A program made the translations under genes and the position numbers. Below are positions 1-64,000 of a stretch of 64,000 nucleotides of DNA, one piece after another (position 1 is the stretch's first letter; the number at the start of each line of letters is the position of its first letter). Source of the DNA: Desulfosediminicola flagellatus (GTDB lineage Bacteria > Desulfobacterota > Desulfobulbia > Desulfobulbales > Desulfocapsaceae); assembly GCF_005116655.2 (NCBI RefSeq), contig NZ_CP050698.1, forward strand, positions 1,070,001 through 1,134,000, given 5' to 3'. The notes below the pieces were generated by a model that was not told the DNA's origin, did not search any database, and saw nothing but the letters and a program-made list of their open reading frames with translations.

Positions 1-49
1 GAGTGATATTAGGTGGTACAGGCGATTCTTCGATAATCCTGTAGGGCAT
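1..49 (-). CDS. 5' end of an unidentified gene (partial)
   Basis: Only the first 16 codons lie in the window, reading MPYRIIEESPVPPNIT and running off the left edge. The start is supported by a strong Shine-Dalgarno AGGAGGG six bases upstream of ATG on the minus strand. The spacing and sequence closely resemble the start of the Gly-rich protein gene next door (AGGAGGG then ATG). The product cannot be identified from so few residues. Confidence 0.5.
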   Translation of the reverse strand, partial: MPYRIIEESPVPPNIT

Positions 50-183
50 AATGTTCCCTCCTGAATATGTCGAACTCTGATGAGAACTGGAAAGAGGTGT
101 TCCAATTAAAATGGTATCTGTAGAGTTGCTGTCTGGCAAGGAAAATGGAGCAGGTCGAGGGGTGTTTTGTTTGTTAGGGAGAG

Positions 184-222
184 GCGGGCATGACCCGAAT
201 AATTCATTCGGGTCATGCCCGC
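184..222 (-). terminator. Strong hairpin, probable terminator
   Basis: A perfect 17-bp stem (GCGGGCATGACCCGAAT and its complement) encloses a 5-base loop. It lies about 80 bases past the stop of the minus-strand Gly-rich protein gene and before the partial gene at the left edge. There is no clear U-tract on the minus strand, and a short T-rich run follows on the plus strand. Termination is inferred from stem strength and position, and the direction is uncertain. Confidence 0.6.
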
Positions 223-301
223 ATTCATTTACACAGAGTATTTATGCATATGGATAGAGTCGGTGCTTGAAATGGTTGTGTGACGGGGAATTTGTCCCTT
301 G

Positions 302-811
302 TTATCGTTTTCCACCGCCACCACCACCTCCACCACCACCTTTACCTCCGTTGCCACCTCCACCTCCCCCTCCACCATTACCACTACCTCCGTTGCCTCC
401 GCCATTACCGCTGCCATTGCTCTGGCCACCATTACCACCACCTGTTTGCCCTGTGGCACCCGCTACAGCTTGTCTGTTTCTACCTTGGTTTTGTGGAGTA
501 GGGTCGGGGATAGGGAGTCCCTGAGCTTCTGCTCTAAGTCTCATCCTTTCTTCGTGCCTGTGCCTGAACGTGTTTCTAGCTTGTTCATTCTGCAGGGCCT
601 GGTACTGACTCCTGTATTCTGCGATCTCGGTCGGAGTCATGAGATGCTGGCAGTAAATTTGAAGCCTGTCCCTGTCTTGTGTTTGAAGATAGAGTGGGTC
701 ATCCTGATGAATTCTCAATTGATCCTGCTGCTGATTAATAGCCAGTGAGGACGATGCTGATAATAGACATGTGGTTAGTATTGTAAGATGTACAATGTTC
801 GATTTCTTCAT
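302..811 (-). CDS. Secreted protein with glycine-rich tail
   Basis: This is a 169-aa protein of unknown function. The start is placed at the ATG preceded by AGGAGGG; an upstream in-frame extension to 952 has no such site and would bury the signal peptide. Residues 1-24 form a signal peptide (MKKS, hydrophobic core, SSSLA). A charged Gln/Arg-rich middle follows (about residues 25-110). The last 45 or so residues are almost only Gly with Asn, Ser and Lys, ending GGKR. The family is not recognised. The Gly tail could be a flexible surface or adhesive segment, but this is inference. Its GGN-repeat DNA should be prone to length change. Confidence 0.7.
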   Translation of the reverse strand: MKKSNIVHLTILTTCLLSASSSLAINQQQDQLRIHQDDPLYLQTQDRDRLQIYCQHLMTPTEIAEYRSQYQALQNEQARNTFRHRHEERMRLRAEAQGLPIPDPTPQNQGRNRQAVAGATGQTGGGNGGQSNGSGNGGGNGGSGNGGGGGGGGNGGKGGGGGGGGGGKR

Positions 812-1367
812 AGTACCCTCCTGATAAAGTATGAAGTCCCGGCAGAACAGGTAATTCCTTCTCCTCAGTTTCCTCACCATACGAAACGTTTCAGAACGCA
901 TAAGGATACAAAAAAAAGCAGCATACAATAAAATCGTACGACTGAATCTCATCCTTAGAAATCAGGTCTAAAAATTCCGTCATAAAAAAAGGAAAAAACG
1001 TGATGTCTTTCAGGCAGTATTCCTGGATACATAAAACAAGTTTTGATCAATCAAAATCGTAGGGTGTATGTTCAAAACCTCATAAAGTTCATCTGAGCTG
1101 AAGTCATGATTTCCAAACTGAGAATGCAATTTTTGATCGACAAGTACCGCGGAGTAGTATTGGAAAATATTATCCAATACTACCCTGGAACTAGGTAACA
1201 ATTACGCACTCAGCGCCTTCCGGATTTTCTTGAGATTCTTTTTAAATGCTATGAGTATCACATAAAAACAGTGTGATAATTTCAGATGTGCTAATGGCAC
1301 TCAATTTGCTGTTATCTTATGGGAATAGGCATTGAAGTAAAACTTTAAATAAAAATGGGTGAATAGC
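812..1367. other. Intergenic region, no convincing gene
   Basis: This stretch separates the Gly-rich protein gene from the PepSY gene, which diverge. A 63-codon minus-strand frame (1010-1201) has no database-like motif and no ribosome site I can defend. A hairpin at 1154-1183 has an 11-bp stem (GTAGTATTGGA) and an 8-base AT loop. No promoter consensus was identified. Confidence 0.4.
1154..1183. repeat. Small inverted repeat
   Basis: GTAGTATTGGA and its exact complement are separated by 8 bases. It lies in the divergent intergenic region between the Gly-rich protein gene and the PepSY gene. It could be an operator or a transcript-end hairpin, but nothing here decides between them. Confidence 0.4.
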
Positions 1368-1889
1368 ATGGGGATAACGAAGAATAATTCGATTTACAAA
1401 TGGGTTCGCACTTTGCACCGGGATATCGGTTTTTTTCTCATTGGTTTAACTGTCATATACTGTGTAAGCGGGATATTACTAACATTACGAGATACCGATT
1501 TCTTAAAAAGTGACAGATTGATTGAAAAGACCATTGATTCGGGATTGACAGGAAATAAAGTTTTAGAGACCTTGCATCTGAGAAGAGAGAAGATAGTTAG
1601 TGAAAATCAAAATGAGATTACGTTTACCACTGGAACGTATAACAAAGTAAGCGGGGATGTTTCATACAGAAGTCAGGAATTGCCCTCTATGCTTCAGGGG
1701 CTTAATGCATTGCACGTTGTGTCCAGCAAAGACTCAAAACACTGGATTACACTAACGTATGGAGTCACATTACTCTTCCTGGCGCTGTCTTCCTTGTTGA
1801 TGTATAGGCCGGGTACTAAGCGTTTTAAACGAGGTGCTTTGACAGCTGTTTCTGGTGGAATTGCTTCCGTGATTTTGCTCATCCTATGA
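1368..1889 (+). CDS. PepSY-associated membrane protein
   Basis: This 173-aa membrane protein has a PepSY-TM-like layout. A short basic N-terminus with the family-typical WVRTLHRDIG precedes a first membrane helix (about residues 20-40). A 90-residue extracytoplasmic section follows (including LNALHVVSS), then a helix near 125-145 and a last hydrophobic segment at the C-terminus. Relatives occur as accessory proteins of iron or haem uptake and of membrane reductases; the role here is unknown. ATG at 1368 follows GGGTG with 6-base spacing. A GTG at 1359 in the same frame is an alternative. Confidence 0.65.
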   Translation: MGITKNNSIYKWVRTLHRDIGFFLIGLTVIYCVSGILLTLRDTDFLKSDRLIEKTIDSGLTGNKVLETLHLRREKIVSENQNEITFTTGTYNKVSGDVSYRSQELPSMLQGLNALHVVSSKDSKHWITLTYGVTLLFLALSSLLMYRPGTKRFKRGALTAVSGGIASVILLIL

Positions 1890-2062
1890 TAGTTAGAGTG
1901 TAGCTCATGAGTTACCGCTTTTGTCTTTGGTATTGGGGGGATTGATAGTTGAGGAGAGATGATACCTGAACGTACCCCGGTCAGCCCTGTAGGGGGGGGG
2001 AAGTAAACATTCATGCATATTTACGTTAATTTTCATGGCGAAAAATTAAGTAAATGGTTGCA

Positions 2063-3175
2063 TCAGGAGTAGCTGTGGTTTGTTGTCTGTGGTGCCTGCG
2101 TTTCTATTCTTTGTTCACCCGAAAGTTCAATTTTCTGTGTCGGGAGGGCGAATTCGATACCATGCTGTTTGAAATGGTTCAGGATCTCCAGATTAATTAT
2201 CTGTTGAATGTCCATGTAATAGAGATAGTCAGGCGTATCGATCCAGTAGACGACTTCGAAATTCAGGCTATAGGAGCCATATTCCATAAAGTGAGCACGT
2301 TCAAAACGTATTTTCTTCAATTTTTCAATTATGTTACGAGTAATTGAGGGGATAACTTCCAATTTTTCCGAAGGAGTTTGATAGATCACCCGTAATATGA
2401 AAACAACACGACGCTCATACATACGTTTGTAGTTTCGGATTCTGCTGCTGAGCAGGTCAGCATTAGAAAAGATCAGCTGTTCGCCTGAGAGGCTGCGCAG
2501 GCGGGTAGTTTTTAAGCCGATGTATTCAACAGTGCCCATGAATTCGCCGACAATAATGAAGTCTCCTATGACGAACGGCTTATCGAGTACAATAGAAAAT
2601 GAGGCGAAAAGATCGCTCAGAATATTCTGCACTGAGAGCGCAACTGCGATACCGCCGACCCCGAGGCCAGCGATCAGGGTCGTTACGTTTACACCAAAAT
2701 TGTCAAGAGCAACAAGCAACAAACTTACCCAAAGAACAACACGCAGTATAAATGTCACTGAACTGAGGGTGGTAACAGCCTCGGCATTACGTTCAAGTTT
2801 TTTTTGCCGATATTTGTCCATAAGTGACCGCAGCACGTGGGTGACCAGGATGCCTGTTTGCAGTAAGGCGGCAAGTGTAAACGTTTTATCTAGAATGTTA
2901 GTTAGCAGGATGGGCAATGTGAGAGTAAGGGTGCCGATATAGATAGAGGCAATCAGAAGGAATGCAGGATGAATGCGTTCGATAAGTTCAGCCAGCAGAT
3001 CATCCCAGCCAGCTGCAGTCACTTGGGTCGGACCCTTTACTTTGCGAACAAGAATATATTTCAGCAACCGTGTGAGAATATATAAGAGCAGCAATGTGAA
3101 GGTTGCATACAGCCAGCATTGAATCGAATTACCAAAAATGACTAAGCCCAAATCAGGCAGAAAAATATCCATCAT
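2063..3175 (-). CDS. MscS-family mechanosensitive channel
   Basis: This 370-aa small-conductance mechanosensitive channel family protein probably protects against hypo-osmotic shock at the inner membrane. There are about four hydrophobic helices in residues 15-190. The pore helix is Gly/Ala-rich (LIAGLGVGGIAVALSVQN) and is followed by the conserved beta-domain stretch DKPFVIGDFIIVGEFMGTVE. The C-terminal alpha/beta region includes the typical YWIDTPDY. GGAGG lies upstream of the first ATG. It is a single gene, convergent with the PepSY gene. Confidence 0.9.
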   Translation of the reverse strand: MMDIFLPDLGLVIFGNSIQCWLYATFTLLLLYILTRLLKYILVRKVKGPTQVTAAGWDDLLAELIERIHPAFLLIASIYIGTLTLTLPILLTNILDKTFTLAALLQTGILVTHVLRSLMDKYRQKKLERNAEAVTTLSSVTFILRVVLWVSLLLVALDNFGVNVTTLIAGLGVGGIAVALSVQNILSDLFASFSIVLDKPFVIGDFIIVGEFMGTVEYIGLKTTRLRSLSGEQLIFSNADLLSSRIRNYKRMYERRVVFILRVIYQTPSEKLEVIPSITRNIIEKLKKIRFERAHFMEYGSYSLNFEVVYWIDTPDYLYYMDIQQIINLEILNHFKQHGIEFALPTQKIELSGEQRIETQAPQTTNHSYS

Positions 3176-3487
3176 GATTCAGATCCTCCGCATAACTGTA
3201 GAAAACGTCAGAAAGAGATACTTGAGCTATCGATTTTTTCTTTAATTTGTAGCCTGAACTCAAAATAATTCTATTATGTGCAGGCATATTATTCCACTCG
3301 CGTTTCGCGGGACAGTGATCCTGAGCAACTCTGAAGACTACGGGAAGAGAATAGTATTGAAGGGTTATCCCAACTCGCATCCTGTGATATTTTTATATCT
3401 GTAACTGGGCGGCAACGGCCACAGGCATTCCAAAGAAGATACTGAGAGTAACTTTCAAGAATGAATAGGTTGCTGTCACGATTGAAT

Positions 3488-3508
3488 CCTGTAGCTGGCC
3501 GCTACAGG
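3488..3508. repeat. Small hairpin
   Basis: CCTGTAGC and its complement GCTACAGG flank a 5-base loop. It lies in the intergenic region between the MscS gene start and the TRAP operon terminator, just left of the degenerate repeat copy. No function is assigned. Confidence 0.35.
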
Positions 3509-3552
3509 CAGTATGATGCTACCAACTTCCGAAGTGACATCATTGCCCCTCG

Positions 3553-3700
3553 GAGACTGTCCGACAATGGCAGTTGTTCCAAACTCTTCGTTATTGTCAA
3601 AAAACAATGCTCGCAGGTAGCGTAGACTCCGATATCATATATATGGTTGCGCGTGTTTTTTGAAAATGCCTCGAGTTTGAGCCAAATTCCTATTCTCAAT
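3553..3700. repeat. Degenerate copy of a MITE-like repeat
   Basis: This shares a long interrupted match with the element at 59726-59923: AAACTCTTCG, then AATGCTCGCAG, then a run around GATATCATATATATGG, then TTTTTTGAAAAT and CTCGA. Its left end reads GAGACTGTCCGACAATGGC against GAGGCTGTCCGAGAATGGC in the other copy. The right end has decayed to TATTCTCAAT. The shared block makes both copies give similar spurious minus-strand peptides containing HIYDI. It is interpreted as an old non-autonomous transposable element. Confidence 0.7.
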
Positions 3701-3792
3701 TTTTCATGAGATTTTTTTAAGTGCCTAAATGTTATGGAAGAGAAGTAGAATCAGCACACGTCATTGTGACAGACTGTTTGCTTGCAGGTTAA

Positions 3793-3838
3793 ACAAAAAA
3801 AATCACCTCAAAACAGATGTAATTGTCTTAAGGTGATT
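3793..3838 (-). terminator. Rho-independent terminator of the TRAP operon
   Basis: On the minus strand AATCACCT pairs with AGGTGATT, followed directly by a run of eight T. It lies about 75 bases past the dctM stop. This is a classical intrinsic terminator, although the loop is long (about 22 bases). Confidence 0.75.
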
Positions 3839-3912
3839 GCATTTTCAATGTGCCGGGTATGCCTCGGAAATCTTTGGCCAAGATGTGTTAAAATACCCTG
3901 AAGATTTTATAC

Positions 3913-5235
3913 TTACCCTAAAATCATAGTAGGTAACCACAAAACTATTTGTGGAAAGATCATGCATGTAATCAGCACAGTCAGATTGATAAGTACAAAC
4001 GGGGTAACTGATCGATAAATATCGGCCATTCCAACATTTGGAGGTGCAATACCTTTCAGGTAGAATAATGCGAACCCGTACGGAGGAGTCTGTACCGCAA
4101 TCAAAATGTTGAGGATCATGAGAACGCCAAACCAGATAGGGTCATACCCCATTGACACTGCGATAGGTGTAAAGAGGGGCGCACACATCAAGACAATAAT
4201 AAATTCGTCAATGACGAAACCTAACAGTAACATTATTACTTGAAACATAATGATGATCATGATTGGGGGCAGATCAAGATTAGTCGTAAAGTCTGATACC
4301 ATTGATTGAACACCCATCAATAGATGGAAATTGCTAAATACTGAAGCACCGAAAATGATCCACATTGCCACACTTACGAGTAGAGACGTCTGTAGACCTA
4401 CCTCAAGGAACATTTTTACTTTAAATCGCTTAAATACTATCGAAAGGATTACGGCTCCAACAACGCCAATGGCTCCGGATTCTGTCGGTGTAGCGATGCC
4501 TGAAATAATACTGCCCAGCACGGCTACAATAAGCAGCATTGCAAGAAAGCCATCGCGGGCAATACTCAGTTTCTGGCCTAGAGGTTTATTCTGATTGTCG
4601 GTATCGGCAACGGTTATAGGAGCCTTTTTCGGGTTCATCTTACAGCTGATAATGACGTACGTTATCATTAAGAGGACTGTTAACAGGGCAGGCATCATAG
4701 CCCCGATAAACATGCGCCCAATGGAGTTATGCGTTGATGCCGCAAACATGATCATTGGTATACTTGGAGGAATGAGAATACCCAATCCGCCACCAGCCAT
4801 GATGACACCCATGGCAAGATTTTTGTTGTAGCCCCTTTCAAGCATTGGTTTTAAGGCAATGGAACCCGATGTCATTATACCTGCACCAATGATCCCCACC
4901 ATTGCTCCAATCATGGAGCAGACAATGATAACACTTATAGCCAATGATCCGCGTATCTTGCCGATAAGCAACTGACTTGTGTCAAACATTGCATCGCCAA
5001 TACCGGACTTAGTGAAAAACTGGCCCATATAAATGTATAAAGGAATGGCCAGCAGTATGAAACTGAAGTAGGTGCTTTCGATTGTAGTTGGAATAATATT
5101 AAAAACAGCATCTCCCCAGGTGAGATAACCGACGCCCATAGCTATGCCACCTAAAGCTAGGCCAACCGGTGCACCCAGTGCGAAAAAAATACAAATACCT
5201 AAGAGAAGAACGCCAGTAAGTGCTTCAATTCCCAT
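3913..5235 (-). CDS. dctM: TRAP transporter large permease (DctM type)
   Basis: This 440-aa, highly hydrophobic protein is the ion-coupled translocating subunit of a tripartite ATP-independent periplasmic transporter. Family marks include the N-terminal ALGAPVGLALGG, the GIIGAGIMTSGSIALKPM loop, GLGILIPPSIPMIM, and the C-terminal AVQTPPYGFALFYLKG. It has the expected length. Its ATG overlaps the dctQ stop (TAATG), so translation is probably coupled. The substrate cannot be read from the permease; C4-dicarboxylates or related organic acids are usual for the family. Confidence 0.93.
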   Translation of the reverse strand: MGIEALTGVLLLGICIFFALGAPVGLALGGIAMGVGYLTWGDAVFNIIPTTIESTYFSFILLAIPLYIYMGQFFTKSGIGDAMFDTSQLLIGKIRGSLAISVIIVCSMIGAMVGIIGAGIMTSGSIALKPMLERGYNKNLAMGVIMAGGGLGILIPPSIPMIMFAASTHNSIGRMFIGAMMPALLTVLLMITYVIISCKMNPKKAPITVADTDNQNKPLGQKLSIARDGFLAMLLIVAVLGSIISGIATPTESGAIGVVGAVILSIVFKRFKVKMFLEVGLQTSLLVSVAMWIIFGASVFSNFHLLMGVQSMVSDFTTNLDLPPIMIIIMFQVIMLLLGFVIDEFIIVLMCAPLFTPIAVSMGYDPIWFGVLMILNILIAVQTPPYGFALFYLKGIAPPNVGMADIYRSVTPFVLINLTVLITCMIFPQIVLWLPTMILG

Positions 5236-5768
5236 TATCGTTCTCCCTTCTTAATCAAATTATTCCCGGTTATTACATAAAATACATCGACGATTATATC
5301 TCTGAACAGTTGGGCGATAAAAAGAACGCTGCCAATGATGGTCATGATCCAAAAATGGTGCATAAAAGGAGCCCATTCACTTTGCCTGCGTGTACCAAAC
5401 TTGAGAGCATCTATGAACTTCTCGTGACACACATATATAATCAATATTAAAAAGAAAATACCGAGAGTGTATGAGATTAGATTAAATATCCGCTTTGTTT
5501 TCGGCGACACTCGTACGTAGAGGATATCCACAGCAATATGCGCTCTTTTCTGATGTGCATAAGCACCACCTAAAGCTGCAATATAGCCAAAGAGGAAAAG
5601 AGAAAGATCAAAAGCCCAGACGGTTGGCTTATTGAGAAAATACCGGGAGAAAACTTCAAAAGCGACAATCAGGGCGAGGATCGGCATCAGGTACGATGCT
5701 GCATAACCCATCATTTTGACAATGAAATCTACTTTTTTGCAGAATCCGCGCAGAATTGCTAAAAACAT
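5235..5768 (-). CDS. dctQ: TRAP transporter small permease (DctQ type)
   Basis: This 177-aa protein has four predicted membrane helices and belongs to the DctQ family. It carries the typical FEVFSRYFLNKPTVWAFDLS and the HQKRAHIAVDILY segment. It partners DctM in the membrane. The ATG at 5768 is preceded by TAGGTG. A longer frame to 5819 would start inside the hairpin and is rejected. It lies between dctP and dctM, all on the minus strand. Confidence 0.9.
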   Translation of the reverse strand: MFLAILRGFCKKVDFIVKMMGYAASYLMPILALIVAFEVFSRYFLNKPTVWAFDLSLFLFGYIAALGGAYAHQKRAHIAVDILYVRVSPKTKRIFNLISYTLGIFFLILIIYVCHEKFIDALKFGTRRQSEWAPFMHHFWIMTIIGSVLFIAQLFRDIIVDVFYVITGNNLIKKGER

Positions 5769-5790
5769 ATAACACCTACTAGAGTTATGG

Positions 5791-5822
5791 AGAATGAGAC
5801 CTTGCAGGCAAGGTCTCATTCT
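5791..5822 (-). terminator. Hairpin between dctP and dctQ
   Basis: A perfect 15-bp inverted repeat (AGAATGAGACCTTGC) has a 2-base loop and no T-run on either side. It sits between the binding-protein gene and the permease genes. It probably stabilises the dctP message or partly terminates, giving more binding protein than permease. That role is inference from position and strength. Confidence 0.65.
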
Positions 5823-5850
5823 TCGAGCATTTCACACTGCTAACGCGTTA

Positions 5851-6876
5851 TTATCCCTTGTTATTCTTCAATACATCAATCAACTGCTTGCTGTACTTAT
5901 TCTCAGCGGCATACTCGCCCCACAAAGATTCACCAGCTTCAGCCCAGATTTTTTTGTCAGTTTCATTTGGAGTTGCACTCCAGAGCAGGCCTTTGCTTTC
6001 CATCTCTGTGACTGCCTCAGATTCCCACTTTTTGGACATTGCAAGTTGTGATTTGGCGTGAATTTCAGTCGCTTCCATAACTACTTTTTTGAGGTCATCA
6101 GGAAGCTTATTCCAGGCTTTTTGATTAACAAGAATAGGAAGGACCTGTGCTCCGGCAAGAGGCAGGGGATACATGTATTGGGCAACTTCAACATGATTAC
6201 CATCACGATGATCAATCATGTTGCTGCCAATTGATCCATCAATAACTCCAGTCGCTAAACTGGTGTAGATCTCACTCCAGGCAAGAGAAACAGGTGAAGC
6301 ACCTAATTTACGTAAGAATTTACCATAAGCTCCAGGAGCACGAATTTTGAGCCCTTTGAAGTCCTCAACGGAATTAATTTTGTTTTTGGTCAGAATGTAT
6401 ACCGGTGGCTGAATATACGGTTCGAGCCATTCCAAACCATGCTCGCCATATGCTTCCTTAAGAATAGGAGACCAGCCTTTATCGTGAAAGAGTGAATACA
6501 GTTCACTCGTGTCGCTTGTACCGCCTGGCAGACCAATTTCGACAACTCCGGCAGGGAGTTCACCCGCATGCATTGACTGAAAAGGAGCAACCATTGTCAG
6601 CAAGCCGGTCTTTGCTGCGCTGAGCATTCCACTCGTGCCTACGCCTTCTCCTGAATAGAGCACCTGAACCTTAATTCTGCCGCCGGACATCTCGCCGATG
6701 TTCTTGCCGAGATCCTCATAAAGAGCACCAAAAGCGGTTCCACGACCATAGAGATTTCCAAAACGCCAGTTATGTTCTGCTGAAGCAGCGTTTGTAGCAC
6801 AGACGGCTAATCCTAAGCCTACCAGCATTGTTGACTTGAGAATTGTACTTTTCATACCTTGTAGAATCGGTAACAT
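5851..6876 (-). CDS. dctP: TRAP transporter solute-binding protein (DctP type)
   Basis: This 341-aa periplasmic binding protein is exported by a signal peptide (residues 1-32, ending NAASA). DctP-family marks include the KIRAPGAYGKFLRKLGASPVS region with the substrate-carboxylate-binding Arg, and SLATGVIDGS. ATG at 6876 has AAGGGAG upstream; the frame open to 6993 has no such site. It is the first gene of dctPQM, behind two sigma-54-type promoter sequences. The regulator and kinase genes lie immediately upstream on the same strand, suggesting substrate-induced expression. Confidence 0.92.
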   Translation of the reverse strand: MLPILQGMKSTILKSTMLVGLGLAVCATNAASAEHNWRFGNLYGRGTAFGALYEDLGKNIGEMSGGRIKVQVLYSGEGVGTSGMLSAAKTGLLTMVAPFQSMHAGELPAGVVEIGLPGGTSDTSELYSLFHDKGWSPILKEAYGEHGLEWLEPYIQPPVYILTKNKINSVEDFKGLKIRAPGAYGKFLRKLGASPVSLAWSEIYTSLATGVIDGSIGSNMIDHRDGNHVEVAQYMYPLPLAGAQVLPILVNQKAWNKLPDDLKKVVMEATEIHAKSQLAMSKKWESEAVTEMESKGLLWSATPNETDKKIWAEAGESLWGEYAAENKYSKQLIDVLKNNKG

Positions 6877-7032
6877 GTTTTCTCCCTTGTGATGTATTGG
6901 TTTATTGATCGGCAAAAGTATTTTCACATATCCTTCAAAGACATTGATATGACAAAGACTCTTTAAACGAAGAACATCTCTTGCCTGTTTCAAAAAAAAT
7001 ATGAGAAATTAGGTCTGGTAGAAGGTGTATTC

Positions 7033-7048
7033 AGCAAGTACCTGCCCC
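7033..7048 (-). promoter_or_regulatory. Second, weaker sigma-54 promoter candidate for dctPQM
   Basis: The minus strand reads GGGGCAGGTACTTGCT, with GG and GC ten bases apart as sigma-54 requires. It is a near direct repeat, 32 bases away, of the better site at 7065-7080 (both lie in ATTCAGCAA(G/A)TACC on the plus strand). It could be a second start or a decoy. Confidence 0.45.
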
Positions 7049-7064
7049 TGACGTATCTTTATTC

Positions 7065-7080
7065 AGCAAATACCGAGCCA
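7065..7080 (-). promoter_or_regulatory. Sigma-54 (-24/-12) promoter for dctPQM
   Basis: The minus strand reads TGGCTCGGTATTTGCT, matching TGGCAC-N5-TTGCW with invariant GG and GC at the right spacing. It lies about 190 bases upstream of the dctP start, downstream of palindromic activator-type sites and of a sigma-54 response regulator gene. Confidence 0.75.
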
Positions 7081-7160
7081 GGAGTTAATTTTTTCAGGAA
7101 GAGTGGTGAGTTGTGTTTTTAGCCATGAAATCAAACATTCAGGATTCGGTGGAAAGGTTT

Positions 7161-7211
7161 GTGTCAACCAGGTCGTCAACCAGGGTTGACGTTGTAAGCC
7201 ATGGTTGACAC
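7161..7211 (-). promoter_or_regulatory. Cluster of GTCAACC/GGTTGAC sites (probable activator binding)
   Basis: The cluster holds GTGTCAACC (7161), a perfect 16-bp palindrome GTCAACCAGGGTTGAC (7175-7190), and GGTTGACAC (7203-7211). A further ATGGTTGACACAC is at 7391-7403. The cluster is about 95-145 bases upstream of the -24 element on the minus strand, the usual place for enhancer sites of an NtrC-family activator. The likely binder is the neighbouring response regulator. Confidence 0.7.
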
Positions 7212-7407
7212 GGGGTGTGAAGTACAGTTTTGACGAAATTACAGGGAGGAGATTTGCTTGAGGCAGGCGTTCAGGCAGGAAACGGGGCAGTTGGTAGTCG
7301 TTGCCTGTGTAATCCTGTCCTGAGATTATGAGTTAATGGAGTTACACCTGCAATCTCGTAGGTGATTCAGGAGTAATAGGTGTGTAAAACATGGTTGACA
7401 CACGAAA

Positions 7408-7596
7408 AAGGACTGAGGTTAAAGGGTTTAGGGCTGAGTGAAATGCATTGAAAATGCAATACGCTTTTTAAATACTCTGTCCTTTTACCTTTGGCCTAAG
7501 TCCTTATGCATGCGTCCAGTTTATACAGTGTGCTGAAATGACATAAAATTTGGTAAAAATGAAAGGATATGGGTAATAGGCTGTCCCAGTTGGGTA
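7408..7596. repeat. Palindromic intergenic repeat, copy A
   Basis: AAGGACTGAGGTTAAAGG (7408) faces CCTTTGGCCTAAGTCCTT (7488-7505), matching 15 of 18 as an inverted pair. A tail, AAAGGATATGGGTAATAGGC, follows. The right arm, read on the minus strand, matches the start of copy B (58668) almost base for base, including GGTAAAAGGAC. Both copies lie just outside genes. It is probably a small mobile or regulatory palindromic element. Confidence 0.55.
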
Positions 7597-7612
7597 TGAG
7601 ATATGATAAAAA

Positions 7613-9043
7613 TCAGATACTTTCTGAAGGATCCTCAGATGTTCGTTTTTTTAAACGTTTATTAAGTGCCTGTCTTGAAACGCCAAGTAACTGTGATGCT
7701 TGACTCTGATTGTTTTCGGTGACGTGAAGAGCCGTATCGATTGCAAATTCAGCAAGCTCTTCAAGTGTCGGGAAGTGACCGAAAATTTCCTCCAGCGGAT
7801 TTGTTAAGCCGGGTTCCTGAGTTTTCACAGAGACAGAACCAGCAAGCCTTTCGGAGAGGTGATTAACGTCAATGCGTCCATGATTGCATCTGGCTACAGC
7901 ATCTGAGATATAGGCTTTCAGTTCCCTGATGTTTCCCCAGAAGGGATGCTTCATTAAAAGGCTTAACGCCTTTTCGCCTATAACAGGAATCTCTTTATTC
8001 ATTGCTGTTGCAGTAGATGCAATTAAATGCTCAACGAGTAACGGAATATCCTCTCTACGGTCTCGTAATGGTGGTAATTTTGCGAGGTGAGTGCTGAGTC
8101 GATAGTAGAGATCCATTCTAAATTCCCCATCTCTTCCAGCAAGTTTGCTCAGGTCTTTATTTGTCGCTGTGATAATGCGTGCATGACACTCTTTAGGTTG
8201 ATCTGAGCCAAGAGGATAATAGATTTTTTCCTGGAGCAGCCTAAGAAGCTTCACCTGTGAGGCTTCACTGAGGTCTCCTATTTCATCAAGAAAAACTGTG
8301 CCATTGGCTGCTTTTTCGAGCATGCCGCTTCGTACAAAATCAGCACCTGTATACGCCCCTTTGGTATGTCCAAACAGGGTGTCTGAGAGCAACGTGTCAT
8401 CCAGGCCGGATATGTCGAGTGCAACAAACTCTCCCTGCAGCCCACTAATATCATGTATTGCCTTTGCAATAAGTTCTTTGCCGGAACCGGTTTCACCAAG
8501 TATCAATACTGGCAGGCCGCTTGTTGCAATCGATTCTATATATTGAAAGAGTCCGAGCATTATCGGGCTTCGTGATATTATTGGTTCAAATGCCTGGTTT
8601 TTAGTTGGATTGTCGTTGAATGAGATGCCTTTAAGGGACAGAACCTCCTCACGAAGAAAATTTATTTCCAGCGCGTTCCGTAGAGCGGAACTGAACATTT
8701 CGAGATTTATCGGTTTAACAAGGTAGTCATGGGCACCGAGCTTCAAACATTCAACAGCCGTCTCAATTTCAGAGTCTGCAGTGATGATAATGACGGGAAC
8801 CTGTGGCTTCTTGATTTTCAGTTCTTTCAGTACTTCCTGTCCTGTTTTGTTGGGCATATTGAGATCGAGAAACACTACAGGAGACTGCATTTTTTCCACT
8901 GTAGATAACACGTTGCGGCTATCACTGAGTGTTTTGATATTTGCCATACCCATTGATGAAAGCAAAAGGCTGTAGGCCTCAAGCTCATCACATTCATCGT
9001 CTACCAGAAGTATCTGGCAGTTTGTCATCTTTGAACTAATCAT
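7613..9043 (-). CDS. Sigma-54-dependent response regulator (NtrC/DctD type)
   Basis: This 476-aa protein has three parts: a receiver domain (residues 8-125, phospho-acceptor in VVFLDLNMP, Lys in YLVKPI), an AAA+ domain (Walker A GETGSGKE, Walker B GTVFLDEIGD, R-finger region LRDRREDIP) and a Fis-type helix-turn-helix at the end (SQASQLLGVSRQALNKRL). The sigma-54 contact loop is GAYTGA instead of GAFTGA; the key Thr is kept. ATG overlaps the kinase stop by 4 bases. It probably activates dctPQM through the palindromes at 7161-7211, by analogy with DctD. Confidence 0.92.
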   Translation of the reverse strand: MISSKMTNCQILLVDDECDELEAYSLLLSSMGMANIKTLSDSRNVLSTVEKMQSPVVFLDLNMPNKTGQEVLKELKIKKPQVPVIIITADSEIETAVECLKLGAHDYLVKPINLEMFSSALRNALEINFLREEVLSLKGISFNDNPTKNQAFEPIISRSPIMLGLFQYIESIATSGLPVLILGETGSGKELIAKAIHDISGLQGEFVALDISGLDDTLLSDTLFGHTKGAYTGADFVRSGMLEKAANGTVFLDEIGDLSEASQVKLLRLLQEKIYYPLGSDQPKECHARIITATNKDLSKLAGRDGEFRMDLYYRLSTHLAKLPPLRDRREDIPLLVEHLIASTATAMNKEIPVIGEKALSLLMKHPFWGNIRELKAYISDAVARCNHGRIDVNHLSERLAGSVSVKTQEPGLTNPLEEIFGHFPTLEELAEFAIDTALHVTENNQSQASQLLGVSRQALNKRLKKRTSEDPSESI

Positions 9044-11187
9044 TGACTGCTATCCGCTAGTATTTTATTGAGTTTGATTGTGAATTTTGCCCCGGAATCT
9101 GTGTTTGCTGCTGTAAGCGATCCACTCATCTGTTTTTCCACTATCATTTTCGACATATAGAGTCCCAGCCCTGAGCCTGAAGTTGATCCTTTCGTGGTAA
9201 AATACGGGTTGAAAATTCTCAGCATCAAATCCTCGGGTATGCCGCAACCACTGTCGCAGATTTCTATTTGAACAATATGTTCATCGTGGCTGACAACTAC
9301 TTTAATGGTTTTTGCCAGTGTTGCATCTCCCGCCTCGAGTGTGCGCTGCAGGATTGCGTCTTTCGCGTTTACGAGAAGATTTACAAGGACATGCACAAAT
9401 TCACGGCGGTAACCAAAAACCATGAGAGAATGTGTGCTTGTTTTGTTAATAACGCTGAGAGCAATGTCTGCGTGTTTAACTTGTGCTTCCAGCAGTTTGA
9501 CCGCACTTATAACTACCTTGAGAGCATCGACAGGCCCTTTTGATTTTGAAGGCTTGGAGAAATTCCTGAAATCATCAATCGTTTTTGACATGAAGTGGAT
9601 TTGCCGGTTGGCGCCTGTGACTAATTTTTCAACAAACGATTTCTCCAGCTTATTATTATAATGAGCGGCCTGTAGACTCGAGATATATGTAGAAAGGGTA
9701 TTGAGAGGTTGTCGCCATTGATGGGCGATTGCTCCTAGCATTTCACCTGCAGCCGCCAGTTTGTGAGCCTGAATAAGCTGCATTTCGGCATCAACCCGTT
9801 TGGAAATATCCCTGATACTATATAAGGTGAGTTCTTCATCTTTAAGTTTGAAAATTTTCCAACTGACAGATGTTGGGAATTCCATTCCATCAGACTTGAT
9901 AAATGACCACCTGAAGACCTGTTGCTCGTCATGAAGGGCCGCTGATAAGATTTTCTCTAATTTGTGTGCACTGGAAGAGCCGTCAGGTTGATTGACAGGT
10001 GATAACTCAAGGATACCTTTCCCGATGATATCGTTTTTTGGGAAGCCGAACAGTTCAATTGCTTTATGATTACACTCAGCACACTTGCTGCCATTGGTGA
10101 TCATGAACGCATCGTTTGCAACATTAAACAGTGTTTTATAGTACGTTTCAACTTCCTTTCTCTTGATAATATTCCATTGAAGATCTTTGTTGATTCCGGT
10201 TAATTCAAGCTGGTGCTGCTCTATGGCAGAACTGTAGCTTTTTCTATAGAAATAAAGACCTAAGCCACTTAATCCCACGACAAACAGTGCAACAAGAGCC
10301 AAAAATCCAAGCACCCTGAGAGCCATTTCCGTTGCAAATATCATCGTTGTTTTACGTGTGATAGAATATGCTTCTATTCGTGGCACTGTCACACACATAA
10401 ACCAGTCGGAGTTGTCAATCTGGCTGAATGAGAGTACGTGATCACGCATATCCTTTGAATGATACGTGACTGTCCCGACGTCCTTATTTTTAAAGTGATT
10501 AAGCCTGTTAGCAAGGTCGCTTTCGATGTCCTGTAATTTTTGTTGCATAACATAATTCTGATTACGATGGACCAGAATGGTACCATCTTTTTGAACAATG
10601 AATGCATGGCCGGTTTCTCCTACCTTCAGGTTCATCACATTATCGACAAGGGTATCGAGTACTGTGTCTGCCGACATCACCCCGATTATTTTCCCGTTAA
10701 CGATCAGTGGTTTAACAAGTGCGATAACAAATTTATTGGTAACAAGATCTATATAAGGAGTAGTAAAACTGATCTCTCCAACTGTAATTGCCCGTTGATA
10801 CCAGGGGCGCAATCGAGGATCATAATTGGTTGGTGGTGTCCAGTCTGCGCCATCGATCAACAGGCCGTCACTTCTGCCAATATACACATCGGAAAAGTGG
10901 CCGGCTTTCATTGCCATTTTTAATGGTTTGAGTGTTTCATCATTTGGTGCAAGGGCAGGTAACGGTACTGAATCGGCAGTAGCTGTGAGGATTTTCATTT
11001 GTTGAGCGAGCCATATTTCAACTGTATCTGCCGCTTTAACCGCGATTTCTTCTTGTTGATCAGCAATGGTTTTATTAACGATATGTTGAGTAATGCGGTG
11101 ATTGATGCCGGTGGCAACCAGAATCACCACGGACAGTGCAGCGACCGTTATAATGTATTTTTTATTAGGCATATTCACATTTGGCAT
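9040..11187 (-). CDS. Membrane histidine kinase with Cache sensor (DctB-like role)
   Basis: This 715-aa kinase has a membrane helix at residues 10-28 and a periplasmic double-Cache domain (residues 35-280, with the hallmark DPRLRPWYQRA and SADTVLDTL). A second helix (about 285-315) leads to a PAS domain (about 345-470), a phospho-acceptor segment AIAHQWRQPLNTL (His near 487) and an HATPase (NLLVNAKDAI, DSGCGIP, GSGLGLYMSK). Cache domains bind small ligands such as carboxylates or amino acids. Overlap with the regulator gene and adjacency to dctPQM indicate that it senses the transported solute. Confidence 0.9.
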   Translation of the reverse strand: MPNVNMPNKKYIITVAALSVVILVATGINHRITQHIVNKTIADQQEEIAVKAADTVEIWLAQQMKILTATADSVPLPALAPNDETLKPLKMAMKAGHFSDVYIGRSDGLLIDGADWTPPTNYDPRLRPWYQRAITVGEISFTTPYIDLVTNKFVIALVKPLIVNGKIIGVMSADTVLDTLVDNVMNLKVGETGHAFIVQKDGTILVHRNQNYVMQQKLQDIESDLANRLNHFKNKDVGTVTYHSKDMRDHVLSFSQIDNSDWFMCVTVPRIEAYSITRKTTMIFATEMALRVLGFLALVALFVVGLSGLGLYFYRKSYSSAIEQHQLELTGINKDLQWNIIKRKEVETYYKTLFNVANDAFMITNGSKCAECNHKAIELFGFPKNDIIGKGILELSPVNQPDGSSSAHKLEKILSAALHDEQQVFRWSFIKSDGMEFPTSVSWKIFKLKDEELTLYSIRDISKRVDAEMQLIQAHKLAAAGEMLGAIAHQWRQPLNTLSTYISSLQAAHYNNKLEKSFVEKLVTGANRQIHFMSKTIDDFRNFSKPSKSKGPVDALKVVISAVKLLEAQVKHADIALSVINKTSTHSLMVFGYRREFVHVLVNLLVNAKDAILQRTLEAGDATLAKTIKVVVSHDEHIVQIEICDSGCGIPEDLMLRIFNPYFTTKGSTSGSGLGLYMSKMIVEKQMSGSLTAANTDSGAKFTIKLNKILADSSQ

Positions 11188-11394
11188 GTCGTGGAGTAAT
11201 CACTTTGTAATTCGTTAAAATTTGTCTATAACAAAACGCCGCTATGAATGAGATGGCAAGCTTTTGTTCGATTATTTTCAGAAAACGTGAAGGTAAATCC
11301 ATTAATATGAAGTAAACCCTAGCAATATTTGATCCAACGTTGCGGGCAGATCCAACTCCTTGGCCGAAAGCGCTTCAGGAAGAGAATAAAACAG

Positions 11395-13143
11395 GTGACT
11401 GTATTGAACACAGCAATAAACGAAAAGCAGATTGTTAACTGTATCGGCAGTGCGGTTTTCGCGACCGACAGTCAGGCTGTAATTACTCATGTTAATTGTC
11501 AAAGTGAAAAGAAACTCGGCATGAGTGCGGAGGACCTGATCGGAAGACGTATTGCAGACGCTCTCCCTCTTTTTAAAGCTGTCATTATGGAGAGTTTACA
11601 GAGCGGTAGGTCGCTGCTGAACCAACCACTGGAGGTTGGGGAGGAACATCTCATAATGCACGTAACTCCGATATATTATGAGCAGCAGGTTGTCGGCGCA
11701 GTCTGTAATTTACAGGAACTTGATGCGTGTGAAGTCTCTGTAATGCAATCGGATTCTTACAGGGAGTTGAATCGTCAGCTTAAAACGATTATCGCCGCTT
11801 CATCAGATGGTATATGGGTCTGTGATGGTGAGGGGAATGTTGTATCCATCAATAGCGCATCTGAAGCACTTAACGGTATAAAATCCAGAGATATAATTGG
11901 TAAAAACATTATACATCTTCTTGAAAACAAGAGTTTCGATCAATCTGTTACCACCAAGGTTCTTGAGAGCGGGAAACAGGAAACAATTGTCCAGAATATT
12001 AAGAAAACCAACCGAATCCTACTCTGTACAGGAACGCCCGCTCGAGATGAAAATGGTAACATTGCCATGATCGTCGTAAATGAAAGGGACCTGACAGAAC
12101 TTGAGACCTTGCGCAACAGGTTCAAAGAAAACAAGAAACTCACTGAGAAATTTAAAGAAGAGTTGTCTGAATTCACCCTACGGGAGTTAGTGCACAATAC
12201 AATCATTGCCGACAGTAATATCATGAAGCAGATTCTTCAAAAATCCTTGAAGCTTGCTCATATAGGTGCTTCGAATATTTTGATTCTTGGTGCTTCTGGT
12301 ACCGGCAAAGGGTTACTTGCCAAATCTATTCATAAAAACAGTAATCGGCGTGATAATCCTTTCGTAGAAATAAACTGTGCAGCTCTTCCTGAAAACCTGC
12401 TGGAGGCAGAGCTTTTCGGTTATGAAAAGGGTGCCTTTACCGGAGCTGCCAATACCGGCAAAGTGGGTTTATTTGAGTTGGCTCAGGGAGGAACTCTTTT
12501 TCTTGATGAAATTGGTGATATGCCATTGAATCTGCAGACAAAACTTCTGAAATATCTCGACGATAAGAAATTCAGGCGGCTTGGAGGCACCAAATCAATA
12601 CATGTGGATTGTGCAACAATTTCTGCCACCAATAGGAATCTGCAGGATAGAGTCAAAAGCAATGAATTTCGGGAAGATTTGTATTACCGGCTCAGCAGTT
12701 TTACTCTGGAGATACCATCATTGCGTGACCGCAGGGAAGACATTCCCGGCCTGGTAAGATTTTACCTGAAAAAGTATAATCAGAAATACGGTAGATCGAC
12801 CCACATCCGCTCAAGAACAGTTAAGAGCTTGCAAAGCTACGATTTCCCCGGAAACATTCGAGAATTAAAGAATATAATTGAGAACGGGGTGGTTCTTAGT
12901 GAAGAGTCAAAGCTTGACGCGTTTCTTCTCGCTAGCATTGAGACGAATGAACTCGTGCATCCACCCGAGGATGAGCACTCAGCGTCACCACAACAGTTGG
13001 ATTTACATGCAACTCTTGAACAACTTGAGAAACAACTGCTCATTAAAGCAAGAGCACATTGTACGACTACCAGGGAGATGGCTGCCCATTTAAACATCAG
13101 CCAACCTTCTGTTGTAAGAAAATGTAAAAAATATGGATTATAA
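11395..13143 (+). CDS. PAS-containing sigma-54 activator with TyrR-like HTH
   Basis: This enhancer-binding protein is about 582 aa. Two PAS-like sensor regions (roughly residues 10-110 and 130-235; the second has SSDGIWVCDGEGNVV) precede an AAA+ domain with GASGTGKG, an intact GAFTGA, Walker B GGTLFLDEIGD and LRDRREDIPG. The C-terminus, MAAHLNISQPSVVRKCKK, resembles the TyrR-type helix-turn-helix. There is no receiver domain, so it is probably controlled by a small molecule. The start is uncertain: GTG 11395 is chosen, with TTG 11329 or 11404 possible. It directly precedes the sigma-54 promoter at 13514. Confidence 0.88.
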   Translation: MTVLNTAINEKQIVNCIGSAVFATDSQAVITHVNCQSEKKLGMSAEDLIGRRIADALPLFKAVIMESLQSGRSLLNQPLEVGEEHLIMHVTPIYYEQQVVGAVCNLQELDACEVSVMQSDSYRELNRQLKTIIAASSDGIWVCDGEGNVVSINSASEALNGIKSRDIIGKNIIHLLENKSFDQSVTTKVLESGKQETIVQNIKKTNRILLCTGTPARDENGNIAMIVVNERDLTELETLRNRFKENKKLTEKFKEELSEFTLRELVHNTIIADSNIMKQILQKSLKLAHIGASNILILGASGTGKGLLAKSIHKNSNRRDNPFVEINCAALPENLLEAELFGYEKGAFTGAANTGKVGLFELAQGGTLFLDEIGDMPLNLQTKLLKYLDDKKFRRLGGTKSIHVDCATISATNRNLQDRVKSNEFREDLYYRLSSFTLEIPSLRDRREDIPGLVRFYLKKYNQKYGRSTHIRSRTVKSLQSYDFPGNIRELKNIIENGVVLSEESKLDAFLLASIETNELVHPPEDEHSASPQQLDLHATLEQLEKQLLIKARAHCTTTREMAAHLNISQPSVVRKCKKYGL

Positions 13144-13180
13144 TTTAAATCTGTAATTCCTTCCGCTTATTTACTACATC

Positions 13181-13440
13181 TTTTGATACAATTGTGAATC
13201 AGTAAAAACGGATCTCATGTTTGTTGCACACGAGTGTTCCGATCCTAAAGTCTGATTAACTTGGAAATTTACTCTGTTGCTCCTGAAAATATCCTATTAT
13301 ATTTAATGGTTACAGGTTTTTGTCATTCTTCTTTCTTTTGCGTTAAATTTCCCTCCCTATGTTTTGATCCAGAAATGAATCATTAAAATTCGCTGTAAAA
13401 ACGAATTTTTATAGTTGATTTGATCCGGTTTTGAATCAAA
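13181..13440 (+). promoter_or_regulatory. Three dyad activator sites upstream of the aminotransferase
   Basis: Three copies of a dyad lie at 13181-13202, 13362-13382 and 13419-13440. The best (13419) pairs TTTGATCC with GAATCAAA around 6 bases. The others read TTTTGATAC...GTGAATCAG and TTTTGATCC...ATGAATCA. The nearest ends about 75 bases before the -24 element. The half-site and 6-base gap geometry resembles TyrR-type boxes, matching the HTH of the activator gene just upstream. Confidence 0.75.
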
Positions 13441-13513
13441 AAGTCATTTGCCATCACATGTAGACATCATCCGTCGCGCTGCTTTTGCACGTGTTGTTGT
13501 CCTTTCTTCAATA

Positions 13514-13529
13514 TGGCATCCCTTTTGCT
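13514..13529 (+). promoter_or_regulatory. Consensus sigma-54 promoter for the aminotransferase operon
   Basis: TGGCATCCCTTTTGCT fits TGGCAC-N5-TTGCW with the invariant GG and GC ten bases apart. It ends 55 bases before the ATG of the aminotransferase gene. The in-frame ATG at 13513 lies inside this promoter and therefore cannot be the start. Confidence 0.88.
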
Positions 13530-13584
13530 AGTGTTAGACCAGCATACGGTTCGTTTCGACAAAATCAAAGCAAGGGATATAAAA

Positions 13585-14892
13585 ATGGAAAAGCTACAAA
13601 CAAACGCAGAGCTGCATGAACTCCGAAACAAAGTGATAGCAAAAGGTAATGCCAGTGCCACTGACAGATATATAGCTCATGCCAAAGGTGCTATTATCAC
13701 TGATGTGGAAGGGCAGGAGTATATTGATTTTGCAGGTGGTATTGCCGTAATGAATGTCGGACACTCTCACCCAAAGGTTGTTAAGGCCATAAAAGATCAG
13801 GCAGAGAAATTTACTCATACCTGTTTTATGGTTGCCCCGTATGCATCTCCGGTAAAGCTTGCAGAGAAATTATGTGCTGCGGCCCCGGGCGATTCCCCAA
13901 AAGCTGTGATGTTTGCCAATAGTGGTGCAGAAGCCGTAGAAAATGCAGTTAAGATCGCCAGATATTATACTCAGAAAACAGGTATTATTGCTTTTGAGAA
14001 TGGTTTTCATGGTCGTACATTAATGGGTATGACACTCACCTCTAAGGTGAAGCCCTACAAGCATGGTCTCGGTCCGTTTGCACCTGAAGTATATCGTATG
14101 CCTTACGCCAACTGTTATCGCTGCCCGTTCGGCAAAGAGTATCCAAGCTGTGATGTGGCCTGTGCTGATCACCTTGAGGATTTCTTTATCAACTATGTAT
14201 CTGCTGAGCAGACAGCTGCAATCGTCATCGAACCTGTTCAGGGCGAAGGTGGTTTTGTTGCTCCTCCTAAAGAGTACTTTAAGAAACTGAAAGCACTTTG
14301 TGAGAAAAATTCAATTCTTATGATAGCAGACGAAGTTCAGACCGGTATCGGCAGAACCGGCTATATGTTTGCAATGGAGTATTATGGAGTTGAGGCGGAC
14401 ATCACGACTGTGGCTAAAAGTCTTGCTGCCGGTATGCCTCTGAGCGCAGTTATAGGCAAAAAAGAAATCATGGATTCAGTACATCCTTCAGGAATAGGCG
14501 GAACCTACAGCGGCAATCCTCTCACCTGCGAAGCTGCACTGGCAGTTTTCGATATTTTTGAGTCTGAAGATCTTCTTGCTAAAGCCAAAACTCTTGGAGA
14601 GAGTCTTCACTCTACCTTGAAAGGGTTTCAGGAGAAACATTCACTTATTGGTGATGTCCGTGGAATTGGCCCGATGATAGCCATGGAACTCGTTTATGAC
14701 AGAGACGCAAAGACTCCTGCACCTGATAAAGCAAAACAACTCGTAAAATTCTGCTTTGACAGAAACCTTATCCTTCTGGCCTGTGGTACCTATGGCAATG
14801 TTATCAGATTTTTGATGCCTCTGGTTATTACTGATGAACAGTTGGCAAAAGGTATGGAGATTATTGATGATGGATTGACCGCAATCAGCTAA
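13585..14892 (+). CDS. gabT: Class III aminotransferase, 4-aminobutyrate type
   Basis: This 435-aa PLP-dependent aminotransferase carries ANSGAEAVENAVKIAR (phosphate-binding region), the ENGFHGRT motif, the PLP-pyridine Asp in IADEVQTGIGRTG, and the Schiff-base Lys in TTVAKSLAAGMP (near residue 278). A Cys-rich insert (NCYRCPFGKEYPSC) is seen in some anaerobe members. The best fit is GABA:2-oxoglutarate aminotransferase, giving succinic semialdehyde; other omega-amino acids are possible. ATG 13585 follows AAGGGAT. The AOR gene downstream could oxidise the semialdehyde formed. Confidence 0.88.
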   Translation: MEKLQTNAELHELRNKVIAKGNASATDRYIAHAKGAIITDVEGQEYIDFAGGIAVMNVGHSHPKVVKAIKDQAEKFTHTCFMVAPYASPVKLAEKLCAAAPGDSPKAVMFANSGAEAVENAVKIARYYTQKTGIIAFENGFHGRTLMGMTLTSKVKPYKHGLGPFAPEVYRMPYANCYRCPFGKEYPSCDVACADHLEDFFINYVSAEQTAAIVIEPVQGEGGFVAPPKEYFKKLKALCEKNSILMIADEVQTGIGRTGYMFAMEYYGVEADITTVAKSLAAGMPLSAVIGKKEIMDSVHPSGIGGTYSGNPLTCEAALAVFDIFESEDLLAKAKTLGESLHSTLKGFQEKHSLIGDVRGIGPMIAMELVYDRDAKTPAPDKAKQLVKFCFDRNLILLACGTYGNVIRFLMPLVITDEQLAKGMEIIDDGLTAIS

Positions 14893-14938
14893 ATCATCAT
14901 TCGTGTCGATTATGCGTTGAGGATGCAACATGATCTCC

Positions 14939-14967
14939 GTCTGCCCACTAATGGATAGTGGGCAGAC
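14939..14967 (+). terminator. Hairpin between aminotransferase and AOR genes
   Basis: A perfect 12-bp stem (GTCTGCCCACTA) with a 5-base loop lies 47 bases after the aminotransferase stop. No T-run follows, so it may reduce rather than stop read-through into the AOR gene, or protect the upstream message. Confidence 0.6.
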
Positions 14968-15074
14968 TTCATACCGTATACGATACCTTCGACGTTTTAG
15001 CTTGAGTGAAACAGTTACGCGTGCAGCCCATTAACAGGAGTACTTTGTGATAATTACGGCCAAAGAGGAACAAC

Positions 15075-16832
15075 ATGTTTGGATATTATAACAGGATATT
15101 AACCGTCAATCTTACTGATCAATCAGTTTCCATAGAGCCGGTTGACGATCAGGTGTTAGCTGAGTGCTTTGGCGGTAAAGGATTGGCGACCCGGCTTCTT
15201 CTTGAACGCAATACGCCTGGTGTTGACCCTCTTTCGCCTGAAAATAATCTCATTTTTTCGACAGGCTCATTTTGTGGTGGACGTCTGTGGGGAGCAAGCA
15301 GGTACGGAGTGTATACAAAATCACCACTGACAGGATTTTATGCAGAATCCTACTCTGGCGGAAAAGTTCCTGAAGCGATTGATTCCGCAGGTTTTGATGC
15401 AATAATCCTGACTGGCAAAGCGAAAATTCCAACAGTGCTCACCATTACACCGGAAGGTGTTGATTTTCATGATGCCGGTGATTTGTGGGGCACCGATTCC
15501 ATTGAGGCTGAAGAAGAAGCAGTTGCCCGTTTTTCAGTAAGTCATGAAGGCTATCGAAAACCGGGTGCAGTCACCATCGGTCCCGCAGGGGAAAGAATGG
15601 TCAAGTTTGCTCTCATAGCAAATGATAAATGGCGTTGTGCCGGCCGAACCGGTGCTGGTGCGGTAATGGGGTCAAAACTCGTTAAGGCCATTGTATTTCA
15701 AGGTGACAGGAAACGGCAATATGCTGATCCGGAAGGTGTTGCACAGTACGCCAAGGAATTTTCCAGTAAAAATATTACAAATCCAGGTGTAAAGGCCTAT
15801 AAGGCAATGGGGACAACGATGATGGTCTCCCTGATGAACACAGTTGGTGCGTTTCCTGCAAAATATTGGAGCGAAGGATCTTGCGAGCACTGGGAGAAGA
15901 TCAGCGGTGAGCAGTACCATGCCGAACATGAGGTGAAACCCCATGCCTGTGCCAAATGCTTTATGGCTTGTGGCAGGATGGCAACGATTAAAAAAGGACG
16001 CCATAAAGGTCTTAAGCTCGAAGGTCCTGAATACGAGACAATCTATTCTTTCGGCGGGCTTTGCATGGTTGATGATATGGCAGAGATTGCTCATCTTAAC
16101 GATATCTGTGACCGGCTGGGTATGGACACGATTACCGCTGGTAATCTCTGCGGCCTTGCCATTGAAGCCAAAGCCCGGGGCAAGATAGATTTTGATATTG
16201 AATATGGCAACGTTGATCAGATTGCTACCCTTGTACAGATGATATCTGACCGTGACGGTATCGGAGATCTTCTGGCAGACGGAATTATACCTGCTTCAAA
16301 GGCCTGGGGCCTTGAAGATATTGCAGTACATGTAAAAGGTATGGAGCCTGCCGGTTATGATCCTCGAGCATTAAAGGGTATGGGCTTAACTTTTGCAACC
16401 TCTCCCCGAGGTGCATGTCACTTGAGAACAACGTTTTACAAACCGGAACTCTCAGGCATTATCCCCCCTGAACAAACTAAAGACAAAGCCGAGTTGCTTA
16501 TTGAGTACGAAGATCGTCTGAATATTTTTGATACCCTGGTGCTCTGCCGTTTTTATCGCGATCTTTATAGCTGGGAAGAGCTTGAAACAGCGCTTGCAGC
16601 TGTTACAGGTCAACCATGCGAGAAAGCTGAATTGCAAAAGGTTGCCGGCAACATCGTTAACATGACCCGGGAGTTTAACTTGCGTGAAGGCATGCTGCCA
16701 GAGCATGAGCGATTACCTAAACGTATTCATAAAGAGGCACTTCCATCAGGTAAATCTCTTTCGGCGGAAGAGATGGAATATATGCTCAGTGATTATTATC
16801 GCCTGAGAGGATGGGGCGAGGCTGAAGCCTGA
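15075..16832 (+). CDS. aor: Aldehyde:ferredoxin oxidoreductase (tungsten type)
   Basis: This 585-aa enzyme oxidises aldehydes to acids with ferredoxin, using a tungstopterin and a 4Fe-4S cluster in the cytoplasm. The N-terminal beta-domain (YYNRILTVNLT, GGKGLATRLLLE, SGGKVPEAI) is typical. Cluster cysteines are HACAKCFMAC (about 291, 294, 298) and the distal LVLCRFYRD (about 491). The pterin region contains EPAGYDPRALKGMG. AGAGGA precedes ATG. Located after a GABA-type aminotransferase, it may oxidise succinic semialdehyde or a related semialdehyde; this pairing is inferred. Confidence 0.9.
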   Translation: MFGYYNRILTVNLTDQSVSIEPVDDQVLAECFGGKGLATRLLLERNTPGVDPLSPENNLIFSTGSFCGGRLWGASRYGVYTKSPLTGFYAESYSGGKVPEAIDSAGFDAIILTGKAKIPTVLTITPEGVDFHDAGDLWGTDSIEAEEEAVARFSVSHEGYRKPGAVTIGPAGERMVKFALIANDKWRCAGRTGAGAVMGSKLVKAIVFQGDRKRQYADPEGVAQYAKEFSSKNITNPGVKAYKAMGTTMMVSLMNTVGAFPAKYWSEGSCEHWEKISGEQYHAEHEVKPHACAKCFMACGRMATIKKGRHKGLKLEGPEYETIYSFGGLCMVDDMAEIAHLNDICDRLGMDTITAGNLCGLAIEAKARGKIDFDIEYGNVDQIATLVQMISDRDGIGDLLADGIIPASKAWGLEDIAVHVKGMEPAGYDPRALKGMGLTFATSPRGACHLRTTFYKPELSGIIPPEQTKDKAELLIEYEDRLNIFDTLVLCRFYRDLYSWEELETALAAVTGQPCEKAELQKVAGNIVNMTREFNLREGMLPEHERLPKRIHKEALPSGKSLSAEEMEYMLSDYYRLRGWGEAEA

Positions 16833-16923
16833 AACCAATATACGTGTTTCTGTATCTGTATCGTTTAGGCAGAAATTTGCGGTTGTTGGTCGGTCACTAT
16901 TTAGACTTTTGGAGACGTACGTC

Positions 16924-17181
16924 ATGTCTATGCTTGCAAAGAAAAAACAGATCCTTCAAATCTTAGTTGCAAACCTCAATAACTCCGAACCCCAGGTTGT
17001 TCATTCTGAAATGATTGCAGATAAACTGGAGATGAGCGTAAAAGACACCTGCCAGATGTTAAAAATCATGCATAAACTTGGGATGGTAATCAGCGATGGG
17101 GAAGGCGAGAAGTCACTTATAACCAGAGAGGGGTTGAAATGCGTGGACCAGGCGTTTGGTGGGACTGCGTGTAGTGTTTAG
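16924..17181 (+). CDS. Small winged-helix protein
   Basis: This 85-aa protein (MSMLAKKKQILQILVANL...) has a helix-turn-helix pattern in HSEMIADKLEMSVKDTCQML and a wing-like end (GMVISDGEGEKSLITREGL). ATG 16924 has GGAG ten bases before it; a TTG at 16909 in frame is less likely. It is the last gene of the aminotransferase-AOR set, before a strong terminator. It could be a local repressor or a DNA-binding accessory; a specific role is not visible. Confidence 0.65.
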   Translation: MSMLAKKKQILQILVANLNNSEPQVVHSEMIADKLEMSVKDTCQMLKIMHKLGMVISDGEGEKSLITREGLKCVDQAFGGTACSV

Positions 17182-17267
17182 TCGCAAATGTCTGTTTGTA
17201 ATGTGAGTATTTTCAATTGGTTCGGATTTGTCGCGTTTGTACCTGGAGCAGGATAGGTGAACTGAAA

Positions 17268-17306
17268 ATATGGGGGGTGAACGCGTAAAGCGTTCACCCC
17301 CCATAT
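17268..17306. terminator. Bidirectional terminator between convergent genes
   Basis: A perfect 17-bp stem (ATATGGGGGGTGAACGC) has a 5-base loop. It separates the plus-strand aminotransferase-AOR-wHTH genes from the minus-strand secreted-protein gene ending at 17324. A short T-rich tail follows on the minus strand. Confidence 0.8.
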
Positions 17307-17323
17307 GGTTTGAGTGTGGAATA

Positions 17324-19777
17324 TTAGGGTTGTATCAGTTCTGCAGCATCCTGCAGGCTGTAAATTGCATCATCAATACCATATTTACCGTCATTACTGT
17401 GATCTCTGATCATTTCCAAGCCAAATGGATTTTCTCCTATAAGAATACGTAGGTTTAAGATGGAATCAGCTAACCGTTTTTGAGTCACAATTTCTTCGAA
17501 ATCTATATCAATTATTACCGGGCTATCAGAAACCGTACGTGTACTATACCAGGATAAGTCTGCGGGTGTTACTGCGCCATTACCGTCATCATCAAGACGG
17601 GCAACTATAAAGACTTCACCGGCATTGAAGGGTATTCCAGAGATAGAGAATGACTGAGATGTTTCGTCTATGTAGGTACTTCCTATTTCATTGTATGGTG
17701 TGGGAGGGAAATAGTAGGCACCAACAAAGATCTTATGCCCGTCAATGAAAGCACTTGCAGGAATAATAACATTGCCGCTGATCGTTGTAGTGTTGATCCG
17801 TGTACTTGCTTCCAATTGATCACATTGTCCGTTTGCTTCAATATGGATACCATCTATAGAACCCATGGCCTGTGTTACATCGGATAACGGAATACGCATT
17901 TCTATGAATTTTTCACCTGCGGCTGCATGGTCGAATTGATATTCATTGATAATTCTATAATTGGGATCTCTAAATTTTACCCACCATGTCATTCCATTAT
18001 CGTCGGTTCCTGCAGAAACTCGGTAGGAATACCATTCTTCCCATGGGTAGCGAAGGTGTATTTCAGCCATCTTATCAGAAGGTTGGGCAGAGATAAGGTC
18101 TTGGAATGTGATGGCAAAATACATATACTGTTCGTCCATTGCCATAAATACATGTGCAAGATCTTCTCCACAATAACTTGCATTATCTCCAAGCTGATCT
18201 GTAAGTATTGGTGTGTCAGGAAGCCAATCTTGGAAATTCCCATCAATCAGTTTGGTTGCGATCAGAGGATTGCGTAAAGAAGTAGGTTTTGAAAGATCAA
18301 ACTTCCATGACAAATCCTGACTGGTAGTCGCTTTTGGGAAAATTCCATTGAGGACAGGTGAAGTTTCATCAGTAGGCGGGAATGTTCCGTAGAGTGGATT
18401 ATTATCATCGGAAAAATTCGGTAGTACAGCTGCAAGGTTGAGAGGCGTCTGGCTGTTTGTGCCGAAGATTTGATTCAGATTTATAACATTAAAAAGATCT
18501 TCACCCAGATATTGAGAATGATAGCCTGTGAAGGTATGGTCCAGCTGAGTTAGGCACTCAGGAGAAGTTACCATGGTGCCGGTTATATCATTTGAACTAT
18601 CGACAGATCCGTTAAATGCAACAGTGCAGGAGGAACCGATATGAGAAATTGTAAAGGATACTTCATTGTTGATGAGTGAAAAGAGATCTATTACTGGATA
18701 GTCTTCAAAGAAATTACCACTATATACTACTTTGTTAGTTATTTCGCCCTGGCCGTTATAGTAGATCGACATATCAATGTCATAACCACCTTCAGTAGAG
18801 CTAAGAGAGAACCAATCTTCTATTTCTGAGTAATCGGCAACCCTGTTTTCAGCAATTGAGTTTTGAACTTCCTGAAGGTATGCCAGCATTTCTCCAGCGC
18901 CATCGAGCGCGTCTTGTGAATCAAATGAGAATACGTGTGTGTCGCGATAGTCCGATACTTCATACTGTGATTTTACGAAGGCAAAAGCTTCTGCGAAGGA
19001 GTTGATAGCATTATTTAAAGTCTCCCAGGTAACAGCAAGATGATTTGCACCATCTTCTGTTCTCAGCGACAGGGCATTATCATACTTATCCAAAAGGTCT
19101 CTTTGAACTTGGAGGACGCCTGCGCTACCGAGCACAAGAAGTTCCCGAATATCGACAGAGTCTATGTCATACGCAACAATGAACTCGAAAATTGTCTTAA
19201 AGTTGAGCAGCATTGCTTTAACAATGAGGACATCGTAATAATCAAGTGATACGGGGGCGCCATTGAGTTCGACAGCAGTTAATACAGTTGAAAAAGTAGG
19301 AGCGATCGTATCTAAATTATCAATAGCTCCTGTAAATTCTTCGATAAACGGACCTGCAAGAAAGTCATGGAATTCCTCACCGCTTGGAAAAGTAGAAGGG
19401 GGAGTATATTGGTCATTCAGACTCTCCGGCAATTCCATGGGAAAGTAATCTAGGCTGTCCTGTTCTGTTCGGACGAGGCCAAAGGTTTCGTAAAGGTCTC
19501 GTATTGTTTCCAAGGATGCATTGTTGCCATTATCGAGGCTAAAAGCCACTATGCGGGTAATAGCATAAAATAGGTTTGCTTCCTGATTATCAGGATCAGT
19601 TGCTAAGACAGTTTTGAATTCATCGTTTGCAGAGATGATCCCTGAGTAGGTTGGCATTCCATTGTTAAATAGTAACTGACGCCCTTCTGTGACGCCTGCA
19701 TTTACTATTGAAGTAAAACTGATAAAGCAACAGGTCATTACTATGAGTGTTGCAAAAAAAATGAGTTTACGTTGCAT
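17324..19777 (-). CDS. Large secreted protein with CBM9/DOMON-like and Ca-loop segments
   Basis: This 817-aa exported protein of unknown function has a signal peptide at residues 1-27 (ending IVNAG). Residues 28-330 are helical, TPR-like (EFKTVLATDPDNQEANLFYA). Near 510-690 is a beta-rich region resembling CBM9/DOMON domains (IDGNFQDWLPDTPIL, DLAHVFMAMDEQYMYFAITF). Near the C-terminus are Asp-rich calcium-type loops, DDDGNGAVTPADL and DHSNDGKYGIDDA, the latter dockerin-like. It may bind a carbohydrate or haem outside the cell. GGGGAAGGGA precedes ATG. The LptC-like gene lies just upstream on the same strand. Confidence 0.7.
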   Translation of the reverse strand: MQRKLIFFATLIVMTCCFISFTSIVNAGVTEGRQLLFNNGMPTYSGIISANDEFKTVLATDPDNQEANLFYAITRIVAFSLDNGNNASLETIRDLYETFGLVRTEQDSLDYFPMELPESLNDQYTPPSTFPSGEEFHDFLAGPFIEEFTGAIDNLDTIAPTFSTVLTAVELNGAPVSLDYYDVLIVKAMLLNFKTIFEFIVAYDIDSVDIRELLVLGSAGVLQVQRDLLDKYDNALSLRTEDGANHLAVTWETLNNAINSFAEAFAFVKSQYEVSDYRDTHVFSFDSQDALDGAGEMLAYLQEVQNSIAENRVADYSEIEDWFSLSSTEGGYDIDMSIYYNGQGEITNKVVYSGNFFEDYPVIDLFSLINNEVSFTISHIGSSCTVAFNGSVDSSNDITGTMVTSPECLTQLDHTFTGYHSQYLGEDLFNVINLNQIFGTNSQTPLNLAAVLPNFSDDNNPLYGTFPPTDETSPVLNGIFPKATTSQDLSWKFDLSKPTSLRNPLIATKLIDGNFQDWLPDTPILTDQLGDNASYCGEDLAHVFMAMDEQYMYFAITFQDLISAQPSDKMAEIHLRYPWEEWYSYRVSAGTDDNGMTWWVKFRDPNYRIINEYQFDHAAAGEKFIEMRIPLSDVTQAMGSIDGIHIEANGQCDQLEASTRINTTTISGNVIIPASAFIDGHKIFVGAYYFPPTPYNEIGSTYIDETSQSFSISGIPFNAGEVFIVARLDDDGNGAVTPADLSWYSTRTVSDSPVIIDIDFEEIVTQKRLADSILNLRILIGENPFGLEMIRDHSNDGKYGIDDAIYSLQDAAELIQP

Positions 19778-19803
19778 GTAGTCCCTTCCCCCTTTCTAGT
19801 TAT

Positions 19804-20502
19804 TTAAATAGATGTATCGTTTGGTAGTAAAGCATCTTTGAGGTGCATATCTGGTAGGTAATAGTTTGCTGCTGTATGAACTTTAAGACCGTTGAGTTCA
19901 TGTTGTCCTGAAACATGAAGTAACGATTCCTCTACATTGAAATACAGTTCTTGAGACAACAGGCGGTGTGTTTTGGAAATAAACTGAACCGTATCCCGAA
20001 AAACAATTATATCTTTCTCTATTGTGAAAGTGGCATTCTCAGCGGTTATAGAGGCAAAAAGCGATTCATCGTTGTAGAGATCCAATTTTACAGGAACTGC
20101 AATAATCGATGTCAATCTGTTTGCTGGTAGGCTCAACAATGCTTTTTCCATTGGAATGGAAGCAAACGTAATACCTTTCTCGCTCTGTATACTCGAACCA
20201 AAGAGTTGTATAGTAGCGTTCCGGAATATTCCTTCATTGAGTAACGCAAAACTTAAAAATCCAATTTTCTTTTTTTGTATACGGAAACTATCAGCGGAGA
20301 TGCGTGACTGTAGTGTGCTGTTTGCAAATGTTTGAATACCAAACCCATTGATTTCGAATTTTTTTCGAAGAATTTGCAGTTCTTCTTTGCTCAGGTTGTT
20401 CTGTAGCTTTGATTCTCTGGGAGTATTTGCCAAAATGGTGCAAAACAGTACTATGCAGAAAATGAAATATAGAGGAAATCCTGGCAAACGAAATGTTGAC
20501 AT
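19804..20502 (-). CDS. LptC-like membrane-anchored protein
   Basis: This 232-aa protein has one N-terminal hydrophobic helix (residues 9-28, FPLYFIFCIVLFCTILA) and a beta-rich periplasmic remainder. Segments such as SRISADSFRIQKKKIGFLSFALLNEG and the repeating hydrophobic strands recall LptC/YrbK-type domains of LPS export; this is fold-level resemblance only. The start is uncertain: ATG 20502 is used, with TTG 20565 in frame. It lies 27 bases upstream of the large secreted-protein gene and is probably co-transcribed, so it might help localise that protein. Confidence 0.5.
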   Translation of the reverse strand: MSTFRLPGFPLYFIFCIVLFCTILANTPRESKLQNNLSKEELQILRKKFEINGFGIQTFANSTLQSRISADSFRIQKKKIGFLSFALLNEGIFRNATIQLFGSSIQSEKGITFASIPMEKALLSLPANRLTSIIAVPVKLDLYNDESLFASITAENATFTIEKDIIVFRDTVQFISKTHRLLSQELYFNVEESLLHVSGQHELNGLKVHTAANYYLPDMHLKDALLPNDTSI

Positions 20503-21173
20503 TGTTGGGTATGAAATTGGTATTTCTATCAAGCTGGAAAGAAGAGGGGGGCTTCTTTTTACCAAATAGTATGATAGATGATAGAAGTAATAACGGGGTG
20601 GATTAGCTCTTGATTTTATTAATTATAGGGTGAAAAAGCAATAGGTTTAATGCTTTTATAGAATATACTATTGGAGAGTATGTTCTCTGAAAAAAAAGTT
20701 ATCTGATATTACACCCTACAGCTAATTAGAATTGTAGCTACCAGTGTTCAGGGGAATATCTATGAGCAATAATCTGTGTCGGTGGATCTAATGTTGTCGT
20801 ATTTTTCTTTAACAAACGTAAATGAATAGCTGGAAATACATTGCATTGGATTCAAGTATGAAATTTTCAATAAAGTAAACCTTATTCGCTGGATAAGTGT
20901 TTACACGTAATATTCTTTATCTTGAGATAAAGTACCGTGTGTATCTCCGCTGAGCGCAAGATTATTTTTGTATCCCCATTCCTTGAGGTCTGACAGAATA
21001 AAGGAGGATCATGAACTGCATTAACGTTTCAGGCACGCGATGTGCGAAGGGGGCAGGTATTCTTATTGAGACGAAATATAGAGAATCTGTTAAAAGATGA
21101 CGTTGATAAACAACTACGATCTGATGGAAGAGATTGATGGACCAGCATCAGTTCTTAAGAATGAATGTGCCTG
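20503..21173. other. Intergenic region without recognised gene
   Basis: AT-rich sequence between two minus-strand genes. An 18-bp palindrome (CTTTATCT-TG-AGATAAAG) lies at 20915-20932 and may be an operator. A 64-codon plus-strand frame from 21097 mostly overlaps the kinase C-terminus and is treated as chance. Confidence 0.4.
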
Positions 21174-23909
21174 CTATTTTGAAAGAACTTTATCTAATGC
21201 AGCAAGCATTTCATTGATCGAAACTGGTTTTTCCAGGTATTCACTCATTCCCATGGAGAGAGCTTTCATCCTGTTAATTTTGTCGCTGTAACCTGTACAG
21301 AGAATGACTTTAGTACTGGGACTTAATGCTGTGATTTCCTGGGCAAGTTCAACGCCTGTCAGGTTTGGCATTGTCATGTCTGTGATTACTACTGCATAGT
21401 GTTCCTCCATTTTTTTGATTTGGTCTAAAGCCTTTTGGCTGTCAGAAAAGGAGTGTACTCTATATCCGTAGTTTGTGAGATAGCTTGTTGTGAGGTTGAT
21501 AAGGTCAGGCTCATCGTCCACAAGTAGAATTAACTCTCCGTTTTTCGACCCGGAGTGTACAGGCTGTTGGTTGGCTGTATTTTCAGTTTCTTCCTCGGTG
21601 TTGTCAAATTTTGGCAGATAAACATTGACTGTCGTTCCTTGTGCTTTTTCGCTCTCTACTACAATATGCCCACCGTGACTTTTTATTATGCCATGAACAA
21701 CAGCAAGTCCTAATCCCGTTCCTGATTCAGGACCTTTTGTAGTAAAATAGGGATCAAAAATCCTCTCCAATAGCTCCTTGGACATCCCTTTACCGCAATC
21801 AGTAACGGTTAAATGGAGGTAAGGCCCCATAGGGAAATCTGAAAATTTTCCGTCAGAAGGATATACTTTATCATCTATCTCCTGCAGGCGTACCCTGAGT
21901 ATGCCATTATTTCCCTGCATGGCTTGATAGCCATTAGTACACAGGTTCATAATAACCTGATGCATCTGCGTTGGATCAGCTAATATTTTTCCTCTGGAGT
22001 ATATCTCGTGTTTGATATCTATAGTGCTTGGCAGGGTAGATTTTAATAATGTGAGACTCTCCTGCACAATATCGGCTAAGACCACTGGTTTTCTGTCCTG
22101 CTCGTTTTTTCTGCTGAAAGTCAGAATCTGACGGACCAGTTGTTTTGCTCTTTCTGCTCCTTTCAGAGTACCATCCAGGAGTTTTTTCACTCCTGGAGTA
22201 ACATCGGGCTGATGTTGTGCCAGCTCGGTGTACCCTATGATTGAGCTGAGAATATTGTTGAAATCATGAGCAATGCCACCGGCAAGTGTCCCTATCGATT
22301 CCATCTTTTGTGATTGCTTGAGTTTGTTTTCAAGCTCTACTCTTTCCTGAGCGGCTATAATATCGTTGGTTATATCACGGGAAATACCAAGGAGGAATAT
22401 TGGCTTGTTATTGTCATCGAGGATCGGAATTTTTTTTGTGTGAAGATGTCTTTGGCCAGAAGATGTACGTATTGGTTCTGATGGAATTTCAAAAAACTTT
22501 TTACTCGTGAGTACCTTTCTGTCAATGGACGTGAAGAAGTCAGCTTCCTGCTTGGTAAAAAAATCATAATCAGTTTTGCCGATAACATTGTCAGTGGGTT
22601 CGTTAAAAAAAGCTTCGCTCGCTTTGTTGAGGCTGACAAAGGTTAAATTTTCTGCTTCTTTTACGAAGACCATGTCGGGGAGATTATCAAGGACAGAATT
22701 TAAAAAATTTCTACTGGATTTCAAATCCTCTTCAGCTTTTTTTCGGCGTACTATACTTATCAGAAGAAAAGATATGAGTGTACAGAGTATGAGGAAGGTG
22801 AGAAACGCAGAGATGATAACATCTTTAAATTCTTCATAGATCGATAATGGTTTGTTAACAATAATAGAATCATGGGGGAGGCGGGATTCTGGGATATTTA
22901 GACGAACCAGTTCGCGGTGGTCAAATGTAGGAATGTTTTCACCGGTCACATAGTGTTTTGCATCGCTAATTGATCTGCCTTCGAGAAGTTGTGAGGCTAG
23001 TTCAGCAGCGCTCCCTCCCTGAGTTTTTCCACTGGTTGTTACTCCGCCGAGTATTCCGTCGTGCATGTACACATCTTCCATGCTGATAATCGCGTATTCA
23101 CCAAGAGCTCTCAACCGCTTGAGGGTGGTGCTAATGGATAGCACCTGGTCGTGATTATCATGAAACCCTCCTATGGTTGTAAGAACAAGAACTGTATTGG
23201 ATGTTGCCCTTATCAGATTCTCAACCTGATTCAGGTTTCTGTGTGCGACAAAGCTCAGATCATATTGAGGGAAATCTAATGCTGCGGCGGCCAGAATCTG
23301 GCGGTAAATGACTTCGTATGTCTGTGAGTTGTCGCCAATAAAGGTGACATTTTCAATTCCTGGAAATAGCTTTTTAACAAGCTGGAGATTCGCTGTAATA
23401 TCTTTTTCTTCAAAAACCCCGTAGATATCATCTGATGAATGTTGCGTGATAAAGGAGGTGTCATTTACTCCACAGAATACAACAGGGACAGTGGGAAATA
23501 TTCTACTTCTGTGGTTTGTGATGAATTCTAAAGCATTATCATCGGTTACAAAAACGATATCTGGTCGAAGTCCCGCATATTTAGTTTCCAGGTACTTTGC
23601 AAAAAACTCCTGATATTCGGTCGAAAATTGAACGCGTTTGGTATCAAGGTACTCTGTCGAAAACGTTATGTCGCTTTCAGGATTGAGGGTTTGTAGTGTT
23701 TCAACTATCCCGTTATTTTCACGTTTAGTCCAGGGGTACTCCTGATGATAGGAGTGGAGGATAAAGGCATTAGTTTCTGCAGCTTTAGCGAAATTTTGTG
23801 GACATAAAAGCACGGTGAACAGTACCAAGATATAGAGGACATGTGTTTTGAGCATAAACAGAAACTTTGTGAATAATAAATGTGGAATGAACTTCAGACT
23901 ACACTTCAT
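21174..23909 (-). CDS. Hybrid histidine kinase fused to a periplasmic binding domain
   Basis: This protein is about 911 aa. After a signal or anchor segment, residues 45-340 form an ABC-substrate-binding-like sensor (ILHSYHQEYPWTKRENNGI, VFVTDDNALEF, FCGVNDTSF). A membrane helix follows (FLTFLILCTLISFLLISIV), then a PAS domain (about 405-520), HisKA (GGIAHDFNNILSS, His near 546), HATPase (NLCTNGYQAM, DCGKGMS, GTGLGLAVVHG) and a receiver (ILLVDDEPD, acceptor VVITDMTMP). The start is uncertain: ATG 23909, or ATG 23855 giving a cleaner signal peptide. Homologous sensor domains occur twice in the protein at 29234-31144. Confidence 0.87.
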   Translation of the reverse strand: MKCSLKFIPHLLFTKFLFMLKTHVLYILVLFTVLLCPQNFAKAAETNAFILHSYHQEYPWTKRENNGIVETLQTLNPESDITFSTEYLDTKRVQFSTEYQEFFAKYLETKYAGLRPDIVFVTDDNALEFITNHRSRIFPTVPVVFCGVNDTSFITQHSSDDIYGVFEEKDITANLQLVKKLFPGIENVTFIGDNSQTYEVIYRQILAAAALDFPQYDLSFVAHRNLNQVENLIRATSNTVLVLTTIGGFHDNHDQVLSISTTLKRLRALGEYAIISMEDVYMHDGILGGVTTSGKTQGGSAAELASQLLEGRSISDAKHYVTGENIPTFDHRELVRLNIPESRLPHDSIIVNKPLSIYEEFKDVIISAFLTFLILCTLISFLLISIVRRKKAEEDLKSSRNFLNSVLDNLPDMVFVKEAENLTFVSLNKASEAFFNEPTDNVIGKTDYDFFTKQEADFFTSIDRKVLTSKKFFEIPSEPIRTSSGQRHLHTKKIPILDDNNKPIFLLGISRDITNDIIAAQERVELENKLKQSQKMESIGTLAGGIAHDFNNILSSIIGYTELAQHQPDVTPGVKKLLDGTLKGAERAKQLVRQILTFSRKNEQDRKPVVLADIVQESLTLLKSTLPSTIDIKHEIYSRGKILADPTQMHQVIMNLCTNGYQAMQGNNGILRVRLQEIDDKVYPSDGKFSDFPMGPYLHLTVTDCGKGMSKELLERIFDPYFTTKGPESGTGLGLAVVHGIIKSHGGHIVVESEKAQGTTVNVYLPKFDNTEEETENTANQQPVHSGSKNGELILLVDDEPDLINLTTSYLTNYGYRVHSFSDSQKALDQIKKMEEHYAVVITDMTMPNLTGVELAQEITALSPSTKVILCTGYSDKINRMKALSMGMSEYLEKPVSINEMLAALDKVLSK

Positions 23910-24339
23910 TTCCTGATTGTAGTTGTAAAAACTACGTCTTACTAAAACTATCAATTTCTCAACTATTGTTCAAGTTGACGGAGGGAGGTGTTGCGGTATT
24001 AATAGGTCATGACGTGTTATCAGTCAATCAAAACACGACATAGGTTCGATAACAGAGTGTTATCCGCATTCGTTTCAGGGGAGATGGTCTGAGGATATTT
24101 TGTGAGACGCCGGGGCGACACCCATTAACCGGGTACGGTCAAAGAATACTACTCCTCTTACGGAAAACTCCTTTTTGATTGTGTATTCCTGTTTTATATA
24201 CCACTATCGTTGGTAGTGGTCACTTGGAAGTGGCGTGTATTTCATTTCGAATTAGCCTAACCTGCCTGAGTTCTTATGAAATTGTAAATTGCAAAAGTCA
24301 ACAGAAGATTAGTCCCCCTCTCTGTCCTTCACTACGAAG
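23910..24339. other. Intergenic region without recognised gene
   Basis: Between the binding-domain kinase and the CBS-ACT gene. A hairpin ACCACTA/TAGTGGT at 24200-24220 (7-bp stem, 7-base loop) may end transcripts of the CBS-ACT gene, but it lacks a T-run. No promoter consensus was recognised. Confidence 0.35.
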
Positions 24340-24993
24340 TCATCTTGGGGTACCGGATATAACACTATTGATTTTACAACCAGTCTTCCAAAGTGCATCG
24401 ACCAGAGGTTCAATATTCTGCCCGGTGATTCGCAAAATTATAGCTCTGCTCTGAGTGCTGTAGTTGTTGCACAGAGCGATATTCTCTATCTCGATATCAT
24501 GTGTTTTGCAGATATCTATAATGCTGTAAAACGTATCTTTTCCCTGATCGGCAATAAGTTCTATTCTTGTACTATTCTCGTTCCCACCGAGAATCTCTGC
24601 AAAAGCTTTGAAGATATCTGATTCTGTTATGATGCCAATGAGGCGGTCTTCTTCAACAACCGGGATTCCGCCGATTTTGTGCTTCTGCATGGTCATGGCG
24701 ACTTTCTCAAGAGTATCTGCAGGGGTTGCCTTTATGACCGTTTTGGTCATAAACGATTCGATTTTTGCCTGCCTTGCCAATGCCCTGGTAGTTTCATCAA
24801 GGGTTACGTCTACTATTGAGGGCAGACCATTCTTTACATCTTCCCTGGTAATTATTCCGAGGATTTTCATTTCCTGATCGACGACAGGAAGTCGTCTGAT
24901 TCTGTTGCTGGTCATCAAATCATCTGCCTCTGCAAGAGTCTGGTCTGGTAAAACTGTTATAACCCCGCTGTGCATCCAGAGCTTTACAAACAT
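24340..24993 (-). CDS. CBS-pair plus ACT-like regulatory protein (AcuB-like)
   Basis: This 217-aa cytoplasmic protein has two CBS motifs in residues 5-60 and 75-135 (MTSNRIRRLPVVDQEMKILG and MQKHKIGGIPVVEEDRLIG). An ACT-like domain follows (about 140-212, STRIELIADQGKDTFYSIID). CBS pairs usually bind adenosyl ligands such as AMP, ATP or SAM. Its ATG shares one base with the stop of the FapA-type gene (TAATG), indicating translational coupling. The target it regulates is unknown. Confidence 0.85.
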   Translation of the reverse strand: MFVKLWMHSGVITVLPDQTLAEADDLMTSNRIRRLPVVDQEMKILGIITREDVKNGLPSIVDVTLDETTRALARQAKIESFMTKTVIKATPADTLEKVAMTMQKHKIGGIPVVEEDRLIGIITESDIFKAFAEILGGNENSTRIELIADQGKDTFYSIIDICKTHDIEIENIALCNNYSTQSRAIILRITGQNIEPLVDALWKTGCKINSVISGTPR

Positions 24994-26642
24994 TATCTCT
25001 CCTTCTCGGTAAACGGACGTATTATGATTTTTCCAGTTGGCCGATCTATATAGAACCTGATGGCAGAAGCATCTTCTTCAAGAGTTGTTTTCGCGTTTCC
25101 TATACGTAACCGGGTTCCTGCAGCAATTTTTCCATACACTGTAATTGTTGCACTGCTATGCATGAAAGCAGCGTCATGGCGGGAATAGTTCGGGCTGCCC
25201 TCTATCAGATTGAATTTCCTGAGGTTCTTCCTGAGCTTGTTCAGGTGACTTCGCTTTTCCTGATAGTCATCTGAACCAGCATATTCCTCCCCGTGTATAG
25301 CGAGAAGTGAAACGAGTTCGTTTTCTAATGTAACAATTTCTTTTTTGAATTTTCTTCGCTGTTCAAGACGACCTGGGTTTATACCTGCAGCAATGGAGGC
25401 TGGAGCAGCATTGCCGGACCCTATGTCACGTCCGATAAAATCGGAGCCGCAGGAAAAGTATCCTCCAATGATTTTGACATCAGGTTTGCAGAGAATTTTC
25501 TTTTGGGAACTGACTGTTGCATAATAGGCACCTTTTCTAATTACCACCGTTCCACCGGCGGTGAGTTTTCCCCTCTCAATAAATGCGATTTCTATATCAC
25601 CTTCGGTTGAAAGCACTGCATTTTCACCAATTATCCCTCCGGTCAATTTTGTGTTTCCAATGCATCTGATTGTTGCACTCTCTACATTACCTCCAATCAG
25701 GAGGTCACCCCTGCATCGAACAATGAACCCGGGCTTAACATTGCCACGTATTTCAAGACCATCTTTTGATTCGATATTGCCGACGGAGAAATCAACATCA
25801 CCATTAATGGTCTGCTTCGCACTCACTTTTACATCGGTTTCATTGACAATGGAGAGCACCCCCGAACGACTTGCAACCACCTGACCACTTTCTTCCCGAT
25901 ATTCGACATCACCGGCCACCTTGACAGTAATATCTTTTCCAGGTGTCTGAGGAATGAGCTGCCTGAAAATGTTAACTCCGGGAGTGCCTTCGGTCAGAGG
26001 TACCTTGGTGGCAATGATTTCGTCTTTTTCTATACCTATGAAAATTTTTCTTTCCCGCCAGTCCATTGATCCATCCTGGAGTATCTTGCCGGGCAGAGGT
26101 CCAATTTCCACTTCAAAGCGGAGGAAAGCATCATTGCCGTTAATAGGTAGCATTCCCCTTGCAACCGGCACATTCTTGCTTGGCCGACTCTTCAAGAGAA
26201 CGGTTTGAAGGGTTTCGGCTAAAAGTGCCTCATCTATGCCGTAGCAAATATTCTGTTCTTCTATATAGCCTCTAAGTTCGTCAAGAGTCAGTGCACTCTG
26301 GCTCTGAACCGGTGGGTAGAGGTTCATCAAAGCCAACATGTTGTCTTTAGAAAGAGTGATTAGTGGGTTGAGGCTAGCCTCTATGATTATACGGCCGTTA
26401 TCTATCCGGGTGGTAACTTCCGGATAACCAGCAAGGAGCGCTGTAAGTTTTTGATTATCATCGGACAGGCAGCAGTTTTCACCGGCGACGAGAATTGCAG
26501 TATCAGGTGATGTCTCAGGTGACAGGGAAATTATCACCTGGTTCTGCTTTACACGTTCATGGATGACCAATTCCCCAGAGACATCGTCAGCCTCAGTGAT
26601 AATGGTCTGAGAGGTAAAGTGAGTGGTGTATGTCGTATCCAT
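24993..26642 (-). CDS. FapA/DUF342 family protein
   Basis: This 549-aa cytoplasmic protein of the FapA (DUF342) family matches in two places. The N-terminal half has IDEALLAETLQTVL, NGNDAFLRFEVE and EGTPGVNIFRQLIP. A long right-handed beta-helix-like half has regularly spaced Gly-rich turns (NGDVDFSVGNIESKDGLEIRGNV, GGIIGENAVLSTEGDIEIAFI), followed by a coiled coil (about 415-465). FapA proteins were named for flagellar assembly and are found near signalling genes; no flagellar gene is in this window. It is coupled to the CBS-ACT gene. Confidence 0.85.
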   Translation of the reverse strand: MDTTYTTHFTSQTIITEADDVSGELVIHERVKQNQVIISLSPETSPDTAILVAGENCCLSDDNQKLTALLAGYPEVTTRIDNGRIIIEASLNPLITLSKDNMLALMNLYPPVQSQSALTLDELRGYIEEQNICYGIDEALLAETLQTVLLKSRPSKNVPVARGMLPINGNDAFLRFEVEIGPLPGKILQDGSMDWRERKIFIGIEKDEIIATKVPLTEGTPGVNIFRQLIPQTPGKDITVKVAGDVEYREESGQVVASRSGVLSIVNETDVKVSAKQTINGDVDFSVGNIESKDGLEIRGNVKPGFIVRCRGDLLIGGNVESATIRCIGNTKLTGGIIGENAVLSTEGDIEIAFIERGKLTAGGTVVIRKGAYYATVSSQKKILCKPDVKIIGGYFSCGSDFIGRDIGSGNAAPASIAAGINPGRLEQRRKFKKEIVTLENELVSLLAIHGEEYAGSDDYQEKRSHLNKLRKNLRKFNLIEGSPNYSRHDAAFMHSSATITVYGKIAAGTRLRIGNAKTTLEEDASAIRFYIDRPTGKIIIRPFTEKER

Positions 26643-26927
26643 AGAGACTTTTCAATGAATTCAGCTAGCAGATGATCTCTCAGTCTGTTTGCCGGAATGG
26701 TATAGAACCGACTGCAAAAATTATTGGGAATATTCATGCTATTATCAACTATAGCATACTCCCTCAAGTTGACTTCTGTAAGAGACCGTCTGGAAGCAAC
26801 GGTTACATTACTTTCCTGAGTGGTCGCCGGATATTGAACGTCCCGACTGTAAAGGGAAGCCTTAACAACTGAATCCTGATGAAAGTGATACAGTGAAGGA
26901 GGCACGTACAATTAAAAGGGGCTCGCT

Positions 26928-29228
26928 CTATTGCAAAACATCGGCAATCAGTTTGCTCAATTCAAGCTGATTAAATGGTTTGGTGATAAACCCAGCAAGA
27001 CCTTTGTCCGTCATGTCTGCAATTCTAACATTTTTTGCATACCCTGAAGATACAATCACTTTTGCGTCAGGATCTTTTTTGATTATCGTATTAAATGTTT
27101 CACGACCATCCATAACCGGCATAACCATGTCAAGAATGACAAGGTCGATGTCATCACCTCTACGGCTGTAAATTTCCACCGCCTCTTTTCCGTTTTCTGC
27201 AAGCAGGACTGTATAGCCAAGATTCTCTATCAAAAGTGATGCGGTGGCTCTGATGATATCTTCGTCATCGACGACCAGTATAGTGCCGGAACCGTGAGCA
27301 ACAGGTTCTTCTTTGCTGGTGATACTGGGAACACTCTCATCTGATATCGGTAAATATATGTGAAATACCGTTCCGGTACCAGGTTCACTATAGAGGTGTA
27401 TGTTTCCTTGATGCTCCCGTACCATGCCGTAAACAGCAGCCAGGCCAAGGCCTGTTCCTTTTCCCACATCTTTGGTTGTGAAAAACGGCTCAAAAATACG
27501 GGATTGGATTTCGGGAGGGATTCCTGTGCCTGAATCCTGAATAGAAATCTGGATATGTTTACCGGGTGTAAGGCTGGTATCTATTTGACAATAATCCTCG
27601 TCAAATTCAGCGTTGACCGTTGAAATGTGAATTTCTCCACCTTCAGGCATCGCATCACGGGCATTGACGCAGATATTCAGGATACCGCTCTGGAGTTGTG
27701 AAGGGTCGCCAATTACCATGGACTGTTCGGCCTTCAGTTCAGTGTGAATGACAATCCGTTTGTCTATGCTGCGCTCAAGGATGGCAATCGCATCATGTAT
27801 TATTGCATGTAGATCTACTGGCGTGGAGAGCTGCTTACCTTTTCTACTGAATGCCAGGAGTTTCCCTGTAAGTCCGGCAGCCCGTTCCGTGGCATTCTTT
27901 ATGATGTCGATATACTTCAACTCTTTTTCTTTTCCGGCAAGGGATATCTCCAGCAACTCTGATGCTCCAATTATGCCACTCAACATATTGTTGAAATCAT
28001 GGGCCACACCACCAGCGAGCTGGCCGATGGCGTCCATTCGCTGGCCATGCTGGACCTGCAATTGAAGCTCATACTCTTTGGTAACGTTGTCGATTCTAAT
28101 GACTGCACCGGTGTCGCTGGCGGAGTGAGTTGAGAGTGGGTATATAGTAATGTCTTCATATATTGAACCACTTTCGGTCTTCCGTTCTCGCTTTGTTCGT
28201 CGTTTTATCTCATACTTTTCCAAGCTTTTTGAGATCATGGGATATATTTCATCGAGGTCGGGATATATTTCCCCCAAAGGCATGCCATGTGCTTTTGATG
28301 CAGAAACACCTGTTATCTTTTCGGCATTACTATTCCACTGGGTTATTTTTTTTTGTGAATCAATACCGATGATGACTGAAGGCATTGAGTTAATAATGTC
28401 AGTGAGATAGCTTTTAAGATCTCTCAGGTTAATTTCTATTTTTTTCCTTTCCGATACCTCTCTGCTCAGCTTGGATATCTGATTTTGAATGGCATTTCTC
28501 ATGTTGTTGAAACTGTCGGAAAGTACACCGATCTCATCAGAACTGTGTATATTAATCGGATGATCCAGATTGCCTTTGGAAATTTCCAGGGCTGTCCTGG
28601 TGAGTTCTCCGATCGGACGTAACATTCGAGTTATGGCTATTGAGAGCACAATAGCAACCAACAATGTGATTGTGGACATTGTGAAAAAAAGCAACGAAGT
28701 AAATTTAATTACGTCAGCATATTTGTCATTTAACGGGACGGCATAAACGATGATCCATTTCCATGGGTCGAACACCCTGTATACGTACCACATGTCATGG
28801 TCGGCAGTTTTAGCGTAAAATTGTCCCTGTGTGGCGGTTTGTTGAGCAAGAAGTCTGCTGCCACCGCTTTCAAGAATTTGCCCTGCCGGATAGGCCGGGT
28901 GCAGTATAACCATGGAGTTTTCGTCAAGGATGATCGGTTTTAAATTTATCTTCGGCTGTCGATAATAGGTGTTCTTCAGGTTACCGATCGTAGATTTTTG
29001 AAAATCATCTTTATACGCCTCGATCAGGCCGGTTTTTTGTAAACGGTCATCAACCCTTTGTAATGTCTCCCAGATCACATCGACCTTTTCTGTAAAGATT
29101 GCCTGCTGGCTTCTGTCGATGATTTTTGTAAGTTGGATTTTTGAGAGGAGCAAAACACCGGTCATGATCAGCACAAATGAGCATACTATAAGCAGCAGGA
29201 GTTTGAATGTTATTGAACGAAGTTTCAT
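26928..29228 (-). CDS. Hybrid histidine kinase with extracytoplasmic sensor, HAMP and PAS
   Basis: This 766-aa protein has a membrane helix at residues 8-30, an extracytoplasmic Cache-like domain (about 35-175, [20 protein letters not shown]), a second helix (185-205), HAMP ([20 protein letters not shown]), PAS (about 280-385), HisKA ([13 protein letters not shown], His near 407), HATPase (GSGLGL-type [11 protein letters not shown]) and a receiver ([10 protein letters not shown], acceptor LVILDMVMP). ATG 29228 is 5 bases after the stop of the tandem binding-protein gene, which probably delivers its signal. Confidence 0.88.
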
Positions 29229-29233
29229 GAATA

Positions 29234-31144
29234 TCAATGATCGCTGGAGCCTGACTTGATAATGGTTGCCTGCTCAAGAAGGCTTACAGGAAATTTAATA
29301 CCGAGACTGTTGGCAATGGGCATATTGATAAAGAGTCTGGCATTTTTGTTCGTGGTTATTGGAATGTTGGAAGGAGCGGTTCCATTAAGTATCTTCAAGG
29401 CAGTTTTTCCGGCCCACCAACCCTGTTCTTCAGCGATTTTAACATTTCCCAGAAGGGAGTAACGGACCTCGCTGTCGCCAACCGCTCCTGAAGGAATTTT
29501 GGAGTGTTTAATTATAAACTCCTCAACCTGTTCAGAACTCCACCCCTGAATGCCAACCGGATTTAAGATGATGAGCATGTCCACGCTGGTCTGCAAACGG
29601 TTGAACTCCTTTTTCCACTCTTCAAGTGTCGACACCAGATTTCCGTCTGCGTATTCGATACCCAGCAATACTTTATGAAAGATCAAAGATTTTCGGTTGG
29701 ACATATCGTCAGCGCCTATGTAGCCAACCCTGTCCCCTTCGGCGTATTCCCGAAGCATAATAACGGTTTCAGGAATGTGTTCAATCTCAAGTATCCCTGT
29801 CATGTTCTCAGTAGGGAGGTTGTACACGCTTGCATCATAGTTGATGCCGCAGAAGACAATAGGTATGGAAGATTCGAGAAGATACGGTTGTATAAGAAAT
29901 TTAGCAGCATTGTCGTCGCATGCGACAACAATGGCCGGTTGCCAGGTGTCTATCAGTCGTTTTGCTTCCAGAGCTGCCTGCTTAATCTGATCCTCCCGGT
30001 TATGCAGCTTTGTATTCATTCTGAACATTTTTAAATCGATTGTGTTTTCACTGCTCTCAAGTGTCTGGCTAGTGCCGTTTTTGATACCCAGCGCTTTTAA
30101 CAACCCTTTTTCAATATCATCACTCCATTTGTAACCTTTGTGATATGAGTTGATAAAAAGTACCTTCTGTTTCGCTCCACTGACCAAATGTGAACTCTCT
30201 AGAATATCAAGTGGAAACCTGATGCCAAGTTTGCGGGCGAGTTTCATATTGAGGATACGTTTTGCTTTTTTATTCTGCACAATCGGTATATCGGATGGGG
30301 CGACTCCATTCAGTATATTGAGCGCTTGTTCCGCAGCCCATTGACCTTGTTCTTCCGGGATAGTCGAAAGTGTTACCAGGGCAATAGATTGCATGAATTC
30401 ATCGTAAGCAGCGGTTGGTACCGTAGTGTTTTCAAATACATATTCTGATATTTCATCTAATGGTACATCCTGGGTGTCAAGAGCCCTGATGGAACCCAGC
30501 ACGAGCATGTCCACTTCCTGCTGAAGTTCCAGAAAGTGGGTTTTCCACTCCGAAAGATTGTTGGCGTATCGTGTATGCATTGAAACGCCGAGCTGATTTT
30601 CAAAATGTTGCTGTTCCTTTCTGTTTGAAAGGGTGTTGCCTCGTAATGTTCCGATCCTTTTTCCCTGTGCAAAAGGCACAAGGTGGTCGACAATCTCCTT
30701 GATCAATTGGACCTCCACCATGCCTGTAGTGTTTCTATACGGAAGTCCGTATACCGAGGCATCCCAATTCAGCCCGCAGAAAACGAACGGTATGTCAGCA
30801 TTTTGGTAGTATGGTTTCAGGAGGTATTTGGCAGCGTTGTCATCAGAGGTAATAACAATATCGGGTTGCCATGTTTCGATTTCTTTTTTTGCCAGAAGGG
30901 CGGCGCTCATTTTGTTTTCTTCAGATTTTTCGAGCCTCGTATCCATATTGTGTATTTTTAGGAGGATATCTTTTCTACCGCCCAGAACCGAAGTAATCCC
31001 GGCCTTGATACCTGCACTCCATTCCTCTTTATCTGAATGATAGGAAGCGATATAGAGGAGTTTTTTAGGTTGAGCCAAGGTCGTAAGTGGAAAGGTCAAT
31101 AACAGTAATACTAAAAGTGTTAGGACTGTTGCCATCCATCTCAT
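29234..31144 (-). CDS. Periplasmic protein with two tandem ABC-substrate-binding-like domains
   Basis: This 636-aa exported protein has a signal peptide (residues 1-24, TTLA). It contains two homologous halves of about 300 residues. Each opens with a SYH motif (YIASYHSDKEEWSAGIKAG; FINSYHKGYKWSDDIEKGL), then TSDDNAAKYLL or CDDNAAKFLI, FCGLNWDASVYGLP or FCGINYDASVYNLP, and ends with a LNG-APS-IPI segment and an N-MPIA/LARKLG-like strand. This matches the ABC-sub-bind (PF04392) type. It has no permease partner nearby and lies directly upstream of a hybrid kinase, so a sensing role is likely. GGAGG precedes ATG. Confidence 0.85.
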   Translation of the reverse strand: MRWMATVLTLLVLLLLTFPLTTLAQPKKLLYIASYHSDKEEWSAGIKAGITSVLGGRKDILLKIHNMDTRLEKSEENKMSAALLAKKEIETWQPDIVITSDDNAAKYLLKPYYQNADIPFVFCGLNWDASVYGLPYRNTTGMVEVQLIKEIVDHLVPFAQGKRIGTLRGNTLSNRKEQQHFENQLGVSMHTRYANNLSEWKTHFLELQQEVDMLVLGSIRALDTQDVPLDEISEYVFENTTVPTAAYDEFMQSIALVTLSTIPEEQGQWAAEQALNILNGVAPSDIPIVQNKKAKRILNMKLARKLGIRFPLDILESSHLVSGAKQKVLFINSYHKGYKWSDDIEKGLLKALGIKNGTSQTLESSENTIDLKMFRMNTKLHNREDQIKQAALEAKRLIDTWQPAIVVACDDNAAKFLIQPYLLESSIPIVFCGINYDASVYNLPTENMTGILEIEHIPETVIMLREYAEGDRVGYIGADDMSNRKSLIFHKVLLGIEYADGNLVSTLEEWKKEFNRLQTSVDMLIILNPVGIQGWSSEQVEEFIIKHSKIPSGAVGDSEVRYSLLGNVKIAEEQGWWAGKTALKILNGTAPSNIPITTNKNARLFINMPIANSLGIKFPVSLLEQATIIKSGSSDH

Positions 31145-31567
31145 CTTAAACCTCCGAGAAATGTTATCATTACTCTTATAGTATAGTCTGTAAAAATAGA
31201 AGTCGAGGGTGTTATACGCAAGGAGTTGACCACTACTGTATATGCTTTGGTACTAACAGGAGTGTGGGGTGGCTCATTTTCACTGGATAGTTTTTTAGAC
31301 TGCTTTCTTTTGTTGGTTCCGTTTTTCTTAATGAATCAGAGGTATCTTGTCTAAATAATAGATATTAAAACCTAGGGAAGTTCCCTCCGGATTCCTATTA
31401 TATCAACGTTGCATGTCCGGCCTATGCTGGACAGCAGTGAAAAAAGAGTAATTGTCTTTCGATATATTGGTTGGAAACATTAATCCTGCCTTTCTAATTT
31501 ATGCCTGTTTAATGCCTGAAACCTGTCAGCTTTGTGATAATATAATGGGAAAGGGAGCAAAGCCGTA
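31145..31567. other. Divergent intergenic region
   Basis: Between the minus-strand tandem binding-protein gene and the plus-strand four-PAS kinase gene; it should contain promoters for both. I found no sigma-54 -24/-12 match and no convincing operator. Confidence 0.35.
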
Positions 31568-34237
31568 ATGCCAATTCAACACAATTCCACGTCACAGATT
31601 GAGAATAACGTGTCGTTTCCACAATCGAAAGAACTATGCAGAGCTGTTTTCGAACACACTTCCGACGGTATATTTGTTGCTAACGGACAGGGGGAGATTG
31701 TTCAAGTTAGCCAGCAATTATGTAACATGCTTGGCTACACGACTGATGAAATGCTGAGTCTCTCTGCAGGCGACATAGTCCTCAACAGCAACACAAACAT
31801 CCCTCTGCATTGTATTGAAAACATCGGTAATACTGATAACCAGTCGGAACAATATTCTTTACGTCATAAAGACGGAACAATACTGGAGGCAGAACTCTGC
31901 TTACAGAGTTTGTCAGAGGGCAGCGTAGTTGGTCTGGTGCGCGGTTTCGGGAAGCAAAACAGGATTGAAGAACAGTTTCATGAAAGCGAGCAACGTTTTC
32001 GTTTGCTTGCTGAATCTTCCCTAACCGGTATTTATCTTATTATGGAAGGGCAATTTGACTATGTTAATACAGCATTTGCCCACATGTTTGGCTACGAGGT
32101 TGAAGAAGTTATTAACAATCTCAAAATGACAGACTTGATTTTTCCGGAAGACCGCCCTCTGGTCCTCGAAAATATCCGTCGTCGTGTTGAAGGTAAAGAG
32201 GACTCCGTTCGCTACGTATTTCGAGGTTGGCATAAAAATGGTTCGATCATCTATGTTGAAGTTCACGGTCGCCGCATTAATCACAAAGGTAAAGTCGGTG
32301 TTATCGGTACGCTGATCGATATTACTGACACAAAGAAAGCTGAAGTTTCTCTCAGAGCAAGCGAAGAACGTTACCGCAGCCTTTACAATGAAAATCCTTC
32401 TATGTTCTTCACGTTAGATACTGATGGTGTCATTTCCGCGGTAAATGATTTCGGTGCAAATCAGCTTGGTTATTCCAGAGAAGAATTAGAGGGGCAATCT
32501 TTCCTCAATCTATTAAAAAAAGACGACACTGCAGTTGCACTGGAGAGGTTTAAAGGGTGTCTGCATACTCACGGGCAGGTGCACCACTGGCAACTTAGAA
32601 AAATACGAAAAGATGGCAGTATCTTATGGGTTGATGAGTATATGCGGTCGACTACAGGACCGGACGGAAATGTAAATGTCCTCGCCGTCTGTCAGGATAT
32701 AACCGAGCGCATAAAATTAGAAGAGTCACTCAAAGTTTCCCAGTTCATCTTCGACCAGGCTGCTATCGGTATATTTCTTGTCCAGGACGATAACCAGATC
32801 ATTGACGTCAATGAGCATGCCTGCCGCAACCTCGGCTACTCAAAAGAGGAACTTTGCAATCGCTCTGTAATGGATATTGACCCGGCAATCAGCAAAGACC
32901 AATTAGAAGAGCTCAGGTCTCAGTTGGATATGATGAAATCGGCTACAATCAAAACAACTCATCGGAGAAAAAACGGTGATATCTTCCCTGTGCAGGTATT
33001 CATTAGTACTTTACCCCATAAGGACAAAGTATTCAGGGTATGCTTCGTTCAGGATATTTCTGAAGTTGAACAGGCAAGAATAGAACAGGACAAACTCGAA
33101 AAGCAACTCAAACAGGTCCAGAAACTTGAGGCAGTGGGCAGGCTGGCCGGAGGTGTTGCTCATGATTTGAATAATTTGCTTACTCCGATTCTTGGTTATT
33201 CAGACCTGCTTGGCATAGACAAGAACATCTCTGGCCATGCAAAAGCGAAACTTGCACAGATAAGCAAGGCTGCAATGGGAGCAAGGGATCTGGTAAAACA
33301 GCTCCTCGCTTTCAGCCGTAAGCAGGTTTTGGAATATCAGCCAATGTATCTCAATACGATTGTTGAAAATTTTGATAGCCTCATTCGGCGCACCATTCGG
33401 GAGAATATTGAAATACGCGTATCAACGTCTTCCGACTTGAAACCTGTTATGGCCGACTGTGGACAGATTGAACAGGTCCTGATGAACCTGATTGTCAATG
33501 CATCAGATGCCATGCCGAATGGAGGTAAATTATCTATTGAAACAAAAATGACGGAGCTGGATGAAATCTATATAGCGACTCATCCTGATGTTACCCCAGG
33601 CACCTATGTTATGCTGGGAATCAGTGATACCGGTGAAGGCATTGATGAGGAGAACCTTTCAAAAATATTTGAACCATTTTTTTCAACTAAAGGAGATCAG
33701 GGGACAGGCCTGGGGCTAGCAACAGTGTATGGAATTGTAAAACAGCATAAAGGGAGTGTCTGGGTATACAGCGAACCCGGCATGGGAACAAGTTTTAAAA
33801 TTTATCTGCCGGCTGCCACGCAGCTTCCGGGGCCGGATAGTCCACAGCATGAGAAAAAATCCAACACACATGGATCAGAGACCATCTTGCTGGTAGAAGA
33901 TAACGAAGCAGTACGTACCACAGTATATGACATCCTTAAAGAACAGGGGTATCGGGTTATCACTGCACAGGATGGGAAATCGGCCCTCTTGAAGGTTGTC
34001 TCCGGTATGACCTTCGACATGCTCTTGACTGATGTGGTAATGCCAGATATGAACGGGAAGGAGTTGTTTACCCGGATATTAACGAAAATCCCTTTGGTTA
34101 AAGTGCTCTATATGTCTGGATATACAGACGATATAATTGTCCATCATGGTGTGTTGGAGAAAGGGATACAGTTTATTCAAAAGCCGTTTAGTTCTCTGGA
34201 AATTTTGCAAAAGGTGAGAACCGTCCTCGACTCATGA
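31568..34237 (+). CDS. Soluble hybrid histidine kinase with four PAS domains
   Basis: This 889-aa kinase has no membrane segment, so sensing is probably cytoplasmic. PAS-like domains lie at about 20-130, 140-260, 270-390 and 395-510 (FEHTSDGIFVANGQGEIVQVS; LLAESSLTGIYLIMEGQFDY; LYNENPSMFFTLDTDG; FDQAAIGIFLVQDDNQI). HisKA follows (GGVAHDLNNLLTPILG, His near 532), then HATPase (NLIVNASDAMPNGG, GTGLGLATVYG) and a receiver (LLVEDNEAVRTT, acceptor MLLTDVVMPD near 820). Its output partner is unknown; a QueG-like gene and a sigma-54 activator gene follow on the same strand. Confidence 0.88.
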   Translation: MPIQHNSTSQIENNVSFPQSKELCRAVFEHTSDGIFVANGQGEIVQVSQQLCNMLGYTTDEMLSLSAGDIVLNSNTNIPLHCIENIGNTDNQSEQYSLRHKDGTILEAELCLQSLSEGSVVGLVRGFGKQNRIEEQFHESEQRFRLLAESSLTGIYLIMEGQFDYVNTAFAHMFGYEVEEVINNLKMTDLIFPEDRPLVLENIRRRVEGKEDSVRYVFRGWHKNGSIIYVEVHGRRINHKGKVGVIGTLIDITDTKKAEVSLRASEERYRSLYNENPSMFFTLDTDGVISAVNDFGANQLGYSREELEGQSFLNLLKKDDTAVALERFKGCLHTHGQVHHWQLRKIRKDGSILWVDEYMRSTTGPDGNVNVLAVCQDITERIKLEESLKVSQFIFDQAAIGIFLVQDDNQIIDVNEHACRNLGYSKEELCNRSVMDIDPAISKDQLEELRSQLDMMKSATIKTTHRRKNGDIFPVQVFISTLPHKDKVFRVCFVQDISEVEQARIEQDKLEKQLKQVQKLEAVGRLAGGVAHDLNNLLTPILGYSDLLGIDKNISGHAKAKLAQISKAAMGARDLVKQLLAFSRKQVLEYQPMYLNTIVENFDSLIRRTIRENIEIRVSTSSDLKPVMADCGQIEQVLMNLIVNASDAMPNGGKLSIETKMTELDEIYIATHPDVTPGTYVMLGISDTGEGIDEENLSKIFEPFFSTKGDQGTGLGLATVYGIVKQHKGSVWVYSEPGMGTSFKIYLPAATQLPGPDSPQHEKKSNTHGSETILLVEDNEAVRTTVYDILKEQGYRVITAQDGKSALLKVVSGMTFDMLLTDVVMPDMNGKELFTRILTKIPLVKVLYMSGYTDDIIVHHGVLEKGIQFIQKPFSSLEILQKVRTVLDS

Positions 34238-34674
34238 CCTTTCCTGATTACAAGGAATATTGTGTTGTCCTGTAAGCTGTAATGACATCTGGACAGGACT
34301 ATGAACACAACGCTATTATTTTCAACAGATCTATTTATCACTGCTCATCTTTTCGTTTATCAGAACGTTCAGGGGTGTAATGAGTTCTGGTCCTTTTAGT
34401 CTCTCATGATATCGTAAGATTTCCCGTCTCATAGCGCCGTTATACTCAATTAGTTGTAAGTTACGGGGAGTACAAAATCCCAATATGAGCATAGGCGAAT
34501 TATGACATGATACTGGTGTTTGATCACAACGGGCTGCCCAGATTTTCTAAAGGAATTTAGGACGTTGAATTTTTTAGCTGATTTTGGCCAGACTCTCGGA
34601 TAATGTTGCCTTGTATATACTCACAGGGTGTGCTGTGGTTGATTGAACAAAAATAGAAAAGGTTTGCAGGTAAA
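34238..34674. other. Intergenic region without recognised gene
   Basis: A weak inverted repeat (GTCCTGT at 34267 and ACAGGAC near 34293) could end the kinase transcript. Nothing else was recognised; no sigma-54 match with correct spacing was found. Confidence 0.35.
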
Positions 34675-35556
34675 ATGATTTCACGTCTTGAATTAACAGA
34701 GAAAATTATTGCTAAAGCGCAGTCCCTGGGAGCCTCCCTGGCGGGTGTTGCAAGTGTAGCATCTTTAAAAGCGTCTCCGTCTCATACCCTTTACCCCAGG
34801 CTTGGTAATAATCTGCATGAAAACACTGCAGAAATACGAGATGGTGATATCTTCGAAGTTGCCTGGCCTGAAGATGCTGTATCGGTGGTCGTGATCGGTG
34901 TTGAACACAGCGCCGAGAGACCGGAGCTTGACTGGTGGGATGGTAAGGGAACGTCCGGCAATCGAATTCTGATTGACATAAATAAGCACCTGTCAGCCTG
35001 GATTGAGGAAACACTTGGTGTTACAACCTATAAATTACCCTATGCTATTGAAAAAGGGGGGCTTTTTCTGAAAGATGCGGCGGTACTTGCCGGTTTAGGA
35101 TGTATTGGCCGGAATAACCTGGTCATTACACCTGAATATGGTCCCCGTATCCGCTTCAGGGCCATGTTGCTAGACAGGGAAGTTGAGCCGATCGTCTCTT
35201 CCGGTTTTAATCCTTGTGAACTTTGCGACGAGCCCTGTCGCAAAGTCTGCCCGGTACAGGCCTTCCAGAGCAAAATATATAGTGCCGAGTCTCTGGCTCA
35301 ATCAATATTGCCCGGTTTCGACGGCTACTATGACCGGGTTACCTGCAATTTGAAAATGGAAAAAGATATTGACGATGCGGCGAGGGACATATCTTCAGAT
35401 GAGAAGAAACAGCAGGAAGCCCGGAAGATGATCAACGAGTTTGAAAAAAGTCATATCAATGCGCCAACCCGGAAACAACCGGTGAAATATTGCGTCAAAT
35501 ACTGCAGGAAATGTGAGCTGCGTTGTCCAGTTGGACAAAAGGCAGGGAAGATCTGA
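34675..35556 (+). CDS. QueG-like 4Fe-4S protein
   Basis: This 293-aa protein resembles the epoxyqueuosine reductase family. Its central motif is GGLFLKDAAVLAGLGCIGRNNLVITPEYGPRIR (shown in QueG-type proteins as AGLGWIGKN...). Two ferredoxin-type clusters are present: CELCDEPCRKVCP (about 182-194) and CVKYCRKCELRCP near the C-terminus. It is shorter than QueG and has no HEAT-repeat end, so true tRNA queuosine function is doubtful. It may be a reductase or reductive activator of a corrinoid enzyme, which would suit the MttB-family gene downstream. That link is speculative. Confidence 0.65.
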   Translation: MISRLELTEKIIAKAQSLGASLAGVASVASLKASPSHTLYPRLGNNLHENTAEIRDGDIFEVAWPEDAVSVVVIGVEHSAERPELDWWDGKGTSGNRILIDINKHLSAWIEETLGVTTYKLPYAIEKGGLFLKDAAVLAGLGCIGRNNLVITPEYGPRIRFRAMLLDREVEPIVSSGFNPCELCDEPCRKVCPVQAFQSKIYSAESLAQSILPGFDGYYDRVTCNLKMEKDIDDAARDISSDEKKQQEARKMINEFEKSHINAPTRKQPVKYCVKYCRKCELRCPVGQKAGKI

Positions 35557-35691
35557 GATTGATGAACCGCCCTGTAGGTCAAGTTGAGAGTGAGAGCTGA
35601 CTCCTCTCTTCACAATTTTCCTTTTATAAGATAGATTCGTCTCTCTATATAACGGCTGATATTATCATCGTAGTATTGTGGGGATTGAAAA

Positions 35692-37146
35692 GTGGACAAC
35701 GATAGACAAGCAGATTTGCCAGAAGAAAAAGCAACAGTAGAAAAAGAGCTGCTGCAGTTGAAAAAGACTAACAGAGATCTGCTGAAGCGGCTTGAGCAAA
35801 TGTCCTGTTTGTTGAACAACCTTCCTGGTATGGCATTTCGCTGTCTGTATGATACGCAATTGACTATCGAGTATGCCAGTGAAGGTTCTAAAACTATCCT
35901 GGGCTATGATCCTGATCAAATTGTAAGTGGTCTGGCATTTCGACAGATGGTCCATAAGGATGATCAGGCGCATAATAAGGAAGTGGTCAGCAGTTTGACG
36001 CCAGAAAATAATAGATACAATTTAATCTATCGAATGCAGGATGCTTTTGGTGATAATCGATGGATTCATGAGCAGGGTATTGCTATCTATTCTGATGATG
36101 GTCAACCGGTGGCTATTGAAGGTCTTCTTACCGATATTACTGAACAGAAAAACAGAGAAATCAAGCTTCATGCTGAAAATTATCGGTTACGTTCTTCAAT
36201 TAAGGAACGCTATCGTCTCGGACAATTAATCGGCAAAAGTCAGGCAATGCAGAATATCTATGAGCGTATTGTCAAAGCTGCTGATACTGAAGCCAGTGTA
36301 ATCATTAACGGGGAATCGGGTACAGGCAAGGAGTTGGCTGCACGGGCTATCCACGAACTGAGTGAACGTCGAAATAAACCCTTTGTGGCTGTCAACTGCG
36401 GTGCTATCTCTGAAGCTTTGCTTGAAAGTGAATTCTTCGGTCATTTGAGAGGGTCCTTTTCAGGTGCGTACTCGGATCGTGATGGTTTTCTTATGGCTGC
36501 AAATGGGGGGACACTGTTTCTCGATGAGATAGGTGAAATGCCTTTGCAACTACAGGTAAAGCTTTTGCGGGCGTTGGACGGTCGGGGCTTTACTCCAGTC
36601 GGCGACAATAAGATTTTGTCTTCGGACTTCAAACTTATTTCGGCCAGCAACCGCGATCTTGCTCAAATGGTGAGGCAGGGAAAGATGCGGGAAGATTTCT
36701 ATTATCGTATTAATACTGTGCCTATTGTAATGCCTCCCTTGCACGAACGAAAGGAAGACCTGCCTCTGCTCATTGAACATTTTGTGAACAGTTACACGGT
36801 CGAAGAGGTAGAACTGTCTTCTGATTTCTACAGGCAACTCAATCAGCATAACTGGCCGGGTAATGTGAGGGAACTGCAGAATGTTATCAGACGTTACCTT
36901 ACGCTTAACGAAGTCAGCTTCAGTCCGTTGACCGATCAGACCTCAGCTGAACCAAATGAAGTTCCTGCGTATATTGATTCTCTATCAACTTCTCAAGGTG
37001 TCACTGCTGAACTGGTTGAGGTTGAAAGAAAGATTGTTCTTCTGGCACTGCAGGAAAATCGATGGAATATGGGTCAAACAGCAACTGCTCTCGGAATTAG
37101 CAGACGAACCCTGCAGCGTCGGGTGAATAAGCACAACCTCAAGTAG
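35692..37146 (+). CDS. PAS-containing sigma-54 activator (GSFSGA variant)
   Basis: This 484-aa protein has an N-terminal coiled coil (residues 8-38) and a PAS domain (about 40-155, MAFRCLYDTQLTIEYASEG). Its AAA+ domain has GESGTGKE and Walker B GGTLFLDEIGE, and a Fis-type HTH lies at the end (MGQTATALGISRRTLQRRV). The sigma-54 contact loop is GSFSGA instead of GAFTGA: the Thr is Ser, and the first Ala is Ser. The GTG start has GGGG nine bases upstream. Its likely target is the sigma-54 promoter at 37318, just beyond its own 3' end. Confidence 0.88.
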   Translation: MDNDRQADLPEEKATVEKELLQLKKTNRDLLKRLEQMSCLLNNLPGMAFRCLYDTQLTIEYASEGSKTILGYDPDQIVSGLAFRQMVHKDDQAHNKEVVSSLTPENNRYNLIYRMQDAFGDNRWIHEQGIAIYSDDGQPVAIEGLLTDITEQKNREIKLHAENYRLRSSIKERYRLGQLIGKSQAMQNIYERIVKAADTEASVIINGESGTGKELAARAIHELSERRNKPFVAVNCGAISEALLESEFFGHLRGSFSGAYSDRDGFLMAANGGTLFLDEIGEMPLQLQVKLLRALDGRGFTPVGDNKILSSDFKLISASNRDLAQMVRQGKMREDFYYRINTVPIVMPPLHERKEDLPLLIEHFVNSYTVEEVELSSDFYRQLNQHNWPGNVRELQNVIRRYLTLNEVSFSPLTDQTSAEPNEVPAYIDSLSTSQGVTAELVEVERKIVLLALQENRWNMGQTATALGISRRTLQRRVNKHNLK

Positions 37147-37156
37147 TCCTTTAATC

Positions 37157-37170
37157 GGCCAAATCTGGCC
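37157..37170 (+). terminator. Small hairpin after the activator gene
   Basis: GGCCA-AATC-TGGCC is followed by ACTTTTAAT, 10 bases after the activator stop. It is a short, possibly weak terminator; it could equally be an operator half of the downstream promoter region. Confidence 0.4.
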
Positions 37171-37221
37171 ACTTTTAATAAAGTACGTAACTACAGTTGT
37201 TTATGGTGGTGTGTGTCTGCT

Positions 37222-37243
37222 TGTCGGTCATATGTGTCCGGCA
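37222..37243 (+). promoter_or_regulatory. Imperfect dyad upstream of the sulfatase-type gene
   Basis: TGTCGGTCA and TGTCCGGCA form an inverted pair (7 of 9) around TATG. It lies about 75 bases upstream of the -24 element, a position suited to an enhancer site for the PAS activator. Only one copy is seen, so confidence is limited. Confidence 0.4.
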
Positions 37244-37317
37244 TGTGCAAGATACTGCATTATCTGTGATATGATTATAACATAGTATATTCAAGTACAT
37301 ATACGACTATGCTCTGT

Positions 37318-37333
37318 TGGCATATCTTTTGCT
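37318..37333 (+). promoter_or_regulatory. Consensus sigma-54 promoter for the sulfatase-type operon
   Basis: TGGCATATCTTTTGCT has GG and GC ten bases apart and the TTTTGCT end. It is nearly the same as the promoter at 13514. It is 115 bases upstream of the ATG at 37448 and directly downstream of a sigma-54 activator gene. Confidence 0.87.
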
Positions 37334-37447
37334 ACAACTGACACAAATATAATCGTCGCATAAATGCGGCCAGGTAAAGATTTGTATGGCCGTCATAATT
37401 GATGGCAATCAAATCTTCTAAACTATATGTGTCAGGAGAATTACGTA

Positions 37448-39013
37448 ATGAACGTTCCAAAAAACGTCGTTTATATCATGCTCGACAGCCTTCAATGGCA
37501 CTACATGGGTTGTTATGGAGGCAAAGTCTGCAAAACTCCAAACTTCGATCGATTAGCCCGCGAAGGCGTGGTTTTTGAAAATGTATATTCGGAAGGTTTG
37601 CCAACTATTCCGGTTCGGCGTGCTCTGATGACCGGACGCTTCACCCTGCCGTATCGTGGATGGTCTCCTCTCGAACTTGATGATACCACCATCGCCGACA
37701 TCCTCTGGCGGCATAGTACATATAGTGGCCTGATCACCGATACAGCTGTAATGCATTTGCCGAAATATGGCTACCAGCGCGGGTTTGATTTTGTATACAA
37801 CCTGCGCGGTCATGATGATGATAATCACTATTATGCCCAGGACCCTATCTACCATTTGAATATGGAAGATTATCATAAGCCTTCTTACCGCACCGACGAA
37901 AATGGTGAGCAGGTTGAAGAGATGTGGTCAGAGTTTTCACGGGATGAAATGGTCGGTTATCTTGCTCAGCGTCAATATTGGCGAACCGACGAAGACCAGA
38001 ATGTGGCGGACATTGCCAAGAAATCTATCCGTTTCCTTGAAGAAATAGATCGTAATAAACCATTTTTCCTCTGGATCGACAGTTTTGACCCGCATGAGCC
38101 ATGGGATGCCCCAAGTATTTATGACCCTGAAATAACCTGCCCGTATGATCCTGATTATGATGGCCAGGAAATCTGGAATCCGGTATCGACTTACGCCGAC
38201 AACGTGTATACCGACAGGGAAATGGAGCATATTCGAGCTCTGTATGCAGAAAAAATCACCAACGTTGATAAATGGATCGGTAAGGTCATTGATCGTGTCC
38301 GTACTCTGGGTCTTGAGCAAAGCACCATGATAGTCTTAATGTCCGATCACGGTGAGCCGCTTGGCAATGGTGCTCATGGGCATGGAATTGTCAGAAAGTG
38401 CCGCCCATGGCCGTATGAAGAGCTTGTGCATGTACCAATGATTGTCAAAGCTCCCGGCCTTGAAGCGGGCAAGCGCATCCCCGGTCTGGTGCAGAATATT
38501 GATATATCAACCACCATGATGGAATGGCTTGAGGTTCCAAAAGAATCCTGGGCTGACATGCAGGGCAAGAGTCTCTGGCCTATTATGAAAGGCGAGACAG
38601 ATAAGGTTAATGATTTTGTCATTACCGGATTCTTCGGCCAGGCCTGGTCAATTATCACTGAGGACTGGTCGTATATCCACTGGCTTAACCCGGTTGCTCT
38701 CGAGAACTCGGAAGCCGGTGGTAAGACCATGTTTGAAGTGTTTGATATAGAAGAAGGTGAGGTGTCTGAAGGCATTAAAGATGCTCAGACGATGTTCGAC
38801 AAGATCAAAAATCAGCAGGAAAATCAATGGACCTGCGTCCCGGGTTCTCTCACTGAGGTTCCTGCGGTGGATGGACTGTATAACCGCCATAAAGATCCTT
38901 TTCAGCTGGAAAACGTCGCTGCACAGCATCCTGAGATAGCACGTGAACTCTTTGATAAATTGCGTGAGTTCATGATGGAGTTGAAAGCGGAGACCATCTA
39001 TACCACAGCTTGA
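37448..39013 (+). CDS. Sulfatase-fold hydrolase with Thr at the formylglycine position
   Basis: This 521-aa cytoplasmic protein (no signal peptide) belongs to the alkaline phosphatase/sulfatase superfamily. Seen marks are the N-terminal metal Asp (YIMLDSLQW, D13), TPNFDRLAREGVVFENVYS, the nucleophile region LPTIPVRRALMTGR, DPHEPW, the second metal site LMSDHGEP (about 299-300), and GHG. Sulfatases need Cys or Ser in [C/S]-x-P-x-R; here Thr53 is present. Formylglycine cannot form from Thr, so a phospho- or phosphonate-ester chemistry with a Thr nucleophile is possible. The substrate is unknown. AGGAG precedes ATG 37448. Confidence 0.85.
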   Translation: MNVPKNVVYIMLDSLQWHYMGCYGGKVCKTPNFDRLAREGVVFENVYSEGLPTIPVRRALMTGRFTLPYRGWSPLELDDTTIADILWRHSTYSGLITDTAVMHLPKYGYQRGFDFVYNLRGHDDDNHYYAQDPIYHLNMEDYHKPSYRTDENGEQVEEMWSEFSRDEMVGYLAQRQYWRTDEDQNVADIAKKSIRFLEEIDRNKPFFLWIDSFDPHEPWDAPSIYDPEITCPYDPDYDGQEIWNPVSTYADNVYTDREMEHIRALYAEKITNVDKWIGKVIDRVRTLGLEQSTMIVLMSDHGEPLGNGAHGHGIVRKCRPWPYEELVHVPMIVKAPGLEAGKRIPGLVQNIDISTTMMEWLEVPKESWADMQGKSLWPIMKGETDKVNDFVITGFFGQAWSIITEDWSYIHWLNPVALENSEAGGKTMFEVFDIEEGEVSEGIKDAQTMFDKIKNQQENQWTCVPGSLTEVPAVDGLYNRHKDPFQLENVAAQHPEIARELFDKLREFMMELKAETIYTTA

Positions 39014-39018
39014 TATTT

Positions 39019-39055
39019 AAGGCGGAGAGGCAGCCATTGCCCTCCGCCTTTTCTT
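39019..39055 (+). terminator. Intrinsic terminator or attenuator after the sulfatase-type gene
   Basis: AAGGCGGAG pairs with CTCCGCCTT, extended by GGCA/TGCC with one bulged base, and TTTTCTTAT follows. It lies between the sulfatase-type gene and the thioredoxin gene, so the downstream genes are expressed by partial read-through or from another promoter. Confidence 0.75.
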
Positions 39056-39074
39056 ATATGACAGGATACACGAT

Positions 39075-39386
39075 ATGTTTACTGAAATTTCAGATGAAAA
39101 TTTTTCCGATAGCGTGGCAGGTGGCCTGAATATTGTACTTTTTTATAAAGAAAAATGCCCATTCTGCAAAGCGATGAAGAAGATCATTACTAAATTTTCT
39201 GACCGGCCTGCCGCAGCGGGAAAAGAGATAGGCTATTTTCATATTAATCGCGAAACATGCCCCAAATCTACGGAAGCGATGGAGATAGAGCGCATCCCTG
39301 CTGTTATCATTTTCCGTGACGGTCAGAAGGTTCATTCCAAGAGCGGTGATATTACTTATAAGGATCTGGAGCGGATGATCGCCTGA
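39075..39386 (+). CDS. Thioredoxin-like protein (CPFC)
   Basis: This 103-aa protein has a single thioredoxin fold with the active site KCPFC (Cys28 and Cys31) and the cis-Pro in ERIPAVIIF. CPFC differs from the usual CGPC and is nearer to glutaredoxin CPYC, so its redox potential should differ from that of housekeeping thioredoxin. The reductase gene follows after 14 bases, so the pair is a dedicated electron line. Its neighbours are a sulfatase-fold enzyme, a BCCT transporter and an MttB-family protein, which suggests a role in their catabolic pathway. Confidence 0.85.
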   Translation: MFTEISDENFSDSVAGGLNIVLFYKEKCPFCKAMKKIITKFSDRPAAAGKEIGYFHINRETCPKSTEAMEIERIPAVIIFRDGQKVHSKSGDITYKDLERMIA

Positions 39387-39400
39387 GGCGGGAGTTGAAT

Positions 39401-40315
39401 ATGAACAATACATACGATCTCATTATTGTAGGCGGTGGTATAACCGGCATGACCGCAGCGATCTATGCAGCACGGGCCAATCTTAAAACGCTGGTGCTTG
39501 AGAAAATGGTATGTGGAGGTCTTGTGAACTCCACCCATGTCGTGGAGAATTTTCCATCGTATCCATCAATTAACGGCATGGATCTTATGGAAAAGGTTCG
39601 CGACCATGTAGATGCCCTTGGTGTTGAGGTTATTGAAATCGTCGAAATTGAGTCGCTACATTTAACAGGCGAACGTAAATCCGTTGTTACAGACGAAGGT
39701 GATTTCTCATCTTCAGCCATCATTCTGGCTACAGGTCGCACCCCTAGAAAACTCCCTATAGAAACCGATTTTGAGCAGATTCACTACTGCGCAATATGTG
39801 ACGGCACTGCCTATAAGGATAAAGATGTTGTTGTAATAGGTGGTGGCAATAGTGGTGTTGACGAGTCACTGTATATGCTTGGTTTAGGCGTGCGCTCAAT
39901 TCTTGTGGTTGAAGAGTTTGACCGGCTGCTCGCCTCAGAAAGTGCATGCAGACAGCTCACAAGTTCCCCCGATGTTGAGGTGATGACCTCGACCAGAATC
40001 GAGGCTATACATGGCAATGGTCGCCTTGAGAGTATCAGCCTTCGTAAAAAAGATGATGATTCGCGCCTTACAAAAGCTGTAGATGGGATTTTTGTCTATA
40101 TCGGCCAGGATCCCCAGACAGATCTTTATGTCGAGCAGCTGGAACTGGACAAGGCCGGCTACATTCCAGTGGACAGCGAAATGAAGACTGCTTTACCAGG
40201 GGTCTTCGCCGCAGGAGATGTGATTCAGAAGAAGTTCAGACAGATAACAACTGCTATGGGGGACGGGACAATCGCAGCCCTCTCCGCCATAGAATATCTG
40301 ACAACCTTAAGGTAA
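39401..40315 (+). CDS. Thioredoxin reductase-like flavoprotein
   Basis: This 304-aa NAD(P)H-linked FAD enzyme has an FAD site GGGITGMTAAIYAARA at the start, the redox pair HYCAICDG (Cys130 and Cys133), a pyridine-nucleotide site VVVIGGGNSGVDES, and the C-terminal FAD contact LPGVFAAGDVI. GGGAG lies 7 bases before ATG 39401; a TTG two codons upstream is possible. The NAD(P)H-site motif is GGGNSG rather than the common GGGDSA/AAE types. It presumably reduces the CPFC thioredoxin encoded just upstream. Confidence 0.9.
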   Translation: MNNTYDLIIVGGGITGMTAAIYAARANLKTLVLEKMVCGGLVNSTHVVENFPSYPSINGMDLMEKVRDHVDALGVEVIEIVEIESLHLTGERKSVVTDEGDFSSSAIILATGRTPRKLPIETDFEQIHYCAICDGTAYKDKDVVVIGGGNSGVDESLYMLGLGVRSILVVEEFDRLLASESACRQLTSSPDVEVMTSTRIEAIHGNGRLESISLRKKDDDSRLTKAVDGIFVYIGQDPQTDLYVEQLELDKAGYIPVDSEMKTALPGVFAAGDVIQKKFRQITTAMGDGTIAALSAIEYLTTLR

Positions 40316-40438
40316 GGCCGGAAGTTACAAAATTACTCCCCCATGAATCGTAAACGTTGTATTTCTTGCATGACATACTACATAGTAGTGGCAAGCATGC
40401 GCATCATTTAGCAGTTGGATTAGCGAGGAGAGCACGGT

Positions 40439-41998
40439 ATGGAACACGCGGAAACTATAGCTGCACCCGCCCGGGAAAATTTCTTTAAAAAGCACATCGG
40501 TGATATTGACCCGCCACTGTTCTGGACAACTGGTGCTATTATTATGGCAACAGTTGTATACGGAGCAGTGTCACCAAAGAGTTTTGATGGGGTACTGTCA
40601 AAGTTGCAGCAGATCATTACGGTCAATCTGAATTGGTATTTTATACTTTCCATTGCCATTTATCTCGGTGTTTGCGGGACAATTGCCTTTGGAAAATACG
40701 GTGATCTTAAACTTGGTAAGGATGATGAGAAGCCGCAGTTCAGTTACTTTTCCTGGATTGCTATGCTCTTTAGCTGTGGTGTAGGTGTGGGATATGCATT
40801 CTGGGCGGTTGGCGAACCGGTAATGCACTATATGAACACCCCGTACCTTGCTGAATCGCAGACACCAGCGGCAATGCCTGTGGCTATTCAAATTGGTGTA
40901 ATGCACTGGGGGTTACATGCCTGGGCTGTATTTGCCCTGGTTGGTCTGGCAATCGCCTTTCCTGCCTATCGGCTTGGCAAACCTATGAATGTATCTATTG
41001 CACTGTATGGCATTTTTGGCGATAAAATCATCGGTAGTCGCTTTGGTCGTTTTGTTGAGTTTCTTGCAGCTTTTGGCACTGTGGCAGGTGTGAGTACAGC
41101 CCTTGGGCTTGGTATTATCAGTATCAATGCAGGTGTTAAACATATTTTTGGAACTGGTCTCAGCACCTCGGGCATGGTGATGTTTATGATTTTTCTTATC
41201 GGCTGCTATATTCTGTCAGCAGTTTCCGGTATCGAAAAAGGTATTAAAAACCTCTCAACCATTAATGTCTATGTGGCGTTTATCTGGGGGGCTTTCATAT
41301 TGATCATGGGGCCAACCACCGACCTTTTAAACCTTACCGTTCAAACTGCAGGAAGTTATATCAATAATTTTGTCTACATGACTTTCTGGACCGATTTTGA
41401 CGCTAAATCGGGCTGGCTTGGCTGGTGGACTGTCTTTTACTGGATTTGGTGGATCTCCTGGGGACCATTCTGCGGCGGTTTTGTTGCCCGTATTTCCCGG
41501 GGACGTACCATTCGTGAGTTTATACTTGGGGTGGCGCTCGTTCCGACGCTTGTCGCTATTGTCTGGTTCTCAATAGTTGGCGGCGCCTCACAGTTTGCCC
41601 AGATAAACGAAACTGCACCAATGGCCGAAGCATTGAAAGCTGATATGGGATCAGGTATTTACGTGCTACTCTCAAGCTTTAGCTTCGGCGATTACATGGG
41701 CTATCTCGTATTTATTAATCTCTTGATTTTTCTTATAACATCGGCAGATTCAGCCTCCTTCTTCGTTGCTATGCAGATGTCACGCGGTAGTTACGAACCG
41801 ACTACCCTTATGAAACTGATCTGGGGTGGATTTATTGGTTCTCTGGCATTGGTTCTGCTCGTAAGTGGTGGTTTGCAGGCCTTGCAAAAGGCTTCAATAA
41901 TTGCCGGTGCACCATTTTCGATTATCATTTTTATGATGATTATCTCACTATTTAGAATGTTGCGAAAGGCGCATGAGGAATCAGGCCGCCTTGTCTAG
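40439..41998 (+). CDS. BCCT-family transporter
   Basis: This 519-aa protein has about 12 helices and belongs to the betaine/choline/carnitine transporter family. It has the Gly-rich helix SCGVGVGYAFWAVGEP and the Trp box WTVFYWIWWISWGPF, whose aromatic cage binds quaternary ammonium groups. FVARISRGRTIREF follows. Substrates of the family are glycine betaine, choline, carnitine, gamma-butyrobetaine, ectoine or DMSP. Placed between a redox pair and an MttB-family gene, it probably imports the methylated compound that this cluster degrades. Confidence 0.92.
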   Translation: MEHAETIAAPARENFFKKHIGDIDPPLFWTTGAIIMATVVYGAVSPKSFDGVLSKLQQIITVNLNWYFILSIAIYLGVCGTIAFGKYGDLKLGKDDEKPQFSYFSWIAMLFSCGVGVGYAFWAVGEPVMHYMNTPYLAESQTPAAMPVAIQIGVMHWGLHAWAVFALVGLAIAFPAYRLGKPMNVSIALYGIFGDKIIGSRFGRFVEFLAAFGTVAGVSTALGLGIISINAGVKHIFGTGLSTSGMVMFMIFLIGCYILSAVSGIEKGIKNLSTINVYVAFIWGAFILIMGPTTDLLNLTVQTAGSYINNFVYMTFWTDFDAKSGWLGWWTVFYWIWWISWGPFCGGFVARISRGRTIREFILGVALVPTLVAIVWFSIVGGASQFAQINETAPMAEALKADMGSGIYVLLSSFSFGDYMGYLVFINLLIFLITSADSASFFVAMQMSRGSYEPTTLMKLIWGGFIGSLALVLLVSGGLQALQKASIIAGAPFSIIIFMMIISLFRMLRKAHEESGRLV

Positions 41999-42071
41999 CA
42001 GCGTATGATAATACACGACGGGAAGATGAATGTTTACTACCTCTACAATTTCCCGGAGAAGGAACTTTCAG

Positions 42072-43331
42072 ATGCAAACAGATGCTAAAATGATGGAAAA
42101 ACAGCGCTTTGGTAATGACGAGCTGTATCAGCAGATGCAGCAGGATGCGCTCTTACTTATCGAATCATATGGCGTTGCTGTCTCTCCGGAATCTGCCGAA
42201 AAACTACTTGGTGCCATGCCTGCTGATGAAGCAGCGAGAGTAATTTACAGTGCAGATACCGGACGGATATATATTACCCAGGATGTAATCGAAGATTGTC
42301 TGGACAGGGTTCGTCAGGGAATGGATTATTGGCCTACAGGCTTCGGTACCGGTGGTATGGCGGCATACATTGTGGATGGTAAGGAACCCAGGTCACCTGA
42401 AGGCGCTGACATGAAGCAGTTGGCGGAGCTCTTTGGTAAAACCGATATCCTTACCAACCTTCAGTCTTCGTTTAACATCTGCAGCAGGGTGAAGCGAAGC
42501 GATATGGCAACTCGTGCAGAAATCGAGACGAGCGCAATTGATGATATGATTGCAGGGGCTAATGGTAAGCTCATTATGCCGACGATTTTATCCGAGGGCG
42601 GTTATGATCGCTTGCAACATTATGCAGAAAAAGGTCACAGGGTAGGAGCTGCATTGAGTATCATCTCGACCTATATGACCATAAGTGATGAGATGGTCGA
42701 TCCACTTTTGAAAACGGTGACTCGAGATTTACCGTATATTATGAACGCGATGCCAATCGGCGGACTAACCGGCCCCTACAGTATGACAGCACTTGCAAGT
42801 CTTGCGCAGGCGGAGGCGATATTCGGTCTCGTCCTTGGTCAGTTGATTCGACCGGGTATCAAGGCGATCAATGCTGCCATGCCGACGATTGCCGATATGA
42901 CCAGCAAGGATATGCCGATGAAGTTTGGCAGTATTTCGAACACGATGATCAATATTCTGCTCGCCGAGCTGAATATGTATCTGGGGATCCCGTGCTGCCA
43001 GAGTTCATGCAGTCATCAGCGCGATACCCTCGATGATGTGGCGATAGATAAAAGTGCAGAGATCTTCAGCCTGGTTGCCCGGTATGACTACCAAATCTTA
43101 CGGCATATGTTCGGTTTTTCAGCACAGTTGAATGATTTTGGTATTGATAATATGCAAAAGCAGATTGATCAGTTTCATCAGGTGATGGCAAATCCGATTG
43201 CAGTAGAATTGCCGGAACCTGCTCAATATGATGCTGAAGGACTTGATGCGATTTTCGAGGGATTTGAGCGCCGAGATTTCAGGGCACTTGATCACACTCT
43301 GAAAAACATAGGTAAATCATTTAATTCCTGA
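42072..43331 (+). CDS. MttB-family methyltransferase (no pyrrolysine)
   Basis: This 419-aa protein (433 from the upstream ATG 42030) belongs to the trimethylamine methyltransferase family. It is recognised from LLIESYGVAVSPESAEKLL, the mid-region GGLTGPYSMTALASLAQAEAIFGLVLGQLIRPG, and DTLDDVAIDKSAE. The reading frame has no internal TAG, so it is a pyrrolysine-free member; such members demethylate glycine betaine, proline betaine, carnitine or related compounds onto a corrinoid protein. No corrinoid protein or methyl-corrinoid:H4folate transferase is encoded nearby. AAGGAA precedes 42072. It is probably in one transcript with the BCCT gene. Confidence 0.82.
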   Translation: MQTDAKMMEKQRFGNDELYQQMQQDALLLIESYGVAVSPESAEKLLGAMPADEAARVIYSADTGRIYITQDVIEDCLDRVRQGMDYWPTGFGTGGMAAYIVDGKEPRSPEGADMKQLAELFGKTDILTNLQSSFNICSRVKRSDMATRAEIETSAIDDMIAGANGKLIMPTILSEGGYDRLQHYAEKGHRVGAALSIISTYMTISDEMVDPLLKTVTRDLPYIMNAMPIGGLTGPYSMTALASLAQAEAIFGLVLGQLIRPGIKAINAAMPTIADMTSKDMPMKFGSISNTMINILLAELNMYLGIPCCQSSCSHQRDTLDDVAIDKSAEIFSLVARYDYQILRHMFGFSAQLNDFGIDNMQKQIDQFHQVMANPIAVELPEPAQYDAEGLDAIFEGFERRDFRALDHTLKNIGKSFNS

Positions 43332-43356
43332 TGTACGTATCGTAAAAGTATGCATT

Positions 43357-43398
43357 AAAAAATCCCTGTATCTCATAGATGAGTTACAGGGATTTTTT
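43357..43398. terminator. Bidirectional intrinsic terminator
   Basis: A 20-bp stem with one mismatch (AATCCCTGTATCTCAT region) is flanked by A and T runs on both sides. It serves the plus-strand MttB-family gene and the convergent minus-strand PocR kinase gene. Confidence 0.88.
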
Positions 43399-43420
43399 CG
43401 TTACACTGTATAGCTGGAAG

Positions 43421-45877
43421 TTATAGATTGTGCTTATCCAGTGCCTCCCGTATCGCAACTGCCAGTTCAGATGTGCTGACCGGCTTCGTCAGAAATATAT
43501 TTGCGCCCATAGCTGCAGCATTTGTCTTTTGCATCCTTTCGCTAAAACCGGTGCACACAATGACCGGAAGATCCGGTTTAATTGCATGTAGTTCACGTAT
43601 AAGCTGATCCCCCGTCATTTGCGGCATAGTCATGTCGGTAATCACCAGATCAAATGCCTCAGGATGAGCTGCAAAGACTTTAAGGGCATCAATACTGCTT
43701 GTCAGAGAGGTAATGTGGTAACCGAGACGATGAAGTATTTGTGCTTCCAGATCAACAATCGCCTGTTCATCATCTACTATCAATAGGTGTTCAGTTCCAG
43801 TAGGATACCGGGTATTTTCTATAGTAGTTTCAACACGACGCTGAGTAGTCTGAATAATCGGTAAAAATACGCTAAATCGTGTACCTTTTCCAAGCTCGCT
43901 ATAGACAAGGATATCGCCTTTATGCGCCTTGACTATTCCGTAAACCACCGCCAGCCCGAGCCCTGTTCCTTTTCCTTGTTCCTTGGTCGTAAAATACGGC
44001 TCAAAAATATTACCGATGACCTCCGGTTCAATGCCGCATCCAGTATCAGAAACAGAGAGCACAGCATAAGAACCATTTTTTAGTTCATCTGGTCCTTCGC
44101 CAGAGCCTTCAAGCAGCATTTCCTTCAGCTCTATTGAGATAACACCATCATTCTGCCCGATAGACTGAAAGGCATTTGTGAGCAAATTCATAGCTACCTG
44201 ATACAGCTGGGTAGGATCAGCCACAACCAGACCACAATCCTCTTCCATATTTTGAATAATTTCAATATTGGCAGGAATAGTTGGACGTCCGAGCTTAATT
44301 ACCTCCTGTACTATGTTTTTCATCTGAACAGGTATCATTTCATGTTCATACTGACGGCTAAAAGCAAGGATCTGCTTGACAAGGGCACTGCCTCTTCGCC
44401 CTGCTTTCAGAATTCTTTCCGCGCTTTCATATTCCAAACTGTTATCTGGCAAAGAAGTCATGAGTAATTCAGCATAACCCATGATAGGCGATAAAATATT
44501 ATTGAAATCGTGAGCTATACCGCCTGCAAGATTACCTATTGCCTCAATTTTCTGAGCATGTTGCAATTGCTCTTCCATTTTTATTCTTTCGGTGATGTCC
44601 TGCACTACACCTACAACCTTAATCGGATTGCCATCATCATCATCAACTCGTTCTGCTATCGATTTTATGCTTTTGCGTTTCCGGCTACCTATTGCTTCAA
44701 TTTCATATTCAATGTTGTATGGCAGATTATGCTTGATTAAGTCGATCAGCGCCTGATGAACGCGTTCCCGCTCAATAATACATTTCTCCACCTCTTCTGT
44801 TGTTAAGCTGACACTATCCGGCTCAAAACCAAAAATCCTTCTTGCTTCGTCTGACGCCCAAAAAGATTCAGTCACAAGATCAAATTCCCAATTACCGACC
44901 TTTCCCATACGTTGCGCTTGTATGTATCGAGACTCGCTTTCCCGTAGTTTATCCTCCTTCTCCTTACGACCCCGTATGTCACGTGCAATGCCGATGGTAT
45001 AGCCTTCACCAAGGGTCTGTAACAGGGTTATTTTTATTTCGACAGGATAGGTTGTTCCATCCTTTCGACGATGTTTCGATTCCAGGGTGATTGGTTCTCC
45101 GGGAGACAACGACTCAATAAATGTTTTAAATTTTACGGGATCAGTCATCTCGGCATCAATATCAGTCACCCGCAGTCTGAGCAATTCATCCTCTGTGTAT
45201 CCAGTCACACGACATGCCTGTTCATTAACACGTACCAGTTGACCATCCAGACGAGAGACATAGATCGCATCAGAGGCTTTTCCAAACAAAATCGAGAGTC
45301 GTTCTGAACTCTCCTGGAGTGTGAGATTGGTACGTTTATTGGCGAGAGACTGCTCTGCTAAATCGGTAAGAAATGCGGCAAAGGCGGTGTTATACTTCAG
45401 GACATTATCTACTTGTTCATGTTTAAAAACAGGTACAGCATCAAGAGCAGCAAGATATCCCGCAAGGTCATATCCAAAAGTCTTTGCCTGATTGGAAAAG
45501 AATACTTTATCTGGAACTTCATCTTCATAAAAAAACTGCCCGAAAAACAGCGTAGCCAGATGTTTTCCTGAAACTACAATTGGTATGCCGATATCCCAAA
45601 GACCATGTGTACATTTGTATTTGCAGGCTTTACCCAGAGTAAGACGGGAATGTATATATCGATCACTTTCCTGACAGCCAGCCAGGGAATCCGGATGCGC
45701 TCGGTGAAATTTCAGGCAGATATCCTGCCAGCCGGCTGCTACCAGCACCGATCCATCGACAGCATCAATAATTCCGATGGGCATACCTGCTGACGCATAA
45801 TGTGCTTCAACCATTTTTTGCACAGCCGCCACATCTATGAGCTCTGAAAGTTGCAATTTATCCATTCTTGAAACCAT
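43421..45877 (-). CDS. Hybrid histidine kinase with PocR sensor domain
   Basis: This 818-aa cytoplasmic kinase has an N-terminal PocR domain (residues 10-175: IIDAVDGSVLVAAGWQDICLKFH, CKYKCTHGLWDIGIPIVVSG, LATLFFGQFFYEDE). Two PAS domains (about 190-305 and 320-435), HisKA (GGIAHDFNNILSPIMG, His near 457), HATPase (NLLTNAFQSIG, GTGLGLAVVYG) and a receiver (LIVDDEQAIV, acceptor LVITDMTMPQ near 745) follow. PocR domains are thought to bind small hydrocarbon derivatives. It converges with the MttB-family gene and may sense that pathway's substrate; this is inferred from position. Confidence 0.87.
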   Translation of the reverse strand: MVSRMDKLQLSELIDVAAVQKMVEAHYASAGMPIGIIDAVDGSVLVAAGWQDICLKFHRAHPDSLAGCQESDRYIHSRLTLGKACKYKCTHGLWDIGIPIVVSGKHLATLFFGQFFYEDEVPDKVFFSNQAKTFGYDLAGYLAALDAVPVFKHEQVDNVLKYNTAFAAFLTDLAEQSLANKRTNLTLQESSERLSILFGKASDAIYVSRLDGQLVRVNEQACRVTGYTEDELLRLRVTDIDAEMTDPVKFKTFIESLSPGEPITLESKHRRKDGTTYPVEIKITLLQTLGEGYTIGIARDIRGRKEKEDKLRESESRYIQAQRMGKVGNWEFDLVTESFWASDEARRIFGFEPDSVSLTTEEVEKCIIERERVHQALIDLIKHNLPYNIEYEIEAIGSRKRKSIKSIAERVDDDDGNPIKVVGVVQDITERIKMEEQLQHAQKIEAIGNLAGGIAHDFNNILSPIMGYAELLMTSLPDNSLEYESAERILKAGRRGSALVKQILAFSRQYEHEMIPVQMKNIVQEVIKLGRPTIPANIEIIQNMEEDCGLVVADPTQLYQVAMNLLTNAFQSIGQNDGVISIELKEMLLEGSGEGPDELKNGSYAVLSVSDTGCGIEPEVIGNIFEPYFTTKEQGKGTGLGLAVVYGIVKAHKGDILVYSELGKGTRFSVFLPIIQTTQRRVETTIENTRYPTGTEHLLIVDDEQAIVDLEAQILHRLGYHITSLTSSIDALKVFAAHPEAFDLVITDMTMPQMTGDQLIRELHAIKPDLPVIVCTGFSERMQKTNAAAMGANIFLTKPVSTSELAVAIREALDKHNL

Positions 45878-46257
45878 GCCTTACATCGAATTCAAGGACA
45901 TAAAACCCTGCTGTGTCATGAAACACATCGTAATTGCATGAGTGCTGCATCCTGATATGGAAAGGTAATTATCTACATCGTTTTCAGACGTTCTGTCATT
46001 GCAGTTTATCCCAACGCTCAAACCAAAGTCAAAAGTGATGATATTCCGCATTGCTGATGCGTGGCCGGGATTTCTCTTCAGTACTGTTATGTCGAGGGTT
46101 GAGGTTCAGGCCACACCGCACGAGTAAACTACCGTAAGTGAACGGTGAGCTTGTAGTTGTCGGCAATGGTGCCAGCGTTGAGGATATGAAACATTCCCGG
46201 GGAAAGGTTCTGTGCTGTGAAGAGGGGGGCAGCTGCATCTTATGTAGCTTCTTTTAC
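45878..46257. other. Intergenic region without recognised gene
   Basis: Between the PocR kinase start and the permease stop. Overlapping frames on both strands (46029-46238 minus, 46138-46347 plus) show no coherent family pattern. No repeat or promoter consensus was found. Confidence 0.35.
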
Positions 46258-47517
46258 TCACTCAAAGAAGAGAATATTAGCTCCGCAGGCGAAAGCCCAC
46301 ATTACCACAGCATAATGCCAGTTACTGAGCAGTATCTGTCGAGGTGATACCTGGTATCTACTTGTGAGAGCGAGGCCGACGCCCGAAAGCGGACTGCTGC
46401 CGGTTGAGATCGCCCAACTCGTGAGAAATAGAAAACCAAGTTGGGAGTGGTCCGGATTGAGTGGGAGGAGCAGGGGACTCACGATTGCAATACTAACAAC
46501 CGGGTGAACGCCGAAGATGCCTATGAGTATTAATATACCTGACACAATAGCAAAGAGTGCCGGTGAAAAGGTGAATCCTTCAAGGTTGAAGAGGGTGGGG
46601 TAGACATAGGTTATTGACTTTAGCCCGGAAGAGAATACTCCTGCAGCTAAAAATAGAGCAAACTGGCTACTGACGGAGGAGATTCGGTTGACTATGAAGT
46701 CCTGAAGCGTTGGGATTCGTGGTCTGCCTTTCATAAAGATGAAGGCACCGAGAGGGGCGACGAGGCAAATAAGAACGAGGATTTTCAGATCTTGCAGGAA
46801 GTGGTGAACTGTAATTACCACAGCGGCGAGCGAAAGGGGTACTATCAGACTTTCAATTTTCAGTGGATATCCTCTGAATTCTTTTTGCTTCCTGATATTT
46901 ACCTCAGCGATTGAGTAGCATATTGCGATTAGACTCATCAGTGCCCCGGGTTTTAGAGTCTGTTGCCAGTGCATATCAGGTGCATAGGTGATAGCCACAC
47001 CAGTGGCAATGAAAAATGGAGACCACCAGGCGGCAGCGCAAAATGAACGGGCGAGAATTGTCGACTGCGATCTGCTGAGCATACCGTTTTTTTGCATTCT
47101 GTCCCCAAAAACAAAGAGTACAGAGAGATTGATGACAGCACCGAGCAGATTAGTGCCGAAGGCTGTGGTTGCTATGGCGAGATTGCCTTTGGGGAGGTCC
47201 TGCTCTTCAGTGCTGGGGTTTGACAATGTCAGAAACGACACGGCAACAAACATGGCGAGTAGGGGCACATTAACAGAAAGCACTTGAGAAAATCCGAGAA
47301 AGACTCCGTTGAAGGTAGAAAAAAGAAGCGCCAGTGCACCAAGGGCAAAAAGCGTAACAGCCTGGTTGCGAGAACTTTTTCCGAGTCCGGTCCACATCAG
47401 AAGTGGGATCAACCAGGCAAGGAGTGTTGCAATCCACAGAATGTTTGGTGAAATAAAGACACTCAGGAGAAAAGTAATGAGTGTTCCGACTATGATCCAT
47501 CCGGTAAATTTTTTCAT
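46258..47517 (-). CDS. Polytopic membrane permease of unknown substrate
   Basis: This 419-aa protein has about 11-12 hydrophobic helices and a Lys-rich start (MKKFTGWII). The C-terminal half has the loop SWAISTGSSPLSGVGLALTSRY and HPVVSIAIVSPLLLPL. An earlier repeat-like loop is AAWWSPFFIATGVAITYAP. Two such polar loops in antiparallel halves suggest an ion-transporter-superfamily (CitMHS/DctM-like) fold, but I cannot name the family. The start is uncertain: ATG 47517, or 47544 nine codons earlier. It lies upstream of nothing co-directional; the MgsA gene is 180 bases away, same strand. Confidence 0.65.
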   Translation of the reverse strand: MKKFTGWIIVGTLITFLLSVFISPNILWIATLLAWLIPLLMWTGLGKSSRNQAVTLFALGALALLFSTFNGVFLGFSQVLSVNVPLLAMFVAVSFLTLSNPSTEEQDLPKGNLAIATTAFGTNLLGAVINLSVLFVFGDRMQKNGMLSRSQSTILARSFCAAAWWSPFFIATGVAITYAPDMHWQQTLKPGALMSLIAICYSIAEVNIRKQKEFRGYPLKIESLIVPLSLAAVVITVHHFLQDLKILVLICLVAPLGAFIFMKGRPRIPTLQDFIVNRISSVSSQFALFLAAGVFSSGLKSITYVYPTLFNLEGFTFSPALFAIVSGILILIGIFGVHPVVSIAIVSPLLLPLNPDHSQLGFLFLTSWAISTGSSPLSGVGLALTSRYQVSPRQILLSNWHYAVVMWAFACGANILFFE

Positions 47518-47699
47518 CGAGCGTTGTAGGGAATAATAATACATATCAAATCTGTACCCGGTTCTCGCTAGATGAAAAGGAGTGCAGAAAACTCTATCAT
47601 ATCAGAATCAGCGTTCTGGAGTGAACATCTCTATTCGTCATTTAGATCAGCAAAAATAACACAGTACATCTTTACAGGTAATGCCGGGTGATTCGTTCA

Positions 47700-48173
47700 C
47701 TACCCGACTGTGCGACTTAAATAGACTGAGTAATCTTTTAACTGCTGAGTATACGGTTCTTCAATCAAAGGTGAAGAAATAATAAAATCTGCAGTAGAAC
47801 GATTGCATGCAACCGGAATATTGTACACTGCAGAAATACGGAGCAGCGCTTTTACATCGACGTCATGAGGCTGCGGCTCCATCGGGTCCCAGAAAAATAT
47901 CAGGATATCGATCTTGTCTTCAGCGATCATCGCACCCAGTTGCTGGTCACCACCAAGCGGTCCTGATTTTAACTTGTAGATGTTTACCAGTGGTTTTCGA
48001 ATGTCATCTTCAGATATTTTTTTGTTAAGCACTTCCTCCAGCATTTTTCCTGTTGTACCGGTGGCAATAATCTGGTGTTTAAGCAAAGTCTGAAAGTTGT
48101 ATTCAACCCATTCGGTCAAATCTTTCTTTCTATTATCATGGGCAACGAGTGCTATTCGTTTTTTTATCTTCAA
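47700..48173 (-). CDS. mgsA: Methylglyoxal synthase
   Basis: This 157-aa enzyme converts dihydroxyacetone phosphate to methylglyoxal and phosphate, a cytoplasmic bypass that relieves sugar-phosphate build-up. Family motifs are all present: IALVAHDNRKKDL, ATGTTGKML, the phosphate site SGPLGGDQQLGA with the catalytic Asp, FFWDPMEPQPHDVDVKAL (His and Asp) and VACNRSTADFIISS. Length is normal. Confidence 0.95.
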   Translation of the reverse strand: MKIKKRIALVAHDNRKKDLTEWVEYNFQTLLKHQIIATGTTGKMLEEVLNKKISEDDIRKPLVNIYKLKSGPLGGDQQLGAMIAEDKIDILIFFWDPMEPQPHDVDVKALLRISAVYNIPVACNRSTADFIISSPLIEEPYTQQLKDYSVYLSRTVG

Positions 48174-48616
48174 AGCGAAAGTCCTTTATATAAAGAGGCC
48201 GGCTGAAGGACGCTCAGTCCTAAGGAAACTTCTTAAGCTAACATTCTTTCATGACTGGTGATTCGCATTATCTTCGGCGTTCATTATCTGCGCAAGTGAT
48301 TTATGTATTGCTGTTCATAATATATAGCCATGAAGGTATAGTAGAAATGCAGGTTGTGTACGCGTAAACGACATGTCTTTCCCTGAGTCGCCTGTCGCAA
48401 TGTATTACTGCCCGGATGGCATTTATGAGTAATTCCGACCTACATAATGCGTAAGTATTTCTAGCATGCATCAATAGGAATATTCCTTGTTTATAACAGG
48501 AAAAAACGATAGGTTTGCTGTCAATTGAAACTCGGACGAGTAATGTGAGCGCTGATTAAATAAATTTTAAGATAATGATATTATTCTGATAAATGCCTAC
48601 CTGAGGGTAAGATTCT
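48174..48616. other. Divergent intergenic region
   Basis: Between mgsA (minus) and the arsenosugar-type cluster (plus). No sigma-54 match or clear operator was recognised. An arsenic-responsive (ArsR-type) dyad was looked for and not seen, and no ArsR gene lies nearby. Confidence 0.35.
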
Positions 48617-49309
48617 GTGCGCGACAAAAATGTTCTATCAGTGGTGATCCCTACTCTCAATGAGGAAGAAAATCTGCTGCGTCTCCTGCCTGAGCTGCTC
48701 GCGCTCAAACCGGCTCCGGAGATAGTGGTAAGTGATGGTGGCAGTATAGATAAAAGCCTGGAGATAGCACAGGCATTCGGGGTTACCTTCATAGCAGAGG
48801 CACAGGGGCGTGGTCCCCAGCTTAATGCGGGTGCAGGCCGATGTACAGGTGAAATATTTCTGTTTTTACACGCTGATTGCTTACTGCCAGCTAAAAGTTA
48901 TCACGGGCTTTTGCAGACAATGACAGATGAACCTCAACTGGCTGGTGGAGCATTTACATTCTCTCTGGGGCGGACGCCGGGGTTGTGGCCCCGTGTTTAT
49001 GAGATGAATGTCTGGTTGCGTAGCAGAATATTCAATCTTCCATACGGGGATCAGGGTTTTTTTATTCGTCGTGATGTCTGGTTCAGAGGGTTCGATTTTC
49101 AGGAACAGCCCCTGATGGAGGACGTTGCCTGGTGGCAACAGATGAAACGACATGAGCATGTCCGGGTTCTACCGTGGCCGCTTATCACTTCAGCACGCAG
49201 ATTCAAGCAACGCGGCTATCTGAAAAGTGCAATTCGAAACCTCTGGACGCTCATCCGATATAGATGTGGAGTATCTCCAGTTAGACTAGCAAAGGAGTAT
49301 CATAGATGA
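48617..49309 (+). CDS. Family 2 glycosyltransferase (rSAM-associated, TIGR04283 type)
   Basis: This 230-aa GT-A-fold transferase has LSVVIPTLNEEENLLRLLP, VVSDGGSIDKS, GRGPQLNAGA, the metal-binding FLHADCLLP, and LPYGDQGFFIRRDVW. This matches the group found beside radical-SAM/Cys-rich proteins. Start GTG 48617 follows GAGGGTAAG. Its stop overlaps the ATG of the ArsS-ArsM fusion gene by 4 bases. It is likely to add a sugar or related group in the same pathway. A membrane or lipid acceptor is possible but not shown. Confidence 0.87.
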   Translation: MRDKNVLSVVIPTLNEEENLLRLLPELLALKPAPEIVVSDGGSIDKSLEIAQAFGVTFIAEAQGRGPQLNAGAGRCTGEIFLFLHADCLLPAKSYHGLLQTMTDEPQLAGGAFTFSLGRTPGLWPRVYEMNVWLRSRIFNLPYGDQGFFIRRDVWFRGFDFQEQPLMEDVAWWQQMKRHEHVRVLPWPLITSARRFKQRGYLKSAIRNLWTLIRYRCGVSPVRLAKEYHR

Positions 49310-51429
49310 CAAGAATGACCCCGCAGGAACAGAACAAGGTGCTCGGAGAGCTGCCATTTACATTTTCAGAATCCCTCAAACCTGTTGAACTGTCAGTTTT
49401 CCAGGTAAATATGGGGCGCTGGTGCAATCAGGCATGCGCGCACTGTCATGTGGATGCTTCACCGGCACGCACTGAAACTATCGGTCCGGAAGTGGTAGAC
49501 CGGTGTCTTGAGCTTATAGCTACGACCCCATCAATTGAGGTCGTTGACCTCACCGGCGGGGCACCTGAGGGACAGCAGGAATTTCGTCGATTTGCTGAAG
49601 AATGCCGAAAACTCGGGAAACGGGTCATTGACAGGTGCAACCTCACTATCCTCAGTGAGCCCGGCTTTGAGGATCTGGTATCATGGCTTGCTGACCAGGG
49701 CATAGAGATAGTTGCATCTCTTCCACATTATATTCCTGAGCAACTGGAGGGACAACGAGGGAAAGGAGTCTGTGAAAGTTCTATGGCCGGACTGCAGCAA
49801 TTAAACATTCTTGGGTATGGAACACGTCACCCTCTGTATCTTGTATATAATCCGGGTGATTACTCTCTCGCTGGCAATCAGTTGAGTCTTGAGCAGGATT
49901 TTCGTCGAAGTCTCACTCCGATAGGGATCGAATTCAGTGGCTTATATGCGCTTAACAATATGCCTCTAGGTCGCTATCTGAATGCGCTGGTTGCAGAGGG
50001 CAGGCATCAGGAATATATGCAGCTGCTGGTAAATTCGTTTAACCCCAATACGTTGCCTGGTCTTATGTGCCGACGTCAGATCTCTGTAAGCTGGGATGGC
50101 AAGGTTTATGATTGCGATTTCAATCAGATGCTTGATCTTGAGCAACCCGATTGCAGGACGGTATTTGAATTTGATTATGAGACATGGCTCAATCGCCGGA
50201 TTCTCACTTCTGCCCATTGCTTTGGTTGCACGGCGGGAACCGGCAGTTCATGCGGGGGGAATCTGGCCCCGGTTGATTATATGTACGGCACCTCGAAAGT
50301 TCCCGCGTCATCATCTGAATCTGTAAGCATGAAAACGATTTCACCGTCAGTTGCCCCTCCCATAACCGAATCCATGGATCTTGAGGCAATTCAAAACTAC
50401 TATGGAAAAATTCTGCAGGGCAGCAGCGACCTGAAAACTGATGCCTGTTGTACTCTAGGTGACATGCCGCTTTGGCTGAAGCAGGCGTTGACTAACGTGC
50501 ATACGGAGGTACTCGATCGCTATTATGGTTGTGGACTTGTAGCACCTGAGGCAATAGAGAGCTGCACCGTCGTTGATCTGGGTTGTGGATCGGGCCGTGA
50601 CCTCTACGTGATTGCCCAGCTTGTTGGTGCTGAAGGTACGGTGATAGGTGTTGATATGACTCCTGAACAGCTTGAGGTTGCCCGTAAACATCAGCAATGG
50701 CATGCCCAGCGTCACGGCTATTCAAGGCCGAACACAAAGATAATTAAAGGCTTTATTGAAGACCTTTCAGCAATTGAGGATAATTCAGTCGACATTGTGG
50801 TCAGCAATTGCGTTGTGAACCTGAGCCCTGATAAGCCGCGCGTCCTGAGCGAGGTACACCGCATCCTCAAGCCTGGCGGGGAATTCTATTTCTCTGACGT
50901 TTACGCTGATCGTCGCCTCTCCTGGGATATCAGAAATAACGAAATTCTCTGGGGAGAATGCCTCGCAGGCGCTCTGTACTGGATGGATTTTCTTACTCTG
51001 GCCAAATCTACCGGTTTTCTCGATCCGCGACTTGTTACGGACCGGGTGCTGAATATTGAAAATCCCGAGCTTGAGTCAATGCTTGCCCCTGCCCGATTCT
51101 GGTCTGCGACCTGGCGGTTGTTTAAACTGGATATGCTGGAACCTATCTGTGAAGATTATGGCCAGGTAGTTCGCTATCGTGGCGGAGTGCCGCAACACGA
51201 ATCAGGTTTTACTCTGGACAATCATCATTATTTTGAAAAGGGGCAGAGTGTAAAGGTCTGCACCAATACCTGGCATATGCTGAAAAGTACACGATTTGCA
51301 GAGTTTTTTGATTTTTGGGGCGATGAGTCGATTCATTTCGGTGCGTTTGCAGATTGTGGCTCGGCAGCTCCTTTTTCAAGCAGCCATGATGCTGATGAAA
51401 GCGATGATAACGCCAGCAACTGCTGCTGA
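49306..51429 (+). CDS. ArsS-ArsM fusion: radical SAM protein joined to arsenite methyltransferase
   Basis: This 707-aa two-enzyme fusion has residues 1-345 of ArsS type (arsenosugar radical SAM): cluster motif CNQACAHC (40, 44, 47), DLTGGAPE, and a Cys-rich end CFGCTAGTGSSCGG (from 305). Residues 375-690 are of ArsM type: Cys pair 381-382, YYGCG (Cys409), SAM site VVDLGCGSGRD, NCVVNLSPDKPRV (Cys502), GECLAGAL (Cys552). All arsenic-binding Cys of ArsM are present. ArsM methylates As(III); ArsS transfers the SAM-derived 5'-deoxyadenosyl or ribosyl part in arsenosugar formation. The protein ends in CysCys. Confidence 0.88.
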   Translation: MTRMTPQEQNKVLGELPFTFSESLKPVELSVFQVNMGRWCNQACAHCHVDASPARTETIGPEVVDRCLELIATTPSIEVVDLTGGAPEGQQEFRRFAEECRKLGKRVIDRCNLTILSEPGFEDLVSWLADQGIEIVASLPHYIPEQLEGQRGKGVCESSMAGLQQLNILGYGTRHPLYLVYNPGDYSLAGNQLSLEQDFRRSLTPIGIEFSGLYALNNMPLGRYLNALVAEGRHQEYMQLLVNSFNPNTLPGLMCRRQISVSWDGKVYDCDFNQMLDLEQPDCRTVFEFDYETWLNRRILTSAHCFGCTAGTGSSCGGNLAPVDYMYGTSKVPASSSESVSMKTISPSVAPPITESMDLEAIQNYYGKILQGSSDLKTDACCTLGDMPLWLKQALTNVHTEVLDRYYGCGLVAPEAIESCTVVDLGCGSGRDLYVIAQLVGAEGTVIGVDMTPEQLEVARKHQQWHAQRHGYSRPNTKIIKGFIEDLSAIEDNSVDIVVSNCVVNLSPDKPRVLSEVHRILKPGGEFYFSDVYADRRLSWDIRNNEILWGECLAGALYWMDFLTLAKSTGFLDPRLVTDRVLNIENPELESMLAPARFWSATWRLFKLDMLEPICEDYGQVVRYRGGVPQHESGFTLDNHHYFEKGQSVKVCTNTWHMLKSTRFAEFFDFWGDESIHFGAFADCGSAAPFSSSHDADESDDNASNCC

Positions 51430-51448
51430 CAGGCTGATCGGCGATAGT

Positions 51449-52147
51449 ATGGAAAGTGATACAACGCATCATCTCGGCATTGCCATGTTTGCGCGAACAC
51501 CAGGTTCAGGCGGAAAATCCCGCCTGGCTTCGACCTGGGGGCGTGAACGCACTGATATTTTTTATGAACACTGCCTCCGCTGCGGTGCGGAGTGGCTGCA
51601 GGCAGATCAGGAAGCTGCCAAACCGTACTGGGCTGTTACCGGCGCAAGCCAGAAAATTTCAAATCCATGGGGCAGTATCAAAACCATCGAGCAGTGCGCC
51701 GGGAGCCTTGGCGCTCGCATGGCCCAAATATCTTCAGAGTTGATGCAGAACCACCAATACTGGTGTCTGGTTGGAACTGACATTCCGCAGATGCCGCCGC
51801 TAACGACTCTGCAGATATCAGTTCGATTACAGAATGCAGATATTGTTTTCGGTCCTAGTGGTGATGGCGGGTTCTGGCTCATCGCAGGCAGTTGCCTGAT
51901 ACCTGAAGAGGTATGGACGAAGGTCAGGTATTCACATGCTGACACGATGGATCAATTTATTTCTATTCTCAGTAAAGAGGTAGTGGGTGTTACCATCGAT
52001 ACGAGTTTGCCGTTGCAGTATGATGTCGACCTCGAAAAAGATCTCCTGCCTTTACGACGTGAACTGAAAGCGAACCGGCATTGCTGCAGTCCGGCTCAGC
52101 AGCAGCTGCTTCAATGGTTAGAAAGCCATGAAGCAGGCTTACGTTGA
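51449..52147 (+). CDS. DUF2064 nucleotidyl/glycosyl transferase (rSAM-associated, TIGR04282 type)
   Basis: This 232-aa protein has GIAMFARTPGSGGKSRLA (nucleotide-sugar loop), WCLVGTDIPQMPP, and VFGPSGDGGFWLIAG, the normal set for DUF2064 transferases that accompany radical-SAM/Cys-rich proteins. ATG 51449 is chosen because it puts the ARTP motif near the N-terminus as in the family; the frame is open to 51296 but that part overlaps the fusion gene. It forms the third member of the putative arsenosugar cluster. Confidence 0.83.
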   Translation: MESDTTHHLGIAMFARTPGSGGKSRLASTWGRERTDIFYEHCLRCGAEWLQADQEAAKPYWAVTGASQKISNPWGSIKTIEQCAGSLGARMAQISSELMQNHQYWCLVGTDIPQMPPLTTLQISVRLQNADIVFGPSGDGGFWLIAGSCLIPEEVWTKVRYSHADTMDQFISILSKEVVGVTIDTSLPLQYDVDLEKDLLPLRRELKANRHCCSPAQQQLLQWLESHEAGLR

Positions 52148-52404
52148 AAAATTATGAAGACTATTATTATCTTGTTGAAACCCTGCGCGACGATACGAAT
52201 CCATTTCGTTACTCAACGAAAAAAAGAAATTACTCAAAGCACCCTTTAGTTTTTCACACCATAACTATACAATGGAGTGTAGACCGGTTTTCCAACGAGT
52301 TGGATTGTCGATACCTGTTGAAGCGTCTGCGAAATGAGAGAAAGGCTGAGATGTGTGTAGGATTTCAATCCCAGCCAGAAAACATATCCGGCAAAGTAGC
52401 ATAA
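52144..52404 (+). CDS. Possible small hypothetical protein
   Basis: An 86-codon frame whose TTG start overlaps the previous stop (TTGA). The peptide is charged and aromatic (KNYEDYYYLVETLRDD) with no recognised motif. It could be a short coupled gene or chance. No Shine-Dalgarno stands out. It is the only coding candidate in the 381-base gap before the ATPase operon. Confidence 0.25.
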   Translation: MKNYEDYYYLVETLRDDTNPFRYSTKKRNYSKHPLVFHTITIQWSVDRFSNELDCRYLLKRLRNERKAEMCVGFQSQPENISGKVA

Positions 52405-52516
52405 GACTCTGGCGAGTGAATAAAATAATCATCTATCACCTTTTGAGTCAGCCGGTTATGTCTGCTACCTGAGGAAATGTACGATTCGCATTTTCCCGAT
52501 TTCCTTGATTGTTTAA

Positions 52517-54335
<1,819 letters not shown>

Positions 54336-54339
<4 letters not shown>

Positions 54340-54608
54340 ATGACCGGAAACGGTTGAGTAAGGATGTCGAGCGACAGGTGAAGCGGATGAAGAAGGCAGA
54401 TAAGGAACGGCACACTGTCCTCGCTCAGACTATTTTTCTCGGTACTCTCGGACTGGTATTCGTCCTGCCGGTTGTCGCAGGTGCGTACCTCGGGCGTTGG
54501 CTTGACGGCATGGTGCGGGGATATTCGATACGCTGGACCCTGAGCTTATTGTTTCTCGGAGTTATCGCTGGTGGGTTTAATGCCTACCTCATGATACGGG
54601 AGAGATAG
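54336..54608 (+). CDS. atpQ: AtpQ (AtpI/Z-like) membrane protein of N-ATPase
   Basis: This 90-aa protein has a basic N-terminal helix (KRLSKDVERQVKRMKKADKER) and two membrane helices with AGAYLGRWLDGMV between them, the signature of the ATPase gene-1 (AtpI/Z/AtpQ) family. Members probably help assemble the c-ring or carry Mg2+. Its ATG overlaps the epsilon stop by 4 bases, and atpB starts on the base after its stop. The usual next gene, atpR, is not here. Confidence 0.82.
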
Positions 54609-55289
54609 ATGAGTGATATCGGTCTGGGCGTTGAAAACATGTTTGTGCTGGGGCCATTGAGTATAAGTAGCAGCCTGGTGACCAGCATCGGCTTAACCAT
54701 GGTCGTCAGCGGTATCGGCTGGTTACTGACCCGTAATCTGAGCAAGTCACCCAGTGGGTTGCAAGTGATTGTGGAGGCGATAGTCTCAGCCCTTGAAGGT
54801 GCTGTGGAAGAGGTGGCGGGTCGTCATACCCAGCGCATCATGCCCTTTATTGCAAGTTTGTGGGTGTTTCTTGTCTGTGCAAATTTGCTGGGCCTGGTCC
54901 CAGGGCTTGATTCACCGACACGCGATCTGTCAGTGACGGCTGCTCTGGCGATAGTGGTGTTTTTGTCGGTACACTGGTTTGGCATAAGCACTCAGGGGCT
55001 TCGTTGTTATCTGCGCCATTATCTGAGTCCAAGCCCGATACTTCTGCCGTTTCATCTCATCAGTGAAGTAACGAGAACCGTTGCTCTCGCAGTTCGTTTG
55101 TTCGGTAATATGATGAGCCTGGAAATGGCAGCACTGCTGATTCTCATGGTCGCTGGTTTTCTGGTGCCCATACCGATACTCATGCTGCATATCGTCGAGG
55201 CATTGGTACAGGCGTATATATTCGGGACGCTGGCTCTTATTTATGTTGCCGGAGGAATTCAATCTCAGGAAGAACGGCAGGCTGATTAA
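54609..55289 (+). CDS. atpB: N-type ATPase subunit a
   Basis: This 226-aa membrane stator subunit forms the ion half-channels. Recognised segments are PFIASLWVFLVCANLLGLVPGLDSPT and the essential-Arg helix VRLFGNMMSLEMAALL. The C-terminal helix VEALVQAYIFGTLALIYVA is typical. It immediately follows atpQ and is followed by atpE after 10 bases. Confidence 0.92.
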   Translation: MSDIGLGVENMFVLGPLSISSSLVTSIGLTMVVSGIGWLLTRNLSKSPSGLQVIVEAIVSALEGAVEEVAGRHTQRIMPFIASLWVFLVCANLLGLVPGLDSPTRDLSVTAALAIVVFLSVHWFGISTQGLRCYLRHYLSPSPILLPFHLISEVTRTVALAVRLFGNMMSLEMAALLILMVAGFLVPIPILMLHIVEALVQAYIFGTLALIYVAGGIQSQEERQAD

Positions 55290-55299
55290 GGAGAAAAAT

Positions 55300-55569
55300 A
55301 TGTCTGATATGAATCTCATTGTACTGCTGTCTACGATGGCTGCTGTGGTCGGAATCGCCATTGGTGTGCAGCTGCCGGCTCTCGCTATGGGCAGGGCAAT
55401 TGCCAGTGCCCTTGATGCCTTGGCCCGTCAGCCTGAGGCTGAGAAAGCCATAATGCGTTCATTGTTTATTGGTCTGGCGATGATCGAGTCTCTGGCAATT
55501 TATGTGTTGGTTATTGTGCTCATCGTGTTGTTCAGGAACCCATTGCTCGAATATCTCATCCGCCCATAA
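55300..55569 (+). CDS. atpE: N-type ATPase c subunit
   Basis: This 89-aa hairpin of two helices has the polar loop ARQPEAEKAIM and the ion-binding Glu63 in GLAMIESLAIYVL. Aligned on the RQPEA loop to the Ilyobacter tartaricus c subunit, Glu65 corresponds to Glu63, Ser66 to Ser64 and Tyr70 to Tyr68. However, Gln32 corresponds to Met30 and Thr67 to Leu65. The Na+ ligand set is thus incomplete, so H+ coupling should be considered. AAGGAG precedes ATG 55300. Confidence 0.92.
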   Translation: MSDMNLIVLLSTMAAVVGIAIGVQLPALAMGRAIASALDALARQPEAEKAIMRSLFIGLAMIESLAIYVLVIVLIVLFRNPLLEYLIRP

Positions 55570-55583
55570 ACAGGAGAGTTATC

Positions 55584-56333
55584 GTGGAGCTGAATTGGAC
55601 AACATTCATACTTGAGATACTCAATTTTCTGGTTCTGGTGTGGTTGCTTAAACGCTTTTTCTACAAACCGGTGCAGGACGTTATTGCCCGGCGCAAGCAG
55701 GAAATTACAGCGCAGTTGGACCAGGCCAGCGGGATGCAGCAGGAGGCGCAGGTACTGCGTAAACAATATGAGAACCGACTGGTTGACTGGGAGGACGAAC
55801 GCAGGAGTGCACGAAAGCAACTTGAGCATGAGATAGATCAGCAGCGCCTGCAAATGATTGCAGAGTTACAGCAGGAACTTGATGCAGAACGAAAAAAAAA
55901 TGACGTTCTGGCGGCTCGTAAGGCTAAGGAGCAGTTGCAGCTGGCAGAGGTCCGGGCTATGGAGCTGGGGGCACGATTTTCTGCAAAGCTCCTTTGCAGC
56001 GTTGCGTCTGCGGAGCTGCAATCAAAATTGATCGAGCTGCTTATGGCAGAGCTTGAGAATCTACCGACTGCCAGAAAAGATACACTTCTGACTATGCTGG
56101 AAAATGGTAAAGACGTGCAGGTTCAGATTGTGAGTGCATATTCTCTTGATGATACACAACGTCAATCTTTCCAAAATTATTTTGATTCGGTTCTGGCTCA
56201 TCAGCTCAGGTACCACTACTCCTGCGAAATAAAACTGATTGCAGGCGTACGCATTACTATAGGTCCCTGGGTTATCCATGCCAACCTGTATGACGAACTC
56301 GGGACCTTTGCCTCTATCGCCCATGAAAAGTAA
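55584..56333 (+). CDS. atpF: N-type ATPase b subunit with delta-like C-terminus
   Basis: This 249-aa subunit has one N-terminal membrane helix ([19 protein letters not shown]), a long charged coiled coil (about residues 35-150), and a C-terminal domain resembling the end of delta/OSCP ([36 protein letters not shown]). N-ATPases lack a separate delta gene, and this fused end takes its place. Start GTG 55584 has AGGAG upstream. It overlaps atpA by 11 bases. Confidence 0.9.
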
Positions 56334-57843
56334 GCCTTTAGACCAGAGCCTGCTCAGCAGGCAGGAAGCATGGCTCGATTCGTATAGCTATGAAATGCGC
56401 TTTACTGAGCAGGGGCTTCTTGTATCAGTTGGGGATGGTATTGCCTGGATTTCCGGACTGCCTTCTGCACCGATGGACGGCATGGTCGTTTTTGCTGATG
56501 GTAGCAGGGCCATGGTGTTTGATCTTGCCCTGGAACGGGTGGGAGCTGTACTGCTGGACGATAGTCAGAAACTGACTTCAGGTATGCCGGTGTTTCTCGC
56601 ACATGAGCAGCTGCGTGTTCCTTGTGGGAATGGCATAGCTGGTCGGGTGGTTGATCCACTGGGCAGACCTTTGGATGGTAAAGGAGATCTTACCGATATT
56701 ACCTATCGCTCGATTGAACAGAAGTCTCCGCCGATAATCGACCGTGATTTTGTCCATAAACCGCTCTATAGCGGAATAAAGGCGATTGACACGCTTATTC
56801 CTATCGGCAAAGGACAGAGACAGCTCCTGATTGGGGATGAAGGGCTCGGAAGAAGTGCCCTGGCAATAGACACTGTTCTGAATCAGCGGGGTAAATCTGT
56901 AAAGTGCGTCTATGTGCTTGTGGGACAAAAGCGCTCCACCGTAATAAGTACTATTAACACTCTTCGTCGTCATGCTGCGCTAGATTATACCGCTGTTGTT
57001 GTGGCTGAAGCCAGTTCACTACCGGGAATGCAGTATCTTGCACCGTTTTCAGGATGTGCAATAGCTGAGGCCTGGATGCACCGAGGCAGTGATACTCTGG
57101 TGATCTATGATGATTTGAGTACTCATGCAAAGATATACCGCGAATTATCATTATTGCTGCGCCGCCCGCCGGGTCGTGAGGCGTATCCGGGTGACATTTT
57201 TTCGATTCAGGCCCGCCTGCTTGAGCGAAGCACCACTCTCGGCAAAGAACGTGGTGGAGGATCGATGACTGCACTACCCATTGTTGAGACAGAGCAGGGA
57301 GAGATTGCCAGTTATATTCCCACTAACCTCATCTCAATAACCGATGGGCAGATCTATCTGGATCAAACCCTTTTTTCCGCGGGCTTTCGTCCAGCCATAG
57401 ATATTGCCAGGTCGGTGTCCAGAATTGGTGGTCAGGCACAGCACCCAAGGATCAAGGCTGAGGCAGGGAGAATGAAGCTTGATTATCTTCAATTTCTTGA
57501 GCTTGAGGTTTTTACCAGCTTCGGGACCAGGCTCGAGGCATCAATGGAAAAGGCGATTCAACGTGGGCGGATTTTGCGTGAGATCCTGAAGCAGGAACAA
57601 TTACACCCCTTGCCTGTGGAATTCCATATGGCCTGGCTGGTGGCGTATAACTCAGGACTTTTCGATACAGTTGAACTTGACCTGCTTCCTGAGATTCTTG
57701 AGTATCTGGAAAAGCACGTAGAGTCCAGTGATTTACTATTGGAAGATGACAGAGCGCACTGGCTTGAAACAATCCGACCCTGGATTGCAGCCACTTCTGC
57801 AATTAACGAGAAAGAGCCCGATGAGTCGTTATCGCAAAGTTGA
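56323..57843 (+). CDS. atpA: N-type ATPase alpha subunit with Arg in the P-loop
   Basis: This 506-aa non-catalytic F1 subunit has [51 protein letters not shown] and [10 protein letters not shown] (the Arg that reaches the catalytic site is kept). The P-loop reads GDEGLGRSA: the invariant Lys (Lys175 in E. coli alpha) is Arg177, and RQT is replaced. This should weaken nucleotide binding at the non-catalytic site. ATG 56323 overlaps the end of atpF; earlier in-frame ATGs lie deeper in atpF. Confidence 0.92.
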
Positions 57844-58657
57844 ATTACACCTCAGACAACTTGAGGAATTGCAGTCGATCATCACTTCGATGAAGACACT
57901 TTCGCAACTCGAATTGCATAAACTTTCAGGGTACACGGAGAGTCAGGGGGGGATGACAGAAATTCTCGAGCAAATGGCCTCAGACTTTCACATCTTTTTT
58001 CCGCGTCCTGCAGTTGAAACCGACAATGAATTATTGCTGATTATCGGTTCTGAGCGAGGTTTTTGTGGGGGCTTTAATGAATTACTAGTCAGGCATCTGT
58101 TTGAGGTATTGCCTGCATGTGCTGAACAGCCTGAGAGGGTATTGGCTGTGGGGCATAAACTCTGCTGGCGACTTGATGAGAAGTTGCCGGGGTATAAAGG
58201 GCTTGCCGGCGCCTGTGCAAGTGAAGAAATTCAGCCGATTTTATCACAGGTGGTAGGTGCAATCCGTGAACAGCTGATACTGCAGGATTCTGCCTCGCTA
58301 TGGGTTCTGTACCATAGTGATGAGAGAGGCAACATGGTAAGTCGCCGTGTATTGCCTCCGGAATATGTGGCGTTGTCAAAAGAATGGTATGTTCCCCCAA
58401 AACTGTATCTTGAACCGGAACTCTTTTTCTCCGATTTTCTTCATCATTATCTCCTGCTTGGTTTGACGCGATTGTTTACTGTTTCGCTGCTGGCGGAAAA
58501 CAGGCATCGGGTCCAGCATCTTAGTGGAGCTATGCATCGACTCGATGAGCGGTTGACCGTTTTAACCTCGAAAGCCAGGTCGTTGCGTCAGGAAGAAATT
58601 ACTGAAGAGATCGAAATGATCCTGTTGGGTAGTGGTGCTTTTGATGCTCCCGGATAA
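57821..58657 (+). CDS. atpG: N-type ATPase gamma subunit
   Basis: This 278-aa central-shaft subunit opens with a coiled-coil helix ([24 protein letters not shown]). The conserved [12 protein letters not shown] lies near 95, and the C-terminal helix [32 protein letters not shown] near 235-270. It is the last gene of the operon; ATG 57821 overlaps atpA by 23 bases. Sequence divergence from ordinary gamma is large, as usual in N-ATPases. Confidence 0.9.
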
Positions 58658-58667
58658 AATTGACAAA

Positions 58668-58794
58668 AAGGACTGAGGCCAAAGGTAAAAGGACTGAGTC
58701 CTTATAGACGCTTTCGGCCTATACAGGATTTTTGAAAAACAACAGATTTCGCAAAAACTGAAAAGATATGGGGGATAGGCAGTTCCAGGATAGG
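58668..58794. repeat. Palindromic intergenic repeat, copy B
   Basis: It starts AAGGACTGAGGCCAAAGG, continues GTAAAAGGACTGAGTCCTT (itself near-palindromic), and ends AAAAGATATGGGGGATAGGC. It matches copy A at 7408-7596 in both arms. It begins 10 bases after atpG, so it may also act as the operon's 3' end. Confidence 0.55.
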
Positions 58795-58966
58795 AGTTAC
58801 GTGATTGTTGAAAATAGCATGCATCATAGTTGACGTATTTGTATTTTAAACAATGTTTTGTGCTAAAATGGAGCTGATAGATTGCGTTTACAGAATACAA
58901 CCCAAACAGTTACAATCGGTTGATGACACAAAGAAGTTATAGGCCATTAAATATTTATTATCCCTG

Positions 58967-59521
58967 ATGAAGTCTACCAATACGAAATACACCACATGCT
59001 ATTGTGAGGAAAATATCTGGCATTTGTGCCAAGATGCTGATCTGGTGCAGTTTCCCAAATATGTTCTTTGTATTTCAAACATCGCAAAGCAATGTCCCTT
59101 CTGGTTTCAGAAATCAGCACCAGTGCAAGAATTTACCTGCTGGGACTACCATGTTGTGTTAACGGTTTATAAGGGTGGCTGGCAGATATTTGATTTGGAT
59201 ACAACACTGCCTTTTCCAATTGAGCTGAAAGCGTACATGTCTTTGACCTTTAAAGGCCTCCCTGATATTCATCCGGAGTATTTTCCAAAATTCAAGATTA
59301 TTGGCGCCGAAAGATATGTAAGGGAATTTCATTCTGATAGAAAGCATATGAAAGACACGGATGGCAAATGGCTTAGTCCTCCTCCAGATTGGCCCATGAT
59401 TCTCAGTGGCAAACAGCTGTGCATTGGTGAGTTGTTTGATTTTTCAGGTTCAAGCAAGCAGGAAATATATAGCCTGGTTGAGATGGCTGATTATCTGAAT
59501 GAGAAGGTGTTGGTATTGTGA
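58967..59521 (+). CDS. Bacterial homologue of N-terminal glutamine amidohydrolase (NTAQ1)
   Basis: This 184-aa protein matches the NTAQ1 (PF09764) family, which deamidates N-terminal Gln to Glu in the eukaryotic N-degron pathway. Visible marks are YCEENIWHLC (catalytic Cys13), YVLCISN, WDYHVVL (His62), FDLDTTLPFPI (Asp78) and REFHSDRKHM, PPPDWP near the end. Spacing from His to Asp is 16, as in human NTAQ1 (His81, Asp97). All three catalytic residues are present. It stands alone, with repeat elements on both sides, suggesting acquisition by transfer. The role in a bacterium is unknown. Confidence 0.88.
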   Translation: MKSTNTKYTTCYCEENIWHLCQDADLVQFPKYVLCISNIAKQCPFWFQKSAPVQEFTCWDYHVVLTVYKGGWQIFDLDTTLPFPIELKAYMSLTFKGLPDIHPEYFPKFKIIGAERYVREFHSDRKHMKDTDGKWLSPPPDWPMILSGKQLCIGELFDFSGSSKQEIYSLVEMADYLNEKVLVL

Positions 59522-60186
59522 TATGTCATGAATATATAGCAGCGCTTGGGGTTGAATATCTGTTATGTCACATCCCCAAATTAGTCGCGATGTAATTCAC
59601 AGTTTAACTCCTCTGTTCAGAATCTATGTGATGTATGGAGTTTTTTTAAACAGAAGGCCGGTTACGAGAAGTTGACAGCAGATTGTAATACGGGATTGAA
59701 AAGTATAAAAGCAGATGGAACGTACCCAGGAGGCTGTCCGAGAATGGCTTTCTGCGGAGTCTCGCTTTGCTTGCTTACCTGTCAAACTCTTCGGAATTTC
59801 CAAAAAATAATGCTCGCAGATAAGCGAATGAAATGAGACTTCGATATCATATATATGGCTGTGCTTATTTTTTGAAAATATCTCGATTTTGACCAAAACC
59901 CTTATTCTCGGACAGCCTCCTGGATATTCTGATTAAACACAATATCAACGACCAGCAGTAGTGTGAGGTAAGGATACCCATACGTTGCAACAGTTCGTTC
60001 TCAGATGCGCTATCAATATTAAATTGGAAAAGCAGTTGTTTGCGACAGGAATGTGATAGGATGTTAGGTGGTTCGGGTATCGTACTTCAGTGTTTTAGTA
60101 CTTTTGCCTAACTAACCATAGTGTTTCGAAATTGTCTTTCGTCTGGTATTCCACTTTATTTTCATAGAGTTGGGAAAAGGTGATTT
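59522..60186. other. Intergenic region containing the MITE-like element
   Basis: Between the NTAQ1-type gene and the HlyD gene. It contains the 198-base element listed separately; the rest shows no gene. No promoter consensus could be assigned for the exporter operon. Confidence 0.4.
59726..59923. mobile_element. MITE-like element with perfect 20-bp terminal inverted repeats
   Basis: The left end CCAGGAGGCTGTCCGAGAAT is exactly complementary to the right end at 59904-59923. The 198-base interior codes for nothing recognisable. It holds a block around GATATCATATATATGG shared with the degenerate copy at 3553-3700. There is no transposase, so it would be mobilised by one elsewhere in the genome. 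A clear target duplication was not seen. Confidence 0.82.
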
Positions 60187-61386
60187 ATGAAAAAACGGGT
60201 AAAGATCATTCTGCCGATTATAGCGGCTGGTATTATCATCATTTTTGTCTATCGATTTATAACACACAAGGATGACGATTCTTCATTGAAGTTTTCCGGG
60301 AATATAGAAGTTACCGAAGCTCAGATGAGTTTTAGAATTGCAGGCCGTCTGGAAAAACGATTGGTAGATGAAGGTGATAGCGTCCACGCAGGTCAAATCC
60401 TCGCACTACTCAATACAGATGATCAAACCATTGCCGTGTCACAGGCGGAAGCGAGTTTGGCCTATGCTAATGCTGTCCTGGCAGAACTCGAAGCGGGCAG
60501 CAGACAGGAGGATATTGATGAGGCCGAGGCGAAGGTGCAGCAGGCGCGTCAGTCATTGACCGAATTGCAAAACGGCAGCCGTATTCAGGAAATTGAAGCT
60601 TCAAAAGCAGAGCTTGAAAGTGCCAGAGCGGCTGAGCAGTCAGCAATTGTCCAGTTTAAACAGGCTAAAAACGATGTTACCCGCTACACCCATCTATATA
60701 GCGATAACAGCATAAGCAAAACCATTCTTGAGAGTAGTCAGACACTTTTTAAAACAGCGGAAAATCAGGTTAAAGTTGCGATGGCAAAAGCCAGAGCAGC
60801 AGAAAAACACTATGAATTGCTGAAAGCCGGTCCGCGTATTGAGCAGATACGCAGGGCTGAGGCGGTGTTACAACAGGCGAAAGCGGAATACGATCGTATA
60901 AAGGCGGGCCCGCGCAAAGAGAGTATCGATCAGGCAAGGGCAAAAGTTCAGGTGGCAATGGAGGCTGCCAGGCAGGCCAGACAACAGTTGCATTATACTA
61001 AACTGATTGCACCGACAGATGCAGTGGTACTGAGTACTTCAGCAGAAGCAGGAGAGTATCTCAACCCTGCATCACCTGTACTCACACTAGGCAGGGTTGA
61101 TACGCCATGGCTGCGCGCTTACATACACGAAAAAAGTCTGGGCCGGATTCAGTTAAATCAGGAAGTGAAGGTATCAACAGATTCCTTTCCTGATAAGACC
61201 TACTCGGGGCGGGTGAGCTATATAAGCAGTCAGGCGGAATTTACCCCTAAAACTGTGCAGACTTTTGAAGAGCGGGTAAAGCTGATGTTCAGGATAAAGG
61301 TCGCTCTGGATAACCCGGATAACGAACTGAAGCCAGGCATGCCGGCTGACGGCTATATCAGTCTCGCGGCCAGTCAGGAAAACTGA
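60187..61386 (+). CDS. HlyD/YbhG-type membrane fusion protein
   Basis: This 399-aa inner-membrane-anchored adaptor has a helix at residues 5-24. A biotinyl-lipoyl-like half (NIEVTEAQMSFRIAGRLEKRL, VDEGDSVHAGQILALL) precedes a long coiled-coil hairpin with repeated LKAGPR/LEAGSR breaks (about 75-265), followed by the second half (LIAPTDAVVLSTSAEAGEYL). It links an ABC exporter to the outer membrane. AAGGTGA precedes ATG. The ATPase gene starts 9 bases downstream. Confidence 0.9.
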   Translation: MKKRVKIILPIIAAGIIIIFVYRFITHKDDDSSLKFSGNIEVTEAQMSFRIAGRLEKRLVDEGDSVHAGQILALLNTDDQTIAVSQAEASLAYANAVLAELEAGSRQEDIDEAEAKVQQARQSLTELQNGSRIQEIEASKAELESARAAEQSAIVQFKQAKNDVTRYTHLYSDNSISKTILESSQTLFKTAENQVKVAMAKARAAEKHYELLKAGPRIEQIRRAEAVLQQAKAEYDRIKAGPRKESIDQARAKVQVAMEAARQARQQLHYTKLIAPTDAVVLSTSAEAGEYLNPASPVLTLGRVDTPWLRAYIHEKSLGRIQLNQEVKVSTDSFPDKTYSGRVSYISSQAEFTPKTVQTFEERVKLMFRIKVALDNPDNELKPGMPADGYISLAASQEN

Positions 61387-61395
61387 TAGTTCCTG

Positions 61396-63381
61396 ATGAA
61401 GTCATCCATATCGCAAGAACAGGCAGTTGTAGAAGATAGCCCGGCAATAATCGCTAAAGGTTTGACGAAGAATTTTGCTCAGCTCACCGCAGTTGATACA
61501 CTCCATTTCTCAGTATTTCCAGGAGAGATATTCGGTCTTGTGGGGCCTGACGGGGCGGGGAAAACAACCAGCCTCAGAATGCTGGCCACTATCATGGACC
61601 CGGACACAGGCTCAGCCAGAATAGCAGGTTTTGACACAGTTACCGAGGCTGCTCTGGTAAAAGATCATCTTGCCTATATGAGCCAGAAATTTGGCCTGTA
61701 TCAGGATCTTACCGTAGGCGAAAATATCAGCTTTTATGCAGATCTTTACGGTATGAGTCGTAAAGGCAGAAAGGGCCGAATTGAGGAGCTGCTTGACTTC
61801 AGCAATATGCGGCCATTTATCAAACGCAGGGCGGGTGATCTCTCCGGTGGTATGAAGCAGAAACTTCAGTTGGTGTGTGCCCTTATTCATACCCCGAAGG
61901 TTCTTCTTCTTGATGAACCCACTAATGGTGTCGACCCCGTGAGCAGGCGCGATTTCTGGCGCATCCTCCATAGATTGCGCCAGCAGAAGGTTGCTATCCT
62001 CATTTCAACTGCCTATCTCGACGAGGCTGAGCGCTGTGACCGGGTTGGCCTACTGGATAAAGGTACACTATTGGGAACGGGCACTCCTGATGAAATCAAG
62101 AAGCTCATGGATGGGCGGATACTCTCAATCAGGAGTGGTTCGGCCCGTCAGGTTGTTAACCTCATGCAGGGCCAACCTTTCACTAAAAGTGCTAACCTTT
62201 TTGGTGATACAGTTCATCTTGTCTGTAAAGAGAATCTGAGCAGCGAGTCTGATATCAGCCAGATGCTTGACCGAGAGAATATCGACTATACACAGGTTCA
62301 GGAAACCCAGCCTTCCCTTGAAGATGTGTTTGTAAGTTTGCTCGGTAATACGTCAGAAAGTGCATTCCCTGTTTCACAAAAAAACTTCTCTTCAAATAGT
62401 ATAAAGATTGACGATGGGCCGGCTGTTCATGTGGAACATCTGTCGCGGCGTTTCGGCAATTTTGTGGCGGTTGATGATGTCGGGTTTTCAGTACAAAGAG
62501 GGGAGATCTTCGGTTTTCTAGGGCCCAACGGTGCGGGCAAAAGTACCACCATCCGTATGCTTTGCGGTCTGCTCAGCCCGACTTCAGGTAGCGGCACAGT
62601 TGGCGGGTATGATATTGTCCGAGATTCCGAACAGATCAAACGCCATATCGGTTATATGAGTCAGAAATTTTCTCTGTATGAAGATCTGACAGTCTCCGAA
62701 AATATAAACTTTTACGGAGGAATCTACGGTTTGAGTGGCAGTCGCCTGGAAGAGCGGAGAGCATGGGCACTGAAAATTGCAGGATTGCAAGATCATAAAA
62801 CCAGCCTTACCGCAATCCTCAGCGGTGGCTGGAAGCAGCGCCTTGCCCTGGCCTGTGCAATACTCCATGAACCACCAATCATCTTTCTTGATGAACCGAC
62901 AAGTGGTGTCGACCCTATTAGTCGCCGCAGGTTCTGGGATCTTATCTATGATATGGCGGAGCAGGGAATAACGGTCTTTGTGACGACCCACTATATGGAA
63001 GAGGCTGAATATTGCGATCGTATTGCTCTTATTTACAATGGTCAGATGATTGCTTCGGGCTCTCCACTTGAATTGAAAACCACGTTCATGCACGACACGA
63101 TTATCGACCTGCACTGTCCTGATCCTCAAACGCTTATTGAACCGTTAAAAAAGCTACCGGAAATCCGTGATGCATCACTTTTTGGTTCGGGCCTGCATCT
63201 AGTAGTTGCTGATGCACAGGCTGCGGAGGCAGAGGTCCGGCGAGTGCTCAGTTCTCGAAGTATTGGTGAAATTACCATGGAGACTATCATGCCGAGTATG
63301 GAAGATGTCTTCATCTCCCTTATTGAGGAAGTTGACCGGGGTATCGAGGCTGCCGCAGCTACCCGAGAGGCAGCAGTATGA
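61396..63381 (+). CDS. Double ABC ATPase (YbhF type)
   Basis: This 661-aa protein carries two ABC ATPase domains. The first has Walker A GPDGAGKTT, signature LSGGMKQKLQ and Walker B LLLDEPT. The second (from about 340) has GPNGAGKST, LSGGWKQRLA and IFLDEPT. Each is followed by a small ABC-2-type C-terminal region. This is the fused layout of YbhF-like drug or cation exporters. It overlaps the permease ATG by 4 bases. Confidence 0.92.
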   Translation: MKSSISQEQAVVEDSPAIIAKGLTKNFAQLTAVDTLHFSVFPGEIFGLVGPDGAGKTTSLRMLATIMDPDTGSARIAGFDTVTEAALVKDHLAYMSQKFGLYQDLTVGENISFYADLYGMSRKGRKGRIEELLDFSNMRPFIKRRAGDLSGGMKQKLQLVCALIHTPKVLLLDEPTNGVDPVSRRDFWRILHRLRQQKVAILISTAYLDEAERCDRVGLLDKGTLLGTGTPDEIKKLMDGRILSIRSGSARQVVNLMQGQPFTKSANLFGDTVHLVCKENLSSESDISQMLDRENIDYTQVQETQPSLEDVFVSLLGNTSESAFPVSQKNFSSNSIKIDDGPAVHVEHLSRRFGNFVAVDDVGFSVQRGEIFGFLGPNGAGKSTTIRMLCGLLSPTSGSGTVGGYDIVRDSEQIKRHIGYMSQKFSLYEDLTVSENINFYGGIYGLSGSRLEERRAWALKIAGLQDHKTSLTAILSGGWKQRLALACAILHEPPIIFLDEPTSGVDPISRRRFWDLIYDMAEQGITVFVTTHYMEEAEYCDRIALIYNGQMIASGSPLELKTTFMHDTIIDLHCPDPQTLIEPLKKLPEIRDASLFGSGLHLVVADAQAAEAEVRRVLSSRSIGEITMETIMPSMEDVFISLIEEVDRGIEAAAATREAAV

Positions 63382-64000
63382 AATTACAACGGTTAGCGGC
63401 TGTGGCCCGCAAAGAAACATTGCATCTCTTACGAGATTGGCGGAGCCTGACCCTCGCGCTTGCTATTCCGCTTCTGCTGATTCTGCTCTATGGCTACGCC
63501 CTGACACTTGATCTGCGTAATGTACCAACCGTTGTATGGGATCAGTCGCACAGCCCTGAAAGCCGGGAACTGCTCAGTCTCTTCCACAGTTCTCCCTACT
63601 TTACAGTCATCAGCTATCATGATGATTACACGGAATTGCAGCAGGCGCTGGATCGCGGCAAGGCCATGGTTGCGCTGGTTGTTCCTGGTAATTTCGCCGC
63701 TAAAGTTCAGGCGAACAAACCTGTAAAGATACAGATCATTGGAGATGGCAGTGATGCAAACACCTCACGTCTTGCCATGAATTATGCGGCCAATATAGGT
63801 TCGATTTACGCTCTGGGGGTAACTTCTGAACAGATGCAGTTGAAAGGTCGGGGAAAGCTGAAACAACCGGTCGAACTTCTTCAACGATCCTGGTACAACC
63901 CCGGTCTGAGAAGCCAGAACGTGCTCATTCCTGGCATCATCGCTCTTGTTATGATTGTCGTCGCAGCCCTGCTCACCAGCACAACCATTGCCAGAGAATG
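63378..64000 (+). CDS. ABC-2 permease (YbhS/YbhR type), 3' end outside window
   Basis: The first 207 codons are visible. A basic start (MKLQRLAAVARKETLHLLRD) precedes the first helix (LTLALAIPLLLILLYGYAL). A large extracytoplasmic loop follows (VPTVVWDQSHSPESRELL, VALVVPGNF), then the second helix (IALVMIVVAALLTSTTIARE) at the window edge. This is the standard ABC-2 exporter permease pattern. ATG overlaps the ATPase stop (ATGA). Confidence 0.88.
   Translation, partial: MKLQRLAAVARKETLHLLRDWRSLTLALAIPLLLILLYGYALTLDLRNVPTVVWDQSHSPESRELLSLFHSSPYFTVISYHDDYTELQQALDRGKAMVALVVPGNFAAKVQANKPVKIQIIGDGSDANTSRLAMNYAANIGSIYALGVTSEQMQLKGRGKLKQPVELLQRSWYNPGLRSQNVLIPGIIALVMIVVAALLTSTTIARE

Follow-up and report, generated by a model that had tools for sequence, protein, structure and literature searches.

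A conserved gene cluster of Desulfobacterota that places a threonine-type sulfatase-fold enzyme beside its own thioredoxin, thioredoxin reductase and a variable transporter

Overview

The sigma-54-controlled cluster described here forms a real and conserved genetic unit which is undescribed in the literature searched (searches on the gene combination brought up no comparable system), and it represents a single branch of a broader module in which a sulfatase-fold enzyme keeps a thioredoxin and a thioredoxin reductase beside it as the accompanying transporter changes from one lineage to another. It lies in the window, that is the whole stretch of 64,000 nucleotides that was analysed, and the host genome is a 6.75-Mb single contig from the Desulfobacterota, 97% complete. 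Such a combination of constant and variable parts would be consistent with thiol-coupled removal of a sulfo group from imported organosulfur compounds, a reading that is favoured tentatively and weighed below against its alternatives.

Layout and control of the cluster

The five genes, together with the activator that precedes them and the PocR kinase that follows, were all found in the order and on the strands that the original prediction, made from the letters alone, had given. The features are as follows.

35692-37146, + strand: PAS-sigma-54 activator (Pfam Sigma54_activat, 224 bits; PAS; Fis-type HTH), the probable operon regulator
37155-37172: candidate activator site 1, TCGGCCAAATCTGGCCAC, a 5-4-5 palindrome
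37224-37241: candidate activator site 2, TCGGTCATATGTGTCCGG, a 5-4-5 palindrome, 69 bp from site 1
37318-37333, + strand: -24/-12 promoter, TGGCATATCTTTTGCT, score 14/16
37427-39013, + strand: open reading frame of the sulfatase-fold enzyme (likely start 37448), with Thr60 at the position of the formylglycine cysteine; Pfam 154 bits
39019-39050, + strand: GC-rich hairpin with a T-rich tail after the sulfatase-fold gene, z -5.2
39075-39386, + strand: thioredoxin, CPFC; Pfam Thioredoxin, 47 bits
39401-40315, + strand: thioredoxin reductase, CAIC, with VEEFDR in place of the HRRxxxR NADPH motif
40439-41998, + strand: BCCT transporter; Pfam BCCT, 544 bits
42030-43331, + strand: open reading frame of a divergent MttB-superfamily protein (likely start 42072) with a CCxSSCxH motif; 51.8 bits in the MTTB family, whose cut-off is 25 bits
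43357-43398, + strand: terminator hairpin closing the operon, z -5.1, with a T run
43421-45877, - strand: PocR-PAS hybrid kinase

For the sulfatase-like and MttB-like genes the ribosome-binding site and the N-termini of orthologues make 37448 and 42072 the likelier true starts, the former being preceded by AGGAG at 37434-37438; residues of the sulfatase-fold enzyme are numbered throughout from the ATG at 37427. PADLOC gave no match for a defence function, and Rfam gave none for RNA elements. At 34675-35556 there is also a gene for a 293-residue protein with several cysteine clusters and without a Pfam match; L024 has a 45% identical counterpart (517-1302) in the neighbourhood of its orthologous cluster.

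Among shuffled 430-nt regions about 1% reach a promoter score of 14/16. For all six orthologues the top-scoring upstream site is again of the -24/-12 type, with 12-13 of 16 at -113 to -144; these orthologous elements were recovered with a weighted score, a stricter score having missed most of them. The consensus promoter that had been proposed is borne out, as is the view of the cluster as one sigma-54-controlled, co-conserved unit. Paired 5-4-5 palindromes about 69-71 bp apart occur upstream of the window cluster and of L024, L025, L026, L027 and L100, the orthologous promoters carrying CGACA-N4-TGTCG pairs at about the same spacing as those of the window, and such pairs are good candidates for the activator sites. 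The hairpin after the first gene is likewise real, a strong one being present in five of the six orthologues tested (L023, L024, L025, L026 and L100). To that extent the graded expression that had been proposed gains support, with the caveat that the T run is absent from some copies, so that either an internal terminator or a stabilising stem would fit 39019-39050.

Conservation in other genomes

Orthologues of the enzyme 82-85% identical to it were found in Desulfobacula, an uncultured Desulfobacteraceae, a Desulfobacterium MAG, Dethiosulfatarculus sandiegensis and Desulfocicer vacuolatum, and a further one in G939; together with the window copy these six form a single clade (support 100). 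Across several other Desulfobacterota the activator, enzyme, thioredoxin, reductase and BCCT genes occur in that order, mostly with the MttB-like gene as well, the full order including the latter being seen in L025 and L026. The activator homologue, 51-53% identical, stands directly upstream in L023-L027, and its reading frame is broken in L100; the L023 and L024 clusters end at contig borders, and a canonical MTTB protein (438 bits) occupies the last position in L027. That neighbours might prove not to be conserved together had been named as grounds for abandoning the prediction, and gene order is in fact kept. The PocR kinase, offered as a cluster neighbour, is present in the window, yet it is not kept beside the orthologous clusters.

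Some further observations may be recorded here. In L023, from a Desulfobacula MAG, the cluster is preceded at 1149-4863 by histidinol-dehydrogenase-like, DegT aminotransferase and PALP genes resembling those of C3-sulfonate breakdown. The host genome has a second BCCT gene near a divergent MttB-like gene, without a sulfatase-fold gene (L133, G000:C1:4070001-4089000, at 4808-10591). Viral contigs gave no relatives of the MttB-like protein, and among the best plasmid matches listed there were only sulfatases of 27-30% identity.

The wider module

The distribution of the enzyme, which rests mainly on Desulfobacterota genomes, is sparse at the level of the phylum (6/395 genomes) and of the order (4/258) in whole-genome searches, and it reaches 34/288 genomes in one Desulfovibrionaceae-type family, the identities being mostly 46-53%. 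When the neighbourhoods of 62 copies were compared, some of them at loci ending at contig borders, a thioredoxin reductase was found beside the enzyme in 45 and a thioredoxin in 43; several loci, mostly extra Mailhella copies, have no thioredoxin within range. Because the thioredoxin and reductase are kept with the enzyme where BCCT and MttB are absent, they belong to the sulfatase-fold enzyme rather than to betaine chemistry, and service of the thioredoxin to the MttB-like or BCCT protein is rejected.

The transporters, for their part, alternate over the 62 loci between BCCT, TRAP, TTT, MFS, DASS/CitMHS and NhaC-type, and their type follows the phylogeny of the enzyme (15 label changes, against a mean of 41 after shuffling), the members with BCCT forming one clade (support 100); the transporter would on this basis determine what each copy acts on. 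Beside many copies stands a small protein, poor in cysteine in most cases and with weak likeness to Thioredoxin_3; none was seen in the window.

Individual loci add other neighbours. In gut Desulfovibrionaceae (L077, 2264-4975; L072; L047) the module comes with a cysteine-synthase-like PLP enzyme and a protein resembling trigger factor, and in two close relatives (L021, L022) it adjoins genes for a TTT transporter and a member of the proline racemase family. The enzyme is followed in Desulfatitalea (L030, 11509-15874) by a metallo-beta-lactamase protein resembling alkyl sulfatases and by a TRAP transporter; in L046 (G087), whose genome gave no DsrA or Sat match, its neighbour is a homologue of old yellow enzyme, and genes for MttB, corrinoid-like and methyltransferase proteins are close by.

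The sulfatase-fold enzyme

The enzyme matches Pfam PF00884 (154 bits), and its AlphaFold model (mean pLDDT 86) has S1 sulfatases and phosphonate monoester hydrolases as its nearest solved folds, for instance 6hr5 with Z 35.1 and rmsd 2.4 over 348 residues. Two-metal threonine enzymes (NPP, phosphonoacetate hydrolase) are absent among the nearest folds listed, which does not exclude likeness to them. Position 60, aligned to the formylglycine cysteine of sulfatases, is threonine in all 61 enzymes examined, as had been predicted, so that the enzyme has neither the convertible Cys or Ser of the C/S-x-P/A-x-R motif of S1 sulfatases nor the formylglycine nucleophile of phosphonate monoester hydrolases; in the host genome, five ordinary sulfatases have Cys at this position. 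Asp20, Arg64, His223, His319 and Lys324 are found in 61/61 enzymes, and Asp307 and His308 in 60/61, so that apart from the nucleophile the sulfatase active site is kept, and cleavage by the enzyme, which the original prediction had assigned to it, is supported as a predicted function.

Likeness to known members of the superfamily (SpAS1/SpAS2, choline sulfatase, PMH) thus extends to a common fold, with Z about 30-35 over 350-400 residues, and to the Asp/Arg/His/Lys pattern; choline sulfatase is also cytosolic, like the enzyme here. These relatives have a formylglycine Cys or Ser, whereas the present enzyme has Thr together with invariant Cys238 and Cys470, and its own thioredoxin pair and variable transporters set the module further apart. 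Threonine nucleophiles elsewhere in the superfamily act on phosphorus substrates, which counts against the sulfo-transfer reading given below. Both cysteines are present in 60/60 members and absent only from a distant, 40% identical paralogue in G640 (L099, 9432-10736), which keeps the threonine and has no thioredoxin pair nearby; a single paralogue is weak evidence.

Redox partners, transporter and MttB-like protein

The thioredoxin has the expected fold with a CxxC motif, at a score below the NCBIfam cut-off for canonical thioredoxin, and all 25 family thioredoxins examined have CPxC. FAD and NAD domains with a redox CxxC (CAIC) likewise mark the reductase, which scores 288 bits against TIGR01292, below the 343-bit cut-off. 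The HRRxxxR motif for NADPH is missing from 31/31 reductases, which have Glu at that place; this suggests use of NADH, and the reductase is probably NADH-dependent. A dedicated CPFC thioredoxin and reductase had been predicted, and both are present and kept beside the enzyme in other genomes. Glycine and betaine reductase (grd) operons with trxA/trxB also place a dedicated thioredoxin pair beside betaine transport; those operons contain grd genes, whereas Pfam analysis of all the cluster genes revealed none here, where the thioredoxin is of the CPFC kind, and a betaine-reductase operon was rejected.

The transporter belongs to the BCCT family (PF02028, 544 bits), keeps the aromatic-box motif as WWISW and is closest among solved structures to the trimethylamine transporter 8zw8 (375 bits), in agreement with the predicted import of a quaternary-amine-like compound. 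The MttB-like protein (433 residues) is 14-17% identical to solved MttB and MtgB, and its model (pLDDT 85) superimposes on 7xcl with Z 33.2 and rmsd 2.9 over 354 residues, the next family reaching Z 20. It thus shares with the MttB superfamily (MtgB, MttB, MthB) both fold (Z 30-33) and family profile (51.8 bits), and differs from it in being shorter, in carrying CCxSSCxH, a motif of its own branch, where MtgB has SRSGGGLND, and in that no corrinoid protein was found in the host genome, which encodes three MTTB-family proteins. A search of that genome for the corrinoid-protein cap domain PF02607 gave no match, the same search being positive in E. coli and eight other controls, with the proviso that a corrinoid protein without that domain, or one missed by the assembly, would escape it; genomes G637-G641 and G939, which have orthologous clusters, do have PF02607 corrinoid proteins. 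Corrinoid demethylation would therefore have no partner in the host genome, and demethylation as a last step there, as originally proposed, seems unlikely, even though the protein has the MttB fold.

Metabolic setting of the carriers

DsrA was found in 46 of 51 carrier genomes. The five without a match (G087, G818, G820, G876 and G912), some of them incomplete and two (G820 and G876) about 99-100% complete, weaken any argument from sulfite respiration. ATP sulfurylase (Sat) was not found in the five g335 (Mailhella) genomes tested (G808, G810, G814, G818, G820), nor in G642, G645, G646 and G689; DsrA is present in G642, G808, G810, G814, G645, G646 and G689. The highest number of enzyme copies in the Mailhella-like genomes, nine, is in G642. 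Mailhella has been described as an organosulfonate and sulfite respirer (PMC13219744), and the lack of Sat in Taurinivorans is consistent with its inability to respire sulfate (PMC10507020). Since Mailhella-like genomes without ATP sulfurylase would have no respiratory use for free sulfate, copies yielding sulfite would serve respiration in such carriers and copies yielding sulfate would not, an argument that is circumstantial; the copies might supply carbon instead.

Proposed mechanism and alternatives

Thiol-coupled removal of a sulfo group to sulfite, as the core of the module, fits its constant parts best and is tentatively preferred. The transporter, here BCCT, would import an organosulfur anion, which for the window is probably a quaternary-ammonium or sulfonium compound bearing either a sulfate ester, much like choline sulfate, or a sulfonate, much like taurine betaine. 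After uptake, Thr60, replacing formylglycine, would take the sulfo group from the substrate within the cell to give a sulfo-threonine; a thiol, whether Cys238 or Cys470 of the enzyme or the CPxC of the thioredoxin, would then take it over as an S-sulfonate, and the thioredoxin with its reductase would set it free as sulfite, to be used by dissimilatory sulfite reductase, leaving the MttB-like protein to act on the quaternary-amine product. PAPS/APS reductase (CysH) offers a likeness in proposed mechanism only, a sulfo group passing to a thiol and thioredoxin releasing sulfite; its fold and substrate are unrelated, and the mechanism proposed here involves no nucleotide.

The main rival, only slightly less probable, is that the Thr60 enzyme is an ordinary hydrolase of sulfate, phosphate or phosphonate esters without any need for thiols, the thioredoxin pair merely keeping Cys238 and Cys470 reduced as an activity switch. 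The invariance of these two cysteines would suit such a switch, the nearest folds are those of S1 sulfatases and phosphonate monoester hydrolases, and choline sulfatase without formylglycine still turns over slowly by plain hydrolysis (PMC6189696), so that thiolysis is not required; by our own estimate, thiolysis of simple alkyl sulfates may indeed be uphill. Against this, equipping every hydrolase with a thioredoxin and reductase of its own would be costly as a mere switch in a strict anaerobe, and the sulfate released would be of no respiratory use to carriers lacking Sat.

It is unlikely, though worth stating, that the same thiol-coupled chemistry acts on C-S bonds by reductive desulfonation (R-SO3- + 2[H] -> RH + sulfite). 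The analogy is with phosphonoacetate hydrolase, which cleaves C-P with a Thr nucleophile; carriers include organosulfonate respirers, TRAP, TTT, MFS and DASS are kinds of transporters that carry C2-C3 sulfonates, and in the surroundings of L023 there are histidinol-dehydrogenase-like, aminotransferase and PLP-lyase genes that recall the breakdown of dihydroxypropanesulfonate or cysteate. Those neighbours are, however, several kb off, beyond other genes, the reaction needs a stabilised carbanion, and we know of no sulfatase-superfamily enzyme that cleaves C-S. Less probable still is the pathway first envisaged, in which an esterified betaine-like compound is imported, its ester is cleaved and the MttB-like protein carries out a corrinoid-dependent demethylation. 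It can draw on the joint conservation, in five genomes, of BCCT with a protein of the MttB fold (Z 33 to MttB), on the canonical MTTB protein in the last slot of Desulfocicer and on the existence of a phosphocholine-demethylating MttB-family enzyme (PMC12155760), but it is faced with the CCxSSCxH motif, with a cluster that has neither corrinoid protein nor methyl-THF transferase in a host genome without a PF02607 match, and with a thioredoxin pair that it leaves unexplained.

Implications

Thiol-coupled sulfo removal may be extended to a thioredoxin-coupled, sulfo-transferring family on a sulfatase scaffold, with threonine and cysteines in place of formylglycine, through which sulfidogens would respire organosulfur compounds by releasing sulfite directly and bypassing ATP-dependent sulfate activation, each copy being matched to its own transporter; so broad a claim is possible rather than probable. 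If it is true, organic sulfur would have a new way into sulfide formation that avoids ATP sulfurylase, both in the gut and in sediments, and a sulfatase-fold enzyme would be seen to depend on thiols instead of formylglycine. Should the mechanism prove wrong, what remains is an enzyme family, so far unannotated, whose redox partner is fixed and whose transporters give a hint of the substrate for each copy, which opens the substrates to direct test; the BCCT clade is also a candidate for the handling of betaine-like osmolytes by sulfate reducers.
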